DNA of 64,000 nt from a virus. Positions 1 through 64,000 of this stretch are shown piece by piece (position 1 is the first letter of the stretch; the number at the start of each line of letters is the position of its first letter). A program made the position numbers and the translations under genes. The notes under the pieces were generated by a model. It had not been told where the DNA came from. It did not search any database and saw nothing but the letters and a program-made list of their open reading frames with translations. The DNA is taken from positions 19,386 through 83,385 of IMG/VR virus record IMGVR_UViG_3300037963_005450, one strand, 5' to 3'.

Positions 1-3000
1 AGAAATAAGGATTTTTAATATTTTCAAAATTACCAGCTGCAACATCTTCTCTTGAAAGACCTATTTCAGTAAATATTCTATCTACTACAGCCGCACCTTC
101 ATAATTACCATTTAATGTAAAACCATTTAATGCTTTTAATATTTCTGTACTACTCTTTCTATTAGCAGAAGCTTTTAATAATAAATTATAAGCTTCCATA
201 ACATTAACCGGTACAATTAATTTTTCTCCTGATGGTAATTCAGTATTACCAAATGAATCAGTAGATTGAACTGCAGTAGTTAATATAAATTGTCTAATGC
301 CTGATGATAAAGAAGAAAAACCTCCTATCATACTTGCATCCTTGTCCCATTGAGAAGTATCTCTTAAACCTTTTTCATCTTCCTCTTCTTCTAAAATTTC
401 TTCTTTTTCATTTATTTGAAGATCTGCAAAACCTAATATTTTTTCTACAGCTAATCTAATTTCCATCCTAGTTATTGGATTTTCAAAAGCATCAGAATAT
501 AATCTTAACTGATCTTCCATTTGATCTAAATCAGGCTTTATTAAATTTATTTCTGATTCAGGATTATAAAGAATTGCAAATTGATCTAAAATATCTTCTA
601 TTTGTTCCGCACCAATCCAAGTTCCTTTAGCTTTTTGTTTTCTATTAGTATATACAGCTGCAATACTATATAAAATTTTATCTACATCCCTAGCAGGCAT
701 ATAAATCTGCTGATATTGAGTTTCTTCTTGCTTTGTAAATGGATTATATGCTTCATACTCAATAAAATCAATTGGTATTTGTGCTAAAGCAATATTTGCA
801 CCAGTCAATAATGTTTGTTTATCAGTAAATGCATTATTTTGTATAGTAGCATTTTTATATCTGCCCTCATCAATAGCTTTATATAAATCTGTTAATTCAC
901 TTCTATTTTTATTACTAAATATGCTTTTAATCCATTCAACAAATCTGTTAAATAATGATTTAATTAAAGAATTAGTTTTAGTACTTTTTGGATTCTTTTT
1001 AAATTTTTGGAATTCATCCGCCATATACTCTTCATAATATTCTTTCTTTAGTTGTTCTAAAGTCATTTCAGAATATATCTCTGATGAGTTTTTAAGTTTT
1101 TGTAACTCCTCATTAAATACTTTACCTTCTTTTCTTAGTTTTTCTCTAACCTCTTTGGCTGCCGCACTGTAATAAACTGCTTGTTCTTCAGGTGTAAGTA
1201 ACATTCTAAATACAGCATGAAATGCTTCATGATATCTAGAAGGCATATTTTCTCCAGTAAATATTGTACCATTGATATCTATGCCTCCTGATATTTGCTT
1301 TAGGTTCATTACAAATGCACCAACAGTATAACCATTTGTTATTATACGGTCCCTTAATGTATTAATATCCCCAATGGTTATAAACTCTGGTAAAACACTT
1401 TCAACCCAAGCTACAAACGTATCTAAGTTTTCAGGATTTTCTATCCTTTCATTTTTATCTATAACTTTTAATGCACCTTTTGCTAATTGACCATCTATTT
1501 TTTTCTTTTCTTTTTCAAGTTCAACTATTCTTTTATCTTTTCTGTTAAGTTTTATCCTTTCTTGATTCATTTTAACAGTATCTTCAGGATGCAATGCTTC
1601 AGCAGCTTCTCTATTTTCTTGCTTAATAACTTCTATTTCAGCTAAAACTTCTTTTCTTCTAGTTTTTAATTTATTATGTTTTTCTGCAGCTGTATTCATA
1701 TTAACAGCTTTAGCAGCAAGTAATGGTTGATATCTTTTATCTAATACTTTAACTACTAAGGCTTCTCTACTAGATAATTTGTCTTGATTTTTATCTGCTA
1801 TAATTTGTAATTGTTCATCACTAATATCTTCAAATCCTAATTGTCTGCTTTCATTAAAAGCTTCTTCACTAAGTTCATCAATTGTTTTTGTTTCATTTTC
1901 AATAACATCAGATTTTGTAACTTCATTTTCACTTTCATCAAGTTGAACTTGTGCACTATCTTCTTTAACTTTTATTGATTGAATTTCTGATGAATCTGTA
2001 ACATCAACTAATAATCCTACATCATATCTAATTCTAGAATCTATTTTTGAATTAAGCGTATTAAGAAATTCTTGAACATCTGTAATTTTTCTATCTACTG
2101 ATTTACGGAAATTTTCTGTTGAAAAAATAGCACCGCCTGTAACTAATGTATCTAAAGCATTTTTTTGAGATTTTGATAATTCACTTTCTCTAGTAACAAG
2201 TTGACTAACAATTTCACTAACAACCTCATTAAAGCTTGTAATATCAGGTTTCATTTCACTAATTCTATCCTGATCAATTTTTATAGTAAATGTTTTTTCT
2301 GAATTTCTTTGATTGTAAAATTCTAATTGAACATAACCATAAGAACTTACTTTCATACTTACAGTATATCCAGGTAAACTGTAGATGTAGAATTTTTTAT
2401 TTAGTTCATTATTATATCCTTCAGGATAATTCTTAGTTTTTTTAGTATTATAAAACTCATCTTTTACTGTAACATCAGACCAAGGTTCACCTTCTTCTCT
2501 ATTAACATTATTTTTAATAGTATCTGTAGCTCTTTCTTTAATATCTAGTAAAATATTATTTACTTCTTCTTCACTAAGTTTTTGAGATTGTAATTCAGCA
2601 TAAGTATATACACCATTTGGTAATTTAATTATAGCAACATATCTACCAGCGGCCATTGCATCTTTCATAAAATTACCCATGCCTACTTTAACATCATTAT
2701 AAAGCTTGGTTAATTTTTTACCTTTTAAATTACTTATAGGATTTCCCGCAACTATATATACATTACCGTTATTATCTACTTTATATACAGTATCTGGATT
2801 ATCTTTTTCTAACTGTTTTAAATCTTTTTGTGTATACTTAGTATCAACACGTTGATTGTCTAAAATTAAAACATTGCCATTATCATCAGCTGAATTATTA
2901 GTTAATTCAGACATTGGTGCTAACTCTGCTCCTTTAGGTACATATGCTAATCTACCAGGACTAGATTTTAAAATTACATCACCATCTAAATTAGACAACG

Positions 3001-6000
3001 GAATAGTTGTTTCTCCAGCTTCATATGCTTGTAATAATTGATTTAAAATATATTGTTGTTTAGCATAACCATCTTTAATATGCTTATCTAAATAAATAGG
3101 ATTTCTATTATCAAAATTATAAGAAGGTCTAAATATTTGTCTTATTTGAGCAGATGTCATATTAGGAACTTCAATTTCATTTCCAGAAGAATCTTTAAAA
3201 ACTCTTTGTAATGCTGCTGGATAAAATGCTATAATGCCATCACTATTTAAATATTGCTCAGTATTATTTCCATCATTATCTATTAATTCAGAAAAAGCAC
3301 CTGATTCTTTTAATATATTTTCAATTTTTTGTTTTAATGCAGGATCTGTTGCTACTAATGCAATACTATATCTTTCACTACCAATTAATATTTGATTGTT
3401 TGGTTCATATTGTTTACCATCTTTAGTTTTCTTAATACTAAATGGTTCTGGGTTATTTAAATTTTTATTTAATGTTATTTGAAATTCTAAACTATTTAAC
3501 TCTTCATTAGTTAGATTATTTAAAATATAATCCATTCTCATTTGAGCATCAGCTTTTGTTTCATTCATTCTTTTATTTTCCCAAGCATAAAAAGTTGTAA
3601 ACTCATTTGGACTTAACTTACTTGTATTAGTTATTACAGGATCATATATTTCATCTTTTAATTCAAACTGATTTTTAAATTGTCCAGTTAATAATTTAAC
3701 TTGCTTTGGTTTTTTATTACCAATTTCATCAAAAGCTACTAAAAATAATCTTCTTTTTCCTAACTCTGCTCCACGTCTTAATTTAGCTAATGTTGATATT
3801 ATAACATAATCTTTTCCTTTAACTATACCTTGTTTAGCATTAGTCTTAGTTGCTGTAACTATTTTCCCGTAATGAAGACCTTCAACTTTATCAAAATCAA
3901 ACAATGCATCATCAGGTAACTCTGATTCTATTTTTTTATATGCTTCTTTAGCTTCTTTAAGGCTGATATAGTTTTCCTTTATTGGAATTTTTTCAGTTCC
4001 TAAATCTGCATATGTTTCAGCTGTATTTAAACCATCTTCATCAAGAATAACATAATAAGTTATTGATTTATTATCTTCACTTTGCCCTGTTCTCTCTATA
4101 AGATATAATCCTGGATTTTGATATCCTTTAACCGGTTTATCAGCTGGTTGTAATTTATCTTGAGGTATATTTTCAGGAATTGGTTCAGAAGAAAAATCTG
4201 AAAAAGACATTCCATATTTATTTACTATATCTGCAATAAGAGGATTTGTTTCATTAGTTGCTAACCATTGTTCAAAATTCAATGACTCACTTCCTTCAGG
4301 CACTGTTGCTAAATACTCTTCATATTGTTCTTCAAGTCTTATAAAAGTTTTTATAATGTTTTGACCTTCTTGACTCTTTTTATAACCTGCTTCTGTTAAT
4401 GGTTGTTTATTACCACTAATTATAGTTTTACTAATATAGCTTCTATGTTTCTTTTTAAGTACTTTGTTTGCTTCATCTTTTAAAATCTCAACTTTTCTTT
4501 TTGGTTTTTTAACAGTTTCATCATCAGTTGTTTCTGTTTCTTCTTCAGTTAAATCTGAAACATCAAACTCATCTCCAACAGAATAATCTGCAGTAGCTTC
4601 TGATTCAGTTTTTCCTTGAGCTCTGTTATATTGACCAACAAGCCTAACAATTTCATTATAGAGAAGAGGGCTACCTTCTTTATTAATATTACCTGTTTCT
4701 GTAAATAAATATTTTAAAGTACCATCTTCAGTTGTTTCTAAAAATATACTTGCATCACTATTTTTAAAAAAGAAATCAATAGCTTCTGGAGTAGCAACTA
4801 CACTATCACCTTCTTCTAAATTTTCAAAAGCTTTTAATAAAGCAACACCTTCTTGTTGAGCTACATATTTTTTAATTCTATCTCTTGTTTCTGCTTTAGC
4901 GTTTTTAAATCTTTTTTCTAAAACTTCAAATGTTAAATCAACAATTTTTTCAAATTCATTTTTATCACTTAAAAAACGTGCAGATCTTGCATATTTTCCA
5001 GAATCATCTTTTAAATTAGTTCTATCAACTAATAATTGAACCGCATCTTTAACTTCACTCCATTTTATTTGATCACCTTTTTGTTCTGCTAAAAACTCTA
5101 AATATTTTACAATTGATTTTTCTAAAACATTTATTTTCTTTTTACTAAAATGACCTTTTCTTTCACCGGTTTTGTTATAATTTTTTTCATTTGATAAAAC
5201 CTTATGTATATTTTCTATCAAACGTAATTTATCTGTTTTGCTTTTTAATAGTTTTTTCTCAGTCTCTGTTTTTGCATCAGTTAATTTAATATCTTCTTTT
5301 AATAAATTCATTTCCCTATCTAAAGTTTTTAAATCAGATAGTGTAACTAAATCATTTGCTGCTATTTTACTAAGCACTGGATGAGATTCTAACATCTTAT
5401 CAATTTCTTGAACTCTTTCTTCAGCTCTTTGAAATTTGTTATTAGTAAATAATTTTAAATATCTAACATGCTCATATGCTCTTTCTCTTAATAATTCTCG
5501 TCTCCACTCTTTAGAACCATGTTCATATAAAGATCTATCATAAGGGTTTTTATTATCCCTCATATCTTTTTTAATTGCTTTGTCATGAATGTCTATTTGA
5601 TCAATCATGTCTTGCATTCTCTCTCTAAACTTTCCGTTTTTAATATCAGTTTTATGAGCTGGAAAAGCTTCCATCAACATTTTATCATCAAGATTTATAT
5701 AATCTCTTAATTGATCTTGGAAATACCCTTTCATTTTGTATTCTCCAATCACAGAATAAATAGCTCTATATTTTAAATCATCTTTAGCATTATAAAATCC
5801 ATATACATCTCCTTTATACGCAGAATCCATCATGTCTTCAGTAGCTTGTTTTTGAGCCACAAACATCATTCTTTCTATATCCATGTATTTGTCTGGATTT
5901 GACATTTGTTCATTATGAACTTTATTTAAATTTGATACAGCTAAATCAATATAATCTTCTTTATTTTTTTGATACTCCGCCCATTTTTCTTTTTGAAATT

Positions 6001-7969
6001 TCATTTGATATAATGCAGGCATTCCGTCAAACAATAATTTTTGTGGTCCTTGTATCATACCTCCCATTAAAAACCCAGACATAAATACTTCACCACCTTC
6101 TTTGCTCCATTGACTTTGAATTCCTTCTCCCATTGCTGCTAAAACCGCATCTTGTCCAGCATAAGATGGATCATCAAATATTTTTCCATAGTAATCTTTT
6201 ACACCATGAGAAACTGCTTCTTGATAAAGTTCTTGAACACCTTCTCCTAAATTTGCTGAAAAATATCTTAAAGATCCTGCAGCTCCTCTTTTAACAGAAC
6301 CTTTTATAGTCCACTGCTTCATCATTTCTTTACTAGGTAACCAACCGCCTAAAGGACCTTTTGCCATTTTTTTCCAAATGTTTTTTTGTGGAGCACCGCC
6401 TTTCATTGCTGCTTGACGCATAACTCTTCTTTGAAAACCACTTAGTGATTCATCCATTAATCTACTAATAGGTTTAAATCCAGTTAATGCACCAGTTAAA
6501 ACAAGTCTATTTGTTAAAAATATAAATGGAGCATTCCATAAAGCTGTAGTAGCTGCAGCATCAGTGGCATTTTTAACTATTTCATCCATATCTGAACTAG
6601 TCATTTGTTTACCCTTATTTTCTGGTTTTGCATACCATTGTTGTATACCTGTCTGAATTCTTTCATTATAAACTAAACCACCTTCTAATTTAGCTTCTGA
6701 AACAGCAAGATTTACTGCTCTAAGATCTCTATAAAATGCACCAGCTGTTCTTGATACCTTTGCTAGATTGGTCATATTTTCAGCAGCTTTTCCAGTTGTC
6801 CTCCAATATTTCATTGCATATAAAGTATTGGGTGTTAACAATTTACCCGTAAATTTACCCGTTCCTTTTACAATCCCTTTAGAAACATTATAAATTCCTT
6901 TAGCAACATTGGCAGCTCTCATTTCATTTAACATTGCTTTTGTTCTACCAACCATTTTAGTAAAACCAGTAGCTAATCTTGTTATTCTACCCGCATTTCT
7001 TACAGTTGCCCCTACAGCTAATGCGTCTGATGCTGGATTTAAACCACCTTGCAAAGCTGCAGCTCCCCATAATACAAGTTCTTCAAGAGCTATTTCTGAA
7101 ATTATACCCGTTGTATAACCCAAATTTAATGCAAGATTGCTCATAAAAGGACTAACACCAGATTTAGTACTCATACCAATCCTCATTGCATCTTCCATTT
7201 CTTGTGCACTTTCTATATCAGGTGCTGTAAAGTATGGATCATCATCAAATAAATCTCCTATTGATCTCCATATAGATGAAAATCCTGTTGCAAATTGACT
7301 TCCAAAATGAGGAATCATTCTTGCCCAATCATCCCAATTACTAGAATTAGCATTATAATAAGATTCATTATCTACATATGGATTAAAACCTAATTCATGA
7401 AATTTATTATGCTCATAATATCTTTGAAGATTGCTAGATCTAATGCCAAATTGCATAGGATCTCCTTCATATTTTGTTTGTTTATTGGCAGGATCAAGTG
7501 TAAAATTTCCTAAATCTTGCAGTGCTTGATCTTCAGCAGACATTCCAACAGGATTATAATCTACACCTGAAGGTCCTGGTCTTAAACCTAATGTATTGCT
7601 TACTCCACCAATAGAATATCTATTAATATTTGGAGCATTTGCTTCAATCATATTAGCTGTTTCTACATCTACAGCAGTTGTCCAACCTTCATGAATATCT
7701 GGTGCTAAATATTCTTGAATTGGTTTATAATCAAACTCTTGCCTCATTTCATAGCCTGTAGGAAAATTAAGACTATCTCCTGCAATTTGTTCAGTAAATG
7801 TTGGATTTACTGGTGTTGGATTAATAGGTGCTGCCGGCAAACCATAATTAAAATTTTCATCCGTTGTTGAATTTGGATTATTTATGGTTTCATCTACCGT
7901 TGGATCCGGAATATTTGGATCTGGTATGATTGGATCTAAATTATACATATTTTGATCAAAATCTGCCAT
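1..7969 (-). CDS. Giant virion/cargo protein with zincin motif, cut by left edge
   Basis: The frame is open from ATG at 7969 to the window edge, giving at least 2656 residues with the C-terminus missing. The N-terminal 120 residues are Asn/Pro/Asp rich. Residues of about 300-600 contain Ala/Gly-rich helical and possibly membrane-active stretches, then long charged helical segments follow. A zinc metallopeptidase motif HEAFH lies at residues 2247-2251, followed about 60 residues later by EEYMADEF, a plausible third zinc ligand of a gluzincin-like fold. A Lys/Glu-rich coiled coil precedes it (about residues 2080-2160). It is last in a run of giant genes, 10 bases after the preceding stop. From position and size I infer an internal, ejected protein. 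I looked for an RNA polymerase DxDxD motif and saw none. The zincin call rests on motif and spacing only. Confidence 0.72.
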   Translation of the reverse strand, partial: MADFDQNMYNLDPIIPDPNIPDPTVDETINNPNSTTDENFNYGLPAAPINPTPVNPTFTEQIAGDSLNFPTGYEMRQEFDYKPIQEYLAPDIHEGWTTAVDVETANMIEANAPNINRYSIGGVSNTLGLRPGPSGVDYNPVGMSAEDQALQDLGNFTLDPANKQTKYEGDPMQFGIRSSNLQRYYEHNKFHELGFNPYVDNESYYNANSSNWDDWARMIPHFGSQFATGFSSIWRSIGDLFDDDPYFTAPDIESAQEMEDAMRIGMSTKSGVSPFMSNLALNLGYTTGIISEIALEELVLWGAAALQGGLNPASDALAVGATVRNAGRITRLATGFTKMVGRTKAMLNEMRAANVAKGIYNVSKGIVKGTGKFTGKLLTPNTLYAMKYWRTTGKAAENMTNLAKVSRTAGAFYRDLRAVNLAVSEAKLEGGLVYNERIQTGIQQWYAKPENKGKQMTSSDMDEIVKNATDAAATTALWNAPFIFLTNRLVLTGALTGFKPISRLMDESLSGFQRRVMRQAAMKGGAPQKNIWKKMAKGPLGGWLPSKEMMKQWTIKGSVKRGAAGSLRYFSANLGEGVQELYQEAVSHGVKDYYGKIFDDPSYAGQDAVLAAMGEGIQSQWSKEGGEVFMSGFLMGGMIQGPQKLLFDGMPALYQMKFQKEKWAEYQKNKEDYIDLAVSNLNKVHNEQMSNPDKYMDIERMMFVAQKQATEDMMDSAYKGDVYGFYNAKDDLKYRAIYSVIGEYKMKGYFQDQLRDYINLDDKMLMEAFPAHKTDIKNGKFRERMQDMIDQIDIHDKAIKKDMRDNKNPYDRSLYEHGSKEWRRELLRERAYEHVRYLKLFTNNKFQRAEERVQEIDKMLESHPVLSKIAANDLVTLSDLKTLDREMNLLKEDIKLTDAKTETEKKLLKSKTDKLRLIENIHKVLSNEKNYNKTGERKGHFSKKKINVLEKSIVKYLEFLAEQKGDQIKWSEVKDAVQLLVDRTNLKDDSGKYARSARFLSDKNEFEKIVDLTFEVLEKRFKNAKAETRDRIKKYVAQQEGVALLKAFENLEEGDSVVATPEAIDFFFKNSDASIFLETTEDGTLKYLFTETGNINKEGSPLLYNEIVRLVGQYNRAQGKTESEATADYSVGDEFDVSDLTEEETETTDDETVKKPKRKVEILKDEANKVLKKKHRSYISKTIISGNKQPLTEAGYKKSQEGQNIIKTFIRLEEQYEEYLATVPEGSESLNFEQWLATNETNPLIADIVNKYGMSFSDFSSEPIPENIPQDKLQPADKPVKGYQNPGLYLIERTGQSEDNKSITYYVILDEDGLNTAETYADLGTEKIPIKENYISLKEAKEAYKKIESELPDDALFDFDKVEGLHYGKIVTATKTNAKQGIVKGKDYVIISTLAKLRRGAELGKRRLFLVAFDEIGNKKPKQVKLLTGQFKNQFELKDEIYDPVITNTSKLSPNEFTTFYAWENKRMNETKADAQMRMDYILNNLTNEELNSLEFQITLNKNLNNPEPFSIKKTKDGKQYEPNNQILIGSERYSIALVATDPALKQKIENILKESGAFSELIDNDGNNTEQYLNSDGIIAFYPAALQRVFKDSSGNEIEVPNMTSAQIRQIFRPSYNFDNRNPIYLDKHIKDGYAKQQYILNQLLQAYEAGETTIPLSNLDGDVILKSSPGRLAYVPKGAELAPMSELTNNSADDNGNVLILDNQRVDTKYTQKDLKQLEKDNPDTVYKVDNNGNVYIVAGNPISNLKGKKLTKLYNDVKVGMGNFMKDAMAAGRYVAIIKLPNGVYTYAELQSQKLSEEEVNNILLDIKERATDTIKNNVNREEGEPWSDVTVKDEFYNTKKTKNYPEGYNNELNKKFYIYSLPGYTVSMKVSSYGYVQLEFYNQRNSEKTFTIKIDQDRISEMKPDITSFNEVVSEIVSQLVTRESELSKSQKNALDTLVTGGAIFSTENFRKSVDRKITDVQEFLNTLNSKIDSRIRYDVGLLVDVTDSSEIQSIKVKEDSAQVQLDESENEVTKSDVIENETKTIDELSEEAFNESRQLGFEDISDEQLQIIADKNQDKLSSREALVVKVLDKRYQPLLAAKAVNMNTAAEKHNKLKTRRKEVLAEIEVIKQENREAAEALHPEDTVKMNQERIKLNRKDKRIVELEKEKKKIDGQLAKGALKVIDKNERIENPENLDTFVAWVESVLPEFITIGDINTLRDRIITNGYTVGAFVMNLKQISGGIDINGTIFTGENMPSRYHEAFHAVFRMLLTPEEQAVYYSAAAKEVREKLRKEGKVFNEELQKLKNSSEIYSEMTLEQLKKEYYEEYMADEFQKFKKNPKSTKTNSLIKSLFNRFVEWIKSIFSNKNRSELTDLYKAIDEGRYKNATIQNNAFTDKQTLLTGANIALAQIPIDFIEYEAYNPFTKQEETQYQQIYMPARDVDKILYSIAAVYTNRKQKAKGTWIGAEQIEDILDQFAILYNPESEINLIKPDLDQMEDQLRLYSDAFENPITRMEIRLAVEKILGFADLQINEKEEILEEEEDEKGLRDTSQWDKDASMIGGFSSLSSGIRQFILTTAVQSTDSFGNTELPSGEKLIVPVNVMEAYNLLLKASANRKSSTEILKALNGFTLNGNYEGAAVVDRIFTEIGLSREDVAAGNFENIKNPYF

Positions 7970-7979
7970 GTTATATGTT

Positions 7980-10900
7980 TTAGTTTGTTAATGCTTTGGG
8001 TATATTATACTGTACCGTTTTGTTTGGATTATTTTTTTTCCATGTTTGCATAGGTATCTTAATAAATCTATTGTGGTTTTGAAGTGCTTCTTTTTGAAAG
8101 CCTTGCATCCACATATCTAAATCTTGTTTTTCTACAGGTTGTCCAGTATATTTATTTAGTATAGGAGCTGCTCTACCGGCTTCAACATCTGGATGTTGTT
8201 TTACAGTTCCTGTTTTATCATCAAATGTTACAGCTCCAAAAGATCTATAGTAAATACCATTATCTTTCCAAACATTTAAACTTAAACTTGGTCCAGTTGA
8301 TGGTACAGTCCATTTATATACCCCATCATTTTTTTGTATATTATAATCAGTTGTTGAATGAACTAAATCAGGCAATCCTTTAGGATTATTATCTAAACTT
8401 TTATCAAACATTATTGTAACAGTTTGTTTGTCAATATTTGTTATTAGATCTGATGTTTCACCGGTCAAATATTTTTGTAGGGTTTGAGCAGTTTTTTTAG
8501 GAACTTGAATTTGATATGCAGCTTTTTTACTAGTTGTAGCTCCTCCACCATATCCACTAAAATATTTAATTGAAAAAGTATTTCTTCCTTGAGCTTTTGA
8601 TCCAGATTGAGCATCTTTAATAGAATTTTGAATTGTTCCTATTACTAAATTTCTTGCTTCATCTGATCCTTTTGGGTTTTCTACAGTTGCTGCTCCAATT
8701 GTAAATGGTTGTTCACCAAAACCAACAGCATATGTTGCTTCTGGACCATTTAATATTTTTATAATTTCTCCCATCATTAATGCATCATCTTTTTCTAAGT
8801 TTAAAGGATCTATATATTGAGTAAATATAGGATACTTTGTTCCTCCTTCTGCACTCATATCTTTTGCACTAGTTCCTTGCATATATTGATAATGAGAAAA
8901 AATTGGTTGTTCTAAAGGATTTCCATCATTATCTTTCATTCCAGCATATGCTGATGTATATGGTCTATTTATAGCATAAGCATAACTATCATAAATTTGA
9001 TCAGGACCTCCTCCTTCTTTTACTAATTGACCTGCAGATTTTTCATATTTACCAGGAACCCAATATGTTTTTGATCCTCCCAACATTCCACCCGGACCAC
9101 CACCAACATAAGAAGTAGTTTCATTATGTCCCGGTACCCATTTATAATGAGAAGTTTTTGAATTAAAATACAACTCTTTAAAACGTTCTTTACTAAGAAG
9201 TCTTTTAGTATATTCTAAAGCTTCCCATGAATCTAAAGGTATATCATCTTCTCCTTTTTTTAATTTTCCTACATTTATACCATATATAGTTTCAATTTTT
9301 GAAAATAATTTTGGATCATCTTTTTTAAGTGTATGTTCTGTTCCTGCTTTATCTTTGTATTTTAATCCTTTTGCATCTGATTTTAATACATCTTCAAGCA
9401 ACATGGTTTCAAAAGGACTAATATATGGTTTTACAATACTTGCTTTTTCAAAAGCTTCAATTGAACTTTTTTTACCATCAATAGTCATATTTTTATTTGT
9501 CATCAAGTTTCCATAATCAACCATCATTTTTTTCCATCCACCATCAGTATATTTTTGGACTAAACCGCTAGTGTTATCAAACTTTGCTTTAATGCTAGGA
9601 AAATTATCACTTTCTGCCATATTTGGCATAAAACCATTATCTTTTCCGCTTACTTTTTCTACTTTCCTTTTTGTATCATCATACATTAAATTAAGTGCCC
9701 CTTGATTTTTCATGAAAAAGTTTTTTGCATCTGACCAACTCATTTTTTCTGTCTTACCTTCCAATGCATTATAAAATTCAAAAAAGCCTTGATTTTCTGG
9801 GTTGTCTAAAGCATCACGTTCTTGATAAAATGATTTTATAGCATCCCATTTTGCTTCAGGAATGGCTTTATTCCAAAATTCTTTTTCAACTTTTTGATTA
9901 TCCATTTGATTTATTGGTGCATTTGGATTTGGATCACCATCTGCATCAGGCACATATCCCAAATTCATATTTCCACCAGAATCAAAATCTTTACCTTGAA
10001 TTAAACTTTCTAACCAATTTGACCAATACTTATCTTTCTTTTCTTTTTCAGATTCTCTTTTTTCTTTTTCTTGATTAACCCAATCATCAGCATTTGCTTT
10101 GGCTATTATTTTATTTAAATCTAATTGATGTTGATATGATTTTTTTTGTAGATCAAACTCTTGTTGTTTATACATTTTCCATTTTTGATCTATTTCCATT
10201 TCCATTTGCTCTGTCCCAGCAGCATATAAAATAGAAGCATCACTAATTTCACTCATAATGTTACTTGAAATAACTATACCATAAGCTTGATTTAATAATC
10301 CTTTTAAATCTTCTGTTTGATTAATTTGTACAGGATCTAAATCTTTAGTATTTGCATTTACATCTGTTGCAACTTCTACTTCTTGATTGGCTGCTTCTAT
10401 AGCCATTATTTGTTTAAGAAATTCCATTTCTTGCGGTGACCCTTTAACTATACCATATTTATCTTTATATGTTTGCCAAGATGTAGCATTAGTTGTAACC
10501 TTATTTTGATTTGTTTTTGCTAAATTTAATCTTTTATCATTAACTAGTTTGGCAAATTCAATTCTATCTGTGGCCCAAGCTCTTTTTGCAGCATCTCCAT
10601 ATAAAGTTTGTCCTGATGAAACATACCCGTTTTCTGCAGCTTCTCTAGATCCTACATATGCTTTTGTCCATTCAGAATCTAATACTCTAGGATCTTGCAT
10701 TAATTGTTTTTGAACAAATGCAGCAGCTATATTTTCTGTAATAGGTTGTAATTTTTCTTGACCATTTTCATCAAGTTCTCCAGTTTTAGCATAACCAACT
10801 ACTCTGTTAGTTAATAAATCACCATTTGTCTTTTTAATTTTCCAACCGTTTTCTAAAAAATCTTGTGTTAATGTCATTCCTTTTCCCTCACCCCATGCAT

Positions 10901-11453
10901 TTTTTAACAAATCCATAGACATTGCATAAATATTTGCATTAGGTACAAATTTAGGAATAGGCATATTTAAAGCTTCTTCTGGAGAAGCATTTATAAAATC
11001 TTGCATTTCATAATTCATTCTTTTAATACCATCTCCATTCCCGTATTTATCTCTTTCTTCTGCATTATCAGAATCTCTAAATCTATATGCTTTTGCTGTT
11101 TCTTTTTTTAAAGCAGCAGTTCTAACTAAATCACCAACAATTAATTCGTCCTCATAAAAAGGTTTAAATAATGCTTTAGCAGCATCTGCATTTTGAACCA
11201 TTGATAAATCCATTCCTGCTATTTGTTCTAATCTAGGTGCTAATTCTTGTGCATATTGATCTCTTTGCTGTTGAGTATCTAATCTTGATAAATCAGAATG
11301 AATTAACCTACCATAAACATCATTAATTGCTTTATAGTTAGTTTCATACCTAGTTGTTTTTGTGTCCAATACATCAGATAAAAACTTATAATCTGGTGTA
11401 AATGGTTGAAACGTAGGCATAAATGTTTGCGTTCCTGGTATATAAGTTGCCAT
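7980..11453 (-). CDS. Large virion protein, putative internal cargo (1157 aa)
   Basis: Function is unknown. The N-terminus (residues 1-110) opens with a Thr/Pro/Phe-rich stretch, then helices with regular DLS and YETNYK patterns of a kind I recall at the start of large internal proteins in marine Bacteroidota phages. Residues of about 420-490 form a Lys/Glu/Gln-rich coiled coil. A glycine-rich GGGPGGMLGG stretch lies near residue 785. There is no signal peptide or clear enzymatic motif. It sits between two other giant genes, with 62 bases upstream that hold no promoter motif of the kind seen elsewhere, so it probably depends on read-through from the upstream 1442-residue gene. Cargo or ejection role is inferred from context only. 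Confidence 0.6.
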   Translation of the reverse strand: MATYIPGTQTFMPTFQPFTPDYKFLSDVLDTKTTRYETNYKAINDVYGRLIHSDLSRLDTQQQRDQYAQELAPRLEQIAGMDLSMVQNADAAKALFKPFYEDELIVGDLVRTAALKKETAKAYRFRDSDNAEERDKYGNGDGIKRMNYEMQDFINASPEEALNMPIPKFVPNANIYAMSMDLLKNAWGEGKGMTLTQDFLENGWKIKKTNGDLLTNRVVGYAKTGELDENGQEKLQPITENIAAAFVQKQLMQDPRVLDSEWTKAYVGSREAAENGYVSSGQTLYGDAAKRAWATDRIEFAKLVNDKRLNLAKTNQNKVTTNATSWQTYKDKYGIVKGSPQEMEFLKQIMAIEAANQEVEVATDVNANTKDLDPVQINQTEDLKGLLNQAYGIVISSNIMSEISDASILYAAGTEQMEMEIDQKWKMYKQQEFDLQKKSYQHQLDLNKIIAKANADDWVNQEKEKRESEKEKKDKYWSNWLESLIQGKDFDSGGNMNLGYVPDADGDPNPNAPINQMDNQKVEKEFWNKAIPEAKWDAIKSFYQERDALDNPENQGFFEFYNALEGKTEKMSWSDAKNFFMKNQGALNLMYDDTKRKVEKVSGKDNGFMPNMAESDNFPSIKAKFDNTSGLVQKYTDGGWKKMMVDYGNLMTNKNMTIDGKKSSIEAFEKASIVKPYISPFETMLLEDVLKSDAKGLKYKDKAGTEHTLKKDDPKLFSKIETIYGINVGKLKKGEDDIPLDSWEALEYTKRLLSKERFKELYFNSKTSHYKWVPGHNETTSYVGGGPGGMLGGSKTYWVPGKYEKSAGQLVKEGGGPDQIYDSYAYAINRPYTSAYAGMKDNDGNPLEQPIFSHYQYMQGTSAKDMSAEGGTKYPIFTQYIDPLNLEKDDALMMGEIIKILNGPEATYAVGFGEQPFTIGAATVENPKGSDEARNLVIGTIQNSIKDAQSGSKAQGRNTFSIKYFSGYGGGATTSKKAAYQIQVPKKTAQTLQKYLTGETSDLITNIDKQTVTIMFDKSLDNNPKGLPDLVHSTTDYNIQKNDGVYKWTVPSTGPSLSLNVWKDNGIYYRSFGAVTFDDKTGTVKQHPDVEAGRAAPILNKYTGQPVEKQDLDMWMQGFQKEALQNHNRFIKIPMQTWKKNNPNKTVQYNIPKALTN

Positions 11454-11515
11454 AATACTAAATTACTAAAATTTTTTAAGTTTGCTTGTTTTTCTTTTCA
11501 CACTTTTTAAGTTTA

Positions 11516-14500
11516 TTATACTCCCATTTTTCCTGTATAAAAAGGTCTAGCCCATTTTTTTAATTCTTTTCCTTTTTTTGCATAACCAATAATTTGACCT
11601 TGATTATTAAATATTGGTCTTCTACCACCACCACCAACATTAACATTGGCTCCTCCAGGATATCCTTGTGTTTGATTAAATCCTGATGGTCCATATCCGG
11701 TATACATCATATTAGGATGTGTATTATAATTATAGACATTAGTACCTGGATAACCTTGGTTATTTGTAGTTCCTTTAGTTGGTGCAGGTGCTCCTCTTAA
11801 ATAATCATTAATCATTGTATTAGTTACCTTGCCATCAGATCCTGCTATTTCTTGTAATTCTTTATAGGCATTTTTATATTGTTCTTGATAACTAGCTTTA
11901 TCAGCTGTAGGTTTATCACCAGTAAAACTTCTTTTACCTACTTGTCTTACAGTACCACCTTGACCAGGCATTACATGATAATATGGATTTTTGGCATTCA
12001 TTGCTTGTGTGTTTGCCGCATTTGTATAGTAACTAGCTAATTTTTGAGCATAGTTCCAATCATCCATGTTTCTTTCATTCTGATAGTTTTGAAGTGTTCT
12101 ATTAACGTCATCAACATATTTTACATTTCTGTTTCTTCTCTCTAGATTAGTTTGAGCATCTAATTTTGCTTGATCTCTAAAATATTGATTTTTAATGTTA
12201 ACGTTATTAGTTTGAACTCTTTGTAAAGCTTTAGCATTAGCATCCATTGCTTCACCAGCTGATTTACCAGTAAATGCTGCTAATCCTTGTCTACCTCCAA
12301 ATGCTCCTGCTGCTTGATCACTTATAGCTTTTGCTGCATTATTTGCTGCAATTTGTGTTGTTGGATCATCTAAAACATAATCTAGTTCTACTCTTTCTAC
12401 ATCAGGTTGCCAAGGCATAAACATATCTCTCCTTGGATTTGTATTGAGAAGTATTTCATCTTGTAACCAAGGCTCCCATCTTGCTTCTGGTGCTTTTGCA
12501 CAACATAAATAAGATACTGATCCATCACTACACGGACATCCTTTTTTAATTTCTGTTTTTGGTTCTGGTTCTTCTTTTGGTTCTGGACAAGGAGGACACT
12601 CTTCATCTTCTTTTACTTGTGTTGTAGTTACATTTCCATCTGCATCTGTACAAGGACAATCCTTTAAACCAGGAGGTGGTGGAGGCAATTGATTAGCCAA
12701 CAATACACTAGTTGCCGTGTGATCTCCTACAATACCATCTATTTTAGATGGATGATATGCATCTGAATCATAAACTTCTTGTTTTTCTCCTTGAGTACCT
12801 GCAAATTCACTACCTAAAAATTCCATTCCAGATTCATCTTCAGCATCAGCTTTTCTAAATCCTTGCATTCCTGCTTGGAATTGCATTATGTTATTTTTAT
12901 CACTTGCCCATTTTATTGCATCTTCTGGATTTAACCCAGTGTATTCTTTTAAATAATTTTGAACATCTTCATCTGCAAGAATATTTTTCCAATATCCAGA
13001 ATCAGCTTTATTTTTTAAACCTTCTGCAACTTTTCTTCCTAAATCACTATCTTGATTTTTTAAATCTCTTAATGTTAAATTAATGGCATTACCCATTAAT
13101 ACATTTTTTTGAAAATCTTCAGAACTTGTTCCTTTAACGCCTTTTGGATTATAATCTTTACTATCCACTATAAAATTATATCCAGCATATGCTTTATCTA
13201 AATATTCTACCCATTGTGCGTTTTCACTAGCAAATACTTTTTCAAGCTTTTTATAATCATTAAGCTCATCCCATAATTCTTTTTTCTCTTCAGGATTATC
13301 TGTATTTTCATATTCTTCTGTTAATTCATTTATAACTTTATTAACATCTTCTTTATTTTCAATTTTTTTATCTTCAATTTTTTCTTGATTTGTTATATCA
13401 GTAATGATTTGTGCACCATTGTATTCATCAGGATCATATGCGTCATATTTACTAACAGACCCTTTATCATATGTAAAGAATTTATCTGATGTATTTTTTG
13501 GTTTAACTGAACTAAATGTAACATTTCCATTATCATCTACTTCTCTTATAGTTTGTGTTCTAAAATCTCCTTTTTCTGTAAATCCTTCAGGATAATCTAA
13601 CCCATGCCTTTCTGATAAAAATTTGATTCTTTCTTGCCATACAGGATAGTTTGTTGACATACCAGTAGCTGGATCAATTGGATATGTATCACTGCTTGTA
13701 TTCTTATAAATATCAGTAACTTCTTCCAATAATCTACCTGGATCAATTTCAGCTAAATTAATTCCTTTTACATCATTAATATCTAATTCAGCAGGTTTTC
13801 CATCTTTTGACCAATACTTAGATCTATCTTCAGAAGGTATTAAGCCTTGTGCAATACCAGCAGCTACTCTAGGATCAAAACCACTGTTTACATTAAACAT
13901 TCTCATTAATTCCCCATTAGCAGTACCCATTAAATTTGGATTAGCTTTTAATTCAGGAAATAAAGATTGTATTCCCATTTTTGAATTACCACTTCTCATA
14001 TCACCCTCTAACTCACCTTCTCCATCATATTTTGCAAATGTTCCTGCAGGTTGATTTGTTGGGCCAGCTTTACCATCTACAACATTTCCTATATTTGCTT
14101 CTAATACTTTTTGTACCTCTGTAAAGTCATCTAACTTAATAGCATTATTAAGATTTGTTCTTTGTACATCTGATACTGCAGGATTAGAATATGTATCTGA
14201 TTCAGGTTCTTCAACTGTCTCTGTTGTTTTTTCAGTTACAACCGTTTCTTCTTGAGGTCCTGGTGTTGGTGCATTTGCTAAAATATTAGCAGTTAATGGA
14301 TCTGCATCTGTATCTGTATCTGCAACATTCATTAAATTTTGTTGTAATACATTGCTAGGCATTTGTATTTCCTCACCTGAAACTGGATTAATTGCTGACA
14401 TTAATGGAGCACCTTCAGTTTGAACAACTGGGTTTATATTTTCAATAACCGGTTGTTCTCTTGGATCTATCTTTTCTTGAATCTCCATTGTATTTTGTAT

Positions 14501-15844
14501 ATCTGCTAAATCTTCTTGACTAAATACATTATTTTGTATCATAGCAGCTATCTCATTATGAGTAGCTTGTCTTAAAGATGGATCACTCATCATCATTTGC
14601 CCTTGTTGGACTCCAAATAACATAGGTGGTTGATTACCAAACCTTTGAGCATTCCCATATTGATCTACAAATTTAATTTCATACATTCCATCACCTGCAT
14701 TGTTTGGATCTATTTGTTGACCTCTTGCATCTACTACTATTGCAGTTAATCCCATTGATGCTGCTCCATCAATATATGGTTGTATACCATCTATTAAATC
14801 AATTCCGTCTGCTGAAGGTATAGGTTGTTCAGTAGCTATAGGACCAACCTTTTCTCCTCTAAGTTGAAATTCAGGTAGTTCATATCCATATTGAGCCATT
14901 GGCATTGGAGCAGACATAGCTCCTTGATCCATAGGAGGCATCATTTGTTGTGGAGGCATTCCTTGTTGTGACATAGGATCCATTCCAGGCATTCCTTGCA
15001 TAGGAGGTGTTCCCATTTGTTCAGGTTGCTGTGAAGGATCTTGACTAGTTGCAGCTTGTTGTTGCATTGCTTGTTGTTGCAACATTTGTTCAACCATTGC
15101 AACTTGCTCTCTTTGTTCTGGAGATAATTGTTCTAATACTCTATTTTGAGCTTGTTGCATACCCAACTCTTCTACTTTAGCAGTAAACTCTATTGGATCC
15201 ATTCCTTGCTCTACTATATAAGGATGAGCAGCTAAAGGAACACCATCTTCCCAATCTTTTTTAGCTTCTTGTCCAAATGCAAGTTTAGATAAACTTCTTT
15301 TATTTTTATCTAACATTAATTCTGCACTACGCAAACCAATATTATCTGTATAAGGATCTACAATATTTTTGTAGTATTTATTTAATTCAAATTTTTTAGA
15401 TATTTTGGCAGGTGTTTTTTTCTTTTTAGATTCAATGCCAAATTCAGCCATTTCTGACTTATTAAATTTCATTTTAGTTGTATCAGAAAATACAAAAGAT
15501 TGTTCTGGTAAATACATTGGTACACCACCACTACCATGTCTTGGCCCCTCTATATCATAAAGACCAAACATTCCATCTCCATTTAGATCAGTTAAAACAG
15601 TTTCTCCACCTTCAGCTTCAATATTAGCTTCATCTCTTGGAACAGAAGATAAACTATATCTAACATCAGGAGTATCAGAATCATTAAGTTCTGTACCATA
15701 AGCAGCATTTGTAGGAACTGTAACAAGACCCCAATTAAATTGATCTCCGGTAGTTAAACTACCACCGTCTTTTTTTTGTTCTACTACTTGACCGTTTTCT
15801 AATGTAAAACCTTCAGGTAAATTATTTATTTTAATTTTAGCCAT
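11516..15844 (-). CDS. Large virion protein with EF-hand-like loop (1442 aa)
   Basis: Residues 86-97 form a textbook 12-residue EF-hand-like loop (D-x-N-x-D-G then D at position 12). It is followed at 103-121 by a His/Gly/Pro segment ending in FVFSD, a signature I associate with large phage proteins of Bacteroidota. Residues of about 240-320 are Met/Gln/Pro-rich low complexity. A run of six prolines and then a Cys-rich stretch (about residues 1060-1125; repeated CPC, CPPC and CCAK) precede a helical region. The tail is Gly/Asn/Tyr-rich and ends in ARPFYTGKMGV, a compact aromatic-basic C-terminus. It starts 2 bases from the stop of the 1019-residue gene, so the two are surely cotranscribed. 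Its role is probably an internal virion component; no catalytic site is visible. Confidence 0.6.
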   Translation of the reverse strand: MAKIKINNLPEGFTLENGQVVEQKKDGGSLTTGDQFNWGLVTVPTNAAYGTELNDSDTPDVRYSLSSVPRDEANIEAEGGETVLTDLNGDGMFGLYDIEGPRHGSGGVPMYLPEQSFVFSDTTKMKFNKSEMAEFGIESKKKKTPAKISKKFELNKYYKNIVDPYTDNIGLRSAELMLDKNKRSLSKLAFGQEAKKDWEDGVPLAAHPYIVEQGMDPIEFTAKVEELGMQQAQNRVLEQLSPEQREQVAMVEQMLQQQAMQQQAATSQDPSQQPEQMGTPPMQGMPGMDPMSQQGMPPQQMMPPMDQGAMSAPMPMAQYGYELPEFQLRGEKVGPIATEQPIPSADGIDLIDGIQPYIDGAASMGLTAIVVDARGQQIDPNNAGDGMYEIKFVDQYGNAQRFGNQPPMLFGVQQGQMMMSDPSLRQATHNEIAAMIQNNVFSQEDLADIQNTMEIQEKIDPREQPVIENINPVVQTEGAPLMSAINPVSGEEIQMPSNVLQQNLMNVADTDTDADPLTANILANAPTPGPQEETVVTEKTTETVEEPESDTYSNPAVSDVQRTNLNNAIKLDDFTEVQKVLEANIGNVVDGKAGPTNQPAGTFAKYDGEGELEGDMRSGNSKMGIQSLFPELKANPNLMGTANGELMRMFNVNSGFDPRVAAGIAQGLIPSEDRSKYWSKDGKPAELDINDVKGINLAEIDPGRLLEEVTDIYKNTSSDTYPIDPATGMSTNYPVWQERIKFLSERHGLDYPEGFTEKGDFRTQTIREVDDNGNVTFSSVKPKNTSDKFFTYDKGSVSKYDAYDPDEYNGAQIITDITNQEKIEDKKIENKEDVNKVINELTEEYENTDNPEEKKELWDELNDYKKLEKVFASENAQWVEYLDKAYAGYNFIVDSKDYNPKGVKGTSSEDFQKNVLMGNAINLTLRDLKNQDSDLGRKVAEGLKNKADSGYWKNILADEDVQNYLKEYTGLNPEDAIKWASDKNNIMQFQAGMQGFRKADAEDESGMEFLGSEFAGTQGEKQEVYDSDAYHPSKIDGIVGDHTATSVLLANQLPPPPPGLKDCPCTDADGNVTTTQVKEDEECPPCPEPKEEPEPKTEIKKGCPCSDGSVSYLCCAKAPEARWEPWLQDEILLNTNPRRDMFMPWQPDVERVELDYVLDDPTTQIAANNAAKAISDQAAGAFGGRQGLAAFTGKSAGEAMDANAKALQRVQTNNVNIKNQYFRDQAKLDAQTNLERRNRNVKYVDDVNRTLQNYQNERNMDDWNYAQKLASYYTNAANTQAMNAKNPYYHVMPGQGGTVRQVGKRSFTGDKPTADKASYQEQYKNAYKELQEIAGSDGKVTNTMINDYLRGAPAPTKGTTNNQGYPGTNVYNYNTHPNMMYTGYGPSGFNQTQGYPGGANVNVGGGGRRPIFNNQGQIIGYAKKGKELKKWARPFYTGKMGV

Positions 15845-15846
15845 AT

Positions 15847-18800
15847 CTATAAAATTTCAATGTCAGCACCTGCTGCTATTAGTTTTAATAATGTATCATA
15901 TGATACTTCTGCTTCTCCCGTAGTTGGGGTAGGGGGTAGCATTTGTTGTAAATTATTAAATGGATCTCCTCCCATTTGAACTACTTTATTATCAATAAAA
16001 TATCCGGTATTTTCATCTTGATCTCCTCTATCAGTAGCTGCAACCATACCATATATTTTGTCAGCTTGTGTACGGCTTTTATCATTTTTTTCTTGAAGAA
16101 ATTTACCGTACCTTAAAAAATCTGTAGCTGCATCTGCAACATTAACAACACCTTCAGAAAATTTACCAAACTTTTGTACACCCGGTCTATCAAGTTGACG
16201 GTTTGTCCAATTAGTTATTTTTTCACCAGCAGTATCACCATATCTTGAATCTACTACAGATGGATCTACAGATAAATCTTTTTCAGGATCATCTGCAGGA
16301 GGTTGATTTTGTGGACCTACCATTGGAGCTTTTGGATATAAATCATTTACACCATCCCCATCATAATCAATTGTACTTATAGGTAAATCATCATCTTGAA
16401 GTGGAGGTATATTATTTTTAGTATCACCTGTATTTTGATTACCCATATTAGCAACTTGATTAAATGTTGCACTTGGATCATTATCAACATTTAAATTAGT
16501 TTTATCAGCTTCTAATAAATTAGCAGTAAGTTGACCAGGTTCTGTTGTTAAGTTGCTATAATCTGTATCATCATCATCAGTATTTGATAACATGCTATTA
16601 TTAACAGGCCCAACATTATTATTTGTTGGTCCAATCATTGAAGTTTCAGTTGCTGTTTCTTCTTCTTCTTGTTCACTTGTAGGGTTATAAAAAATACTAT
16701 TAGGATTATCTGTACTAAATACAGATTGATCACTCATCATTAATTGAGGTTCTGGTAAACTTGATTCAATTATTGATGGTGGCCTCATTGGTGCAATAGT
16801 ATTTGGATTTCTTTTAGCATTTATAGTTATTTCATCTAAATCTTGATCTAAAGGTATATTATCTGTTCTTTTTAAATACTCTAATAATTTTTTATTTTCA
16901 GAAGCTGTACCAGTATAGCCACTTCCTAAACCAGATGCTTTAAATAAATCAGCTCTTTCTGCTATTGAAGGTAAATTTCCTTCATAAAATTCATACAGGT
17001 TAGATGCGTTTTCACCACCACCTTGTCTAAAAAGTTTTCCTGGATTTGCAAATACTTTTGGAGCTAATTTATGTCCTAACCATTGACTACCATATCCTGT
17101 TAACCATCCAGCTCCTGCACCTAATGCAGTTCTACCAAGGGTTTTTCCCCAAGCCTTTCCTACATTTCCTGTAGCAAATTCATCTGAACTAAAATAACCA
17201 GGTCTATTTGGATCTTCTCCAATACCTAATTCCATATTTGCACGGTTAGTATAATCTTTCCAATCAGTTGAACCAGCAGGGCATGTATTATCTGTACACA
17301 TTTGTTGTGCAGTATTTTTAACCTTTATGTTTTTACTTATACTAGAACTAGGATTTGTAAAACTTGAAAGCAAACCAAATGTTGCTCCTGTTCCTAACCC
17401 TATTTTTTCTGCATCAGTAAGTTTTGGTAAATTAAGATTAAATTCTCCTCTATATTGATATGATGGCAATCCTTGTTGCATAGCCAAATACTCTTCATGT
17501 GTTGCACCAGGATGTACTGTACCATCAGGCATAGTGTGTGTTGGTGTTCCTTGATTAACAACTTGCATAAATGCTTGTAAAAATTCAGGCCCTACTTTTT
17601 TTAAATCTTTTTGCATAGAATCATGTTCCATAAGATTTTCACCACCATGTGATAAAGAGCCTCCATGCTTTTTAAGAGTATTTTCATACATTGCTGTTTT
17701 ATAAAAATCTGGATTAACTGTACCTGGTGCATAAGATGTACCATACCCATCTTTATCTATACCTAATGTTGTTCCTGTTGGTATCCCAGTTTCTTTTTCT
17801 GTTTGACCATAATAATCAAAAAGCATTTTTGCTTGATCAGGATTATCTTTCATTCTTTGACCAAACTCTTGTAAATCTACTGCATCATGTTTTCTAATGT
17901 TTCTTCTATTGTCTCTTTTATTATCAGAAGCATACATTTTATACCTTCCTGTTTCTTCATCAAATGCTATACTAGAGTTATCTGTAAACCTTTGAAGTAC
18001 ATCATCTTTACTAAGAACTTCTCTATTTGTTTGATCAAAAACATAATTCTCTTTAAAGTCAGCTTCACTTCTTGGAGTTCCATCTGCATTTAGTCCTGCA
18101 TCAATTGTATGTCTTTGGTAAGCTCCTTTATTATCTCTCCATTCTTTCTTTCGTGATTTATACCCCGGAACACTTTTTTGTTCTTTTGTGTCTCTTCTAA
18201 AAATACCATCAGAATGACCATCACCATCTCTATCTTTTTTGCTAAACAAAGTTCGTCCAAAATCAGCTACAGATGTAACAAGATTAGCCAATGGGTTTTG
18301 ATGCATCATTACATTATTGTATAATGGTCTTGGCATTTTAGGCATATTTAAAACATCAGTTTCCCATTTTTGATCTGTACCATAATCTGGAAGATACAAT
18401 GATCCTCCTCCTCTACCTATTCCTCTTTGATGTGGTGGAATAAATGCTCCTGTACTGGCTTTAGGTAACATTGCTTCTAATTGAGCAATATCCTCTGAAC
18501 TTGCTGGCTCAGGATTTTCTTGCATCATTTGATCAGGTAATCCATATTCTTGTGGAATATTTGGATTCATTGGAGCCATTTGCTCTTGAGCTGCCATTTG
18601 ATCAGGTGAAGCTTCTGGCATCATTGGTTGTTCCATCATACCCATTTCTTCTTCTGAAGCTTTGGCGTTTAATTGTTGAACAGCAACATCTATTGCTGCA
18701 ATTACCTGATCTTCAGGCATTCCCAAACTTTCAAATGCAACTTTAATATCTTGTTCTGAAATTTGCATTTGCAATAATTCAGCAATTAATGCTTCCGGTT

Positions 18801-18906
18801 GTGCTCCACCTTCTAATTGCTTTTTAATTTGTAATTGCAATTCCATTGGTGATGGCATATTTGCTTCACCTCCTTCTTGATATTTCATACGTTTTATTGT
18901 GCCCAT
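15847..18906 (-). CDS. Virion-associated protein with two EF-hand-like loops (1019 aa)
   Basis: The first 150 residues are Met/Gln/Glu/Pro-rich helices carrying possible UBA-like repeats (LxxMGxxEEQI-type segments around residues 35-75). Two calcium-loop-like sequences DxDGDGxxDxx(F/Y) occur at residues 225-236 and 847-858. A hydrophobic Gly/Ala stretch near residues 580-610 could touch membrane. The C-terminal third is Asn/Asp/Thr-rich and disordered in look. It heads a transcription unit: a TTTGTATATT promoter-like motif stands only 11 bases before the ATG. Together with the following 1442- and 1157-residue genes it forms a cargo-like set. The actual function is unknown. Confidence 0.58.
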   Translation of the reverse strand: MGTIKRMKYQEGGEANMPSPMELQLQIKKQLEGGAQPEALIAELLQMQISEQDIKVAFESLGMPEDQVIAAIDVAVQQLNAKASEEEMGMMEQPMMPEASPDQMAAQEQMAPMNPNIPQEYGLPDQMMQENPEPASSEDIAQLEAMLPKASTGAFIPPHQRGIGRGGGSLYLPDYGTDQKWETDVLNMPKMPRPLYNNVMMHQNPLANLVTSVADFGRTLFSKKDRDGDGHSDGIFRRDTKEQKSVPGYKSRKKEWRDNKGAYQRHTIDAGLNADGTPRSEADFKENYVFDQTNREVLSKDDVLQRFTDNSSIAFDEETGRYKMYASDNKRDNRRNIRKHDAVDLQEFGQRMKDNPDQAKMLFDYYGQTEKETGIPTGTTLGIDKDGYGTSYAPGTVNPDFYKTAMYENTLKKHGGSLSHGGENLMEHDSMQKDLKKVGPEFLQAFMQVVNQGTPTHTMPDGTVHPGATHEEYLAMQQGLPSYQYRGEFNLNLPKLTDAEKIGLGTGATFGLLSSFTNPSSSISKNIKVKNTAQQMCTDNTCPAGSTDWKDYTNRANMELGIGEDPNRPGYFSSDEFATGNVGKAWGKTLGRTALGAGAGWLTGYGSQWLGHKLAPKVFANPGKLFRQGGGENASNLYEFYEGNLPSIAERADLFKASGLGSGYTGTASENKKLLEYLKRTDNIPLDQDLDEITINAKRNPNTIAPMRPPSIIESSLPEPQLMMSDQSVFSTDNPNSIFYNPTSEQEEEETATETSMIGPTNNNVGPVNNSMLSNTDDDDTDYSNLTTEPGQLTANLLEADKTNLNVDNDPSATFNQVANMGNQNTGDTKNNIPPLQDDDLPISTIDYDGDGVNDLYPKAPMVGPQNQPPADDPEKDLSVDPSVVDSRYGDTAGEKITNWTNRQLDRPGVQKFGKFSEGVVNVADAATDFLRYGKFLQEKNDKSRTQADKIYGMVAATDRGDQDENTGYFIDNKVVQMGGDPFNNLQQMLPPTPTTGEAEVSYDTLLKLIAAGADIEIL

Positions 18907-18917
18907 TATACTATATT

Positions 18918-18927
18918 AATATACAAA
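18918..18927 (-). promoter_or_regulatory. Late promoter-like motif before the cargo-protein unit
   Basis: On the minus strand the sequence reads AGGCAATC, ten bases, then TTTGTATATTA, ending 11 bases before the 1019-residue gene start. The same two-part arrangement is found before the phosphoesterase gene (37080-37106). The short distance to the ATG implies an almost leaderless transcript if this is a -10-like element. Confidence 0.5.
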
Positions 18928-18951
18928 TATTTATGCAGATTGCCTAAATTA

Positions 18952-21900
18952 TTATTCATTACCTTTTTTAATTATGTGCGTCATTATATAATTTGGCACA
19001 TGCATTCCTAATTTCTTAGCATCTTTATAATGCATTCTATTAAGTTTATCATAAACTTTTTCAGCAAAAGTTATATCATCAGTATTATCATATACACCGT
19101 TTATGTAATCTTTATAAACTTGTAATTTATCTGTTTTTTTATTTTGCTTTTTGCTCATTTCTCCACCAACTTTCATGCTAGGAAATGCCAATGCTCCTCC
19201 AACATGTGGGTTACTAGCTTTATTAAATCCGCTCCATTGGTTAAAATCTAATTTTCCATTACTAGCTTGAGGTCTTGCACTAAAACTTCCTACATCATGA
19301 TAACCAAATATAAGTTCTTCAGGTTTTAGTTTATATTTTTTCATTATTTCATTGGCTGTTTTTTTTATCATATTAATTGAACCAGCCATTTCTATTGCCT
19401 CTCTTTGACCATTAGGTCTTTCTATAAAGAAAATAACACCTGTTCCACCAAATCTACCATATGCATTTTTACCACCTCTAGAGTTACTGGTAGGAAATAT
19501 TAAATGTGTTTCATTAGATTTTTTTCCACCTATGGTATAACTTTTACTAGTAGGTATTGATGATACTGTACTTTGAAATCCTTGAGCACTGGTTCTACCA
19601 TCCCAATTTAAATCAGACCATTTGTATTGTCGTAATGGTGAAGCAATAGAAGCATAATCTTTTATTTCATTCTTTTTTAAATACTTTATATTAACTTGAC
19701 CATTTTCTAATCTTTCATATACTGGAAAATAACCATCAGTTACAGTTGATCCTGGTGCTACAGGTTTTCCATTTAATTGGTCAGCAATCATTTTTTTAGC
19801 ATAAGGATGCTTGTATCCATCTGTTAAATCAGAGTCTAATAAAAAATGTGCAATTCCTTTAACATTTGAATATTGAGTGTTATCATCTGATTTACCATAG
19901 TTCTTTATAGGAACATAATTAAAACCATTCTTAGCATCAAAAGAATTTTGATACATCATTAAATTACCTTTACTATCTTTAACAGTTCCTAAATCTTTAT
20001 ATATAGGTTTTATTAAATTTACTTTTTCTAGATTTGGTGATTCTTGAATGTTTGTTTCTCCTGATACTCCATCAACATATAAAGGTGTTTCTCCTTCTTT
20101 TGCATTTAAAGCTAAACGTGCATTAAAAAGATCTACTTTATCCATTAATGGAGATTTTTCTTCTTCAAGATTAATATCAACATCAACTTTTTCTGTACTA
20201 TAAACATCACCATCCATATATTTTACATAACCTCTATGTAGATTATCTATTTTATCATCAATCCAATTCATAGCTATATCCAATGGAGAGTCTTTTTCTT
20301 TTGGTTTTGGCGGTTCTTTTTTATTAGGATCATATGCATAATGATGCTCCCCTAATGTTAAAGTATCATTTATATTAACTACTGTATTATCTCCGGGTGG
20401 CATAAATGATTCAACGGGCATTGTAATTAAATTTACATCAGTAGTTGATGGTTCTGCTTTATATTCATACTGTGTAAAATCTATCTTAGGTAAAAGTTTT
20501 TCTGTTGTTTCTTCTTTTACAATAGGTTTTGGTTGTTCAGTAATTACCGGTTCTGTTGGTGTATTTACTGAAGTGATTTTATTTGGTTTATTTATAACAG
20601 GTTTTTGTTGTACAACTTCTTGTACAACTTTTTCTTTTGTAGATGGTACTGTAACAGGCTGTTTTATTGGTGTTACAGGAGGTGTTACAATTGTTTGTTC
20701 AATTGGTTGTTCAACTGGTGCTATTGTTTCTTCAACAACTGTTTGTTGAATTGGTGTTCCCACTCCTGGAATATTTATTGAAGTGCCTTTAGCAATCATC
20801 ATTGGATTAACTCCGGGATTGGCATCTAATAATTCTTTTAATGTAATTCCAAATTTAGCAGCTATTCTAGGTCCTATTTCACCTTGTGAAACATATACAC
20901 TATCTGTTTTAATTTCATCACCAGTTTGTTTTTTTGGAAGTTCAAATAATTGATCATAATATGTTTCACTAATACTATCATGTTTAGATTTTAAATATTC
21001 TTCTTCCCACTTTTCATTATCTGCTAAAACTATTTTATGAACATAATCTTTAGTTTCTTCTGGTAATGATTCTAACCATTTCATATCATCACTATATATA
21101 TCAACACCTTTTTCTTTTTGGTTATTTAAAAATTCAGACATATTACCTCTTCCCCAATTATAAGCAGCAAATGTTTTTGCTCTTCTTACTATAGGAGATT
21201 GATTGGGTTTATTTATAAAACTGGCATTATATAAATGATCCATATACCATTTTTGTACTTTAGTAGCATCTTCAGGATCAAAAGGATCAACTTCTGTTTC
21301 TCCTGTTGCTTTTTTATAATCTTTAATAACAGCGTCTCCTAATTGAGCTATTCCTTTATAACCTGCTGGAGAAACAGCTTCTGGATCAAATGTAGATTCT
21401 TTATACGCTTGTCTTACCAACATTTCTTGAGGTATAGTATTTTCACGTTGTTCAAACAATTTTTGCATAAGTTTTAATTGTTCTAATTTTGTTGATGTTG
21501 CTGGTGCAGATGGTGCTGCTTTAGCTGCTATTGCAGACATTTTTTTTATAAAATTTCCATTTCCATTTTGAGCTTTTGGTAATGCCCCACCATATTGCAT
21601 TCCTTCATTAGAACCTGAAGAACCTGCTGCTACTCCAAGCCCTCCTGTAGCTACAGCACCTGCAACAACAGGTGTCCTATTTATTAAATCAATTATACCT
21701 TTTTTTCCTTCTGTAGATGGTTGTAAAAAACTTAATATTCTATTTTGTTTACCAGCATCTGATTTCCAAAACTGCATTAATGTCTTTTCATCAATAGGAT
21801 CTTGAAAGTTTTTAATTATTCCATTCTGATATAATTCATTTCTAAGTTCTCTTAACATTGCAAGAGGTTCATGTTGATGTGTAGTTTGATTAATAAAAGT

Positions 21901-24900
21901 AGTTTCATCTGGATATCTTTTTGTAAACTCTGATAATCTTTTATTTGCAAGTTCTTGATGTTCAACCATACTCTGCCATAAATCTTTTGTTTCTTTATCT
22001 CTAAAATAAGACTTAAAACCTTTATCACCCATTCCTTGCATTCTAGCTTCTTCAATATTTTTTGCTGCGGCATTAGCCTCATCAGTAAGATCTTTCAGCT
22101 GTACTTTATACCTATCTTGTGGTAATAAAAGATTTCCTTTATTATTTATATTATAATCCTTTTGAGTATAAGCAAAATTTTCAGCGTCTTTAGTAGACAA
22201 CCAATCATCTTCTTTTTTAAAGTTTCTAAAGAATTCAGAAGCTTCTTCATCAAATTTTGTCATAGGTTTATTTACAGTTTTAGGACTAATCCCCTCTATA
22301 GGTAAACCAGTTTTTGTACTTTTTACAGAATATGTTCTTTGAGGTAAATTCAACCCTCTTTTTTCCATATATCTTTGAATCAAATGACCAATTTCATGAT
22401 CTCCAGTATGAGATGTTATATTTGGAACATAAGCAAATCTTTCAGTATGTTGACCAATACCTAAATTAACTAAATCATCTACACCGGATACATTTCCTAC
22501 TGAACTTCCTGCATATCCTCCTCTTCCTGGTACATTTGTATATTGAACTTCGTTTAAAAGATATTGTATAAAATCATCTGGATCTTTAACTCCTAAATTA
22601 ATTAATTTTTCTTTAGCTGCAGGATTGTTAAAATTTTCTATTAAAGGCATTATATGATCATCAACATTTTCTAAAGGTTGTTCTAAATTTTTATAGGGTA
22701 GTGTAGTTTGATCTTTAAATTGTTCTCTTACTTTAGGATCTTTACTAGCTTTACCAGTATTAACTTTTATATTATGTTCAGATATTAATTCATTTTGTTT
22801 AGCTATTTGTTCATTTACTTCAGTAAGGCTTTGGTTATATTTTTCATTACCATAAAACGTAGATGGTTGTGTATCTACTTTTTGAGGCTTTTTTGGTATA
22901 TAAGTACCAGGCCAAAATTCAGTATCAACTCCTGTATTATCTGGAATGTTTGCCCAATCTGTATCATCTGCTTGATTTAATGTTGTTCGTGTCTCAACTA
23001 CTTCATCTGTTTCCTTTATAATATTAGGTTTTGTAGAACTTGTTTTTGATGATTTAACTGGTTTTACAATAATATCATTAAAGTGTCCTGTGTTATCTCT
23101 ACCAATAACTTTAAGGTTTGGCATTCCAAGTAATTCTTTCTCACCTAAAAGCTTTTCTGTAGTCATGAAAAAAGGTTTCTCTTTAGTTCCAACATTAGTA
23201 GTATTTATTAAATCTTGTAAGTTTTGGTTTTCTTTAATAGGAACTTTAAAAAAATCTTCTCCCATGTTTTTTGCATACCTTTCAGGTATTACTATTCTTT
23301 GAGTACCTGCTGGATTAAGTGGTGCACCATCTTTCCAAGCTCCTGTACTCCAAGATCTTGGAGAATCCCAAGTTACTTTAGAACCATATTCAGTAGGGAA
23401 GTTTTTTTGACTTCCATAATAACCTTGTATTCTAGATATAGGTGTATTTATAGATTGATCTCCTAAGTTGTATTTAGCAACAATTTCATCTAGCTTTAAT
23501 CTATCAGCACCTTTTATATCAGCTGGACTATGTTGCCAAAGTCTTACAATTTCAGCTTCCTCATCAGTTAAATTAGCACCTTTTAAAGCATCATAGTTTT
23601 TAGAACCTTGATAAGCAGCACTAATATTTCCTTCATTTAATCCAGATTTCCATGCAATAGGTAACGGAGAGTTTCCAGTAGCAACTGCATTATATCCACT
23701 TTTAATGGTTGGAATATATTGTTTTGCTGCTGCATATCCACCAGCACCTATACCAAACAAATCTAATCCTATAGACCCTGCATTACCCCAAGTTGGATTA
23801 TTAGCAAACTCTTGAACATCTCCTGGTAAATGTGTAGCTCCGTGATAAGCACCATAAGCATCCATAAGACCCCCAACAGTTACATCCCCAACAACTTTAG
23901 TTCCCATTACTTCACTAGCTGCAGGCATTACATAAGGTAATGCAGATGCAACCAATGGTAAAGCTGCAACAGTCATACCTGGTTTAACTATAGCATCAGT
24001 TATTTGTTGCCCATAATCATCTAAGTAATCACCTCCTCTAACACCCTCTATTATAGCTTGTCTTATGAGAGGATTGCTTGATCTATTTGCTGTTGAGCCA
24101 AATGTAGTACTATAAGGATTATGATGATCCCATAATGTTTCTTTTTGATTGTCACTTATAGTCTCCCATGCAGGATACCTTTTTTTCATTTCCTCCTCAT
24201 GCCTTAATCTCCATGAAGTTTCATCCCTTTGTCTTTGTGTTTCATCTGAAACAGTTTCTATTTCAAAATCAGGAAGATTACCTCCTATAAATATAGGTTC
24301 TAATTCACCTTCTGGTCCTGTAACATTTTCATCAAAGACATAATGTTTTAGTTGCCCTGCTTCATTTAATGCTCTAAATTCTTCCACCGTATAAGGTTTG
24401 CCAGTATTAGGATTTATACCTTTATCAGCCATCCAAACAGGAGCAGCCTCTTGCAACTTTTTTTCATAAACATAATTCTCTCTGTCTTGAGCTGCTTGAT
24501 CATTTTTATTTTTTTGATCCATAGCATAATTATAACGTAACCATTGAGAATTGCTATATGTTATAGGATTTCCACTTTTATCTAAAGGATTGGCTTGATC
24601 ATCATAACTTGCAACTTGAGCATCAAACTCTGCCTCCATTTCTGCAGGAGACTTATCAAATGAAAAGTTTTGTGTACCTGTTTCTACTCTAGTGGGTTCA
24701 TTAGAATTTTCCCCTTTAAATTGAAATATTGGAAGAATATCCCCACCGTCTTTTTTAATGCCTTGATTATATTGCATATTATCTTGCACATAACCAGCAT
24801 CACCTTGAAGCATAGCTTGTATTTGATTAAGTCTTTCTTTTTGAGATTGATTAAGACCGCTTCTAGCTTCTAAAGATTGTAAATCATTTTTTTCTCTATT

Positions 24901-25779
24901 TAACTCAACTATGTCTTTTTGTAAAAGCTTTTTATATTCTATTTGTTCTTGCTCTACTTGTTCTATAGTAGGTTGTGGTTCAATAATATCATTCGTATTT
25001 ATTGTAAAATTGTTTTCTTCATTATTTGTTGGATAACCCAAATCATGAATCATACTTCTTACTACTATATTTTGAGGAGGTAATCCTTTTAATAATTCTT
25101 CAATATTATGTTCAGCAAAATATTCAGGATTATTTGTTTGTGCCCAAGATATATATTGTTGATATTCATCATCAGTCATAGAATGTCGTGGTAATTTTCT
25201 ATGATAATTTTCTATTGTTGGTGATTTAGCTCCTTCCCAATCTGATTCTCCCCAACTTTTATCTACTATTAAATTTGACCCTGTTTTAAATTTTTTAGAA
25301 ATAGTTGCTTCACCAGGTTTAACTAGATCTTTATATTGTTCAAACCCTAAAAATTCAGGAGAATTCATCCATTCTGTACTATCAGTATAATCATCTACTA
25401 CTGACCATCTTAATTCATAAGCGTCTTTAGCAGCATCTATTTCTTTATTAAGTGATTCAATATTTTTATTCTCTTTTCTTATTTTTTTATACTCTTTGTA
25501 CCGTGGATCAAAAATGCTATTTATTTCTCCCTTAGATTGATATGAGGGTAGTATTGGAGATTCATCTACATAGTCTGCATTAGGAAAATAATAATCTTTA
25601 CCGGGATTCATTAATGTTGGTGGTCCTACATTTGGTTGAGCCCATACAGGATATGGTACACCTTTCATTGTAATATCATTACCCATTATACGTGTATTTT
25701 GACCAGGATATTTCCATTGACCTTGCTGATCTTTAACCAAATAATTTGGTCCTCCTTTTAACCCTATTCCTTTTCCCAT
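18952..25779 (-). CDS. Polyvalent virion protein: ART-like, zincin, lytic transglycosylase, LysM (2275 aa)
   Basis: Recognisable parts run in order. An N-terminal segment has a GVPYPV motif near residue 40. An ADP-ribosyltransferase-like region has R783, S811-T812-G813 and E880-K-E882 followed by LL, matching the R, STS and ExE pattern of arginine-type ARTs. A zincin motif HEIGH lies at 1128-1132. A lytic transglycosylase (SLT) domain has catalytic-type E1461 in KESTFDPEA, followed by GYKGIAQL. A LysM repeat spans about 1630-1672, followed by Pro/Thr/Val-rich linkers. A C-terminal domain of unknown type ends in YKDAKKLGMHVPNYIM. The transglycosylase plus LysM suits local peptidoglycan cutting during DNA entry; the ART and zincin could act on host proteins once injected. 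The stop of the muzzle-like gene overlaps its ATG by one base. Transglycosylase and LysM are firm calls; ART and zincin are motif-level inferences. Confidence 0.78.
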   Translation of the reverse strand: MGKGIGLKGGPNYLVKDQQGQWKYPGQNTRIMGNDITMKGVPYPVWAQPNVGPPTLMNPGKDYYFPNADYVDESPILPSYQSKGEINSIFDPRYKEYKKIRKENKNIESLNKEIDAAKDAYELRWSVVDDYTDSTEWMNSPEFLGFEQYKDLVKPGEATISKKFKTGSNLIVDKSWGESDWEGAKSPTIENYHRKLPRHSMTDDEYQQYISWAQTNNPEYFAEHNIEELLKGLPPQNIVVRSMIHDLGYPTNNEENNFTINTNDIIEPQPTIEQVEQEQIEYKKLLQKDIVELNREKNDLQSLEARSGLNQSQKERLNQIQAMLQGDAGYVQDNMQYNQGIKKDGGDILPIFQFKGENSNEPTRVETGTQNFSFDKSPAEMEAEFDAQVASYDDQANPLDKSGNPITYSNSQWLRYNYAMDQKNKNDQAAQDRENYVYEKKLQEAAPVWMADKGINPNTGKPYTVEEFRALNEAGQLKHYVFDENVTGPEGELEPIFIGGNLPDFEIETVSDETQRQRDETSWRLRHEEEMKKRYPAWETISDNQKETLWDHHNPYSTTFGSTANRSSNPLIRQAIIEGVRGGDYLDDYGQQITDAIVKPGMTVAALPLVASALPYVMPAASEVMGTKVVGDVTVGGLMDAYGAYHGATHLPGDVQEFANNPTWGNAGSIGLDLFGIGAGGYAAAKQYIPTIKSGYNAVATGNSPLPIAWKSGLNEGNISAAYQGSKNYDALKGANLTDEEAEIVRLWQHSPADIKGADRLKLDEIVAKYNLGDQSINTPISRIQGYYGSQKNFPTEYGSKVTWDSPRSWSTGAWKDGAPLNPAGTQRIVIPERYAKNMGEDFFKVPIKENQNLQDLINTTNVGTKEKPFFMTTEKLLGEKELLGMPNLKVIGRDNTGHFNDIIVKPVKSSKTSSTKPNIIKETDEVVETRTTLNQADDTDWANIPDNTGVDTEFWPGTYIPKKPQKVDTQPSTFYGNEKYNQSLTEVNEQIAKQNELISEHNIKVNTGKASKDPKVREQFKDQTTLPYKNLEQPLENVDDHIMPLIENFNNPAAKEKLINLGVKDPDDFIQYLLNEVQYTNVPGRGGYAGSSVGNVSGVDDLVNLGIGQHTERFAYVPNITSHTGDHEIGHLIQRYMEKRGLNLPQRTYSVKSTKTGLPIEGISPKTVNKPMTKFDEEASEFFRNFKKEDDWLSTKDAENFAYTQKDYNINNKGNLLLPQDRYKVQLKDLTDEANAAAKNIEEARMQGMGDKGFKSYFRDKETKDLWQSMVEHQELANKRLSEFTKRYPDETTFINQTTHQHEPLAMLRELRNELYQNGIIKNFQDPIDEKTLMQFWKSDAGKQNRILSFLQPSTEGKKGIIDLINRTPVVAGAVATGGLGVAAGSSGSNEGMQYGGALPKAQNGNGNFIKKMSAIAAKAAPSAPATSTKLEQLKLMQKLFEQRENTIPQEMLVRQAYKESTFDPEAVSPAGYKGIAQLGDAVIKDYKKATGETEVDPFDPEDATKVQKWYMDHLYNASFINKPNQSPIVRRAKTFAAYNWGRGNMSEFLNNQKEKGVDIYSDDMKWLESLPEETKDYVHKIVLADNEKWEEEYLKSKHDSISETYYDQLFELPKKQTGDEIKTDSVYVSQGEIGPRIAAKFGITLKELLDANPGVNPMMIAKGTSINIPGVGTPIQQTVVEETIAPVEQPIEQTIVTPPVTPIKQPVTVPSTKEKVVQEVVQQKPVINKPNKITSVNTPTEPVITEQPKPIVKEETTEKLLPKIDFTQYEYKAEPSTTDVNLITMPVESFMPPGDNTVVNINDTLTLGEHHYAYDPNKKEPPKPKEKDSPLDIAMNWIDDKIDNLHRGYVKYMDGDVYSTEKVDVDINLEEEKSPLMDKVDLFNARLALNAKEGETPLYVDGVSGETNIQESPNLEKVNLIKPIYKDLGTVKDSKGNLMMYQNSFDAKNGFNYVPIKNYGKSDDNTQYSNVKGIAHFLLDSDLTDGYKHPYAKKMIADQLNGKPVAPGSTVTDGYFPVYERLENGQVNIKYLKKNEIKDYASIASPLRQYKWSDLNWDGRTSAQGFQSTVSSIPTSKSYTIGGKKSNETHLIFPTSNSRGGKNAYGRFGGTGVIFFIERPNGQREAIEMAGSINMIKKTANEIMKKYKLKPEELIFGYHDVGSFSARPQASNGKLDFNQWSGFNKASNPHVGGALAFPSMKVGGEMSKKQNKKTDKLQVYKDYINGVYDNTDDITFAEKVYDKLNRMHYKDAKKLGMHVPNYIMTHIIKKGNE

Positions 25780-28700
25780 TATCTAAAAGATTGATTAAGT
25801 TTGGTATTAGCTACTTTTAATAACATTTTTCTATTTCTTTCACCTTCTGTACTACGTCTTAAAATAAGTTTATTGTAATAATGTCTAAACTTTTTACGTT
25901 GTTCAGCAGGTTTATTATAATCTAAATTTAAAAAATTTAAATCTCTTATATACCCATTTAATTGAGTATTCCATATTTGTTGTTCAGCATTAGTAAATTC
26001 ACCTCTATCATTAGTAATATCCCAGAACATATTAAATCTATATTTTTGTTCTACTTTATTAAAAATAATATCTATATCAGCTGGATTAAATATTGGGTAA
26101 TCTAATGCTGTAATTGGATCTAATTGTGGTTGAAGATTTAGTTTTAACAATCCAGATACTTGTTCACTATTATGTATAATAGCTTCATCAAAATTCCAAA
26201 ATAAATCATGATATCTATCATCTCCACATCCATTTCTTAAATCTCCTTTATAGACAAAACTTTCTAATTGATACTCTACACTTCTTAAAGTATTAACTAC
26301 TTGACCGCTATTTTCTACAAATTCTATTTCCCAAGGATAACTTACGCCATAATATCCAGCAAAATCATCACATCTATCATTATGCCTCCAAATACTTCCT
26401 GTAGATTTAGGTGGGAAATAACTTTCAAAATCATCTTTTGTATATGTACACATCAAAGGTGATGGGTTAACATATGTTGGATCTCCATATAAATAAACGT
26501 CATCACATGATCCTGATGGAGTTCCTGGATCATTACCTCCAAATGGATCTGGTGGACAATCACATTCTATTTTTCTACAAACTAATGGTATTTCTCCTGG
26601 ACAAGGACCAGTTGGTTCAGTAAAATATCCTGTAGCTGGATTTTCCCAAACTTGAGTGTACCCTGAAGGACAATCACAACCCGGTCTAGTTTGCACTTCC
26701 CCTTCAAATGCTATATCATAAAAATATGTAGCTGGTTGAGAAAAAGTAAAGAATCCTATTTTACAATTATTTTGAAATTTTAATAATTCATTTCCAGTTG
26801 CAAATGTTGGTGCGTCTGTCCATGTTGCAACATTTGCTAAATCTATTGATATTACGGGAGTTGGGTTATATTGATTAGTTCCTCCTGGAGCTACTGCAGC
26901 ATCAGTTTGTGGCCCCATTGTTTCTGTTGTAAATATATCTATTAAAGTTCCGGTTTTTTCTACCTTTACTCTTACAGAGCCTTGATCATCATAGGATCCA
27001 CCTTGAGTTTGAGCACCACCATTCCATGGAGAAGGAACTCTTTTAACTAATACAGGTCTTTGTCCGCCAGGATTTGCAGGATCAAAGAAAGCATAAGCAC
27101 TATTTCCATAATTATAATATATACTTATAGTTCCTTTACCATTAGAATCTTGGGTAGCATTAGAAAACATTAAAAGTAAATTATGTGTTTCATTTGTTGG
27201 TCCATATATACCATCAACATCTTTAACAGCTCCTAAAACAACACCTATAAAATCATTATCACTATTACCACTTCTAAGCGTTACTTCATGAGTATAATTA
27301 CCAAATTCACATTTACTCCAATATCCATTTACAAGACCACTATTAATTGGCATTCTAACTTTTTTAGGAAATGCTGCATTTTTAATGCTTGCTAATATTA
27401 CATTTCCTTGTGAATCAATAGTATAATCATTACCATCTAATGGTACTGTATTCCATGTTTGATTTGTAGTTAAATATTCTGTTGATGTTGGATTTCCAAC
27501 ATTCCCATAATTTTCTCTTGGATCAAATGTTGTCCATTGCCATGCGTTACCAGAACCCGTTCCTCTAACATTTATACAAATAATATATTTATTTATTGCA
27601 GAATTATACCACCAATAATCTTGATTTGATTGAGCTGCATTTTGAGGTGCACCATCAGCTGTTGTAACATTTTCACCTTCTTGCATAGGAACATTAAAAG
27701 TTCCTAAATTATATGTACTTGCAGGATCAAAATATGTTCCTGGTGCAGCAGAGGGTATCCCAGTAGTTTGATCTACATCACTCCAAACAACAGGCCCACT
27801 ACCTGAAGGCTGTCTTCTTCCTCCAAATGCTGTTATACACCACCTATCCCAATTTGCTGTTAAATCATCTATATCATCATCTTTAGTGAATATTAAATCT
27901 CCTACAGGACAATCATCTACTATTGTACCAGTAGCTGGAACTTCATCTACTGTAGTTATTGCTAATTTTTCTTCTTCTATTGTTGTACCTCTTTCACACA
28001 TTCCTGTAGCAGGGTTGTATGTATATCCTTCATCACATTGTATTTCTAAATCTTGTGATTTTGTTGTTAAAAAATGATTAATGCTTGGTAAGCATAATTC
28101 AGGATGCCAATCATGAAAAGAAATCCATGCTTTAACTTTAGGATCATAACTAACTGTCCATGAACTATCTGTAAAATAAATAGGATCACCTAATGAAATA
28201 TTTATTCCACGGGGACTTATAATTGGATCAATTACATCTAAAAATTCACATAACCATTGACCAGCAGAATTTTGAATTAATGTTTCTCCCTCATTACACT
28301 CATATTGATTATCTCCTATTAATGTAGGAATAGAATATGTTCTTTTTTCACACATTCCTGTTTGACTATTATATGAATAGCCATCAGGACAAGTTTGAAC
28401 TCCGGGTTGACCACTATATGAAGTAAGATTTAATTGAAATCCTTCATCATCATCATATAATATATGACCGCTAAATTCTTCTACAACTGCATAATCTCTT
28501 TTACAGAAATAAACAATACCGTCTGTTGGATCATATATTGTTTGACAACCCACACCTATTACTGGATTATCTACAATAGGTTTTCCTTCTATACTAGGAA
28601 CTTCTTTTAATAATTGACATGGTAGATATTTATTAAACCACCATTTCATACCTGCATCAGAAATAGGTACTAAACCTTGACCTGACGTTTGAAATATTTT

Positions 28701-31700
28701 ACCTTGTTCTTGAGATATAAAGAAAACACCCAATGGAGTATTCATTACACTTCTTGCACTTTCACAAGAACCATATTCATTTGATAAATCTGAATTAACT
28801 ATATTTTGTGGTTCTTGATTAAATAATCCACCATCACCTATAATAATTTTAGTATCTAAACTTGTTTGTAAAGTATCTACACCTTTAAATAATTTAGGAG
28901 ATTCATATGGAAATAACATAAGAGCTCCCGTTTGATTTATAGGTTTTATAGTATTAACTATGGATTTAAAATCTTTGTAATTAGCCGGTAAGAAAACTCT
29001 CCAAAAATCTTTTTTAGATTCTTGTTGAGCTCGTAATGAATATATTAATCTTTTAGGATAATATTGAAAACATTTTTCTGCTACTAATGGATCATAATCT
29101 CTTGGTTGTACTGTACCAAAACTGCTTAAATTAGTTATAAATTTAGCAACACTTAATGAATAATCATATTTATAATAATTACCTTCTCTAATAAATTGAG
29201 CATCAAATAAAGTATCAATATCTGCAAAATTTTGATGATCAAAATGGAATGTACTGAATGTATTATCTTTCCAATCTCTTTGTGCTACATTAATTTCTGA
29301 TTCAACATAGAAATCTAAAATACCATTTACATGAGTATACATGTATGTATTTTTCATATTAAATATTGGCATTCTATCACCATCAAAATTTCCAAATACA
29401 GCATCCCATGCATTATAATCACTATTAGAAGGTCTATCTAAATAAAACATACCACTGGGTAATATTTGTGCACCATATTGTCCTGCATTACTACCACCTA
29501 ACATTGCGGTTGTAAATTCTGTAAATTTTTCTATAACCTTACTAACATTATATCTTTGAGTATCCATCCAATATCTTGGTAATGGAATATTTTGATATCT
29601 TAAATAATCAAAAGGTGTTTCATCTGGTTGATCATATTGAAAGTTTGTAAATATTGGCATAATAGTTTTTTCTGTATACCTATTTACATAATTATCTCCT
29701 CCCCAAATTGGTTCTGAATTATATCTTTCTTGTGAATTACCTAAATCTTTATCGGGAAATAATTCAACACATCCTCTCATTTGGATTTGTCTAACACCTT
29801 CTAATTGACCATATTGATTATCTTGATTAAATTTTATTGCTCCATAGTGTGCAGATATATTAGTTAACCTCCATTTGCCAGGTTTTAATAATCCATCATC
29901 CCAACCAAATGAACCTAGTATAATTCTTGATACATCATTTTGAATTGGATCCGGAAATGGCTTTTCTGTTTCAACTGCTACAGTTTTAGGTCTTTGTAGA
30001 TTATTAATTTTATAACCACCTATAGTATTTCCACCTTGTGCAAATGCTGTAAATGTATTACCTATATAATTGGACGCAGTATTTTTTGTTCTAAATAAAC
30101 TTCCAGATTGTCCTTCATAAAATTGTTTAAGAAAACCGTGTGAATTATATTTTAAGGCATAATCTTGAGTACTAATTAATTCATATATAAAATCAATTAT
30201 TTTTTGTGCACCAATAGAAGCTTGTTGCAAAAATTGCATTATTGAACTCATTAGATAAAATAATGGCGGCACTTCTTTTAATTCACTTCCTTCAATATCA
30301 TAATGTTTTCCACCCCCTGATGTACCAGGAAAAACTCCTTGAATTCCATCAGAAACGTTTGCAGCAAGTTCTGTTGCAAGATATGTAGCAGATCCACCAC
30401 TAACTATATCTAATGGAAAAGCTAGTGTATCTATAGCAGCATTTATTACAGCATCTAATGCTAAATCTGCTGCTACTTGAAGACCACTTGTTACACCAGA
30501 TGCAGCAGAACTACCTCCATAAAAAGGTGCAATAACATACCCACTACCAACAGCAAAAGTTCCATTTGCACCTATATTAAGTTGCTTTATTGGATCATAA
30601 GTTTTATTCTTACGCCCTCTCATTTTTTCAAGACCATAACCTACACCAAATACACCGGCAACAAGAATACCTGAATTTCTTAATAGTTTATGTTGTGGGT
30701 GTTTTTCAGACTTTATCCAATGCCCTGTTGATTTTCCACCTAATGAACCATACATTCTTGTCTCATAAGCATTTAAAAAAGGATTTCTAAAACTTAATTC
30801 AGGTGAATGAAAAGTAAATACATCTTGTTTATATCCATCTAAAGGTGGAAAAGCACTAAATGTATCATAATAACTTTCTTTACCATAAGATTGATTATCT
30901 TGGTTAGCATTAGGTTGAATAAAATATCTATCCTCTCTTAAATCATTATAAGGGTAATTAGGATATAATCCTTGCATACCCGTATCAGCATTATTAGCTC
31001 CATCAGGAATTACGTATTTCCTCATATTTCTAAAAATACCTTTTCCTAATATAGATTTATTTCCTTCTCTTGTACCTCTTAAAAATTCATAACCAATAAT
31101 ATTTGGTATTATTGTACCATCATTAAATAATGGTCTAGCTATATTTTTAAATTCTACACCTATTAATCTTATAGTTTCTCCTTGAGGATTTGATAAATGC
31201 AAATTATTACTGGTTTCTTCAGTTGGCATTTTATGATGCCTAATATGTTTACCGCACAAATCTCCCCAAATATCAGGTCTAGTAACAGGATATCTTTCTG
31301 TAGATTCCCAATATGCCATATCTCCTTTAGCAATTATAGTTCCACCATCATCTGTTGGAATATTTAAACCACTTGATGTTTCTATAGCCGTATTAAATAC
31401 TTCAAAATTTCTTTCTGTAGATGATAATTGATTTGGTCCAGTACCTATTCCAAGTTCATCTATTACATTATTATATTGATCTACACCTGCTGGAAAAGTA
31501 GTTGCATTTCTAGGTGGTCTTCCTGGTATATGATATGATGCAGATCTTTCTCCTGTATTATAAATAAACCTAATAAAAAATGCATATTGCTCATCTCTTA
31601 AAAAAGTTGGTTTATTTCCACCATTATAATAATATTTATTTGAATATTCTGCACACACCCAATGTGCAGTTATTTCATTTGCTAATGGTTGATAATTAAA

Positions 31701-32726
31701 ATCAAATTGTTCTGTAGGTCCTTTTCTTATTAAATAATCATTAACTACAAACATAGCATCTGATTTTTCATATGCTGGGTTTTGTAATGGTAATAATTTT
31801 AAAGATACATTAGGTAATGCTTGATCAACATAATCAATATTTATTTTAGTTGTCTCTGTACTAAATAAACCAATCTTTTTAGCTTGAGTTTGTTGAGCAT
31901 ATATTGATAATAAAACTACTTCATAATATTCAAAATCTTTATCTAAATTACTTACTTCAATATTTAATGAACATGCTGTATCATTATGATCCCATAAACT
32001 TTGAATGTTAGATACCCCTATATAATCAGTTGTTTTTTGTTCATTCTCAGTATATGCAATAAATACTTGGTATGACCCATTTCTTAATTGTCCTCCATCT
32101 TCCGCCTTTGATATTTTTACACAAGGTGTATCTACTAAAGGAGCCAATCTAATTTTTTCACAATCTAAATCTGTTGTATCTTCATATATAACACAATCAT
32201 CACCAATAGGTGAAGTTTGAATTTGAATATAAGGTATATCATTAATGTTCATAGAACGGGATGGATTAAAACCATCATCCCAATATAATTGCCATGTGCA
32301 ATCATAATTTTCTTTAGCTGCCCCTTTAATTAAATGAAGTCTTTTAAAATTTAAACATAGATCATTAACAAGCGTTTCATATGTACACTCACTATCATCA
32401 AATAATCCAATTTCAGAATTATCATCATCTGTAGAAAAAATTGCCCATTTATCTTGATATAAATGTATTGCACCTATAACTGTATATGGAACATTAACAC
32501 AATGTAAATTAGAAGGTTCATTTCCAATTACACCTAAATCCCCATCAATAGAATTATTAGCCGCATTTCTAGCATGAGTCCAAGATTGTTTATCTTCAAA
32601 ACTGGGAAAAGGATCTTTTACCATCCCTTTTACAAACCCATTGGTTTCTATTGAAGATGTATTTCCAAGTTTAGCTTTCTTGGATTCAAATGGTGGCTGT
32701 TCTTTTTGTTTCCTACGCTTTGCCAT
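25779..32726 (-). CDS. Muzzle/tail stabilisation protein with large inserted Cys-rich and lectin-like segment (2315 aa)
   Basis: The N-terminal 1440 residues and the last 200 (from about 2100) resemble the tail stabilisation or muzzle protein of crAss-like phages as I remember it: an early WTHARNAANNSIDGDLG segment, an SFHDWHPEL motif near 1540, and a late TLRSVEYQLE and FNMFWDITNDRGEF region. Between them sits unusual material: repeats C-x-x-GYxYN-x-x-TGMC at 1446-1459 and 1564-1577, a related Cys pair at 1477-1493, a beta-rich jelly-roll or LamG-like region at about 1790-2010, and another Cys-rich stretch at 2017-2060. The protein would form the distal end of a short tail where DNA leaves; the inserted part is a good candidate for surface binding. 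It follows the 298-residue connector gene by 10 bases and is much longer than I would expect for the family. Confidence 0.75.
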   Translation of the reverse strand: MAKRRKQKEQPPFESKKAKLGNTSSIETNGFVKGMVKDPFPSFEDKQSWTHARNAANNSIDGDLGVIGNEPSNLHCVNVPYTVIGAIHLYQDKWAIFSTDDDNSEIGLFDDSECTYETLVNDLCLNFKRLHLIKGAAKENYDCTWQLYWDDGFNPSRSMNINDIPYIQIQTSPIGDDCVIYEDTTDLDCEKIRLAPLVDTPCVKISKAEDGGQLRNGSYQVFIAYTENEQKTTDYIGVSNIQSLWDHNDTACSLNIEVSNLDKDFEYYEVVLLSIYAQQTQAKKIGLFSTETTKINIDYVDQALPNVSLKLLPLQNPAYEKSDAMFVVNDYLIRKGPTEQFDFNYQPLANEITAHWVCAEYSNKYYYNGGNKPTFLRDEQYAFFIRFIYNTGERSASYHIPGRPPRNATTFPAGVDQYNNVIDELGIGTGPNQLSSTERNFEVFNTAIETSSGLNIPTDDGGTIIAKGDMAYWESTERYPVTRPDIWGDLCGKHIRHHKMPTEETSNNLHLSNPQGETIRLIGVEFKNIARPLFNDGTIIPNIIGYEFLRGTREGNKSILGKGIFRNMRKYVIPDGANNADTGMQGLYPNYPYNDLREDRYFIQPNANQDNQSYGKESYYDTFSAFPPLDGYKQDVFTFHSPELSFRNPFLNAYETRMYGSLGGKSTGHWIKSEKHPQHKLLRNSGILVAGVFGVGYGLEKMRGRKNKTYDPIKQLNIGANGTFAVGSGYVIAPFYGGSSAASGVTSGLQVAADLALDAVINAAIDTLAFPLDIVSGGSATYLATELAANVSDGIQGVFPGTSGGGKHYDIEGSELKEVPPLFYLMSSIMQFLQQASIGAQKIIDFIYELISTQDYALKYNSHGFLKQFYEGQSGSLFRTKNTASNYIGNTFTAFAQGGNTIGGYKINNLQRPKTVAVETEKPFPDPIQNDVSRIILGSFGWDDGLLKPGKWRLTNISAHYGAIKFNQDNQYGQLEGVRQIQMRGCVELFPDKDLGNSQERYNSEPIWGGDNYVNRYTEKTIMPIFTNFQYDQPDETPFDYLRYQNIPLPRYWMDTQRYNVSKVIEKFTEFTTAMLGGSNAGQYGAQILPSGMFYLDRPSNSDYNAWDAVFGNFDGDRMPIFNMKNTYMYTHVNGILDFYVESEINVAQRDWKDNTFSTFHFDHQNFADIDTLFDAQFIREGNYYKYDYSLSVAKFITNLSSFGTVQPRDYDPLVAEKCFQYYPKRLIYSLRAQQESKKDFWRVFLPANYKDFKSIVNTIKPINQTGALMLFPYESPKLFKGVDTLQTSLDTKIIIGDGGLFNQEPQNIVNSDLSNEYGSCESARSVMNTPLGVFFISQEQGKIFQTSGQGLVPISDAGMKWWFNKYLPCQLLKEVPSIEGKPIVDNPVIGVGCQTIYDPTDGIVYFCKRDYAVVEEFSGHILYDDDEGFQLNLTSYSGQPGVQTCPDGYSYNSQTGMCEKRTYSIPTLIGDNQYECNEGETLIQNSAGQWLCEFLDVIDPIISPRGINISLGDPIYFTDSSWTVSYDPKVKAWISFHDWHPELCLPSINHFLTTKSQDLEIQCDEGYTYNPATGMCERGTTIEEEKLAITTVDEVPATGTIVDDCPVGDLIFTKDDDIDDLTANWDRWCITAFGGRRQPSGSGPVVWSDVDQTTGIPSAAPGTYFDPASTYNLGTFNVPMQEGENVTTADGAPQNAAQSNQDYWWYNSAINKYIICINVRGTGSGNAWQWTTFDPRENYGNVGNPTSTEYLTTNQTWNTVPLDGNDYTIDSQGNVILASIKNAAFPKKVRMPINSGLVNGYWSKCEFGNYTHEVTLRSGNSDNDFIGVVLGAVKDVDGIYGPTNETHNLLLMFSNATQDSNGKGTISIYYNYGNSAYAFFDPANPGGQRPVLVKRVPSPWNGGAQTQGGSYDDQGSVRVKVEKTGTLIDIFTTETMGPQTDAAVAPGGTNQYNPTPVISIDLANVATWTDAPTFATGNELLKFQNNCKIGFFTFSQPATYFYDIAFEGEVQTRPGCDCPSGYTQVWENPATGYFTEPTGPCPGEIPLVCRKIECDCPPDPFGGNDPGTPSGSCDDVYLYGDPTYVNPSPLMCTYTKDDFESYFPPKSTGSIWRHNDRCDDFAGYYGVSYPWEIEFVENSGQVVNTLRSVEYQLESFVYKGDLRNGCGDDRYHDLFWNFDEAIIHNSEQVSGLLKLNLQPQLDPITALDYPIFNPADIDIIFNKVEQKYRFNMFWDITNDRGEFTNAEQQIWNTQLNGYIRDLNFLNLDYNKPAEQRKKFRHYYNKLILRRSTEGERNRKMLLKVANTKLNQSFR

Positions 32727-32736
32727 GAGTTATATA

Positions 32737-33633
32737 TTATCTTGTTGGTCTTAGAACAGGTGTACTAGAAAACATATCATAATATTTATGATACATTGCA
32801 TTTCTATTCATCCACCATACACGTTGTAATTCTTTAAAGTCCGGGGTATTAACAAAACTTAAAGCATTATTTCTTGATGCTCTATATCTATTTTCTACCA
32901 TTGCTAATTGATTTTGTACAGGTTCTCCTGCAAAAATCATATTTTCTAAAATTCTTTGTTTTAAGCCATATTCATAATATTCATTACAATAAGGATGATC
33001 TAACACAAGTAAATTACCATCTGCATCTTCCATAGCACCTTGATAACTTATATAAACTTTACCGCTTTTAAAATTAGTAATTAACCAACCATCTCTTATT
33101 TCTGCAATATCAGGAGCTTGTTCTGTTATGTTAGGACATTCACATTGTTCAGAATTAACATCTTGTATTCTTAATTTTCTAAACATAGTAAAAGTTCTAT
33201 ACTCAGCACTTCCTATTTTTTGTACAACTTGATAAGATGTATTTTTATCTTCACATGGTTGAATAACACAAACTTCATTGCATGTTGGATCTTCACACGG
33301 TCCTGTATATCCAGGATCTGGAACATAAGGTACTGGATTAGTTGTATCAACATGTGTACCAGATGGCATTTTTTGTGAAATAGTATAATCACCACAAATA
33401 AATGCATAATTCATATATGCAAAGTCTGCAGGTAATTTAACTTTATTATGCTCTACATTTAAAACAGTTTGTTTAGTTCTATGAATTTTTAACCCTAAAT
33501 CATAATTTATTCTAGTAGCAACTTTAATTAATTGCTGCGGATCAATCATACCTTCTAATGCATATGTATTAAAATCAATAGATACATCTTCTAGTAATTG
33601 ATCAAAAGTTCTATATTTATGTGATACACTCAT
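32737..33633 (-). CDS. Tail connector/ring-type structural protein (298 aa)
   Basis: The N-terminal 75 residues (helix, then IDPQQLIKVATRINYDLGLKIH, split here only by reading) lead into a KVKLPADF motif typical of podoviral connector or tail-tube adaptor proteins. Residues of about 110-135 are Pro/Cys-rich (GPCEDPTCNEVC), apparently a small insert. The C-terminal third is helical and ends in basic residues. The position directly upstream of the muzzle-like gene fits a ring protein of a short tail. I recognise the general layout from crAss-like virion genes but cannot name the exact ring. Structural role likely, precise position uncertain. Confidence 0.6.
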   Translation of the reverse strand: MSVSHKYRTFDQLLEDVSIDFNTYALEGMIDPQQLIKVATRINYDLGLKIHRTKQTVLNVEHNKVKLPADFAYMNYAFICGDYTISQKMPSGTHVDTTNPVPYVPDPGYTGPCEDPTCNEVCVIQPCEDKNTSYQVVQKIGSAEYRTFTMFRKLRIQDVNSEQCECPNITEQAPDIAEIRDGWLITNFKSGKVYISYQGAMEDADGNLLVLDHPYCNEYYEYGLKQRILENMIFAGEPVQNQLAMVENRYRASRNNALSFVNTPDFKELQRVWWMNRNAMYHKYYDMFSSTPVLRPTR

Positions 33634-33644
33634 CTTATTTTAAT

Positions 33645-33968
33645 TTACCATTTTACTTTATGTGACCAATATCTTGCAGAAAGTTTTGATGGTTTTGAAT
33701 CTTGAGCATTATGTCTTGCATAATACGCTTTCTTTCTAGCTTTATCTTTTTTACTTTTAGGATTTTTACCAGCACCTTTTACCCCTTGTTGACCAAACCT
33801 TATTAATTTAGTTTTATCTCCAACTTTAGCAACAACAACATGTGATTTTTTAGGATGATTTGGTGTACGTTTAGGTTTATTATATCCAGAAACACCAGCT
33901 CTTGTTAACTTAGAATCTTTCTTTTTCTTAGTAGATCCTCCTTTTTTATATGTTTCTATTTTTCTCAT
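33645..33968 (-). CDS. Small basic phage protein with RFGQQG motif (107 aa)
   Basis: The protein is strongly basic, with Lys/Arg clusters at both ends, and carries GYNKPKRTPNHPKKSHVVV, then LIRFGQQG, then a KKAYYARH segment and a terminal YWSHKVKW. I recall this combination from small uncharacterised proteins of diverse environmental phages; no catalytic residues are evident. The stop of the neighbouring 80-residue gene and this ATG overlap by four bases, so they are translationally coupled. High positive charge and location among virion genes suggest nucleic-acid binding, possibly packaged. Function remains unproven. Confidence 0.6.
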   Translation of the reverse strand: MRKIETYKKGGSTKKKKDSKLTRAGVSGYNKPKRTPNHPKKSHVVVAKVGDKTKLIRFGQQGVKGAGKNPKSKKDKARKKAYYARHNAQDSKPSKLSARYWSHKVKW

Positions 33969-34207
33969 CTTTTTTTTCCTTTATGCAATCCATGTTTTGC
34001 GTGTTGTTTTCCTTTTTTTGTAGCTGCTCTTTTTTTTGCATTTGCAGCTGCTAACTTTTTTTTACCTTTTTTAGTGCTTTTAAGTTTAGCAATAGTTTTA
34101 GCTGGAGCATAAACCTCTCCTGTTTCTGAAGATTTTTTACCGCTAGCAGTTCTCCATTTTTGCTTAGTCCATCTATCTAAACTTTTTTGTCTTTTAGTTT
34201 TAGCCAT
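33965..34207 (-). CDS. Small lysine-rich protein (80 aa)
   Basis: Lys, Arg and Ala dominate, and the C-terminal half looks like a histone H1-type tail (repeats of KKGKK, AAANAKK and TKKGK). The N-terminus has a KSLDRWTKQKWRTASGK motif and a TGE-YAPAKTIA segment that I recall from small phage and giant-virus proteins (perhaps the DUF5872 group, uncertain). It overlaps both neighbours by one to four bases. Nucleic-acid condensation is a reasonable guess from composition; nothing in the sequence proves it. Confidence 0.58.
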   Translation of the reverse strand: MAKTKRQKSLDRWTKQKWRTASGKKSSETGEVYAPAKTIAKLKSTKKGKKKLAAANAKKRAATKKGKQHAKHGLHKGKKR

Positions 34208-34362
34208 TATTTTTTATGTTTGGTTTGCACATCAAAACTAGCATACAAACTTGCACCTTTATGAGGTACAAACTTTCCTGTATGTTTCATTAACTTTGGT
34301 GTTTTTTTACCATCTTTCATCCAATGAAATCCAGCTGGTGCTTTTATTTTTTTCTTTGCCAT
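34207..34362 (-). CDS. Small basic protein (51 aa)
   Basis: ATG at 34362 opens a 51-codon frame ending at 34207, where its stop shares one base with the next ATG (TAATG), which supports real translation. The product is rich in Lys and His (starts MAKKKIKAPAGFHWMKDG, ends QTKHKK). No family is recognised. It belongs to the same cluster of four consecutive basic genes and starts 3 bases after the upstream stop. Confidence 0.55.
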   Translation of the reverse strand: MAKKKIKAPAGFHWMKDGKKTPKLMKHTGKFVPHKGASLYASFDVQTKHKK

Positions 34363-34364
34363 AA

Positions 34365-34574
34365 CTATTTCTTTTTGCTTTTATATCCTCCACCTTTAGC
34401 TTTATATTGTTTAGCTAACATTTGTGCTTTTCTAGCAGACCATTGCCCAGGTTTTCCTCCTTTACTGCCAGCTTTAATTTTATTAAAAAGATTTTTACGC
34501 ATAGTAGGTTTTGTATAATTACCTGATGCATTTACCGTACTTTTTTTCTTTGTTGTTTTTTTCTTTGCTGGCAT
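34365..34574 (-). CDS. Small basic protein with GGKPGQWSARKAQ motif (69 aa)
   Basis: A Lys/Thr-rich leader (PAKKKTTKKK) is followed by a compact domain, residues of about 22-60, containing IKAGSKGGKPGQWSARKAQ and AKGGGYKSKKK. I associate this motif with small uncharacterised proteins of phages and other large DNA viruses (possibly the DUF5872 group). It starts four bases after the stop of the 223-residue connector gene. The charge suggests DNA binding within the particle or during assembly; the evidence for that is composition only. Confidence 0.58.
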   Translation of the reverse strand: MPAKKKTTKKKSTVNASGNYTKPTMRKNLFNKIKAGSKGGKPGQWSARKAQMLAKQYKAKGGGYKSKKK

Positions 34575-34577
34575 AAC

Positions 34578-35249
34578 TTATCTATTAACATTTTGTTTAT
34601 TATCTGAATCTTCTGCTGGAATTTGAAGAGTATTCATCATTACTTGTAATACTTGTTGTTCTATTTCAGCAAATAAAGCTTCAGGTATATTAATTGCTTG
34701 CTCATATCTAGGAACACATTTTTCTTCTGCTCCACATAACCATGCTGATATATCATCATCAAAAACACCTTCTAATTTTACTGCATCCCAATCCATATCT
34801 GGGAAATATAAATAATTATTTAAATACCAAAAATATTTTTTATTGTTGTATTTAAATGATGTTGTTTTAGTCATAGAAGTATATGTACCTGGTTGAGTTG
34901 GTTGTAATTCAATAGAACCATCTATAGAGCTGACCGTCCTAATTAATGGTCCCCAATAACCTTCTATCATATCTGGCAATTTTTCTGCTGTACGTTTTAT
35001 TGTACAACCTGATTGAATTCCTGTACATTCTGCTTCAACTTTGTCTACTTCAATTAATTCAACAAAAGGTAAACTTTTCCAAACAGAATTAAACTTCATT
35101 AGTTTATTAGTACTATCTTGCCTTCTCATTAAGAATTGGGCATACTTAGTAATCAGACTATAGATATATCTATCTGTTACAAAAGAATCTTGGTATTCAG
35201 CTTTTAATTGACCTCTTATTCTTGATATTACTTCACCTATTGTTGTCAT
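34578..35249 (-). CDS. Head-tail connector/ring protein, crAss-like type (223 aa)
   Basis: The sequence begins with a helical segment (IGEVISRIRGQLK then DRYIYSLITKYAQFLMRR) and continues into a beta-rich domain with VELIEVDKVEAECTGI and EGYWGPLIRTVSSIDGS. I recall this arrangement from a conserved structural gene of crAss-like phages near the muzzle gene. Cysteines at CTGIQSGC and CGAEEKC may pair or bind metal. The gene overlaps the end of the preceding 184-residue gene by 17 bases. The family resemblance is from memory; a connector role is the best estimate. Confidence 0.62.
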   Translation of the reverse strand: MTTIGEVISRIRGQLKAEYQDSFVTDRYIYSLITKYAQFLMRRQDSTNKLMKFNSVWKSLPFVELIEVDKVEAECTGIQSGCTIKRTAEKLPDMIEGYWGPLIRTVSSIDGSIELQPTQPGTYTSMTKTTSFKYNNKKYFWYLNNYLYFPDMDWDAVKLEGVFDDDISAWLCGAEEKCVPRYEQAINIPEALFAEIEQQVLQVMMNTLQIPAEDSDNKQNVNR

Positions 35250-35787
35250 AACTAATTTTTTCTTCTTTGGGTTTATTTTTATATAGATCTGCTATTCTAT
35301 ATTTATTTTTCATTACAATATATTTTGTCCAAGTTTTTGGGTATTCTGAAGCTACAGCTCTTTTAAAATCTCTAACCGCAGTAAATTTCCATAACTCTCT
35401 ATTTTTAAATCTATATCGTGTACTATAATTTGTATAAAATATTTTACCTATATTACCATCAGTTTCCCAGTTTTTATTTTGTAAAACCTTTCCATATTGC
35501 TTTGATAATGAGTAATTTGTATTTACACTCTTTGGAGGAGGGCATGTACCAATAAATAAATAACCCAAAAAATCAGGTAATTCAACACCATCTCTGTGTT
35601 CTATTACACCATTCCAAAGGTTTTTATTATACATAGTAATTATCTTTTTTAATTTTTCATTATCTATATTAGCATAAGCAGGTTTTTTGCTTTTAAACTC
35701 TTCAATTATTTCTTTATTTAATAGCCCGTTTCTTTTTTCTCTATATCTAGGAGCATTTAAATTAGGTTTTTTAAAATTATTTATCAT
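35233..35787 (-). CDS. Conserved protein of the connector cluster (184 aa)
   Basis: Function unknown. It is basic and aromatic-rich, with a FKKPNLNAPRYR start, a central NGVIEHRDGVELPDFLGYLFIG segment (read in two parts) and a TKYRF-type stretch leading to WKFTAVRDFKRAV. The pattern resembles an uncharacterised gene found next to connector genes in crAss-like phages, as I remember them; a DNA-binding or ribosomal-protein-like role has no support beyond charge. It begins its unit: a TTTTGTAAATT promoter-like element lies 12 bases before the ATG and a terminator lies just upstream of that. Confidence 0.55.
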   Translation of the reverse strand: MINNFKKPNLNAPRYREKRNGLLNKEIIEEFKSKKPAYANIDNEKLKKIITMYNKNLWNGVIEHRDGVELPDFLGYLFIGTCPPPKSVNTNYSLSKQYGKVLQNKNWETDGNIGKIFYTNYSTRYRFKNRELWKFTAVRDFKRAVASEYPKTWTKYIVMKNKYRIADLYKNKPKEEKISYDNNR

Positions 35788-35799
35788 AGCTACATTTAT

Positions 35800-35810
35800 A
35801 ATTTACAAAA
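35800..35810 (-). promoter_or_regulatory. Late promoter-like motif (variant)
   Basis: Minus strand reads TTTTGTAAATT, one base off the common TTTTGTATATT. It begins within the T-run of the terminator at 35816-35839, so termination of one unit and initiation of the next share bases. It is 12 bases before the 184-residue gene. Confidence 0.4.
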
Positions 35811-35815
35811 AAAAG

Positions 35816-35839
35816 AGCACTTATAAAAGTTAAAGTGCT
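35816..35839 (-). terminator. Intrinsic terminator after the phosphoesterase gene
   Basis: A 7-bp stem (AGCACTT paired with AAGTGCT, loop of 10 bases) is followed on the minus strand by C and eight T residues. It lies 10 bases past the stop at 35849. Confidence 0.75.
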
Positions 35840-35848
35840 ACTGTTTTA

Positions 35849-37054
35849 TTACGGTGAAAATGTTAATTCACATATATTTCCTTTTAGTGGGTCTTGTAAT
35901 TCTAATTTTCCAGATCTTTTATTTCCAACAAATTTATTATGTTTATGCCAATAATCTGATCTTGAAAGACTTGGTAATGTTTTATGAATAAATCCAGTAT
36001 TTTCATTTGCTGTTATATATTCAACTTTTCTATTGCTATGAAAATGACCAGTAAATAAAGTTCTATTTTTGCATTTACCCCATTCTATTGAAAATTCAGT
36101 TGCATAAACTAATGGAGTATTCTTTTTATTAACATCTCCATGTTCAAATGCGTTAAAGTTAACTCCATACATATGGACTTTTCTTTCTTCATATTTCACA
36201 TCCCAAGTTATCTTTTTACTTTTTATAGTTTTAGATAATGCATGAGCAAGATGAAATGATGATAATCTATCATGATTACCCGGTATATATACAACTGTTA
36301 TTTTTTCACAATGTTGAGCTAAATAATTTATAGACCAATGAATTGCATCAAATGCTTGAATATAAGCTTCTGTGGCAGTACAACTATTATCTACAGGTGT
36401 CCCGCTTGTAGTTGTACCATTAAAAGTATCCATGTTAATAAGATCTCCTCCTACTACATAAAAAAGATTCTCTATATAATGAGAAGATGTAGCTCTGGTA
36501 ATAAGATTTATTATGGTTTCTTCAAAATCTTTATCTATAGTATAATTACCTTCTTTACCAAAATGTATATCTTGTAAAGATAATACACCACAAACTTTTT
36601 GTTTTTTTCCTTGATTGATTTTAATCTTAGGAATTCTATAAGTTTTTGGTTTCCAATGTTTTAATAAATCTTCTAAAACAGTTTCTGTATCAAATCTTTT
36701 TCTTGTAACTAATGCAGAAACTCTCCAATGATCTCCCATTTGTTTATTCCAATAACTGGATAATTTCCAAATAGAAGTATCTATTTTTAAAAGCTTAATT
36801 ATTTCATTTGCACTTTTTGGTTCTTTATCAGTTTTAGCTTGAAATTTAGCTTCTCCTGATTCAACATTTACAGCTTGACTATAATCTCCCTCATCCTCTA
36901 ATTTTTCTATTTCTCTTTTTCTAGCGTCTTCCTCTCTAATTTGTTTTCTTACTTCTAACCATTCTTCAACGCTAATGCCACATCTTTTGGCAGAAATTTC
37001 TGGAGATTTTTTTTGTTTTAATGATTCTAAAACTAATTTTTTTAATCCATCCAT
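35849..37054 (-). CDS. Calcineurin-like metallophosphoesterase (401 aa)
   Basis: All hallmark metal-binding motifs of the family are present: D162-x-H164, GGD at 202-204, GNHD at 259-262, H305-GD and GHFH at 336-339. The N-terminal 150 residues are a charged helical segment with a possible helix-turn-helix near residues 15-45 (ISAKRCGISVEEW). The enzyme would hydrolyse phosphodiesters or phosphomonoesters; the substrate cannot be told from sequence, and Mre11/SbcD-like DNA ends, cyclic nucleotides or RNA ends are possible. It is a single-gene transcription unit, with a promoter motif 25 bases upstream and terminators on both sides, set inside the structural block. That isolation suggests expression different from its neighbours. 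Confidence 0.88.
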   Translation of the reverse strand: MDGLKKLVLESLKQKKSPEISAKRCGISVEEWLEVRKQIREEDARKREIEKLEDEGDYSQAVNVESGEAKFQAKTDKEPKSANEIIKLLKIDTSIWKLSSYWNKQMGDHWRVSALVTRKRFDTETVLEDLLKHWKPKTYRIPKIKINQGKKQKVCGVLSLQDIHFGKEGNYTIDKDFEETIINLITRATSSHYIENLFYVVGGDLINMDTFNGTTTSGTPVDNSCTATEAYIQAFDAIHWSINYLAQHCEKITVVYIPGNHDRLSSFHLAHALSKTIKSKKITWDVKYEERKVHMYGVNFNAFEHGDVNKKNTPLVYATEFSIEWGKCKNRTLFTGHFHSNRKVEYITANENTGFIHKTLPSLSRSDYWHKHNKFVGNKRSGKLELQDPLKGNICELTFSP

Positions 37055-37079
37055 TTATTTGAGTGTTATAAAGTTCAGC

Positions 37080-37106
37080 AATATACAAAAAAGATGTTGA
37101 TTGCCT
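37080..37106 (-). promoter_or_regulatory. Late promoter-like motif before the phosphoesterase gene
   Basis: Minus strand reads AGGCAATC, nine bases, then TTTGTATATTG. Both halves match the element at 18918-18948. The distance to the ATG is 25 bases. It stands immediately downstream of a strong terminator. Confidence 0.55.
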
Positions 37107-37129
37107 GTTAATATCTTTTGAAAAAAAAA

Positions 37130-37155
37130 GGGAGCCCTAAATAACTAAGGCTCCC
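37130..37155 (-). terminator. Strong intrinsic terminator after the FN3 protein gene
   Basis: A GC-only 7-bp stem (GGGAGCC with GGCTCCC) with a 12-base loop is followed by nine T residues on the minus strand. It lies 45 bases past the stop at 37200 and isolates the phosphoesterase gene from the surface-protein genes. Confidence 0.88.
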
Positions 37156-37199
37156 CCAACGTTTGTGATAGAAAACCAACAAACCATCACTTGTTGTTT

Positions 37200-37772
37200 T
37201 TACAATGTTTTTGCGTAAACTACAATACTTTTACATGCACCAAACCCATCACTAGCATCTATTCTAAATTTATACTCTGTAGCTGGAGTTAAACCAGTTA
37301 TTGTATAATTAAATACCCCAGGATTAATTAAAGGACTGCTTGACCAACCTGTTGGTGTTGCAGTATCATGTAATACACTAAGTTGTGTTACACCAGGACC
37401 TTCTCCACCCCATACAATAGTTATTGAATTAGCAGTAATTGTACTAAAATAAATATTTTGAACTGCATGTAAACCTGAAGGTTGACCATTACTTGATGTA
37501 CATGGTATTAAACCTAAAGCTAAAACATGCATCATTCTTTGTAATATTGAATCAAGTCTTTCACCTGCTTGTATTACAAATGTATCTCCGTCTCCATTTT
37601 CTATCTCAGATGTTGGACCGCACCATGTTACACATTCTGCACATGTTACTTCATCACATCTTTCTGTGGTAGGATCAACGCAATCAGTATATGAACAAGG
37701 TGTTGTTAAGCCATGATCTTGACATCCACAAGGATCAGAACTATTACATGTATTACAATTTCCACAAGCCAT
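37200..37772 (-). CDS. Cys-rich protein with C-terminal fibronectin type III domain (190 aa)
   Basis: Residues 1-50 hold about a dozen cysteines in closely spaced pairs (CGNCNTC, CGCQ, CAECVTWC). Residues 50-95 are helical, including LDSILQRMMHVLALGL. Residues of about 103-190 have the strand pattern and the LTPATEYKFRIDA signature of a fibronectin type III domain. FN3 domains are common on phage surface and tail proteins and bind carbohydrate or other proteins. It follows the 1201-residue surface protein gene by 27 bases and ends the unit before the strong terminator, so a head-fibre or tail-accessory role is likely. Confidence 0.68.
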   Translation of the reverse strand: MACGNCNTCNSSDPCGCQDHGLTTPCSYTDCVDPTTERCDEVTCAECVTWCGPTSEIENGDGDTFVIQAGERLDSILQRMMHVLALGLIPCTSSNGQPSGLHAVQNIYFSTITANSITIVWGGEGPGVTQLSVLHDTATPTGWSSSPLINPGVFNYTITGLTPATEYKFRIDASDGFGACKSIVVYAKTL

Positions 37773-37799
37773 AATTTATTTTTTTTAATTTATTTATAT

Positions 37800-40700
37800 T
37801 TAAGATACTTCAGGGTCTAATGGATCTTCATCTTCTTCATCTGGCACTCCATCATTATCATCATCTTCATCTGCATTATTTCCTACACCATCTCCATCAG
37901 TATCTACACTTTCTTCTGGATCTAGTGGGAATGCATCATCTTCATCAGGAACACCATCTCCATCTGTATCAGGACCTTCTTCTTCTCCTTCAAGTGCTTC
38001 TTCACATGCATCACAATCTTCATAAGTATCTTCTGTTATATTTTCATTTTCTTCAGCATCACCTACTACTTCCCAACATTGCTCTTCCCATTTAACTGCT
38101 TGTCCTACAAGCAATGAAACTGGTGTTTGAACATCTTGTGAACCATCTCCCTCACAAGGTTTTAATTGGTAATAATAAACATCTTCATCAGCTTCACATG
38201 CTTCACAATTTTCAAATGTTACTTCTTGAATATTATCATTTGGTTCAGCTGGTCCGCTTATTTCATAACATACACCACCTATTTTTAACGCTTCTCCTAT
38301 ACCATGTTCCCCTGGAGTTTGAATAATTTGAACTTCACCTTCACCACATGGGCTTATAGTATAATAATTTGGTTCTGCTGGTTCTCCACATCCTTCTATT
38401 GTACCACCTACAGAATTTAAATCAGATTTAAGTGTAGATGCTTCAAATGAAGTTTGATCAATAAATGCCCATACATTTAAATCTAATAATGGAGCAGTTT
38501 GTAATCCAACAACGCCTGTTTCAGCACCTTCATATGGATTTAATATTCCCACACCTTCCATTAACCAAGGAGTTAAATCAACTGCAGTATTCCAACCCCA
38601 ATCATTTGGTGCTGTCATTTGTGCTGTTAAAGCTCCTAATGCCATTAATAAAGCTGCCGCATCACTTCCTGTTGTTCCAGTAGTTATTGGATAATATGTA
38701 AGAGAGTAACCATCAGGAAATGCTGGTGTTCCACTTAACCCTTGAGCTGTTGCCCAAGCAGAATTTTCTGTATTATTTTTAATATCATATGCTTCTACAT
38801 ATGCTGTTTTATATTCAGGTGTAGGTTGCAATGTATTTAAAAAGCCCCATCCTTCTACTAAAGTATTTGGATGAAATGGTATTGATGCTTGATTATCTGA
38901 AAATGCAATAATCCATGCTGAATCTGGAGGAGTTGCAGGGCCTGCACCTGTCCATGAGTCAGGTAAAACTTTTATTTCATTCCATTCTGGACCTGCTGCT
39001 ACAATTCCTGATGCATTAACATCCCATACAGCTTTTGTATATGCACTTACCCAGTTTGAATCAGTTACAGGAATGATATATAAATTACCCGTATGATTTG
39101 GACATTGTGCTTGGAAATCATTAAACCATGTTTCTAAACCAGATTTAATATCTCCTGCTTCTCCAACTGATTTTGTATTTGTATCAATAAACGCCCATGC
39201 ATCAGTTTGCAATGATTTCCATCCTTGACTAATTCCACTTATAGATTGAACATTATACAGTAATGTATCACTTCCTGCACATGTACCTGCAGCATCTGTT
39301 AATTCAATTGTAAACGTATCTGTACCATTATAATTAGGATCATTAGGCGTATACAACATTTGTGGTGAATTTGGACCAAGAGGTTGAGTTAATACACCAT
39401 GAGTAGGTTGAACTGTAATTGTAAATAAAGGTAATGTTCCTCCAAAAACATAAGGTATATCAAATGTTGTTGGAATTCCTTTAAGAGTTCTAATTTGAGG
39501 TTGACTAGATAACATTACTGGACAATCACAACAATATACTACCATTACTGGACCATTTTGTAATACTGGAAATCCTGCAACATCCCATAAAGCATATGCA
39601 TGATATGTTATTGCTCCTTGTGGAGTAACTACAACTTGAGGTCCTAAATAAAACCATCCACCACTGGTTAATGATGTATCATTATATTGTACACCTTCAC
39701 ATACTAAATCAGGGTATATCCATCTATCTTGTGGACCAGCTAATGCTGTTCCTGCAGTATATATAGTATCAGATGGAGTTTGGAAAACAACATTATCATT
39801 TGGTTGTCCACCAGGACATGCACCTAAACTATTTTCTACTACAATTTGATTTCCTCCTGGATCATAATAAAATGTTCTATATCCATCTCCAAAACAATGT
39901 TGTCCTAAATAAATATAACCTGCAGCAAATGATCCCGTAGTTACAGCTTGTGTTTGAATAGGACTACAATTTGTTCCTTGCATTGTGTATGTTACTCCAG
40001 GACATGTTTGACCAACACCGGCTACTGTTAATGTTAATGTAAATACATATGTTGTTGCAGGTGTTAAATTAGGTACTGTAATTGATACATTTATTGGTTG
40101 ATTTGATAATTGACCAGTACTGTATACTTGTGTACCATTAAGCGTTGTTACTGTTAAATCAAAACTTGCTGCTGCTCCTATTTGATTAGTCCATGTTACA
40201 GTAGCTTCATCACCCGCAGGATTTGATGATGGAGTAATAGGTGGACAAGGATATCCTAATGCTAATGTTTGTGAAGAACTATTTTGACATGTATCTGTCC
40301 CATCTGTCAAACAAAAATCAACAGCTACTTGAACTGCTGTTGCAACATTTAATGCTGCTATATTAATTTGTAAACCAAGATTATTATTTTGCTCTACTAC
40401 TGCATTAAAACCTTGAGAAATTTGTTGCCCATTAGAATCTGTTATAGTTATGTTTGATCCACAATCTGTCCATCCTGCTGGAATTGTTGTACTAGTAAAA
40501 TTAATATTAATTGAATTTGATCCTGCACCACCTCCAACAGAACTTGGAACAAAACCATAAATTATACTATCACAATTTGAATCACAACAATTATTTTGAA
40601 TATTTTCTATTGCATTATAAAGATCACAAATTACTAACCATTGATTTTGGGTAGTTTGTGCCATTGTAGAATTTGCTTGCCATCCTGTTAAACCTCCGTA

Positions 40701-41405
40701 TGTACCTTGACCAGATAAAAGATCTGTATTAGCAAATATACATTGAGCATTATATGCATTTTCTATTAAATTTACATCACCAAGTGCACCAACTATACCA
40801 CAAAATGCTGCTTCTAATCCTGCCAATAAAACATCAGCATCTACTAAATTACCGGCATTAATACATACAGACATTATTTGATTTGCTGTTCCACCACTTC
40901 CATCACACGGTAAAACACAATTTTCTAGTATAGTAATTCTATTTTCATGATCAGCAAGTTGCTCATTAATAATTGCAATAGAAGTTAAAATTTCACATAT
41001 TCTATTTGCAAGTAAAAAAGCATATTCCGCTATTTCAAGAACAGTTACCGGATTTCCAGCTTCATCAGCATATTGTAAACATGGAGGTAATTGTATTGTT
41101 GTTTTACCATCATCCCCTGGTGTTAACGTACATAAGTAATCTATAATAGCTTGTACAATTTCTTGTAAAGTTTCTGCATCTGGATCTACATTTACTAAAC
41201 ATTCCAATTTAATATCGGACATATCTGGTTCACATAAACAACTGCTATCAATAAGTTCACATAGTTTTTCTGCTAATTTTGCAACTACATCACTAATTGT
41301 ATCCCCATTGCATAATTCTATACATGGGATGTCTGGACCTTGCCAAACCACGCAATTGGATGAAATTGGAGAACAAGGTTTATTATTTCCGGAAATTGGT
41401 AACAT
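37800..41405 (-). CDS. Modular virion surface protein with Ig/FN3-like domains, tandem Cys modules and type-3 repeats (1201 aa)
   Basis: The N-terminal 290 residues are helical with many cysteines (capsid- or tail-attachment region by inference). Residues 290-480 look like two Ig/FN3-like beta domains (LTPATTYVFTLTLTV near 445), and a cadherin-like segment with YNGTDTFTIELTDAAG lies near 690. Residues of about 730-1000 contain two WAFID segments, one followed by long alpha/beta sequence. Two tandem Cys modules occupy 1014-1076 and 1077-1133. The C-terminus (1145-1201) is a set of Asp-rich DTDGDGVPDEDD repeats of the thrombospondin type-3 kind that bind calcium and typically sit on secreted bacterial adhesins. 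A TTTTGTATATTA motif lies 45 bases upstream. Best read as a host-contact fibre or head decoration; the receptor is unknown. Confidence 0.68.
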   Translation of the reverse strand: MLPISGNNKPCSPISSNCVVWQGPDIPCIELCNGDTISDVVAKLAEKLCELIDSSCLCEPDMSDIKLECLVNVDPDAETLQEIVQAIIDYLCTLTPGDDGKTTIQLPPCLQYADEAGNPVTVLEIAEYAFLLANRICEILTSIAIINEQLADHENRITILENCVLPCDGSGGTANQIMSVCINAGNLVDADVLLAGLEAAFCGIVGALGDVNLIENAYNAQCIFANTDLLSGQGTYGGLTGWQANSTMAQTTQNQWLVICDLYNAIENIQNNCCDSNCDSIIYGFVPSSVGGGAGSNSININFTSTTIPAGWTDCGSNITITDSNGQQISQGFNAVVEQNNNLGLQINIAALNVATAVQVAVDFCLTDGTDTCQNSSSQTLALGYPCPPITPSSNPAGDEATVTWTNQIGAAASFDLTVTTLNGTQVYSTGQLSNQPINVSITVPNLTPATTYVFTLTLTVAGVGQTCPGVTYTMQGTNCSPIQTQAVTTGSFAAGYIYLGQHCFGDGYRTFYYDPGGNQIVVENSLGACPGGQPNDNVVFQTPSDTIYTAGTALAGPQDRWIYPDLVCEGVQYNDTSLTSGGWFYLGPQVVVTPQGAITYHAYALWDVAGFPVLQNGPVMVVYCCDCPVMLSSQPQIRTLKGIPTTFDIPYVFGGTLPLFTITVQPTHGVLTQPLGPNSPQMLYTPNDPNYNGTDTFTIELTDAAGTCAGSDTLLYNVQSISGISQGWKSLQTDAWAFIDTNTKSVGEAGDIKSGLETWFNDFQAQCPNHTGNLYIIPVTDSNWVSAYTKAVWDVNASGIVAAGPEWNEIKVLPDSWTGAGPATPPDSAWIIAFSDNQASIPFHPNTLVEGWGFLNTLQPTPEYKTAYVEAYDIKNNTENSAWATAQGLSGTPAFPDGYSLTYYPITTGTTGSDAAALLMALGALTAQMTAPNDWGWNTAVDLTPWLMEGVGILNPYEGAETGVVGLQTAPLLDLNVWAFIDQTSFEASTLKSDLNSVGGTIEGCGEPAEPNYYTISPCGEGEVQIIQTPGEHGIGEALKIGGVCYEISGPAEPNDNIQEVTFENCEACEADEDVYYYQLKPCEGDGSQDVQTPVSLLVGQAVKWEEQCWEVVGDAEENENITEDTYEDCDACEEALEGEEEGPDTDGDGVPDEDDAFPLDPEESVDTDGDGVGNNADEDDDNDGVPDEEDEDPLDPEVS
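38007..38366 (-). repeat. Two tandem Cys-module repeats within the 1201-residue gene
   Basis: Two consecutive units of about 60 residues share the order YY-x-(I/L)-x-PC, TP, G-x-A-x-K, C-(Y/W)-E, G-x-AE-x-N-x-NI and C-x-AC-E. They are diverged rather than identical, so the duplication is old or under selection to differ. Confidence 0.75.
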
Positions 41406-41450
41406 ATATTTAATTTTTTGTAGTTATTTTTTCTGCCATACTACTATTAT

Positions 41451-41461
41451 AATATACAAAA
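41451..41461 (-). promoter_or_regulatory. Late promoter-like motif before the surface-protein unit
   Basis: Minus strand reads TTTTGTATATTATAATAG, 45 bases before the 1201-residue gene. TTGGTTG lies about 17 bases upstream and could serve as a -33-type element of Bacteroidota promoters. Confidence 0.5.
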
Positions 41462-41509
41462 GTTTTATGAAACAACCAAGTTACTATATGTAGTATTAAT
41501 CTTTTCATT

Positions 41510-42619
41510 TTAAGCTGCTGGTGGATTTGGTACTCCTGATGATCCAATTACTCCAGTAATTGTTTCTGATATTGTTATATCTGAGCAAGCAGGGGTTGGA
41601 TTTTCACATGTAGGTGCACATTCATCACCTTGTACTGTTATTGTTATATGTTGTTGTCTACAATCACCAGCTGTTTCAAAACAATAACATATTTCTAAAG
41701 TATGTTGTGTATTTACAGAAGCATTGGGAATAGAATATACAATAGTTCCACTTGAATCTGTTTGACCAATATTTCCACCATCTATTACTAATGGATATCC
41801 TGCTATAGGATTACCATTTGTATCTATAACTTCTATTATTATACATTCTGAATCATCACAAAATAAAGCTTGTAATTGTTCTAATTGGTCAGTAGTTTTA
41901 TTTATTAATACTGTTAACTCTTCAATTAGAGCATTATTTTCTTCAATTTCTGCTTCTATATTATTAATTTGTGCTTGTATTTCTTTAATTTCAGTTTGCT
42001 TTTCTTTTGCTTGATCTGTAAGTGCAGCTAATTGTGCATCTAAATCTTTTATTTGAACCTCTAAAGTTAAACATTCTGGTAATGTTGGATTAGATAAACA
42101 ATCAAGAGCTTCATATTGCTCAAATAACTCTTTAAGATCAATTTGTAATACTTTTATTTGTTCAATTAATGAGGCTTCTTCTGTCTGTAAATTTTCTAAT
42201 AATTCATTAAGTGCTTTTAATTGTAAAGTTTTTTCTTCATTTTCAGCAGTTAATGTTGCAAGTTCATCTTGCATTTCTAGCAATTCTTGTTTGTATTTTG
42301 CTATTAACTCTAATGTTTTTGATGCATTTGGTGGTTCAGTATAACCACAATCTACACACCAATATGGAGCATTAGAATCAGAACATGGATCAACAGGTCC
42401 TGAAGGAATAAAAATCTCACTAGATAAAGAGACTATTGGTGCTGGATAACTGTCTTTTAAACTTTGCCAGTCACATAAATATTTTTTAATTGCAATTTTT
42501 TCTAAATCAAAAGGGCAACAAGATGTAATACCATATTTTTTTTCTCTAAAGCTTTTATGAGCAACATCTGCAAACTTTTGTTCTGTTTGTATTTGCTTAA
42601 TTAATTTTTCTTCTTCCAT
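41510..42619 (-). CDS. Coiled-coil fibre-like protein with C-terminal Ig-like domain (369 aa)
   Basis: Residues 1-55 are helical and basic, then comes a Cys-containing turn (YWCVDCGY near 90). Two long heptad-rich coiled coils span about 100-172 and 186-252, broken by a Cys/Pro loop (CLSNPTLPEC). Residues 256-335 have the DTNGNPIAGYPLVID signature of a carboxypeptidase-regulatory or Ig-like beta fold that often caps phage fibres. Length and layout suit a trimeric fibre with the globular tip outside. It has 13 bases between it and the small zinc-ribbon gene upstream. Attachment site on the particle cannot be told. Confidence 0.65.
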   Translation of the reverse strand: MEEEKLIKQIQTEQKFADVAHKSFREKKYGITSCCPFDLEKIAIKKYLCDWQSLKDSYPAPIVSLSSEIFIPSGPVDPCSDSNAPYWCVDCGYTEPPNASKTLELIAKYKQELLEMQDELATLTAENEEKTLQLKALNELLENLQTEEASLIEQIKVLQIDLKELFEQYEALDCLSNPTLPECLTLEVQIKDLDAQLAALTDQAKEKQTEIKEIQAQINNIEAEIEENNALIEELTVLINKTTDQLEQLQALFCDDSECIIIEVIDTNGNPIAGYPLVIDGGNIGQTDSSGTIVYSIPNASVNTQHTLEICYCFETAGDCRQQHITITVQGDECAPTCENPTPACSDITISETITGVIGSSGVPNPPAA

Positions 42620-42633
42620 AGCTTTAGTTATTA

Positions 42634-42840
42634 TTAACTGCGTCCTAATTTTGCATTTGCTTTTTTAATAGTATTCATCAATTGTCTTTTTTTACTTGAT
42701 TTACTACCATTACCTACCATTATTCTTTTACTGTTATATATATTTTTGCAACTTTTACATATTGTTTGTCCATTTTTAGCAACTGTCTTTTGACATCCAC
42801 ATGTAAATTTTTTACCACAATTTGCACAATTAGTTTTCAT
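42634..42840 (-). CDS. Small zinc-ribbon protein (68 aa)
   Basis: Cysteines at 5, 8, 14, 16, 28 and 31 form C-x2-C, C-x-C and C-x2-C pairs, enough for at least one structural zinc site. The C-terminal half is Lys/Ser/Arg-rich. It sits between a Cys-rich structural gene and the fibre gene, with short gaps of about 15-20 bases. DNA binding is plausible from the zinc ribbon plus basic tail; a structural role is equally open. Confidence 0.58.
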   Translation of the reverse strand: MKTNCANCGKKFTCGCQKTVAKNGQTICKSCKNIYNSKRIMVGNGSKSSKKRQLMNTIKKANAKLGRS

Positions 42841-42859
42841 TTTGTTGGCTTTAAAAAAA

Positions 42860-43414
42860 TTAACAACATGATGCTGTAGAACATGTTATTTTTTCTAATT
42901 TCTTTTTGGCAAAATTATAAATGTCCATTCCTGCTGCAGGACTTTGACAATATTCTACTTTTGCCACAGCTGCATCAATTAATGTTCTTATATAATTCAT
43001 TTCTAAAACAAGTTCTTTTTTACTTCTATCTGGTTCACATACTAATGCATCTATTTCACATAATTTTGAATAGTAAGAAGATAAAAGAGTTGTTACTCTT
43101 AAATGATTATATTCTACATATACTTTATCGTTTGGTGCAACACTATATTTAATAATGTAAACACCATCTTGAATATGAGTTCTTACCGTTCCACAATCAT
43201 CTTTTTGTAGAGCTAAAGCACAAGAATTTAAATTTAAATCAAAGTGTGGTTGAACCTTTATTAATGTTGGAGAATTAAAACCAGGCGTTGTGATTAATAA
43301 TTCAGGACAATCAATGGCCAAATTATCTGCATATTGTGATGTATCTCTTATACTTAATATTTCACAATTAGCACTCGGTTGAATTTCCAAACTTAAAATA
43401 TGCTTATTTGCCAT
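42860..43414 (-). CDS. Cys-rich virion structural protein (184 aa)
   Basis: About a dozen cysteines lie along the chain, ending in C-S-T-A-S-C-C. A beta-rich first half contains SIRDTSQYADN, then CPELLITTPGF, then DGVYIIKYSVAPNDKVYVEYN (quoted in part); a helical second half follows with YYSKLCEIDALVCEP. I recall this pattern from uncharacterised structural proteins of marine Bacteroidota phages. It begins its unit, with a TTTTTTGTATATTA motif 39 bases upstream. The function is probably structural; attachment to tail or head is undetermined. Confidence 0.58.
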   Translation of the reverse strand: MANKHILSLEIQPSANCEILSIRDTSQYADNLAIDCPELLITTPGFNSPTLIKVQPHFDLNLNSCALALQKDDCGTVRTHIQDGVYIIKYSVAPNDKVYVEYNHLRVTTLLSSYYSKLCEIDALVCEPDRSKKELVLEMNYIRTLIDAAVAKVEYCQSPAAGMDIYNFAKKKLEKITCSTASCC

Positions 43415-43453
43415 TTTTAAAATTTTTTATAGGTAATATTATATTACATAAAT

Positions 43454-43464
43454 AATATACAAAA
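43454..43464 (-). promoter_or_regulatory. Late promoter-like motif behind a terminator
   Basis: Minus strand reads TTTTTTGTATATTATTTATG, 39 bases before the 184-residue Cys-rich gene and about 20 bases past the hairpin at 43487-43513. Confidence 0.55.
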
Positions 43465-43486
43465 AATACTAGAGAATAGAAAATAA

Positions 43487-43513
43487 AAAGGGCAGGAAAA
43501 AATCCCGCCCTTT
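43487..43513 (-). terminator. Strong intrinsic terminator after the 416-residue gene
   Basis: An 11-bp stem (one G-T pair) made of AAAGGGCGGGA and TCCTGCCCTTT with a five-base T loop is followed by TTTATTTT. It lies 28 bases past the stop at 43541. Confidence 0.88.
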
Positions 43514-43540
43514 ATTATTTAGAAATTAATTATTATCTAA

Positions 43541-44791
43541 TTATGATGAGCTACTTGAGTAAGAAGTTGCACAAGCATCAGGTTTTTCAAATGGAACTGC
43601 AGCAACGCCTTCTGTGCATAGATCAGATAATTCGTCAAATATATCATCTAAGTTATCTTGTGTAGTTGTATCATCACAAGCAACATAAATTATTAAATGA
43701 TATTGATCATTATCAAATACTCCAGTAGGATTGTTTAATCTTGGAATATTGTGTAAGATATTATATGATAAATAAAGAATTGGATCTCCATTAGCATCAA
43801 ATCTAGGAACTGCATCTACTACAGCAGAAGAACCTTCAATTTCACGGATTCTTGCAGAATCTGCATTTCCTTGATTGTAAGGAGATTGTCTGTAACGCTC
43901 TGTCATTAAGATATCTCTTAATACAGTATCACCATGAGTTTGTTGAGTTGTTCCAGCTGTTCTTGTAATAGTTGCACATTTAACATCACAAGGATTTCCG
44001 CTTTCATCTTTAAGATCAAAATATAATTGAACTGGTTCAACATTGTAATGATCTCTAGTATCAAATGAACAGTTACCAAATTTAGTATCTACATAAGCAC
44101 CAGTAATAGTAATTCTACCACAGTTGTTAGAAGTAGTACCACTCCAAGTTTGCCCTTCATATGTTGCTAAATCATCATTTGGAATTGCTATGTAATTAGT
44201 ACCACCATCAGTAGAGTATTCAACTACTACAGAAATAAATGGAGCTAAAACTGGATTTTCTATTAATCCTAAAGCTAATCTAGCTAATACTAAACTAGGC
44301 TCAACATAGTCAACATCATTTACTGTTACTGAATTAGTACTATCACAGCAAATTCCTCCACTGTCAGTATCTCCATAAGCATTGTGATTTAAAAATCTTA
44401 ATGCTGGTGAACCTTTAACATCCATTCTTCCAAAATATGTTTCGTCACATTTAAAACATGTATCACATGCTTCAATTACAACTGTAGAAGGAGCTGCATC
44501 ACAGCATTCTGTTTTCCATAATTTACTAATATATCTTGGGTTAATACCTTTAGATTTTACAGATTCTTTATATCCACCGTGACCAGGATTGTTTCCAATC
44601 TTATCAGCAGGAGCAAAAGATCCTTGTACTAAAGTCATTAATTTTGTTGATATAGTACCAGTAGTTAAACCGGCAGCTTCTTGGGTAGCAAACCCAACGT
44701 GGCCTGCAGGAACGTCTACACTAAGTTGTCCGTTATCTGCAACCTTTTTTGCTAAAAATGCTTTTTTAAAAGCATGATTAAAATAAGCCAT
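43541..44791 (-). CDS. Abundant-type virion structural protein, Cys-rich (416 aa)
   Basis: The N-terminus (NHAFKKAFLAKKVADNG) is followed by a mostly beta-rich body with several cysteine pairs (ECCD near 112, CDTCFKC near 128, ICCD near 157) and a Ser-rich C-terminus ending in six serines. No enzymatic motif is visible. It has its own promoter-like motif and inverted repeat upstream and a strong terminator downstream, making it a monocistronic unit, as expected for a product needed in many copies such as a tail or head-decoration subunit. Codons appear unbiased relative to neighbours by eye. Exact role unknown. Confidence 0.6.
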   Translation of the reverse strand: MAYFNHAFKKAFLAKKVADNGQLSVDVPAGHVGFATQEAAGLTTGTISTKLMTLVQGSFAPADKIGNNPGHGGYKESVKSKGINPRYISKLWKTECCDAAPSTVVIEACDTCFKCDETYFGRMDVKGSPALRFLNHNAYGDTDSGGICCDSTNSVTVNDVDYVEPSLVLARLALGLIENPVLAPFISVVVEYSTDGGTNYIAIPNDDLATYEGQTWSGTTSNNCGRITITGAYVDTKFGNCSFDTRDHYNVEPVQLYFDLKDESGNPCDVKCATITRTAGTTQQTHGDTVLRDILMTERYRQSPYNQGNADSARIREIEGSSAVVDAVPRFDANGDPILYLSYNILHNIPRLNNPTGVFDNDQYHLIIYVACDDTTTQDNLDDIFDELSDLCTEGVAAVPFEKPDACATSYSSSSS

Positions 44792-44830
44792 TGTTTTTGT
44801 TTTTAATTGTTATAAATAAAATAAAAGTTG

Positions 44831-44847
44831 TGTAACATGTTGTTACA
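44831..44847. repeat. Perfect 7-bp inverted repeat in the leader of the 416-residue gene
   Basis: TGTAACA and TGTTACA arms are separated by TGT. It starts about 6 bases downstream of the promoter-like motif, where a repressor or an RNA hairpin could act. The 11-base core TATTGTAACAA (minus strand) recurs at 62571-62581. Confidence 0.5.
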
Positions 44848-44852
44848 ATAAT

Positions 44853-44863
44853 AATATACAAAA
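44853..44863 (-). promoter_or_regulatory. Late promoter-like motif before the 416-residue gene
   Basis: Minus strand reads TTTTTGTATATTATTATTG. The long leader of about 60 bases to the ATG contains the inverted repeat at 44831-44847. Confidence 0.52.
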
Positions 44864-44892
44864 ATTTTAATTAATAAAGAAAGATTTATAAA

Positions 44893-45057
44893 TTATTTTT
44901 TCTTTGCTACAAAAGACCATACAATACCAATAACTGACATTGCAGCTCCTACGCAATCTAACATAATTTCTTCTTCCAAAATACCCTTTGCTACTAGTGC
45001 ACCACCAACAACAGTTAGAGCATGTCTGATTAAACCATTTAATTGTTCTTTTTCCAT
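44893..45057 (-). CDS. Small holin-like membrane protein (54 aa)
   Basis: ATG at 45057 opens a 54-codon frame too short for usual cutoffs. The product begins MEKEQLNGLIRHALTVVGG and has two hydrophobic segments (about 13-26 and 34-51) separated by a short acidic turn, ending in AKKK. Spacing, the RHALT motif, the GxLVAxG segment and the terminal VWSF-AKKK match the compact holin-like family typified by Pam3 gp28. Such proteins make inner-membrane holes that release or activate endolysin. It lies 21 bases after the stop of a connector gene and far from the endolysin gene at 61408-62232. Function is inferred from motif and topology. Confidence 0.68.
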   Translation of the reverse strand: MEKEQLNGLIRHALTVVGGALVAKGILEEEIMLDCVGAAMSVIGIVWSFVAKKK

Positions 45058-45078
45058 TTTTGTTATTTTAAATTAATA

Positions 45079-45780
45079 CTAGTTAGATCTATCAGCACTT
45101 TGTGAACCACGGTAATATTGATTAACTTCATTAATATCACCAGCAATAAGTGAAGCACATTCATCTAACATTAATTCAACAATGTCATCTTTAAATTCAC
45201 ATTCAATATCAAAGAGACTTTGCTGTCCAGTGTAAGGATCTACACATCCTAAAATTTGTATATAAACAGGTTTTCTATAATATGTTAAAATAGGATTAGC
45301 CACATCAAAATCTGTTTTATATATTCTTATATTATTATCTATAAGAGTACAAAAAGTTTCTCCCCAATCAAAACTTGGGTTTTTTAAAGGATCTCTTAAA
45401 ATCAAATTAACATTTGCTTCTTCAGCTAAATAAACAGTCATTGATCTTGGATCAGTACAGCAATCTGTAACAGCTCCTGTGCTAACCCTTTTATACTCTA
45501 AATAATTATCAGGAAAATTTGTTGCTTCAAAATATTTATCTTCAACAACTCCAGTTAATGGCAATTCTCTTAAAAGAATTTGTAAATCATCTATTCTTCT
45601 TTTAGACATTTCATCACCTTCTTTATATGGATTTCCACCATGAAGTTGTCTTCTGCACCACTCAAGTTGAGTTTTATTAAATGCTTCAACTATTTGCCAA
45701 CATTCAATATTGTCATAATCTTGACTATCTAATTTATTTAGACGTTGCTTTAATTTTATTTGTAGTGCATCATTAGTCAT
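45079..45780 (-). CDS. Head-tail connector/adaptor-like protein (233 aa)
   Basis: The N-terminal helices carry RLNKLDSQDYDNIECWQIVEAFNK (read in parts), then QLHGGNPYKEGDEMSKRRIDDLQ, followed by a beta-rich middle and a C-terminal helix KDDIVELMLDECASLIAGDI. I recall this arrangement from a conserved structural gene of crAss-like phages. All-helical ends around a beta insert are typical of adaptor rings below the portal. It follows the 337-residue gene by three bases. Role is inferred. Confidence 0.6.
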   Translation of the reverse strand: MTNDALQIKLKQRLNKLDSQDYDNIECWQIVEAFNKTQLEWCRRQLHGGNPYKEGDEMSKRRIDDLQILLRELPLTGVVEDKYFEATNFPDNYLEYKRVSTGAVTDCCTDPRSMTVYLAEEANVNLILRDPLKNPSFDWGETFCTLIDNNIRIYKTDFDVANPILTYYRKPVYIQILGCVDPYTGQQSLFDIECEFKDDIVELMLDECASLIAGDINEVNQYYRGSQSADRSN

Positions 45781-45783
45781 ATT

Positions 45784-46797
45784 CTAAGCTTTCCAGTATT
45801 GTTCTACTTTTGACATTAAAGTTAATAATGTTTCTTCATTTTCTGGATTTTTTAAAAACTCAAGTACTTCCGTTGGTTTTTTCCCCAACTTCATTCCACC
45901 ATCTGTTGTTTCTATCCACCCATTAGATTTTGTAGTTATATATCTATAAAATAAAGCATCTTTTATTAAAGCTCTAATTTTAATATTTTCCATATTATCT
46001 TTAGCTGTTTCTAAAAATAATTTAGCAGCTCTTTTCTTGTTAGATTCAGAACCTTCACCATTAATAAATCCATCCATATTCTCATATATGATATCATTTG
46101 GTGTTGACTTAATATATTGAGAACTATCTACATCTACAATTTTAGCAACATACATAAGTTTTGTTGTATTTGTATCATATAGATTTTGTAATTCTACAAG
46201 TGCTTTATTTCTTAATTTACTGTATTCAGTTCTAGTAGAAATTGTTTCTTCTAATTGATCTAAATAAAATTTAGGAGGAACACTTTTATCTTTTGCTGCT
46301 TGTAATGATTTAGCAACCATAGAAAATCCTCCTGCATGTATAGCATATAATTTTACTAAATCATAAGGATCTGTAGAAGGATCTAAATAAACAGGATCAT
46401 TTCCACATCTCAAACTAATTTTACTCCAAAATTGATCATTATTTGGTTTAAGTAATTGTACTTTATTCCAAAAATCTTTGTCTTCTGGATCAATAACATT
46501 AGCTGCTAATTCTTTTTCAAGTTGACAAACAGCTTTTCTAATTTCTTTTACTTTTACTTCTTGTTCACCAGGAGGTAACATTTTAACTTCAGGAGCAAAT
46601 TCATTTAATCCTGTTACATATCTTTTAATCCCGTTCATTTCTAAACAAGCTAAAGATTCTTCATGATACACACCTTCATGTAATGCCATACCATAATTTT
46701 CTAATCCCATATTTGCTCTATTTTTATTGAAATATGGTCTAATAGCAATAGTTTTATTTTTGCTGCTATTATATTTTTCTACAATTGTATAACTCAT
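45784..46797 (-). CDS. Virion-region protein of unknown function (337 aa)
   Basis: No family recognised. The protein is largely helical after an N-terminal beta stretch (IAIRPYFNKNRANMGLENYG). Notable are a QLEKEL helix near 92 and an LRCGNDPVYLDPSTDPYDLVKLY segment (read in parts) near 127-150. There is no transmembrane segment or catalytic motif. Position between a post-capsid gene and a connector gene suggests a head-completion, vertex or tail-joining protein. It begins a unit with a TAAATTTG box 37 bases upstream. Confidence 0.5.
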   Translation of the reverse strand: MSYTIVEKYNSSKNKTIAIRPYFNKNRANMGLENYGMALHEGVYHEESLACLEMNGIKRYVTGLNEFAPEVKMLPPGEQEVKVKEIRKAVCQLEKELAANVIDPEDKDFWNKVQLLKPNNDQFWSKISLRCGNDPVYLDPSTDPYDLVKLYAIHAGGFSMVAKSLQAAKDKSVPPKFYLDQLEETISTRTEYSKLRNKALVELQNLYDTNTTKLMYVAKIVDVDSSQYIKSTPNDIIYENMDGFINGEGSESNKKRAAKLFLETAKDNMENIKIRALIKDALFYRYITTKSNGWIETTDGGMKLGKKPTEVLEFLKNPENEETLLTLMSKVEQYWKA

Positions 46798-46833
46798 AAT
46801 TTATTGGTTTTTATTAGTGAAACTTAATACTTG

Positions 46834-46841
46834 CAAATTTA
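46834..46841 (-). promoter_or_regulatory. Bacteroidota-type -7 box (TAAATTTG)
   Basis: Minus strand reads TTGCATAAATTTGCAAG. TAAATTTG matches the TAnnTTTG -7 consensus described for Bacteroides and Flavobacterium promoters, and it follows a terminator by about 30 bases. The sequence around it resembles the motif at 18918 (TGCATAAATATTTG). Confidence 0.48.
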
Positions 46842-46868
46842 TGCAATTTATTTGTAAAAATATTTCTA

Positions 46869-46890
46869 AAGCTGGGTTTTACCCCAGCTT
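46869..46890 (-). terminator. Hairpin terminator after the 251-residue gene
   Basis: An 8-bp stem (AAGCTGGG with CCCAGCTT) and a six-base loop are followed by TAGAAATATTTTTA, an interrupted T-tract. It lies 18 bases past the stop at 46909. Confidence 0.7.
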
Positions 46891-46908
46891 GAGTGTTTAA
46901 GTTTCAAT

Positions 46909-47664
46909 TTAACTTGCCTTTTCCTTTTTAAAATCATCAGGAAGTTCTTCACCTTTTCCTCCTATTGCTTCCATTTCTCTACGTTTTAAATTCTTTTCGT
47001 AGATACTGTTAGCTTCAGATGCTCTTGCGTCTGCTTCTTCAGCAGGAACAAAAGTTTTTACTGCTCCAGCTTTCTTAGGTTCACCAGGGAAAGGATTCTC
47101 ACTTTCTGCTGCAAATAAAGCTAATGCTAAATTCCAACATTCTTCTAGTACCTCTCCGGCTTCTTTATTACTTGTCAATTGCTCTTCCAACATTGCCTTT
47201 TCTTGCTCTGCATCTTTTTGTTGTATCATTAAAGCTTTAATCTCTTCTTCAGGACATCCTGCTTTTTCACATTCAACTATTTGCTTTTCTAGTAGCATTA
47301 TTTGTTCAGTCAATGCATCAAGTTTATCTTTAAGAATACTTACTGCGGCTTTACCAGCATAAATATCATTTTCAATATTTGACATAATATGAACATTTCC
47401 AGGTATTGGTTGTAAAGTACAGTATTGATCTTCTAATCCTTCACAAATTAAACCAATATCTATTCCTAATTGCCAAGCTTCACCTGCACGTACACCTTTG
47501 TTATAAGCATCTTCAGCATTTGCCGCAACAGTTAAAGACCATTTACCAGCTTTTGTTTCATTAGTAAATTGAATTCTGCTTAGAGCTGCTCCAGCTCCTT
47601 TTTTTATTTTTCCTCGTCCCCCATTCTTAATAGGGAATTTTGGTAGTGTTTTACATATTGCCAT
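46909..47664 (-). CDS. Post-capsid coiled-coil protein (251 aa)
   Basis: Residues of about 1-95 are mixed, with an AEDAYNKGVRAGEAWQLG helix near 50. Residues of about 100-190 form a long Leu/Glu/Lys heptad region (KLDALTEQIMLLEKQIVE and following). The C-terminus is charged and Lys/Glu-rich. No known domain. It sits 60 bases downstream of the major capsid gene, with a hairpin terminator between them, so it is probably made at lower level than capsid by read-through. A head-completion or auxiliary capsid function would fit the location but is unproven. Confidence 0.5.
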   Translation of the reverse strand: MAICKTLPKFPIKNGGRGKIKKGAGAALSRIQFTNETKAGKWSLTVAANAEDAYNKGVRAGEAWQLGIDIGLICEGLEDQYCTLQPIPGNVHIMSNIENDIYAGKAAVSILKDKLDALTEQIMLLEKQIVECEKAGCPEEEIKALMIQQKDAEQEKAMLEEQLTSNKEAGEVLEECWNLALALFAAESENPFPGEPKKAGAVKTFVPAEEADARASEANSIYEKNLKRREMEAIGGKGEELPDDFKKEKAS

Positions 47665-47691
47665 TTTTCTATGTTTTAAAAGTTAAAAAAT

Positions 47692-47713
47692 GGGAGGAGA
47701 CTAATCCCCTCCC
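47692..47713 (-). terminator. Hairpin terminator/attenuator after the capsid gene
   Basis: A 9-bp stem (GGGAGGGGA with TCTCCTCCC, one G-T pair) and a TTAG loop are followed by ATTTTTTAAC. It lies 11 bases past the capsid stop. There is no promoter motif between it and the next ATG at 47664. Confidence 0.78.
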
Positions 47714-47723
47714 TTTTAATTAT

Positions 47724-49340
47724 TTAGAATGATCCTCCAGTAACTGGATTTCTCATTACAATTTTTAAAACTTTAGTTGGATCTTTCACCCATACAGCTG
47801 GCATGGTTTGAGTCATATATACTCTATAACCATTAAACTGTCCAGTTGATGCAAAACCTTGAGTTCTTCCCATATAGTCCATAGTACCATTTTGGTAGAA
47901 CCACTTTAATTGATTATCCCAAGAAAGTTTCAACAAGAAGATGTTGTCATTTCCTTCATCAGTAACGTCAAAGATAATAAAGCTATAAGAGCTTAATGGT
48001 CTTCCGTCAATTAGAGGATTCTCAATATCATTAGTGTGTAGGTTATCAAATGCTGGGTTAAGTACAAACTTAACATTAGCAAGGAAAGGAATAGTAAAGC
48101 TTGTATAAGCAAAACCATAATCTAAATCCATTCCTGATCCAGTAACTGCACCTATATCAGAAGCATTCTGAACTAATCCAGAACCAAATACTTCATTAGC
48201 AATAGCTGCATTGATCATTTGCATACCACCAATACCTGTTTGTACAACAAGTTTTCTTTGTGGGTCTGGCCCTTTGAATTCAACTTTACCTTGGTAGAAG
48301 TTATAAAGTTCAGTTTTGAACATATCCAAAGAGAAAGAAGATTTGTTGTATACTCTTTTAAATGAGTTATCCAACTGCTTCCAAAGACCAACAGACATTC
48401 TGATATCATCTGGACCATCTTGCTTAACTCTACCACCGTGACCCCACATAAGGTAAGTCTCAATGTCATTAGCAATCTTAGAAAGATGAGCTGCCTCTAG
48501 GTTAGTAACAAAAGTTCTAGAAAGTTTACCACTTTCAAAAGCTTCTCTAGCACCTGCTTTACCCATATTTCCAACTAATTCTTCAATAGTAGAAACAGAT
48601 GGATTAGCATCTTGATCAAAATTTCTCCAGATTTCTGTAACTGGAACAGTACCATCAGCATTCAATCCACCTTTAAGCATTAAATCTGCTCTAGAAGAAA
48701 TTGAATAATGTACATGTGCTTCAGCTCCACCTACAAAATTGTAGAATTCACGGAAACCAGATCCTGTTTCAATGTCAGAAAATCTTTCACCATATTCACC
48801 TCTAGCAGAACCTTTTCTAAAGTACTTAGTTCCAGGAGCTAAATAAGCATCATCAAGAAATGCTGCATTATCATTGTTTACAAGTTGAACAGTGTAAATA
48901 AATCCATCACCAGCTGGTAAAATGTCATCAGCAGTAATGTAAAGTTCAGCACCGTTATACTTATCATAAGTGATGATGTCACCGTGACCAAACGTTCTTT
49001 TGTTTAATTTGATCTTAAATGTAGTTCCATCCACACCTTTTTTTGAATTACCTTGATCTACATCAACAGTGATGTAAGGTAAATCTTGAGCAATTGGAGT
49101 TTGCCATTTATACTCACCTCTAGCATTGTCAACCATGATAGTATTCTTTCCACCAAATGAAGCCATTTGATACAAAGGCATTTCTACCTTTTGTGTCATA
49201 GCCCATAAATCAACAGGACCCATATCCATAGGTTCTGATGATCCTAACATTGCTGTTAGGTGGTAAGAATCAACATGAGAACTAGCTTTATACTGAGTAT
49301 CTCTTAGGAAAATTCCGTTGTTTAACATTGGAGTTGCCAT
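47724..49340 (-). CDS. Major capsid protein, HK97-like expected (538 aa)
   Basis: Assignment rests on location after portal and scaffold-like genes, on length, and on composition: few cysteines, even charge, and more C/G at third positions than neighbouring genes, as often seen in highly expressed genes. Sequence features include an N-terminal DTQYKASSHVDSYHLTAMLGSS arm (read in parts), an aromatic and Gly-rich middle, and a C-terminal YRVYMTQTMPAVWV strand before KIVMRNPVTGGSF. The HK97 fold is the expectation for tailed phages; it cannot be read from sequence. The leader has no clear promoter, so it likely shares the transcript from 50769. Confidence 0.78.
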   Translation of the reverse strand: MATPMLNNGIFLRDTQYKASSHVDSYHLTAMLGSSEPMDMGPVDLWAMTQKVEMPLYQMASFGGKNTIMVDNARGEYKWQTPIAQDLPYITVDVDQGNSKKGVDGTTFKIKLNKRTFGHGDIITYDKYNGAELYITADDILPAGDGFIYTVQLVNNDNAAFLDDAYLAPGTKYFRKGSARGEYGERFSDIETGSGFREFYNFVGGAEAHVHYSISSRADLMLKGGLNADGTVPVTEIWRNFDQDANPSVSTIEELVGNMGKAGAREAFESGKLSRTFVTNLEAAHLSKIANDIETYLMWGHGGRVKQDGPDDIRMSVGLWKQLDNSFKRVYNKSSFSLDMFKTELYNFYQGKVEFKGPDPQRKLVVQTGIGGMQMINAAIANEVFGSGLVQNASDIGAVTGSGMDLDYGFAYTSFTIPFLANVKFVLNPAFDNLHTNDIENPLIDGRPLSSYSFIIFDVTDEGNDNIFLLKLSWDNQLKWFYQNGTMDYMGRTQGFASTGQFNGYRVYMTQTMPAVWVKDPTKVLKIVMRNPVTGGSF

Positions 49341-49391
49341 AATTGATTGTTTTTGTTTTAGTTATTAATTATTAATTTATATATTGATTGA

Positions 49392-50726
49392 TTAAATCCG
49401 TTTAAAAATATTATTAGATCTTGGTAAAGTTCTTTTCTTAGTTGTTTTATTTGCAGCTTTTTCCCTTCTATCTGTTCCTAAAGAATTTCCACCACTACTT
49501 GCTTGTTCAGTTTTCAATTTTCTTACTGTTTTTTCAACAGATTTTTGAGCACCTCTTTCCATTATTTTTGCTTTATATCCAGTTGGATCAGCAAGCAACC
49601 ATAATGCTTCAGTTACTAATGTATAATTAGGCTCAACAAATTGATACTTTTCAAGCAAATGCCCTAATAAGTTAGTGTTCTTTCCACTTACAGATGGATA
49701 ATTAGGAGCAACCAAACCATTATACAATAATGATTGTGTTTTTTTATCAACTTTGATATCTCCTAGTTTTCCTTCTTTAAGTGTATTGTATACATTTGAC
49801 ATGTATTGTTTTGATGCTTGTTCTTGTTGTTTCTTTTTTAAATCCTGTTCTTGGATTTTTTTAGCAACAACCGCCTCTTGCATCTTATCAAGTTTAGGTT
49901 TAAACTTAGAAGCTTGTTGTTCAAGCTTACCAAGATCTTTCCATATCTCAATTTCTTCTTGGATTTCTTCAGCTGAACCATAACCGGTAGCACCTAAATA
50001 CTCTCTTATAATATATTCTTGATCTTTTTCTTTTTTAACATCTAAAGATCTATGCTCTTCTACTTGAGCCAAGGTTCCAAACAAACCTTTTAAATCTGTT
50101 CCACCGTCTGCAACATAACGTGCAGCTATTTGTAATTCTTGCGGTAAACTATTAAAGAATTGTTGAGGAGTTTCACGTCTAACTTGATTAGCTTTTTCTT
50201 CTAAATTAGCGTTTATTAATTCTTCCCAATCTTTTGCATTGTACTCTTCAAATGGTTTATCATCATCAAATGGTACAATTTTATCTTCTTTAATAAGTTT
50301 ATTAATGATATCAGCCATACCATTAATTGGTTTTCTACCTCTTGTTTCTTTCTTTTCTACAGGTTCTTCTACTACCTCATCTGCAAATTCTTGATCTAAT
50401 TCTTCAATAAGATTATTTCCGGTTGTTTCAGCGGCTTTTGTTTCTGCAGTTTTAGTTTCTGTAGTTTCTGTAGTCTCAGCTACTGGTTCTTTAGTAGTTT
50501 CCGTGGTTTCTTCTGATTTAACTTCAGCAGGCGTTTCTTTTGTTGGGGTAGTAAAAGAATCCATATCTACTTTATCTTTTACTTTAAAGAAGTTGTTTTT
50601 TGCTGCATCTTCAGGAGTTGAAATTACAGAATCTGTAGATGCTCCTACACCGTCTGCAAAAATTTCATCTAAATTAATATTTTCTTGTGTTACTTTAGTT
50701 TCCACAGTTTTTGTTTCATTACTCAT
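49392..50726 (-). CDS. Scaffold-like protein (444 aa)
   Basis: The first 130 residues are low-complexity Thr/Glu/Lys/Val-rich repeats (TETTE, ETKAAE). Residues of about 180-320 are helical, with a charged coiled coil (EEIQEEIEIWKDLGKLEQQ). The C-terminus is strongly basic (KKRTLPRSNN). A disordered acidic start, coiled middle and basic capsid-binding tail between portal and capsid genes are the classical layout of a scaffolding protein. A maturation protease domain is not visible. A promoter-like motif 42 bases upstream would drive this gene and the capsid gene together. Confidence 0.65.
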   Translation of the reverse strand: MSNETKTVETKVTQENINLDEIFADGVGASTDSVISTPEDAAKNNFFKVKDKVDMDSFTTPTKETPAEVKSEETTETTKEPVAETTETTETKTAETKAAETTGNNLIEELDQEFADEVVEEPVEKKETRGRKPINGMADIINKLIKEDKIVPFDDDKPFEEYNAKDWEELINANLEEKANQVRRETPQQFFNSLPQELQIAARYVADGGTDLKGLFGTLAQVEEHRSLDVKKEKDQEYIIREYLGATGYGSAEEIQEEIEIWKDLGKLEQQASKFKPKLDKMQEAVVAKKIQEQDLKKKQQEQASKQYMSNVYNTLKEGKLGDIKVDKKTQSLLYNGLVAPNYPSVSGKNTNLLGHLLEKYQFVEPNYTLVTEALWLLADPTGYKAKIMERGAQKSVEKTVRKLKTEQASSGGNSLGTDRREKAANKTTKKRTLPRSNNIFKRI

Positions 50727-50768
50727 AATTGTTGGTTTTAAAATAATTTATAAACTATCTCTATATAC

Positions 50769-50779
50769 AATATACTAAA
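50769..50779 (-). promoter_or_regulatory. Late promoter-like motif before the scaffold-capsid unit
   Basis: Minus strand reads TTTAGTATATTGTATATAGAGATAG, 42 bases before the 444-residue gene. The GTATATT core and the following TATAGAGAT recur at 63580-63600. Confidence 0.5.
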
Positions 50780-50868
50780 CTTTTGAATGATAAACCTCAA
50801 AAATTTTAAAATTTATTCTGATTTTTGGTAGTATATAGCTATCATTAAAATTCTTTATTGAAAAAGAT

Positions 50869-53646
50869 TTATTTTTTATCTTTTTTCTTCTTTTTTGCTT
50901 CAAGTTTTTCCGCAGCAATATCATATTTATTTTTATTTTCTCTAGCTATTTCTAATTTGGTATCTGCAATTTCACGTTGAGCATTTGTTCTATCTTTCTC
51001 TACTTCAAGTTTTTGTTTTTCAATAGAATTTTTCATTACAGATTCTTCTCGTTTAAAGTTCATTTGCTCCCTATATTGAGAAGTTTCCCTAATTTCTTTC
51101 ATTGCATCTTGATAATCTGATACTTGATTTTGATTAACATCTACTTGTGCACCATATCCAGCAGCTCTGATTTCTGCAACAGTAATATCTTTAGCTCTTT
51201 CTTTTTCATTTTCTTGTTGCTCAAATTGAAGTTTCATTTTCTCTTCTTGTTGTTTAGCAGCAATTTGATCTTGTTGCATTTTTTCTTGCTGTTGCATTTC
51301 CTCTTGTCTTTGCTGTTGTTGTCTAATTTCTGCGTCTTTAAGTATATCAGATACTTCAGCTATAGAATCCGCTTTTATTATATTACCAAGATCATATATG
51401 CTAGCTCCACTTGTATTGTTAGTTAATGCTAATTGTTTTAATTCATCTAGAATAGCTCTATGATTAGTACGTGTTGTACAGAAAATGTTAAAATCTCTAA
51501 GTAATAAATCAGTGCCGTTTATTTGGAAATTAACTTTTTCAGCTTCAGAATTTATATAAGATAATCTAATGCTTGGATTAGTACTATAATAAAATTGTGC
51601 AAGATCTGTTCTCATTTGATGAACTCTTGGCATTAAATGATCTGAATGTTGTACAAAATATTGTTCTGTTTGAGCATATGATTGATTCATAGCTTGAATT
51701 ACACCTGTAGCAGTTTGTTGTGCTATTGGTTGACCCATTCTTTGTGGATTTACTCCTATAGCATCAAAAGCTTGTTGTTTAAAATAATTTGCCAATTGAA
51801 TTCTAGACATCAATCTATTAGTTTGTTCTAGATTAAGAGTTTGATAATGATTAAAGTTTGTTGCGTTTTCTGTATTGGTAATAGATGTATCTAAAGGAAG
51901 CATGCTAAAATCTTTCATTGCTGTATAAGCTTTTGCATAATTTGCTTTTCCCCAATCTTCACCCATTGAATGTCTTGGTAGTGCGTTTTGATCAAACATA
52001 ATCACAGTACCTAATTCATCTACAAGAATATCAGCAATTTGATTATTAACCATATTAAAGCCTATTTGATAAGCTTTCATTAAATCAACTAAAGATGTTG
52101 ATTTAGTATTTCTATCTGAAAATACTCTTCCTTCTATTGGAAGTTTACATCCATAAAGTGTACTATCTCCTTTAAATTGAAAAGGAATTCTTCCAGGTTT
52201 AGTTCTATTAATTCCTAAATAGATAGGATTAATATTATCTGACATATTTGATTTCCAAAATGCTGGAAGATTTGGTCCTAATTTTACACCGCCCCATACT
52301 TCATTAATCCAAATCCATTCAATATGTTCACCTTCTAATAAGTTATCTTTACTTTTATTTTTAAATAAAGTAGTATCATAAACCGGTTTTTCAGTAACCT
52401 TATATGATTCATCAATTACATCTTGAATTATTTCACCATCTGCTTTAATATGTGTTAAATGACCTACTTTACGTTGTGTTTTCCAATATACTGTTGTAAC
52501 ACGCATTAACTCACCTTCACCCCAATGCATTAAATCATCACCTTCATTTAAAATCCAACTTACAATATCTCCATCATTTCCTGCACCTCCAGGACCATAA
52601 TTACTTACATATTGTCTATAATTTAAACTTGGACTGTTTGTATTCCATTGATGAGATCTAGTAGGATCATAATATGAACCATCATTTTGATATCCATTAA
52701 TTTGATACATTGCAGATTTAGCAGGATAAATATTCTGTAAAGACTTTAATTGTTTTTCATTCATTAAATAACCGTATCTATCTATTACATCAGATACTGT
52801 CATTAAATCTATTTTACCAGCAAAATTTGAATTAGATATATATCTTACATCTGGAGATTTTTGATAAAATGTTAATACTGGATTCCATAATTCTACATCA
52901 TAATCATCTTCCAACATACGGAAATGCCAAAATTCACGGTCTGCAATTAACATATCACGGAAAGCTCTTTCTTCAAGTTCTTTCATTTTAAATCTTTCTT
53001 CATCAACTATTAATTGATGAGAAGCCCATTCTTCTACTAAACTTCTATAATCTTTAGAAAAGAAATCTTCTATTTCAGGAAGTGATTTAATATTTTCAGG
53101 ACTTAATTGTTGCTGTGCTTCTTCAGATTGAGGATCCATTCCGGCCTCTATCATTTGTGCTAATAATTTTTGTTCTGCATCAGCTAATAAATTTTCTTCA
53201 ATTAACAACCTTTTTTGTTCAAGCATTTCATTGTATGATAAATCATCAACTGCTCTAAATTGAACTTTATTAAATCTTTTACAAAATTCTCCTACTAATA
53301 CATTAATTACATTTGGAATAATTGGATAAAATTTTAATTCAAGAGCTGTTTCATCTTCTTTTGTTAAAACATCCATTAAATCTCCATACTCATTGGCTTC
53401 TTCAACTATGTAATCACTTTTAGTAATAATACCTTTTGCAAGTTTATAATTTTTTAATAAGTGTCTTGCATTTTCTCTTAAAAATTCTAAACCTTGTAAT
53501 TCCAACCAATCTAAATTCCATGCAGCCCAGTCATCATCCTTTTTATTCATTGGTAAAAATTGGATGGGTTGAGTTAAGCTGGCCGTAGTTGGTCCATCTT
53601 CAGCCTTAGCACCGGCTTTTAATTGCATTGCATTTAATACTTTCAT
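50869..53646 (-). CDS. Portal protein, crAss-like type (925 aa)
   Basis: The protein begins with an AWNLDWLELQGLEFLRENARHLLKNYKLA region (read in parts) and a FYPIIPNVINVLVGEFCKRF segment that I recall from crAss-like portals. A long wing and stem domain of about 200-750 follows with many conserved-looking aromatic residues. Residues of about 780-925 form a Gln/Lys/Glu-rich coiled coil, expected for the barrel helix of large portals. Portals make the 12-fold ring through which TerL pumps DNA. It is directly downstream of TerL with a 96-base gap containing a weak TATATTATAG promoter-like stretch. Length is in the range of large Bacteroidota podovirus portals. Confidence 0.85.
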   Translation of the reverse strand: MKVLNAMQLKAGAKAEDGPTTASLTQPIQFLPMNKKDDDWAAWNLDWLELQGLEFLRENARHLLKNYKLAKGIITKSDYIVEEANEYGDLMDVLTKEDETALELKFYPIIPNVINVLVGEFCKRFNKVQFRAVDDLSYNEMLEQKRLLIEENLLADAEQKLLAQMIEAGMDPQSEEAQQQLSPENIKSLPEIEDFFSKDYRSLVEEWASHQLIVDEERFKMKELEERAFRDMLIADREFWHFRMLEDDYDVELWNPVLTFYQKSPDVRYISNSNFAGKIDLMTVSDVIDRYGYLMNEKQLKSLQNIYPAKSAMYQINGYQNDGSYYDPTRSHQWNTNSPSLNYRQYVSNYGPGGAGNDGDIVSWILNEGDDLMHWGEGELMRVTTVYWKTQRKVGHLTHIKADGEIIQDVIDESYKVTEKPVYDTTLFKNKSKDNLLEGEHIEWIWINEVWGGVKLGPNLPAFWKSNMSDNINPIYLGINRTKPGRIPFQFKGDSTLYGCKLPIEGRVFSDRNTKSTSLVDLMKAYQIGFNMVNNQIADILVDELGTVIMFDQNALPRHSMGEDWGKANYAKAYTAMKDFSMLPLDTSITNTENATNFNHYQTLNLEQTNRLMSRIQLANYFKQQAFDAIGVNPQRMGQPIAQQTATGVIQAMNQSYAQTEQYFVQHSDHLMPRVHQMRTDLAQFYYSTNPSIRLSYINSEAEKVNFQINGTDLLLRDFNIFCTTRTNHRAILDELKQLALTNNTSGASIYDLGNIIKADSIAEVSDILKDAEIRQQQQRQEEMQQQEKMQQDQIAAKQQEEKMKLQFEQQENEKERAKDITVAEIRAAGYGAQVDVNQNQVSDYQDAMKEIRETSQYREQMNFKREESVMKNSIEKQKLEVEKDRTNAQREIADTKLEIARENKNKYDIAAEKLEAKKKKKDKK

Positions 53647-53742
53647 ATTATATGATTAATTTAGTGGATGTTGGTATAAAACTATCTACTATAATATAGT
53701 TAAAATAGCCGTAATTATGTGTACAAGATATGTAATAATCCA

Positions 53743-55932
53743 TCATTTAAAATTTTTAAAACCAGATCTTACTTTTTTACCATAAGATCCTTGAGTCCTT
53801 TTACGTCCTAAATTACTAAACGGACTATACTTTAATTTATACAAATTTTCTGAATTATGCAAGGAATTTGACTGTTCAATTTCTTTACGTTTTACATAAC
53901 CTCTATTAGATTGTTGCACTTTTGCAAAAGCAATTAATGCTGAAAAAGTTACTAACCTATCTACGTTTAAACCTGGATAGTATGACATCATTTCTTTTAT
54001 AAGCATTGGATCTGGTATTCTTTCAACACCAAAAGTTTGATTTATTACATTTCCATTTTCATCAGTTTCTTCATCAATCACTTCTCTTAAATATTCAATT
54101 GCGTATGATATTAAATGATTTTTAAAAAGAGTTCCTGTATTTTTCCAACCATATTCTTGATATACCGTTTTATTTGATCCAAGATCTTTTAAAAATAATA
54201 TTTGATTTTTAGGAACTAAATATTTTTGTTTTTTTCTAGAAATCATATATTGTATAAAAAGAGAAATGTTATTCTCTACTATAGTCCAAGCATTATACCA
54301 TTCAATTATTAATTCTAATCTTTCATGGGTTTTATTAATATCATCAAATCTTCCGCACCATGCAGCAACTATTTTATCTTTTTCAATAAAAGTTTCTAAA
54401 CCATCAGGTGTTTCTCTTGTAATTTCTATTGGATTTTTATAAATAAAAATTGAACATAAAGAATCTGATGTAGTTGTTTTACCTTCAGAAACGGGGTCAA
54501 TAGATCCATAATATGTACCAAAACCAGGATTTTTAATTGGTCTTTCCCAAACAACTAAACAACCACTTTTGTCTTGCATTTTTTTATCTACTGGAAATTG
54601 TGATATTGGTAACTTATTAGTTTTTTTTCCAATAATTCCTGTTTCATCTCTCTCTAATTCTATAAGTTCATACCCATACTCTTTATCTTCAATTCTTTTT
54701 AATTGTTTAGATGTAATACCTTGTGGAAATACAGATTCTTTTCTATATGCAAATCCTTCTGCAATATTAGTTGGTTTCTGAGATATTCTTAATTGATATT
54801 GTTCTGGGTTAAGTTTTGCTTTCCATTCTTCTCTTTCTGCCATAATTGCTTCTAAAGCTTCTTCTACCTTAGAATTACCATAATCATCTATATACGGTGG
54901 CATTGACCATTGTTCTGGAATAAATAAACCTGATAACCCTATTGTTCCATCTTTATCTAAAAGGTTTGTTTGAACTGGATAAATATCATTATTAACTGGA
55001 TTTAAAATCATATCTTTTAACGGATTACATTGATCTAAATCACCAACAGATCCTGCTGCTATAAACATACCTGTAGTCATCATACCAGAAGACATTGCAG
55101 GACGTAAATACTCATATGTATCCATCATCTTTGGAGCAATACCAGCTTCTTCATGGAAAAAGTAAGTTGTTGGTCCACCAACACCTGTTGTTGCATTTTT
55201 TTCAAATGATGCCCCTTGTATTTTAGATTTTAAACCTTTACTTGTTTTTCTGTTACCAACTTTAACTTCTATTTGTTGTTGCCAAAGTAAAACTTTTTCT
55301 GGATTGCTTGGTCTATACCAAGCGGTATGCTCATTTAAAAAGTCTCTGTACTCTTCTAAAAATTTCCAAGAGCCTTTATCATTAATGTAATCTTTAAGAC
55401 TTGCTCCTATTTTACATACAGATCCTTCTTCAAACCAATAGGTATTTATAATTTTACCCATATGAAAATAAGAAGAGGCTATCTGACGTTTTTTAAATAT
55501 AGCTGAGTGTTTATTATGCAGTTCAGCTAATAACTCATATAAAGCCATATGATATTGAGCATCTCTTACTTTAGCAAAACCATATGCTTTTTCTTCTTTA
55601 TCATAAATAGGTAAAAAATTTAACCACATATAATAATCTCTAGTTAAATACCATGATTTACCAGAATCATTATAAATAACACCTTGTCTGCATTTAATTT
55701 TTTCTTTATCCCAATATTTAATAAAATCTTTTGATCTAAAAGGGGCATTGCAATAAAAACCTTGGTCATTAAATGTTCTAGCTTCTTTATTAAATAAAAA
55801 TGCTGTTTTATTAAAACCATATTCACCAGGCTCTTTAAATATTGACAACAAATAACTAATAAATTCTTTTTCATCAAAGAATTCAGTAGTTGTCCATTCA
55901 CCATTATTATATGTAGGAATTTGTTTATACAT
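53743..55932 (-). CDS. Terminase large subunit (729 aa)
   Basis: The ATPase part shows a Walker B-like strand TYFFHEEAG at 256-264. The Walker A position (about 147-160, KKRQIASSYFHMGK) lacks the canonical GKT/S, as in other divergent TerL groups where Arg/Ser-rich loops replace it. The nuclease part has the expected acidic residues: D479 in GSIDPVSEG, E553 in IVENN and D658 in LNVDRL. The C-terminus is basic (RSGFKNFK). It would cut and package concatemeric DNA into the head through the portal. It overlaps the co-chaperonin gene by 8 bases at its start. No small subunit is evident nearby. Confidence 0.9.
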   Translation of the reverse strand: MYKQIPTYNNGEWTTTEFFDEKEFISYLLSIFKEPGEYGFNKTAFLFNKEARTFNDQGFYCNAPFRSKDFIKYWDKEKIKCRQGVIYNDSGKSWYLTRDYYMWLNFLPIYDKEEKAYGFAKVRDAQYHMALYELLAELHNKHSAIFKKRQIASSYFHMGKIINTYWFEEGSVCKIGASLKDYINDKGSWKFLEEYRDFLNEHTAWYRPSNPEKVLLWQQQIEVKVGNRKTSKGLKSKIQGASFEKNATTGVGGPTTYFFHEEAGIAPKMMDTYEYLRPAMSSGMMTTGMFIAAGSVGDLDQCNPLKDMILNPVNNDIYPVQTNLLDKDGTIGLSGLFIPEQWSMPPYIDDYGNSKVEEALEAIMAEREEWKAKLNPEQYQLRISQKPTNIAEGFAYRKESVFPQGITSKQLKRIEDKEYGYELIELERDETGIIGKKTNKLPISQFPVDKKMQDKSGCLVVWERPIKNPGFGTYYGSIDPVSEGKTTTSDSLCSIFIYKNPIEITRETPDGLETFIEKDKIVAAWCGRFDDINKTHERLELIIEWYNAWTIVENNISLFIQYMISRKKQKYLVPKNQILFLKDLGSNKTVYQEYGWKNTGTLFKNHLISYAIEYLREVIDEETDENGNVINQTFGVERIPDPMLIKEMMSYYPGLNVDRLVTFSALIAFAKVQQSNRGYVKRKEIEQSNSLHNSENLYKLKYSPFSNLGRKRTQGSYGKKVRSGFKNFK

Positions 55933-56200
55933 CTACAATAATGGCTAATATATCTTGAATATTTATTAAAAGATGTTCTTCATTATCATGCATCATAACA
56001 ACCGGAACTGCATGATCTGCAAATTGAATATGATCTCCAGGTTTCATTGTATTAACTAAATCACCAACGGCAATAATAACACCTTTATTTTCTTTTTCTT
56101 GATTTCCAGGCATTAAGATGTTTGTACTACCATAATATTGTGGAGTTTCATCTTGCTTTATTAATACTTTATTTCCAACGGGAATGATTTTAGTACTCAT
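55925..56200 (-). CDS. GroES-like co-chaperonin (91 aa)
   Basis: The full length matches the GroES family: KIIPVGNKVLIKQDE at the start, a mobile-loop region with Tyr/Gly/Ser around residues 20-32, then NKGVIIAVGD, MKPGDHIQF and a terminal LAIIVDV strand. GroES proteins cap the host GroEL chamber; T4 gp31 shows that phages encode their own to fold large capsid proteins. No GroEL gene is in the window, so the host partner must be used. It overlaps TerL and the glycosyltransferase-like gene by 8 and 4 bases, so it is coupled to late expression. Confidence 0.88.
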   Translation of the reverse strand: MSTKIIPVGNKVLIKQDETPQYYGSTNILMPGNQEKENKGVIIAVGDLVNTMKPGDHIQFADHAVPVVMMHDNEEHLLINIQDILAIIVDV

Positions 56201-57660
56201 AGTTTTTGTTTTAAATAATTATATGTTATGTAACTGTTATTGGGTTCTGCTTTTCTAAAAAAGTATGCTCCTTTTTTTCTTTTTGCTTTTAAACTAGTTT
56301 CACTTAAAGAATTTGAAACACATCTGTGATTTCTATGAATTTTAAATTCTAGTATTTTTTTATTTATAATGTTATCTTTATCTAACTTTGATAATAAGTC
56401 ATAATAATAACTTTCATCAGGAACAGTTTTTGGCATGTCATAGGTGTCTTCTTTATCTCTATTTTCTAACACTAATTTAACATGATCTCTAGTTAATAAA
56501 AAGAATTGTGAACATTCCACACGGTTTTCTTTTTTTTGTATAATGCTTAACCAACTTTTTTTAGTATTTATAGTATCATTATAAATTTTATTAAAATCAT
56601 ATAAAGGAACGGTATCTGCAGATGTTAAAATAAATATTTTATTTGTTTCATTTTTATATGCTTCTTCTAACATATTGTTTGTTGCTTTAACTAAACTTAT
56701 ATCTCCCCATTTTGTAGGTATATGTTTTTTAATATGATTATCAATTAAAATTTTAGTTTTACACTTATCTTTATGTTTAATATGCGTATAAAAAGTACAT
56801 CTGTCTTTACCATCTTCTAAAAAATCAACCCAAACGTTTGGATAATTAAATGTTTCATATCCTAACATTAGTATTGCAATTTTATCTTTTTTATTAGATT
56901 TAAAATTTACTGTTTCATCAAATGCTTTACTATCCATTATATGATTGCCTTCTTCTTTACTTACAAATGATTTATTACATACCATAGCCCTTCTAGTTAT
57001 CTTATATCTCTTAGCAACTTCATACCAAATTTGTTCTCTTATAGCCCAGCTTTCATCTCCTTTTGTTAATTCTCTAACTCCCCCTTTAACTCTATCATGA
57101 GGGTTAATACATATAACATCATCTACTAATGCAATATTTTCATAACCGTTTGCCCATGCTGCTAATCTATCTATTCCCCAACCAACTAATTTAGGATCAA
57201 AAACATCCATTAATTTTCTTAAAGCATTTTTTGAAAATAAAGGAACATTAACTTCAACATAGTTTGTATATCTCATAAACCATTTAGGATTATTTACAGT
57301 TCTAGGATGAGATATTTTACAAGTTGGTTCAAATGTTGGTCCGCAAATACTAAGATTAAATTTTTTTGATATCATAAACATTTTATTAATATCCTCTGTA
57401 GATATTATTATGTCATCATCCAAAATAAATATTCTCTCATATTGAGATAAATCTTTGCTATTATATAAGTCATAAAAGTTTTGAAATTTAAAACCTTTTC
57501 TTTTAGTAATGTAATCTGAATGTTTTGAATATAGTTTATATTTTTTTTCATCATCACCATAATATGTTACCCAAAGATCATAATCTTTGCTATTACCACA
57601 CCAATGTTTGTAAAAATTAGTGTTGTCTCCCGCAGATGTAAAAACTAAATTATCTTTCAT
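56197..57660 (-). CDS. Two-domain glycosyltransferase-like protein (487 aa)
   Basis: Residues 1-245 look like a DUF707-type putative glycosyltransferase: RIFILDDDI with the acidic triad at 81-83, then GWGID at 160-164 and an INPHDRVKGG segment. Residues 258-460 resemble the core-2/I-branching N-acetylglucosaminyltransferase group (GT14): W318-GDISLVKATNNML, then NKIFILTSADTVPLYDF at 340-356, an ECSQFFLLTRDH acceptor segment, and VPDESYY at 413-419. The two halves are joined by a short linker. This would transfer sugars to modified phage DNA, a virion protein or host glycan; which one is not shown. It sits between a small helical gene and groES, both overlapping by four bases. Confidence 0.72.
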   Translation of the reverse strand: MKDNLVFTSAGDNTNFYKHWCGNSKDYDLWVTYYGDDEKKYKLYSKHSDYITKRKGFKFQNFYDLYNSKDLSQYERIFILDDDIIISTEDINKMFMISKKFNLSICGPTFEPTCKISHPRTVNNPKWFMRYTNYVEVNVPLFSKNALRKLMDVFDPKLVGWGIDRLAAWANGYENIALVDDVICINPHDRVKGGVRELTKGDESWAIREQIWYEVAKRYKITRRAMVCNKSFVSKEEGNHIMDSKAFDETVNFKSNKKDKIAILMLGYETFNYPNVWVDFLEDGKDRCTFYTHIKHKDKCKTKILIDNHIKKHIPTKWGDISLVKATNNMLEEAYKNETNKIFILTSADTVPLYDFNKIYNDTINTKKSWLSIIQKKENRVECSQFFLLTRDHVKLVLENRDKEDTYDMPKTVPDESYYYDLLSKLDKDNIINKKILEFKIHRNHRCVSNSLSETSLKAKRKKGAYFFRKAEPNNSYITYNYLKQKL

Positions 57661-57887
57661 ACTTCTATACTAAAATGTCTTTTGAGACATTCTATTTTAT
57701 CTTCTGCATCAATTAATAATTGCAATGCTTTTTCAGCATCATCAAAGAAATCATTTGCTGTATGATCACCAATACCTACAGCTTGATTTTCTAAAAGATC
57801 TAAAGCCATTAATGCTTTTTCTTTATCTGCTATTGCTTTTGCATATAATGCATTCATTACTCTTGATTTTTTAAATTGTCCTTTCAT
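57657..57887 (-). CDS. Small helical protein (76 aa)
   Basis: It is predominantly helical, with an Ala/Leu/Lys/Glu composition and the segment YAKAIADKEKALMALDLLE. No recognised family. It overlaps the glycosyltransferase-like gene by four bases and starts 15 bases after the preceding stop. A chaperone or assembly role is possible but unsupported. Confidence 0.5.
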   Translation of the reverse strand: MKGQFKKSRVMNALYAKAIADKEKALMALDLLENQAVGIGDHTANDFFDDAEKALQLLIDAEDKIECLKRHFSIEV

Positions 57888-57902
57888 TTTTTTAATTTTT
57901 AA

Positions 57903-58418
57903 TTATTGATCATAAGCTAATCCTTGTCCTCCACGTACTGAAGTAGATTGCTCATCTTTTAAATCTTTGTATGCTCCTTTAAATGATTGCCTAATGGCAT
58001 CAAAATCTTTTGCTACTGCACGTATTTGAGATATATTACCATCTCTACCATCTGTTATTTGTGTATTAGCCATATATGTAGCCATATTATCTAAAGCTTT
58101 TTTAATACCCATATATGCTCTAAATGTAGGTGTTTCATACATTTGAGAACATCTATCTAATGCATATCTTATTTCACTATCTTCTGTTGACTCTTCTAAA
58201 CCAACTTCATCTATAATTATATCCTCTTTATCATGTTCTGGTAAATTAAAAAAAGGATTCATTTCTGGATCAGGGCATGTCATATAAAATAAATATTGAT
58301 ATACACTCATGTGTGTATCTGGATATTTTTCTTTTATTGCTTTTAAAAACTCTAATGTATAACAATGTTCTGTTAACACTACTTTTTCATTTTGTATGTC
58401 AAATAATTTAACTATCAT
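57903..58418 (-). CDS. Conserved crAss-like protein near TerL (171 aa)
   Basis: Recognisable stretches are IVKLFDIQNEKVVLTEHCYTL (read in parts), VYQYLFYMTCPDPEMNPFF near 40-58, and a C-terminal FDAIRQSFKGAYKDLKDEQ and SVRGGQGLAYDQ. I recall a near-identical pattern from an uncharacterised protein encoded next to TerL in crAss-like phages. This is one of the stronger hints of lineage in the window. It may take part in packaging, given the location; function is unknown. It overlaps the methyltransferase gene by four bases. Confidence 0.62.
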   Translation of the reverse strand: MIVKLFDIQNEKVVLTEHCYTLEFLKAIKEKYPDTHMSVYQYLFYMTCPDPEMNPFFNLPEHDKEDIIIDEVGLEESTEDSEIRYALDRCSQMYETPTFRAYMGIKKALDNMATYMANTQITDGRDGNISQIRAVAKDFDAIRQSFKGAYKDLKDEQSTSVRGGQGLAYDQ

Positions 58419-58921
58419 GACTGATTATAATAAGCTATTAATCTTTCTGCCCCATCATCTTTTACAATAAAAGATTCATTGGGTCTTTTTCTAGTCCATT
58501 TTTTTAGTTTAGAATGATCTACAGGATCTTGTTTATGATATTTACACCAACCTTTTCTCCATTTATAAGGAACAGAAATAATAACATGATTACTTAAAGT
58601 AAATAATTTGTCAGTAAAATTTTGAATTGTAGTATTATCTAGATGTTCTAATACTTGCATGCATATTGCAACATCATATTTTTCTTTTACTTTCCAGGTT
58701 AAAAAATCTTCATTTATAAAATTAATATTTTTTACAGGTTTAACATCTCTTATATCTAAACATGTCTTTTTTTCAATAGGTGTATCTTTTACAAAAAATC
58801 CATTATATCCACCTATATCAATTATAGATTTAGCTTTGTTATCCATAGCCAATCTTTCTATAAGCTCATTGCATTTTTTATAATAATTGTAATCTTTACG
58901 TTTTTCTATATATTCTATCAT
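58415..58921 (-). CDS. Class I SAM-dependent methyltransferase (168 aa)
   Basis: Motif I is SIIDIGGYNGFF at 32-43, the post-I acidic residue D56 lies in CLDIRD, motif II-like ED is at 71-72, and VAICMQVLEHLDN at 84-96 plus VIISVPYKW complete a Rossmann methyltransferase. The EHL motif is common in small-molecule or sugar methyltransferases. The target recognition domain is lacking, so substrate is unknown. The position close to a glycosyltransferase-like gene makes a shared glycan-modification pathway possible. It overlaps both neighbours by four bases. Confidence 0.82.
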   Translation of the reverse strand: MIEYIEKRKDYNYYKKCNELIERLAMDNKAKSIIDIGGYNGFFVKDTPIEKKTCLDIRDVKPVKNINFINEDFLTWKVKEKYDVAICMQVLEHLDNTTIQNFTDKLFTLSNHVIISVPYKWRKGWCKYHKQDPVDHSKLKKWTRKRPNESFIVKDDGAERLIAYYNQS

Positions 58922-59193
58922 GGTACTAATTCATTTTCAAAATCTGATACACTTCCGTTATAAATAAATCCAGTCATTCCAAGATTTACTTGAGTTTTAT
59001 TATTATCATATCCTCCAGTCCCACTATTTTTATTCTGATCAAAGTATTTTCCATATGATATTAATTTAGTTTGATCAAAGTATATTGTACTTGTTCTCCA
59101 TGTTGTTTCAAGTTTTGGTGGACTAAAAGCCATATCTGGCTCAGATGTTGGTGTAGCACAAGCTACTTGTATAAAATTTGCAGGTGTTGGCAT
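58918..59193 (-). CDS. Small protein of unknown function (91 aa)
   Basis: No recognised family. The protein is Thr/Ser/Asn/Gly-rich and beta-like, with Pro-rich start (MPTPANF) and a segment GTGGYDNNKTQVNLGMTGF. Composition resembles small virion or surface proteins rather than enzymes. It is translationally coupled (four-base overlap) to the methyltransferase gene and starts five bases after the nuclease stop. Confidence 0.48.
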   Translation of the reverse strand: MPTPANFIQVACATPTSEPDMAFSPPKLETTWRTSTIYFDQTKLISYGKYFDQNKNSGTGGYDNNKTQVNLGMTGFIYNGSVSDFENELVP

Positions 59194-59198
59194 AATAT

Positions 59199-60026
59199 TT
59201 ATTTTTTATTTGTTTTTAACCAAGTTATTAAAGAATTTATTTCACTTTTTAAATATGATAAATCATACATTTTTATTGTTTCCATAACCGGCTCTCCATC
59301 TACATGTTCATTAATAGGGTATCCGTTAGAATCTTTCCCTACTTCTTTAAATTTAACATGTTGAATAGTTAGCTTTCCTATTTTTAATTTAGGATTATGT
59401 TTTTTAATAATATAAGCATATAAACTCAATTGTAGATTGTAATGATTTAAATTGCAATCATCTAAATTGCTTACGGGATTAAACATTTTTTTTGTAATGC
59501 CTTCCCAATTGGTAAATCCTTTATCTTTAATTTCCTTATTAGTTTTGTAATCTGTAATATTAATAGTACCGTTAACAATTTCTACTAAATCTGCTTGTCC
59601 ACATAAACCTGCAGATTTTAAATAAACTAAATGTTCAGGGTATACACCCTCTTTTAATTTTTGTTCTGGTGCTATTTTAATTCCATTTCCATCTTCTATT
59701 GGATGTATAATAGGAACTTCTGTGCCGTCTCTTTCAATAGTTTCAAATTCTAAAAGATCTTTTTCTCTTTGTAAATGATACCAATTACCTAATTTAATTG
59801 CTCTTTGTGATTCTCCTTCCCAGGCAGCTAGTATTTCTTTTTCAGACATACCGTACCATTTAGATTTTTTATTTTTAGAAGATTTTTTAGCTTGTGTTTT
59901 AGCATCAAATTTAGGTTTAAACATCCCAATAAATGATGTAACACTTGTCCACTTAATATCCTCTTTTTCTAAATTAGGATCTAAGCTTTCATATACATGA
60001 CCGTCTTCTTTAAATATTACTGCCAT
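59199..60026 (-). CDS. PD-(D/E)XK nuclease, Cas4/RecB-like (275 aa)
   Basis: Core motifs are complete: a His in GNWYHLQRE (H84), E131 region, D146 in GQADLV, D159-x-K161 in ITDYKTNK, and the Q199-x-x-x-Y203 motif that follows the core in RecB and Cas4-type enzymes. There are no clustered cysteines, so no iron-sulfur cluster as in typical Cas4. Such phage enzymes trim or resect DNA ends during recombination and replication, or process concatemers before packaging. It lies upstream of small genes in the packaging train. Catalytic metal binding is well supported; exact DNA substrate is not. Confidence 0.85.
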   Translation of the reverse strand: MAVIFKEDGHVYESLDPNLEKEDIKWTSVTSFIGMFKPKFDAKTQAKKSSKNKKSKWYGMSEKEILAAWEGESQRAIKLGNWYHLQREKDLLEFETIERDGTEVPIIHPIEDGNGIKIAPEQKLKEGVYPEHLVYLKSAGLCGQADLVEIVNGTINITDYKTNKEIKDKGFTNWEGITKKMFNPVSNLDDCNLNHYNLQLSLYAYIIKKHNPKLKIGKLTIQHVKFKEVGKDSNGYPINEHVDGEPVMETIKMYDLSYLKSEINSLITWLKTNKK

Positions 60027-60029
60027 AAC

Positions 60030-60212
60030 TTATAGTTTTGTAGGGCCTGGATAAACCCAATTATAATTTTTATAATCTTTTGGTGGAGTTACTACTTTTA
60101 ATGTGCTTATATATTTTTGTCTTGCCATTCTACCTAAATCTTGATCATTAGGAAAATCTTGAAAATCTTTTTCAGTTAATGTAATTCTAATATCATTCTT
60201 CTTTGCTGGCAT
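60030..60212 (-). CDS. Small protein of unknown function (60 aa)
   Basis: The start MPAKKNDIRITLTEKDFQDF is basic then mixed; the C-terminus is Pro/Tyr-rich (PPKDYKNYNWVYPGP). No family recognised. It overlaps the start of its downstream neighbour's partner frame by 20 bases (the 112-residue gene ends inside it) and is followed after three bases by the nuclease gene. Real coding is supported by tight packing only. Confidence 0.45.
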   Translation of the reverse strand: MPAKKNDIRITLTEKDFQDFPNDQDLGRMARQKYISTLKVVTPPKDYKNYNWVYPGPTKL

Positions 60213-60531
60213 CTTCTTTATTTTTAATTTGTTCTATTAATTCATCTTCTAATTCTTCTTCCATTAAAGCACTCCATTTTTCTAATGGACATTCAGTAGA
60301 AAGGGCTCTCAATTTTAAACTTAAACTGCATCCACATTCTCCACAGCATGGTTGAGTACCAGGAGCTACACATTCACTTCCTTCTTTATCTAATTTTTCA
60401 CATGTTTTACATTGTTGCCATCTTAAATGAGCAACAGCTTCTATATGTTCTTTTTTAAATATTTTATTCTTAATGCCTTCCGCAATTTGGTCAACATTTT
60501 TAAATGCGTTAATCAGTTTTCCTAGTTTCAT
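60193..60531 (-). CDS. Zinc-binding-type Cys-rich protein (112 aa)
   Basis: Cysteines at 41, 44, 54, 62, 63, 66, 68 and 81 give enough ligands for two zinc sites (C-x2-C and CC-x2-C-x-C patterns). The ends are charged helices: LGKLINAFKNVDQIAEGIKN at the start and EEELEDELIEQIKNKED at the end. It may be a small regulatory or nucleic-acid-binding protein; no closer family can be named. The start overlaps the 69-residue gene upstream by 23 bases. Confidence 0.58.
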   Translation of the reverse strand: MKLGKLINAFKNVDQIAEGIKNKIFKKEHIEAVAHLRWQQCKTCEKLDKEGSECVAPGTQPCCGECGCSLSLKLRALSTECPLEKWSALMEEELEDELIEQIKNKEDASKEE

Positions 60532-60718
60532 TCTTTAACATTTTGTAAAATATTGCTTTATTTTTTTTATCTAAATTGTTGGGATCAATATAAAATTTTT
60601 CCCCATCACAATCAAATTCTACTATATCATCAGTATAAGACCATGCACACTTATACCATCTTCTTAATAATAATTTTCTTAACGTTTCTTCTTCTTTATT
60701 GCATGTTTCTCCTGCCAT
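60509..60718 (-). CDS. Small protein of unknown function (69 aa)
   Basis: Aromatic and acidic (RRWYKCAWSYTDDIVEFDCDGEKF read in parts). It contains three cysteines, not in zinc-finger spacing. It overlaps both the upstream IHF-like gene (40 bases) and the downstream Cys-rich gene, so it is embedded in the train. The long overlap lowers confidence in the start; an internal Met could be used instead. Confidence 0.45.
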   Translation of the reverse strand: MAGETCNKEEETLRKLLLRRWYKCAWSYTDDIVEFDCDGEKFYIDPNNLDKKNKAIFYKMLKNETRKTD

Positions 60719-61056
60719 TCTTCTTTTCTTTTTTCATTTTTTTCAATTAAACTTAAAGCATTTTCTAAATTATTTAACTTTTCTTTTACTGCAACATGTT
60801 TATCATATCCACCAAAAGTCATTTTTGTTAAATTGCCTAATATGCTTTTATAACGTTTAATTTTATTTTCCAATCTTTTCTTTCTTAAAGAAAAAGTACC
60901 TAATCCATCTAAATGTAAATTACAACAATTTAGATCTGATAAATTTTTTCTTACTTTTCCATAATAAAAAGTAATAAATGCATCTACCACATCAGGATGG
61001 ACCCCTACTTCTTTAGCAATATCCTCTTTAAAAGTGTTATGCTTTTTGGGGTTCAT
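60679..61056 (-). CDS. HU/IHF-like DNA-binding protein with C-terminal extension (125 aa)
   Basis: Residues 6-62 follow the HU/IHF pattern: FKEDIAKEVGVHPDVVDAFI helices, then HLDGLGTFSLRKKRLE, whose GLGTF turn (51-55) is the family hallmark. The usual DNA-wrapping beta-arm is replaced by a helical, very basic C-terminal extension (KEKLNNLENALSLIEKNEKR and onward). IHF-like genes are a recurrent feature of crAss-like phages. It would bend DNA during replication, packaging or transcription. It overlaps the upstream 123-residue gene by 20 bases. Confidence 0.75.
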   Translation of the reverse strand: MNPKKHNTFKEDIAKEVGVHPDVVDAFITFYYGKVRKNLSDLNCCNLHLDGLGTFSLRKKRLENKIKRYKSILGNLTKMTFGGYDKHVAVKEKLNNLENALSLIEKNEKRKEEWQEKHAIKKKKR

Positions 61057-61408
61057 ATCCTAAAATTTTAAAGTCTAAAAGTATTGTACCATCTGTTTGA
61101 ATATTTAATTCTTTGCTGATACAAATTGTTTTTTTATTCTTTCCCTTTTTAGTAATTAAATTTTTCTTAGCTGCTTTAGTTATAGCATTTCTAGCAGATT
61201 GTGGACTTTTAAATATGTCCACAACCGCTATATTTTTACAAAAAAGAGTTAGTTCTGTTTCACCGTCTTTAGCTAATTGGGTCAAACATTTAAGATCAGA
61301 GTTACTAATTTGAATATTATTAAAAAAACAATGAGTCATTATCTGATACTCTATTGCATCATTAACAGTAACTTTGATTCTTTTATCTACTTTATTTACA
61401 AGTGCCAT
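61037..61408 (-). CDS. Putative winged-helix-like protein (123 aa)
   Basis: The sequence shows alternating helices, including VTVNDAIEYQIMTHCFF, LKCLTQLAKDGETEL and SPQSARNAITKAAKKNLI, followed by KKGKNKKTICISKEL, a beta-hairpin-like stretch. The helix plus basic hairpin layout resembles winged-helix DNA-binding proteins, but no exact family is recognised. One-base overlap with the endolysin gene and a 20-base overlap with the IHF-like gene couple it to both. A late transcription factor role is conceivable, given the IHF-like neighbour. Confidence 0.45.
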   Translation of the reverse strand: MALVNKVDKRIKVTVNDAIEYQIMTHCFFNNIQISNSDLKCLTQLAKDGETELTLFCKNIAVVDIFKSPQSARNAITKAAKKNLITKKGKNKKTICISKELNIQTDGTILLDFKILGYEPQKA

Positions 61409-62232
61409 TATATAATATCTTTAGATTCAATAAGGGTATAAGTAAACCAAGGATAACCAGCTTCTTTTGATTTTCTAGCTAATGACATAAAATCATCAAA
61501 ATCATCTGGATCAGAAAATACTTGACACCCTGCTGAATATTTATTAATGTAGCTTCCTTTTCTATACGCTGAACTACGGTGAATATTAATACCAAAGTAT
61601 CCTACATCAACAGTTTCAGGATCATGATTATAAATATCATCACGGTTGCCATCACGATACACACTTACCCTCCCACCTCTTTGGCATAAAGCATCATATT
61701 TTCCAAGGTGTTTGGTAATTTTATATGTTTTAATGTATTGACCTGGTACTAAAATAGCACATCCATCCGTATTCATAGGATGATCTATCCAGTATTCACC
61801 AGGATCTGTTGTAATAGGCCAACAATGATACTTCATATGACCATTATCTAAATAAGAAACAGTCATAAGATCATCATATAGATTAGTAAGTCTGTTTTCT
61901 GTTTTAGAGTTTCTAATTCCTACTATATTTAATAGCCAATCTTTTTTAAAATAAGTGTATCCTTTTGCTTTAACTGCATCTTCAATTTGTTGACGAGAAT
62001 ATTGACAGTATCCACTATCACAATAATCATCACCCAATTTAACAGCTGTAGCTTCTAATACACTCCAAGTTTTTACACCTACTATTCCATCAACAGTTAA
62101 GTTATATTTAGATTGAAACTCTTTAACTTTCTTTTCAGTTTGAGGACCAAAGATGCCATCTTTATCAATCCCCAGAAACCTTTGGAGCTTTATTACATCA
62201 CTTCCACGGTCCCCACGCCTTAGAGTTTTCAT
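61408..62232 (-). CDS. Endolysin: peptidoglycan-binding domain plus L,D-transpeptidase-like catalytic domain (274 aa)
   Basis: Residues 1-66 are a peptidoglycan_binding_1 domain (LRRGDRGSDVIKLQRFLG, DGIFGPQT, VDGIVGVKTW). The C-terminal half has H218, then 14 residues, then S233-A-G-C236, matching the catalytic HX14-17[S/T]HGC signature of the YkuD fold except that Ala replaces the His before Gly-Cys. C236 would be the nucleophile. In cells YkuD enzymes crosslink peptidoglycan; phage relatives can cut. There is no signal peptide, so release by a holin is expected. It shares one base with each flanking gene (TAATG junctions). Confidence 0.78.
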   Translation of the reverse strand: MKTLRRGDRGSDVIKLQRFLGIDKDGIFGPQTEKKVKEFQSKYNLTVDGIVGVKTWSVLEATAVKLGDDYCDSGYCQYSRQQIEDAVKAKGYTYFKKDWLLNIVGIRNSKTENRLTNLYDDLMTVSYLDNGHMKYHCWPITTDPGEYWIDHPMNTDGCAILVPGQYIKTYKITKHLGKYDALCQRGGRVSVYRDGNRDDIYNHDPETVDVGYFGINIHRSSAYRKGSYINKYSAGCQVFSDPDDFDDFMSLARKSKEAGYPWFTYTLIESKDII

Positions 62233-62546
62233 TAGTCTTGGCGTTTTAAGGTTCTCCCCTTCTTCATTGCTTGCTCAAATTCTTCAGACATTTGCTCTGC
62301 ATTTGGGTTTTGTTGCCCATTGGCTGCAGCTTGTGCTTGTACCATAAACATTTGAGCTTGCGTTCTTTCTGCTCTTCTTTTTTCAATATCACATAGTAGA
62401 GTTTCATACTCTAATTGCACTTTTAAATGCTTGATATTGTCTTTGTAAAATTTAGTAATTTCCGCTCTTCTTTCTTCTAACTGCTCTGGCGTTAGTTCAG
62501 GAGCTTCTGTTTGCATTTTTTCTGCATTATCAACAACTTTTTCCAT
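62232..62546 (-). CDS. Small coiled-coil protein (104 aa)
   Basis: A single long charged helix (residues of about 15-65, with EQLEERRAEITKFYKDNIKH) is followed by a Met/Ala/Gln-rich segment and a basic tail (KKGRTLKRQD). No transmembrane part. It starts its own unit 31 bases after a TATATTTG box and its stop overlaps the endolysin ATG by one base, so it may help endolysin expression or be a virion-assembly helper. No family recognised. Confidence 0.5.
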   Translation of the reverse strand: MEKVVDNAEKMQTEAPELTPEQLEERRAEITKFYKDNIKHLKVQLEYETLLCDIEKRRAERTQAQMFMVQAQAAANGQQNPNAEQMSEEFEQAMKKGRTLKRQD

Positions 62547-62570
62547 AATATTGGTTTTTAATTAATATAA

Positions 62571-62589
62571 TTGTTACAATACAAATATA
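62571..62589 (-). promoter_or_regulatory. Promoter-like box before the lysis and packaging train
   Basis: Minus strand reads TATATTTG followed by TATTGTAACAA. TATATTTG fits the Bacteroidota TAnnTTTG -7 box, and TATTGTAACAA is shared with the leader at 44840-44850. The start codon lies 24 bases downstream. Confidence 0.5.
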
Positions 62590-62630
62590 TATAAAATAAG
62601 TTTAAATACTAAAAGTTTAGCCTATTAAAT

Positions 62631-62717
62631 TTATTTTCTTTTTTCAGTAATAATATAAAGTATTACGATTGCACCCACTATCCAGGCCGCTATTACTATA
62701 TCAGGAATATTTTCCAT
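62631..62717 (-). CDS. 28-residue single-pass membrane peptide
   Basis: ATG at 62717 gives a 28-codon frame ending TAA at 62631. The product, MENIPDIVIAAWIVGAIVILY then IITEKRK, is one hydrophobic helix with a positive tail, the topology of small antiholin- or spanin-like peptides. It starts 7 bases after the methyltransferase stop and lies upstream of the endolysin unit. Short length makes the call uncertain, but the frame is clean and fills the gap. Confidence 0.4.
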   Translation of the reverse strand: MENIPDIVIAAWIVGAIVILYIITEKRK

Positions 62718-62724
62718 ATTATAA

Positions 62725-63267
62725 TTATTTAATACCATAGTTAAAAGCACCACCAGAAAGTTTAAGGTATGAAACACCTATTTTAATTTTCTGTTTGTCT
62801 TTTAACTTATCAAAAATTTTAGTTTTATGTACGTTATGTATGACCTTACACCCCTTTGGTAAGGATTCCCATATTGTTTCTGCATTTTCCCGTGTAAATC
62901 CACAACCATGAATTATAACCATTGTTGGTTTTTTCTTTATTGATGAGATTGGATACTTTCCATGAATGAATCTTAAATTATCTAAACCATATTCTCCAAA
63001 CATTCTTACGGCTTCACGGTGTCTAATTTCAGAAAGCTCAACGCCTATAACGGTTGCATCCGTTTCTACGGCTAAATGAGCACATAATCTTCCTACACCT
63101 GATCCAATATCTATTATTACATCATCTTTTGTGGGTTTAAAAAGATCTATTATATCTATAGCCCCCATTTCTGTAATTTCACCGTACAATTTATTTACAT
63201 CATTGGGATCTTTACTCCAAACTCCTCTACCTTCTTTCTTATCCCAGATTTCATTTACACTGATCAT
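62725..63267 (-). CDS. DOT1-like class I methyltransferase (180 aa)
   Basis: Motif I is IIDIGSGVGRLC at 51-62 and the acidic loop is VIGVELSEIRH at 73-83, as in DOT1-like and related SAM enzymes. An N-terminal LYGEITEMGA segment near 27-36 mirrors the DOT1 activation-loop region. The C-terminus (SYLKLSGGAFNYGIK) lacks any extra domain. In eukaryotes DOT1 methylates histone lysine; in phages the target is unknown, with lysines of basic virion proteins or host proteins as candidates. It overlaps the first gene of the arm by 17 bases. Confidence 0.78.
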   Translation of the reverse strand: MISVNEIWDKKEGRGVWSKDPNDVNKLYGEITEMGAIDIIDLFKPTKDDVIIDIGSGVGRLCAHLAVETDATVIGVELSEIRHREAVRMFGEYGLDNLRFIHGKYPISSIKKKPTMVIIHGCGFTRENAETIWESLPKGCKVIHNVHKTKIFDKLKDKQKIKIGVSYLKLSGGAFNYGIK

Positions 63268-63556
63268 CCATTACAAGTTTTAATTCTTGACATTTTTCAT
63301 ACTCTTCCAATTGTATGAAATGGTCAATGATGTTTTCTACTTCCGTTAATTCTAAATCAGCATGAGGGTCATGAGCTAAAATAGCTGAGTTACCACTTTT
63401 ATGCTTCTGAACTAATAGATCCTCAAAGGTAGTCTTATTAGTTATAAGGAGATAAGAGTTCTGATATGCTATAGTCAATAACTCTTGTTCTAACATTAAG
63501 ATTTCACTTTCAGTTAATTTAGAAAGTTCATGATTTTCTTCATTAGGTTCTTCCAT
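63251..63556 (-). CDS. First gene of the minus-strand arm, unknown function (101 aa)
   Basis: Acidic protein (MEEPNEENHELSKLTESEIL), helical throughout, with a KSGNSAILAHDPHADLELTE turn near the middle and DQCK at the end. No family recognised. The promoter-like motif at 63590-63600 stands 33 bases upstream, making this the leader gene of the late arm. Being first and small it could be regulatory, but nothing shows this. Confidence 0.5.
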   Translation of the reverse strand: MEEPNEENHELSKLTESEILMLEQELLTIAYQNSYLLITNKTTFEDLLVQKHKSGNSAILAHDPHADLELTEVENIIDHFIQLEEYEKCQELKLVMDDQCK

Positions 63557-63767
63557 GTGTTTTAAATTAAGTAAACATCTCTATACAATAATATACCCAA
63601 TTTATCCCAAAACATCAACTAATCCCCCCACCAATTATTTAAAAATTTTATCCCCCCTGGTAAAAAATTGTGTGTTTGGCATTGTGATAAGGTTCTATTG
63701 TTCTGCTCCCCAGCTTAAACCTGGCCCACTGTGGCCCCCATTAATTATTAACTAAAACAAAAAACAA
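63557..63767. other. Divergent intergenic region between the two gene arms
   Basis: This 211-base gap separates the minus-strand block from a plus-strand gene. It holds a minus-strand promoter-like motif, two C-runs on the plus strand (about 63629 and 63652) and a stretch of higher G/C from about 63700 to 63740. The plus-strand gene has an A-rich leader (ACTAAAACAAAAAACAAATG). I see no tRNA or long hairpin. Confidence 0.6.
63590..63600 (-). promoter_or_regulatory. Late promoter-like motif at the head of the minus-strand arm
   Basis: Minus strand reads TTGGGTATATTATTGTATAGAGATG. It keeps the GTATATT core and the TATAGAGAT downstream element also found at 50760-50779, but the T-rich left side is altered to TTGG. 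Distance to the first gene is 33 bases. Confidence 0.48.
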
Positions 63768-64000
63768 ATGGACACATTATTTTTTTACAGCTACGCTTTT
63801 AATGAAGCAAACCATGCAGATACAAAGAACTATCCGGATGGTGCATCAGTAACCATAATGCTTACTGAACAACCTAACCAAGTCACAGATGCTCCTTGGG
63901 AAGGTCTTAATCTTATTACGGACACCAAGGATGAAATCACCTATGGGGTCCTTAGAGTCAAGCTTGCAAATGGTAAACCACTTCTTAGCAGAAGCAAGGA
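63768..64000 (+). CDS. Start of a plus-strand gene, cut by right edge
   Basis: ATG at 63768 opens a frame that stays open for 77 codons to the window edge, beginning MDTLFFYSYAFNEANHADT. No domain can be named from this part. It has visibly more C/G than the minus-strand genes and is the only plus-strand gene in the window, so it belongs to the opposite arm (early or middle genes, by analogy with two-arm phages). Confidence 0.55.
   Translation, partial: MDTLFFYSYAFNEANHADTKNYPDGASVTIMLTEQPNQVTDAPWEGLNLITDTKDEITYGVLRVKLANGKPLLSRSK

Follow-up and report, generated by a model that had tools for sequence, protein, structure and literature searches.

A Phage_holin_10 gene of 54 codons in the virion block of a crAss-like phage, 16 kb from the endolysin candidate

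Holin and endolysin genes are non-adjacent in phage T4 (t and e) as well as in phage T7 (17.5 and 3.5). For crAss-like phages, host lysis is little worked out. In crAss001 (Steigviridae), the annotated lysis genes gp27, gp28 and gp30 are situated in the virion block, between portal and major head protein, and the annotated holin is found two genes before an L,D-carboxypeptidase gene, in contrast to the putative holin described below, which has no recognised wall enzyme adjoining it. According to excerpts of further reports, a holin is listed among the variable ORFs of a crAss isolate (PMC10354031), for Zeta crAss four putative lysin genes are given alongside a holin (PMC12386605), and for other crAss-like phages recoded stops in lysis genes are mentioned in reviews.

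In this study, we analysed a stretch of 64,000 nucleotides (the window, G000:C1:19386-83385) from a virus record of 115,963 bp. All listed frames of more than 100 aa in the window are encoded on the minus strand. Judged by its hallmark virion genes, the phage is crAss-like (Crassvirales-type): the window contains matches to CrAss_Ring_1 (43.7 bits) and CrAss_Ring_2 (77.5 bits, cut-off 27 in both cases) and the PHROG hallmarks for portal (phrog_6547), TerL (phrog_6681) and MCP (phrog_11589). A megablast search of 10 kb against 50,697 phage records returned no match, and the closest MCP of an isolate is that of Leptolyngbya phage Lbo-JY46, with 28.8% identity. With respect to stop recoding, the 54-aa gene contains no in-frame stop, and the 2656-aa frame that is open at the window edge shows no recoded codon in the TAG=Q listing. 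Among other genes, four consecutive small and very lysine-rich proteins are encoded at 33645–34574 (-), perhaps DNA-binding virion proteins, and a 487-aa protein with matches to Core-2/I-branching glycosyltransferase and DUF707 lies among the late genes (56197–57660, -). The features relevant to the lysis genes are collected in Table 1.

Table 1 Features around the 54-aa gene and the endolysin candidate (window positions)
Feature	Position	Strand	Remarks
416-aa gene downstream of the 54-aa gene, 101-bp gap	43541..44791	-	no family match
Promoter-like TTTTGTATATT, a short way downstream of the putative holin gene	44853..44863	-	kept in L013, L014, L016
54-aa PF23987 (Phage_holin_10) gene	44893..45057	-	Pfam, conservation, AlphaFold2 hairpin
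233-aa neck/ring-type virion gene	45079..45780	-	'virion structural protein' PHROG
337-aa gene, first of the 337-233-54 group	45784..46797	-	
Gap with hairpin (by eye) and TAAATTTG before the 337-233-54 group	46798..46908	-	kept in L013, L014
Intrinsic-terminator-like hairpin after the MCP gene, 9 pairs, 6 G-C	47692..47713	-	
Endolysin candidate, 274 aa: PG_binding_1 19-59, phrog_3000 86-272	61408..62232	-	
104-aa gene adjoining the endolysin gene upstream	62232..62546	-	kept in L064, L066; no Pfam match
Gap with TATATTTG before the 104-aa and endolysin genes	62547..62633	-	kept in L064, L065, L066
28-aa single-TM frame MENIPDIVIAAWIVGAIVILYIITEKRK	62634..62717	-	kept in L064, L065, L066

The minus-strand frame at 44893–45057 starts with ATG at 45057, stops at 44893 and encodes the 54-aa protein MEKEQLNGLIRHALTVVGGALVAKGILEEEIMLDCVGAAMSVIGIVWSFVAKKK; read in the same way, the plus strand shows several in-frame stops. 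The original prediction had described a 54-codon frame below common cutoffs, and it is indeed shorter than the 60 aa required in the first ORF listing, from which one could suspect a chance open frame. This reading is, however, already refuted and its probability negligible, given a Pfam match far over cut-off, substitutions at third positions and kept synteny. The frame is beyond chance and thus a genuine gene, since its product matches PF23987 with 58.4 bits at a gathering cut-off of 27. Conservation of the small frame, which had been proposed as a check, could be confirmed: relatives are found at 39 viral-contig loci, and nucleotide comparison shows the frame intact and of equal length in two of them, differing from the first (L013) at 12 nucleotides, 11 of them in third position (dN 0, dS 0.44), and from the second (L014) at 9 nucleotides, 7 of them in third position (dN 0.008, dS 0.26). 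With dN/dS far below 1 against both relatives, the gene is under purifying selection. The start codon is preceded by TAAAA at -13, a motif located between -16 and -8 in 9 of 27 long genes compared to 112 of 1899 other ATGs.

Based on this profile match, the 54-aa protein is a member of the Phage_holin_10 family (PF23987, the Pam3 gp28 family). It has the size of the family members and covers the profile from position 1 to 52 of 52, and it is the single match, over cut-off, in the whole 115,963-bp record. In PHROGs, the match to a 'holin' family is weak (E 0.11), and among solved structures no match was obtained. While a one-sequence query detected PF23987 relatives at 3 viral-contig loci, an alignment query detected 39, of which 28 were aligned together with the window protein (29 rows; the 11 omitted loci are mostly duplicates). 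GLIRHALT, G18, G19, G37, G44, W47 and S48 are invariant in all 29 rows, where the invariance of GLIRHALT is partly built in, as it served as search pattern of the 39-locus scan. From this alignment, AlphaFold2 predicts a two-helix hairpin with helices at 3–23 and 29–53 (pLDDT 89.3, pTM 0.50). In a hydropathy scan at a threshold of 1.6 helix 2 alone passes, and helix 1 contains R11 and H12. The acidic loop (charge -3) and the KKK tail at the C-terminal end (+3) suggest a topology with both ends inside, the N-in/C-in arrangement of class II holins with their two TM helices, which the charge of -1 at the N-terminal end does not favour.

Neither the window protein nor its counterpart from the more distant locus L016 found a relative among phage (isolate) records, in contrast to three matches for the PF23987 protein of L047, and a scan of genome contigs returned none. 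The PF23987 profile matches Pan4, Mel-JY03 and Mae-JY02; it matches neither crAss001 nor PaV-LD. Searched up to a maximum E of 1, it also has no match in Lbo-JY46, ctcc615, csAssE-Sib, crAss002 and phi17:2, a limit at which matches, none of them over cut-off, appear in 8 of 14 control genomes.

The 233-aa gene ends 21 bp upstream of the 54-aa gene; its product has no match in a Pfam scan. Together with the 416-aa gene downstream, it frames the 54-aa gene in L013 (L001), L014 (L002) and L016 as well, the last being more distant, with a PF23987 protein of 61% identity and the downstream frame split in two. In csAssE-Sib, a 224-aa gene annotated as ring/adaptor follows a 362-aa gene and is second after the MCP, while in the window the 233-aa gene comes behind the 337-aa gene, in third place after the MCP, a similar layout. 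The connector neighbour of the original prediction is, by this layout, plausible for the 233-aa gene. Its description of the holin-like gene as hidden in the structural block is correct in so far as the gene is located among virion genes; this location is, however, not unusual, as gp27, gp28 and gp30 of crAss001 illustrate.

What speaks for a holin role of the 54-aa protein is mainly gene adjacency in cyanophage isolates. Pseudanabaena phage Pan4 has its PF23987 gene 51 bp after a Peptidase_M15_4 gene, in Microcystis phage Mel-JY03 it overlaps with an Amidase_2 gene by 4 bp, and in Mae-JY02 it is laid out as in Mel-JY03, next to a neighbour that is a 'lysozyme' by annotation only. Since the 57-aa PF23987 segment is 100% identical in all three isolates (L076, L077, L078), the adjacency has to be counted as approximately one case; it is close to a single case, yet with two types of wall enzyme beside an identical segment. 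All three members are annotated as 'hypothetical protein', which illustrates how readily a short holin gene within a virion block is overlooked. Together with the strong Pfam match and the hairpin model, the adjacency upholds the family identity behind the designation as holin-like in the original prediction.

Metagenomic PF23987 genes, on the other hand, are rarely located beside a recognised wall enzyme, which counts against the holin reading. In a Pfam scan of 101 flanking proteins (minimum length 70 aa, no more than two per side, taken from 26 loci; the remaining 13 of the 39 are mostly near-duplicates), one wall-hydrolase match, Peptidase_M23, was found among the 25 families listed out of 26, and none of the 25 PHROG families listed out of 73 is named for lysis. 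In G003, the PF23987 gene is situated between a TerL-like gene (weak match, E 3e-4) and the portal gene, another position in the packaging block. The usual absence of a wall enzyme beside the relatives on viral contigs would suit a membrane protein outside lysis, taking part in entry or membrane remodelling or serving as a virion component, for which 'holin' is a positional label. In the same direction point the location within a virion-gene group, the best PHROGs match of the 54-aa protein (phrog_37382, 'unknown function', E 2.5e-8) and the Pfam name of PF23987, which presumably stems from annotation and not from an assay. We nevertheless regard a function outside lysis as unlikely, considering the two wall-enzyme types directly adjacent in the cyanophage isolates and the holin-like size and hairpin of the 54-aa protein. 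Among the matches listed in our literature searches, no assay of holin activity was found for PF23987, and gp28 is not described in the excerpt of PMC11598953.

The endolysin candidate of 274 aa is located 16,350 bp upstream of the 54-aa gene on the same strand, so that the distance of about 16 kb given in the original prediction agrees with the measured one. Wall-cleaving activity of its C-terminal domain can be inferred from the match to phrog_3000, a family itself of 'unknown function', from weaker matches to PHROGs named 'endolysin', and from the conserved H218 and SAGC residues; the domain may carry an L,D-transpeptidase-like motif. AlphaFold2 on 7 endolysin rows gave a pLDDT of 51.7 and a good model mainly for the peptidoglycan-binding part, and the best stretches in PDB searches fall within the first 82 positions. 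The sequence of the candidate has no N-terminal hydrophobic segment. Two genes upstream of it lies the 28-aa frame MENIPDIVIAAWIVGAIVILYIITEKRK, with dN of approximately 0.37 and dS of 0.84–1.0.

The separation of the lysis genes, as originally proposed, is found in the window and retained in two related records, with 16,404 bp in G001, the endolysin frame being read there as two pieces, and 16,341 bp in G002 if its record ends are joined; a compact cassette with the holin gene adjoining the endolysin gene occurs in none of the three. The gene order of G002 and G009, in which one stretch bears genes from both ends of G000, supports a circular map. Among the window proteins scanned by Pfam or PHROGs, 61408–62232 is the sole endolysin candidate, where the scan left out the 2315-aa protein, the 2656-aa edge frame, the genes at 33645–34574 and several small genes. 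In the flanks of G000, no wall-hydrolase is among the 22 families found for the 24 of 63 listed frames that were scanned. Since some proteins of window and flanks were left out of the scans, a further endolysin may be encoded among them. The search for an endolysin closer to the putative holin gene turned up only the 2275-aa protein at 18952–25779 (-), which has an SLT transglycosylase domain as well as a sub-threshold LysM match and is more likely a virion entry lysin; the Rz-like spanin PHROG matches of a 369-aa protein look like generic coiled coil. PF23987 is absent from five contigs with endolysin relatives (G009, G010, G011, G012 and G013). Of these, G011, whose endolysin is 58% identical to the window candidate, is the only informative absence, because G009, G010 and G013 stop short of the expected PF23987 place and G012 comprises 9 kb.

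Outside the window, the same genome contains a second holin-family gene. A 134-aa protein that closes the late block (G000:C1:114207-114440; L083:14176-14577) matches PF11351, GTA_holin_3TM, with 25.3 bits in the six-frame search and 26.8 bits as protein at a cut-off of 24.8, a marginal match covering residues 13–90 with the C-terminal hydrophobic part outside. Matches are found in 3 of 16 records searched (G000, G002 and G009; 25.3 to 25.7 bits), the proteins of G002 and G009 being 94–95% identical to that of G000, and G011 contains a relative undetected by the profile search, with 45 of 73 residues identical. A few genes upstream of the PF11351 gene, a 104-aa protein that combines a hydrophobic N-terminal segment with a coiled coil appears, by eye, i-spanin-like. 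With the ends of G000 joined on paper, the PF11351 gene follows the 54-aa gene in the late direction at a distance of 65.8 kb; in G002 the distance is 65.0 kb. With a second holin-family gene in the same genome, the case for the 54-aa protein as sole timer of lysis is weakened.

The PF11351 protein could even be the main lysis holin, with the 54-aa protein as an accessory in the form of an antiholin, a second holin or a timing modulator. Its matches over cut-off in three records, its closing position in the late block, a few genes from the i-spanin-like gene, and its relative in G011, where PF23987 is absent, would agree with such a role, while the score barely over cut-off, the coverage of residues 13–90 alone and the likewise large distance to the endolysin gene (32.6 kb on the G000 map) make it a possible but rather doubtful alternative. 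It overlaps with the preferred explanation, and the confidences given to the readings do not sum to one.

The original prediction further proposed that splitting the lysis genes would make lysis timing depend on a different late promoter. Indirectly in favour of this, the strong terminator-like hairpin after the MCP gene, through which transcription may still read, lies between the endolysin and putative holin genes and recurs in L013 and L014 and, as judged by eye, in L016, and the 337-233-54 group is preceded by the conserved block with TAAATTTG, which, together with its hairpin, is absent from L016, where other genes are found. Against it, according to a Crassvirales review (PMC10136315), the late genes for structure and lysis make up one cohesive transcriptional unit. 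Terminator-like sites number 16 on both strands compared to 5.7 in shuffles, and a scan for sigma-70-type promoters gave 93 sites at a shuffle mean of 114.1 and was uninformative.

The element TTTTGTATATT is absent from the 21 bp upstream of the 54-aa gene. It was chosen by eye after the gaps had been inspected, which makes all counts for it post hoc. Allowing one mismatch at most, it occurs at 23 sites compared to 12.6 expected (2 of 100 shuffles reach 23). The minus strand has 10 of these, 7 lying in gaps; the other 13 are on the plus strand, all outside gaps. It is present in 7 of the 13 gaps of at least 30 bp, at a mean of 0.26 and a maximum of 3 in 2000 single-letter shuffles, and 1 of 500 letter-permuted motifs likewise reached 7 gaps. 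The gap sites (18918, 35800, 37080, 41451, 43454, 44853 and 50769, minus strand) always point in gene direction. A second motif, TAnnTTTG, has 2 sites in minus-strand gaps, preceding the endolysin group and the holin group, compared to 0.65 expected, and 1 site in plus-strand gaps, a weak enrichment. The hairpins and promoter-like blocks fit separate transcription segments and prove none.

We propose that the 54-aa gene of the late block encodes a small membrane protein with two helices, belonging to the Phage_holin_10 family, which probably acts as a holin. For its mode of action we infer late timing, membrane insertion, topology, pore formation, separate transcription and a division of labour. 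The protein would be made with the neck group 337-233-54, probably from a transcription segment other than that of the endolysin, and would reside in the inner membrane as a hairpin with both ends inside, the acidic loop facing out and the KKK tail in. It would accumulate during late expression, then oligomerise and open the membrane, through which the endolysin of 61408–62232, having no N-terminal hydrophobic segment, could reach the wall. Lysis may also be partly or wholly the task of the PF11351 protein, whose gene comes last in the late block.

We give little credence to a wider reading, a dispersed lysis programme in which endolysin, PF23987 protein and PF11351 protein with the spanin-like protein each have their own segment and TAnnTTTG marks a lysis-linked promoter class. 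If true, the endolysin upstream of TerL, PF23987 in the neck group and PF11351 at the far end would imply that lysis fires only once the whole late block has been read, and the TAnnTTTG class would be distinct from the TTTTGTATATT class of the 7 other gaps. As PF23987 and PF11351 occur in one genome, distant from each other and both far from the endolysin gene, they provide concrete pairs to test.

In comparison with known systems, the PF23987 genes of Pan4, Mel-JY03 and Mae-JY02 abut a wall-enzyme gene, whereas the member in the window belongs to the neck group and is separated from its putative partner by 16 kb. Unlike the window phage, crAss001 has neither a PF23987 nor a PF11351 match, and the putative holin gene of the window is situated after the MCP. 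The C-terminal part of the endolysin candidate is 40% identical to gp5 of crAss002 and 49% to a peptidoglycan-binding protein of ctcc615 (Intestiviridae), where the endolysin-like genes are located upstream of TerL as in the window. However, only one or two genes separate them from TerL in crAss002 and ctcc615, compared to 12 genes and 5,475 bp in the window, and both phages differ from the window phage in having no PF23987 match. The lysis genes of T4 and T7 lie apart as in the window, although proteins and phages are unrelated. The gene described here adds a member to the known PF23987 family, and its split layout has precedent.

Follow-up and report, generated by a model that had tools for sequence, protein, structure and literature searches.

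The window analysed here, a stretch of 64,000 bases, corresponds to bases 19386-83385 of the 115,963-base IMG/VR virus record IMGVR_UViG_3300037963_005450. The genes and domains at the locus are as follows.

50869-53646: portal protein (PHROG head/packaging, phrog_6547)
53743-55932, minus strand: TerL, terminase large subunit, crAss-like (phrog_6681, E=1.4e-60)
55925-56200, minus strand: GroES-like co-chaperonin, Cpn10 (PF00166, E=3.6e-11; phrog_3188)
56197-57660, minus strand: tandem glycosyltransferase, DUF707 and GT14 fusion, 487 aa (Pfam, AF2, homologous fusions in IMG/VR)
56197-56889, minus strand: its C-terminal GT14/Branch domain, residues ~258-487 (Pfam; PDE E416, R469-K470; Foldseek match to C2GnT-L)
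56971-57660, minus strand: its N-terminal GT-A-like domain, residues ~1-230, DUF707/PF05212 (Pfam; D81-x-D83, GWGxD D164)
57657-57887, minus strand: 76-aa protein (phrog_1811), accessory in relatives
57903-58418, minus strand: 171-aa conserved protein, bordering a variable slot and kept in nearly all TerL-neighbour loci
58415-58921: methyltransferase, 168 aa
58918-59193, minus strand: 91-aa hypervariable gene

The fusion gene runs from 57660 to 56197 on the minus strand, with the plus strand at the same place full of stops. The coordinates given by an earlier, sequence-only reading were exact, and the neighbours it had described (TerL, GroES and methyltransferase) were all found by Pfam and PHROG searches, along with the portal gene. 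The fusion gene shares 4 bases with each neighbour, its ATG with the stop of the upstream 76-aa gene and its stop with the start of GroES, and the overlap between GroES and TerL is 8 bases; because of these overlaps the four genes look translationally coupled. From gene order, we infer that the fusion gene is expressed late. The TerL and portal families (phrog_6681 and phrog_6547) place the window phage among the crAss-like phages, with a TerL about 25% identical to Crassvirales TerL records, and IMG/VR searches with TerL and portal returned at least 599 and at least 600 matching stretches, respectively, indicating a large aquatic crAss-like group. The late region of the record encodes several proteins of more than 1000 aa, as in crAss-like phages, and includes a single 5462-aa reading frame at 10966-27354 of the record (its end at window positions 2-7969).

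Close by, the 91-aa gene is only 49% identical to its counterpart in IMG/VR contig L158, with a dN/dS of about 1.15, against 90-94% identity for most neighbours. Its homologues are flanked by Exo and the 171-aa gene (e.g. L133, 4763), and 43 other loci encode proteins related to it at the N terminus, 79-116 aa long except for one of 592 aa, suggesting a family of variable virion decoration proteins or fibre anchors.

The sequence-only reading had proposed that the protein joins two different sugar-transferase halves, one DUF707-like and one GT14-like, and this is now backed by sequence, motifs and predicted fold. Searched whole, the protein matched PF02485 Branch (E=1.7e-14, 54.4 bits, cut-off 23.4) and PF05212 DUF707 (E=1e-6, 28.7 bits, cut-off 24.1), both above the curated Pfam thresholds; searched separately, the N-terminal half returned DUF707 (E=1.2e-7, 31.7 bits) and the C-terminal half Branch (E=1.7e-15). 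The DUF707 match spans residues 71-213, and the best stretch of Branch/GT14 spans 262-372. Direct comparison of the two profiles gave no relation (probability 0.5%), which excludes both a single family for the two halves and a sequence-detectable tandem duplication. The 487-aa reading frame is confirmed as a genuine DUF707-GT14 fusion. Relative to L158, both halves are under purifying selection (dN/dS about 0.23 for the N-terminal and 0.43 for the C-terminal half; 0.06-0.15 for most packaging-region neighbours), and the fusion is found in more than ten viral contigs in IMG/VR; for these two reasons the frame is not a product of chance. The protein has no hydrophobic segments, consistent with a soluble enzyme. 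It matched no PHROG family, and neither the protein nor the two profiles retrieved a glycosyltransferase from PDB sequences; the interferon and flavodoxin matches to the N-terminal profile were rejected as chance.

An AF2 model built from 33 viral homologues reached a pLDDT of 84.7 and a pTM of 0.64, leaving the relative orientation of the domains uncertain (an earlier run with seven sequences, pLDDT 46.7, was discarded). This confident model predicts two GT-A-like domains in one chain. The best PDB matches in Foldseek were the two-GT-domain proteins COLGALT1, LH3, K4 chondroitin polymerase (K4CP) and LARGE1, together with the single-domain GT14 enzyme C2GnT-L (3otk, 2gak), with low whole-chain TM-scores (0.2-0.3) that support the domain types and not their arrangement. 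In the N-terminal half, D81, D83, N133, E136, D164 and D180 are invariant in the 33 viral sequences. D81-x-D83 follows the modelled strand 76-79 and D164 of GWGxD sits at a helix start, so placed that D81, D83 and D164 look like donor-metal and catalytic-base positions. In the C-terminal half, the motif VPDE occupies residues 413-416, with D415-E416 (as PDE or ADE) invariant in the seven C-terminal halves aligned; R469-K470, near the C terminus, is likewise invariant in the aligned GT14 halves, among which no DxD is conserved. In C2GnT1, Glu320 of SPDE acts as the base and Arg378/Lys401 substitute for the metal (PMC4202792), and GT14 enzymes no longer have a DxD and work without a metal (PMC7185993). 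By motif, E416 and R469-K470 may be likened to Glu320 and Arg378/Lys401 of C2GnT1. The acidic donor-binding residues are kept as a DxD in the N-terminal half, and the C-terminal half does without one as GT14 enzymes do; with the DxD and GWGxD aspartates conserved in one half and the PDE glutamate and Arg-Lys pair in the other, both halves look catalytically active.

The fusion occurs on two phage backbones: the aquatic crAss-like group of the window phage, where it takes the same slot ahead of TerL, and a second type of phage, where it lies within glycosyltransferase clusters. A DUF707 profile scan of viral contigs gave 54 loci, including fusions in the crAss-like group (L161, L177-L180) and in the second group (L181-L185), together with numerous stand-alone copies roughly 230 aa long. 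Some fusion homologues score just below the DUF707 cut-off; in L182 and L184, Pfam placed DUF707 at or just below it and GT14 at E-values down to 2e-22, and the GT14 half of L177 scored 100 bits and covered profile positions 1-237 of 250. Every contig returned by a GT14 profile scan of viral contigs also carries the DUF707 half. Trees of the two halves share their main split, {window, L158, L159, L004} with {L161, L005} against {L177, L178} with {L181-L184}, and this congruence argues for one old fusion inherited as a unit. The DUF707-like domain is also joined to other C-terminal halves at L162 (8001-9755), L186 (7986-9713) and L211/L212, where the second half has no Pfam match, making these modular viral glycosyltransferases; the L162 gene adjoins a GT25-GT2 fusion. 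In L204, a stand-alone DUF707-like gene (6917-7765) lies beside a divergent thymidylate synthase homologue (8001-8699), with gp23 and prohead protease upstream, and L206 has the same layout; these genes are a candidate DNA-hypermodification pair.

Within the crAss-like group, the fusion gene is an accessory insert. It is present in 6 of 101 deduplicated loci spanning the 171-aa gene to TerL and absent from the other 95, where the median gap is 350 bases and GroES is found in 94. Five of the six fusion-bearing loci came from glycosyltransferase searches, so that the true frequency is lower, and among the TerL and portal matches listed the fusion appears only in L004 and the truncated loci L003 and L005. 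Judging from the variety of genes found just ahead of TerL, this site seems to be a hotspot for insertions. The fusion does not strictly co-occur with the methyltransferase: in L161, L177 and L178, which have the fusion, no homologue of the 168-aa enzyme was recognised in place. Individual loci vary in other ways: in L177, L178 and L179 the fusion gene occupies the place of GroES, with no GroES upstream of TerL; the slot before GroES and TerL holds a 4HBT thioesterase in L016 (3939-4340); proteins of about 210 aa without an assigned role fill the slot before TerL in L112 and L150; and the fusion-bearing relative L161 has consecutive genes (1027-2906) for a methyltransferase, a SET-domain protein and a TupA-like ATP-grasp protein.

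None of the 50,697 phage records in INPHARED encodes the fusion. The sole match, MT836403, contains a transposase, an ABC transporter and Glf- and GalE-like genes and, read from its open reading frames, looks like a bacterial contig. The fusion protein, used as a single query in weak pattern-based scans of IMG/VR and GTDB contigs, returned nothing, as did an alignment scan of GTDB contigs, itself too weak to establish that bacteria lack the fusion.

The neighbourhoods of relatives bear on what the enzyme might modify. A single-domain DUF707 relative on a Paraburkholderia plasmid adjoins glf, a flippase and a GT2 gene, another on a Rhizobium plasmid lies amid glycosyltransferase genes, and DUF707 occurs in Acinetobacter lipooligosaccharide outer-core loci (PMC4172580, PMC10327509). 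In the second phage group, the fusion is accompanied by GT4-like, Gly_transf_sug, phosphoheptose isomerase, GtrB-like, aminotransferase, formyltransferase-like and sulfotransferase genes, a neighbourhood that looks like a cell-surface sugar-coat cluster, and the stand-alone DUF707 copy of L187 is near DegT, RmlD, GT2 and GDP-mannose dehydratase-like genes. Strongly hydrophobic segments were absent from five such glycan clusters and from the window protein. Glycosyltransferases of pelagimyophages have been interpreted as modifying the O-chain and so limiting coinfection (PMC7029224).

It is plausible, at about an even chance, that the protein is a soluble two-domain glycosyltransferase that adds two sugars sequentially to a host surface polysaccharide and so alters a receptor. 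In this model, the enzyme would be produced from the packaging operon during infection; the N-terminal GT-A-like DUF707 domain would bind a nucleotide-sugar via a metal held by the DxD, and the C-terminal GT14 domain would hold the donor phosphate by Arg/Lys in place of a metal, with the PDE glutamate as the base, giving an inverted (beta) branch linkage. A single growing glycan would receive two different sugars in turn. The acceptor would probably be a precursor of a surface polysaccharide, whether O-antigen, capsule or exopolysaccharide, and the altered receptor could exclude competing phages (superinfection exclusion). That the fusion persists on two unrelated phage backbones predicts a defined product made in two steps. 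The sequence-only reading had left virion protein, DNA and host glycan side by side as targets; the bacterial and viral gene neighbourhoods, together with the pelagimyophage interpretation, favour surface polysaccharide as the most likely acceptor, with virion protein next, and the DNA part of that proposal has become unlikely. Several points weigh against a surface target. Among the window-phage proteins scanned, the fusion is the sole glycosyltransferase recognised, and with no sugar-nucleotide genes observed the phage would rely entirely on host precursors. The packaging-operon position suits a virion target equally, the accessory slot may only mark an insert-tolerant site, and a late surface change would be of little use to a strictly lytic phage unless infection is slow or superinfection common.

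Glycosylation of the progeny virions, on a capsid, decoration or tail protein, is the next reading, possible but on balance unlikely. It draws on the place of the gene in an overlapping operon shared with the co-chaperonin, terminase and portal genes, on the nearby hypervariable 91-aa gene with its 592-aa relative, as might fit a decoration protein, and on the capsid and tail-tube glycans made by glycosyltransferases of some mycobacteriophages, a precedent cited in PMC12619734. However, 95 of the 101 relatives with the same packaging operon do without the fusion gene, the 91-aa family occurs without it, the fusion of the second phage group lies within a polysaccharide-type cluster, and bacterial DUF707 relatives are found in surface polysaccharide loci. 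A more specific version, in which the GT-A tandem assembles a branched glycan of two sugars on a virion protein such as the 91-aa product, giving a self-glycosylated crAss-like capsid, seems distinctly doubtful.

A separate question is whether only one half is catalytic, the other serving as a GT-A-shaped accessory or acceptor-binding domain. Lysyl hydroxylase LH3 has an inert GT-A accessory domain of this kind, and both LH3 and COLGALT1 rank high among the Foldseek matches; the C-terminal half also evolves faster than the N-terminal half (0.43 versus 0.23), and other phages carry the DUF707 domain alone or with different partners. Every fusion homologue aligned nevertheless keeps the active-site signature residues in each half, and purifying selection acts on both, so we regard a single catalytic half as rather improbable. 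That the two domains glycosylate hydroxymethylated bases in phage DNA is very improbable, because in spite of the DUF707-thymidylate synthase pairing in the T4-like, gp23-bearing L204 and the DNA-hypermodifying viral glycosyltransferases cited in PMC12619734, no thymidylate synthase/hydroxymethylase (PF00303) was found in the 116-kb record of the window, no homologue in nine other fusion-bearing phage records, mostly fragments, and no other base-modification family among the Pfam matches of the early region.

Surface-glycan remodelling by a two-domain enzyme remains our preferred explanation, and the comparison with known systems shows where such an enzyme would stand. The sequence-only reading knew of no phage protein with this pair, and that holds as tested: in the literature searched and in PHROGs we found no description of the DUF707-GT14 pair or of DUF707 in phages, and INPHARED agrees. 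The protein differs from the Gtr seroconversion cassette (membrane GtrC with GtrA/GtrB) in having no hydrophobic segment, a GtrB-like gene being seen only in the second phage group, and from DNA-glycosylating phage enzymes in the absence of a companion PF00303 hydroxymethylase from the 116-kb record. With pelagimyophage and cyanophage LPS/glycosyltransferase clusters, the second phage group shares a similar multi-gene glycan cluster, whereas the window fusion lies in a packaging operon with no other glycosyltransferase recognised nearby. Bacterial DUF707 members, of the family also known from plants and from bacterial polysaccharide loci, share the D-x-D and GWGxD at 22-26% identity; those examined are single-domain proteins, whereas the phage protein is fused to GT14.

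The C-terminal half resembles the core-2/I-branching beta-1,6-N-acetylglucosaminyltransferases of GT14 in fold, PDE glutamate, basic C-terminal residues and absence of a DxD but, compared with C2GnT-L-type enzymes, has no N-terminal membrane anchor and sits behind a DUF707 domain in a phage-encoded protein. GT14 as a family transfers GlcNAc, Xyl or GlcA with inversion. Viral GT14 domains also occur in giant viruses (Aureococcus anophagefferens virus, Megaviridae Core-2/I-branching; Foldseek, BFVD), whose hosts, in contrast, are eukaryotic. Like K4 chondroitin polymerase (2z86), LARGE1 and COLGALT1, the phage protein would have two GT-A domains, making two-sugar action plausible, although the families in both halves are different, identity is about 10% and the domain arrangement differs. 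Phage glycosyltransferases and tandem GT-A enzymes are thus already known kinds, to which this fusion adds an undescribed domain pair. Viral DUF707 emerges as a modular glycosyltransferase, occurring singly, joined to GT14 or joined to other halves, and a single gene now allows a test of whether aquatic crAss-like phages alter the surface glycans of their hosts or their own virions.
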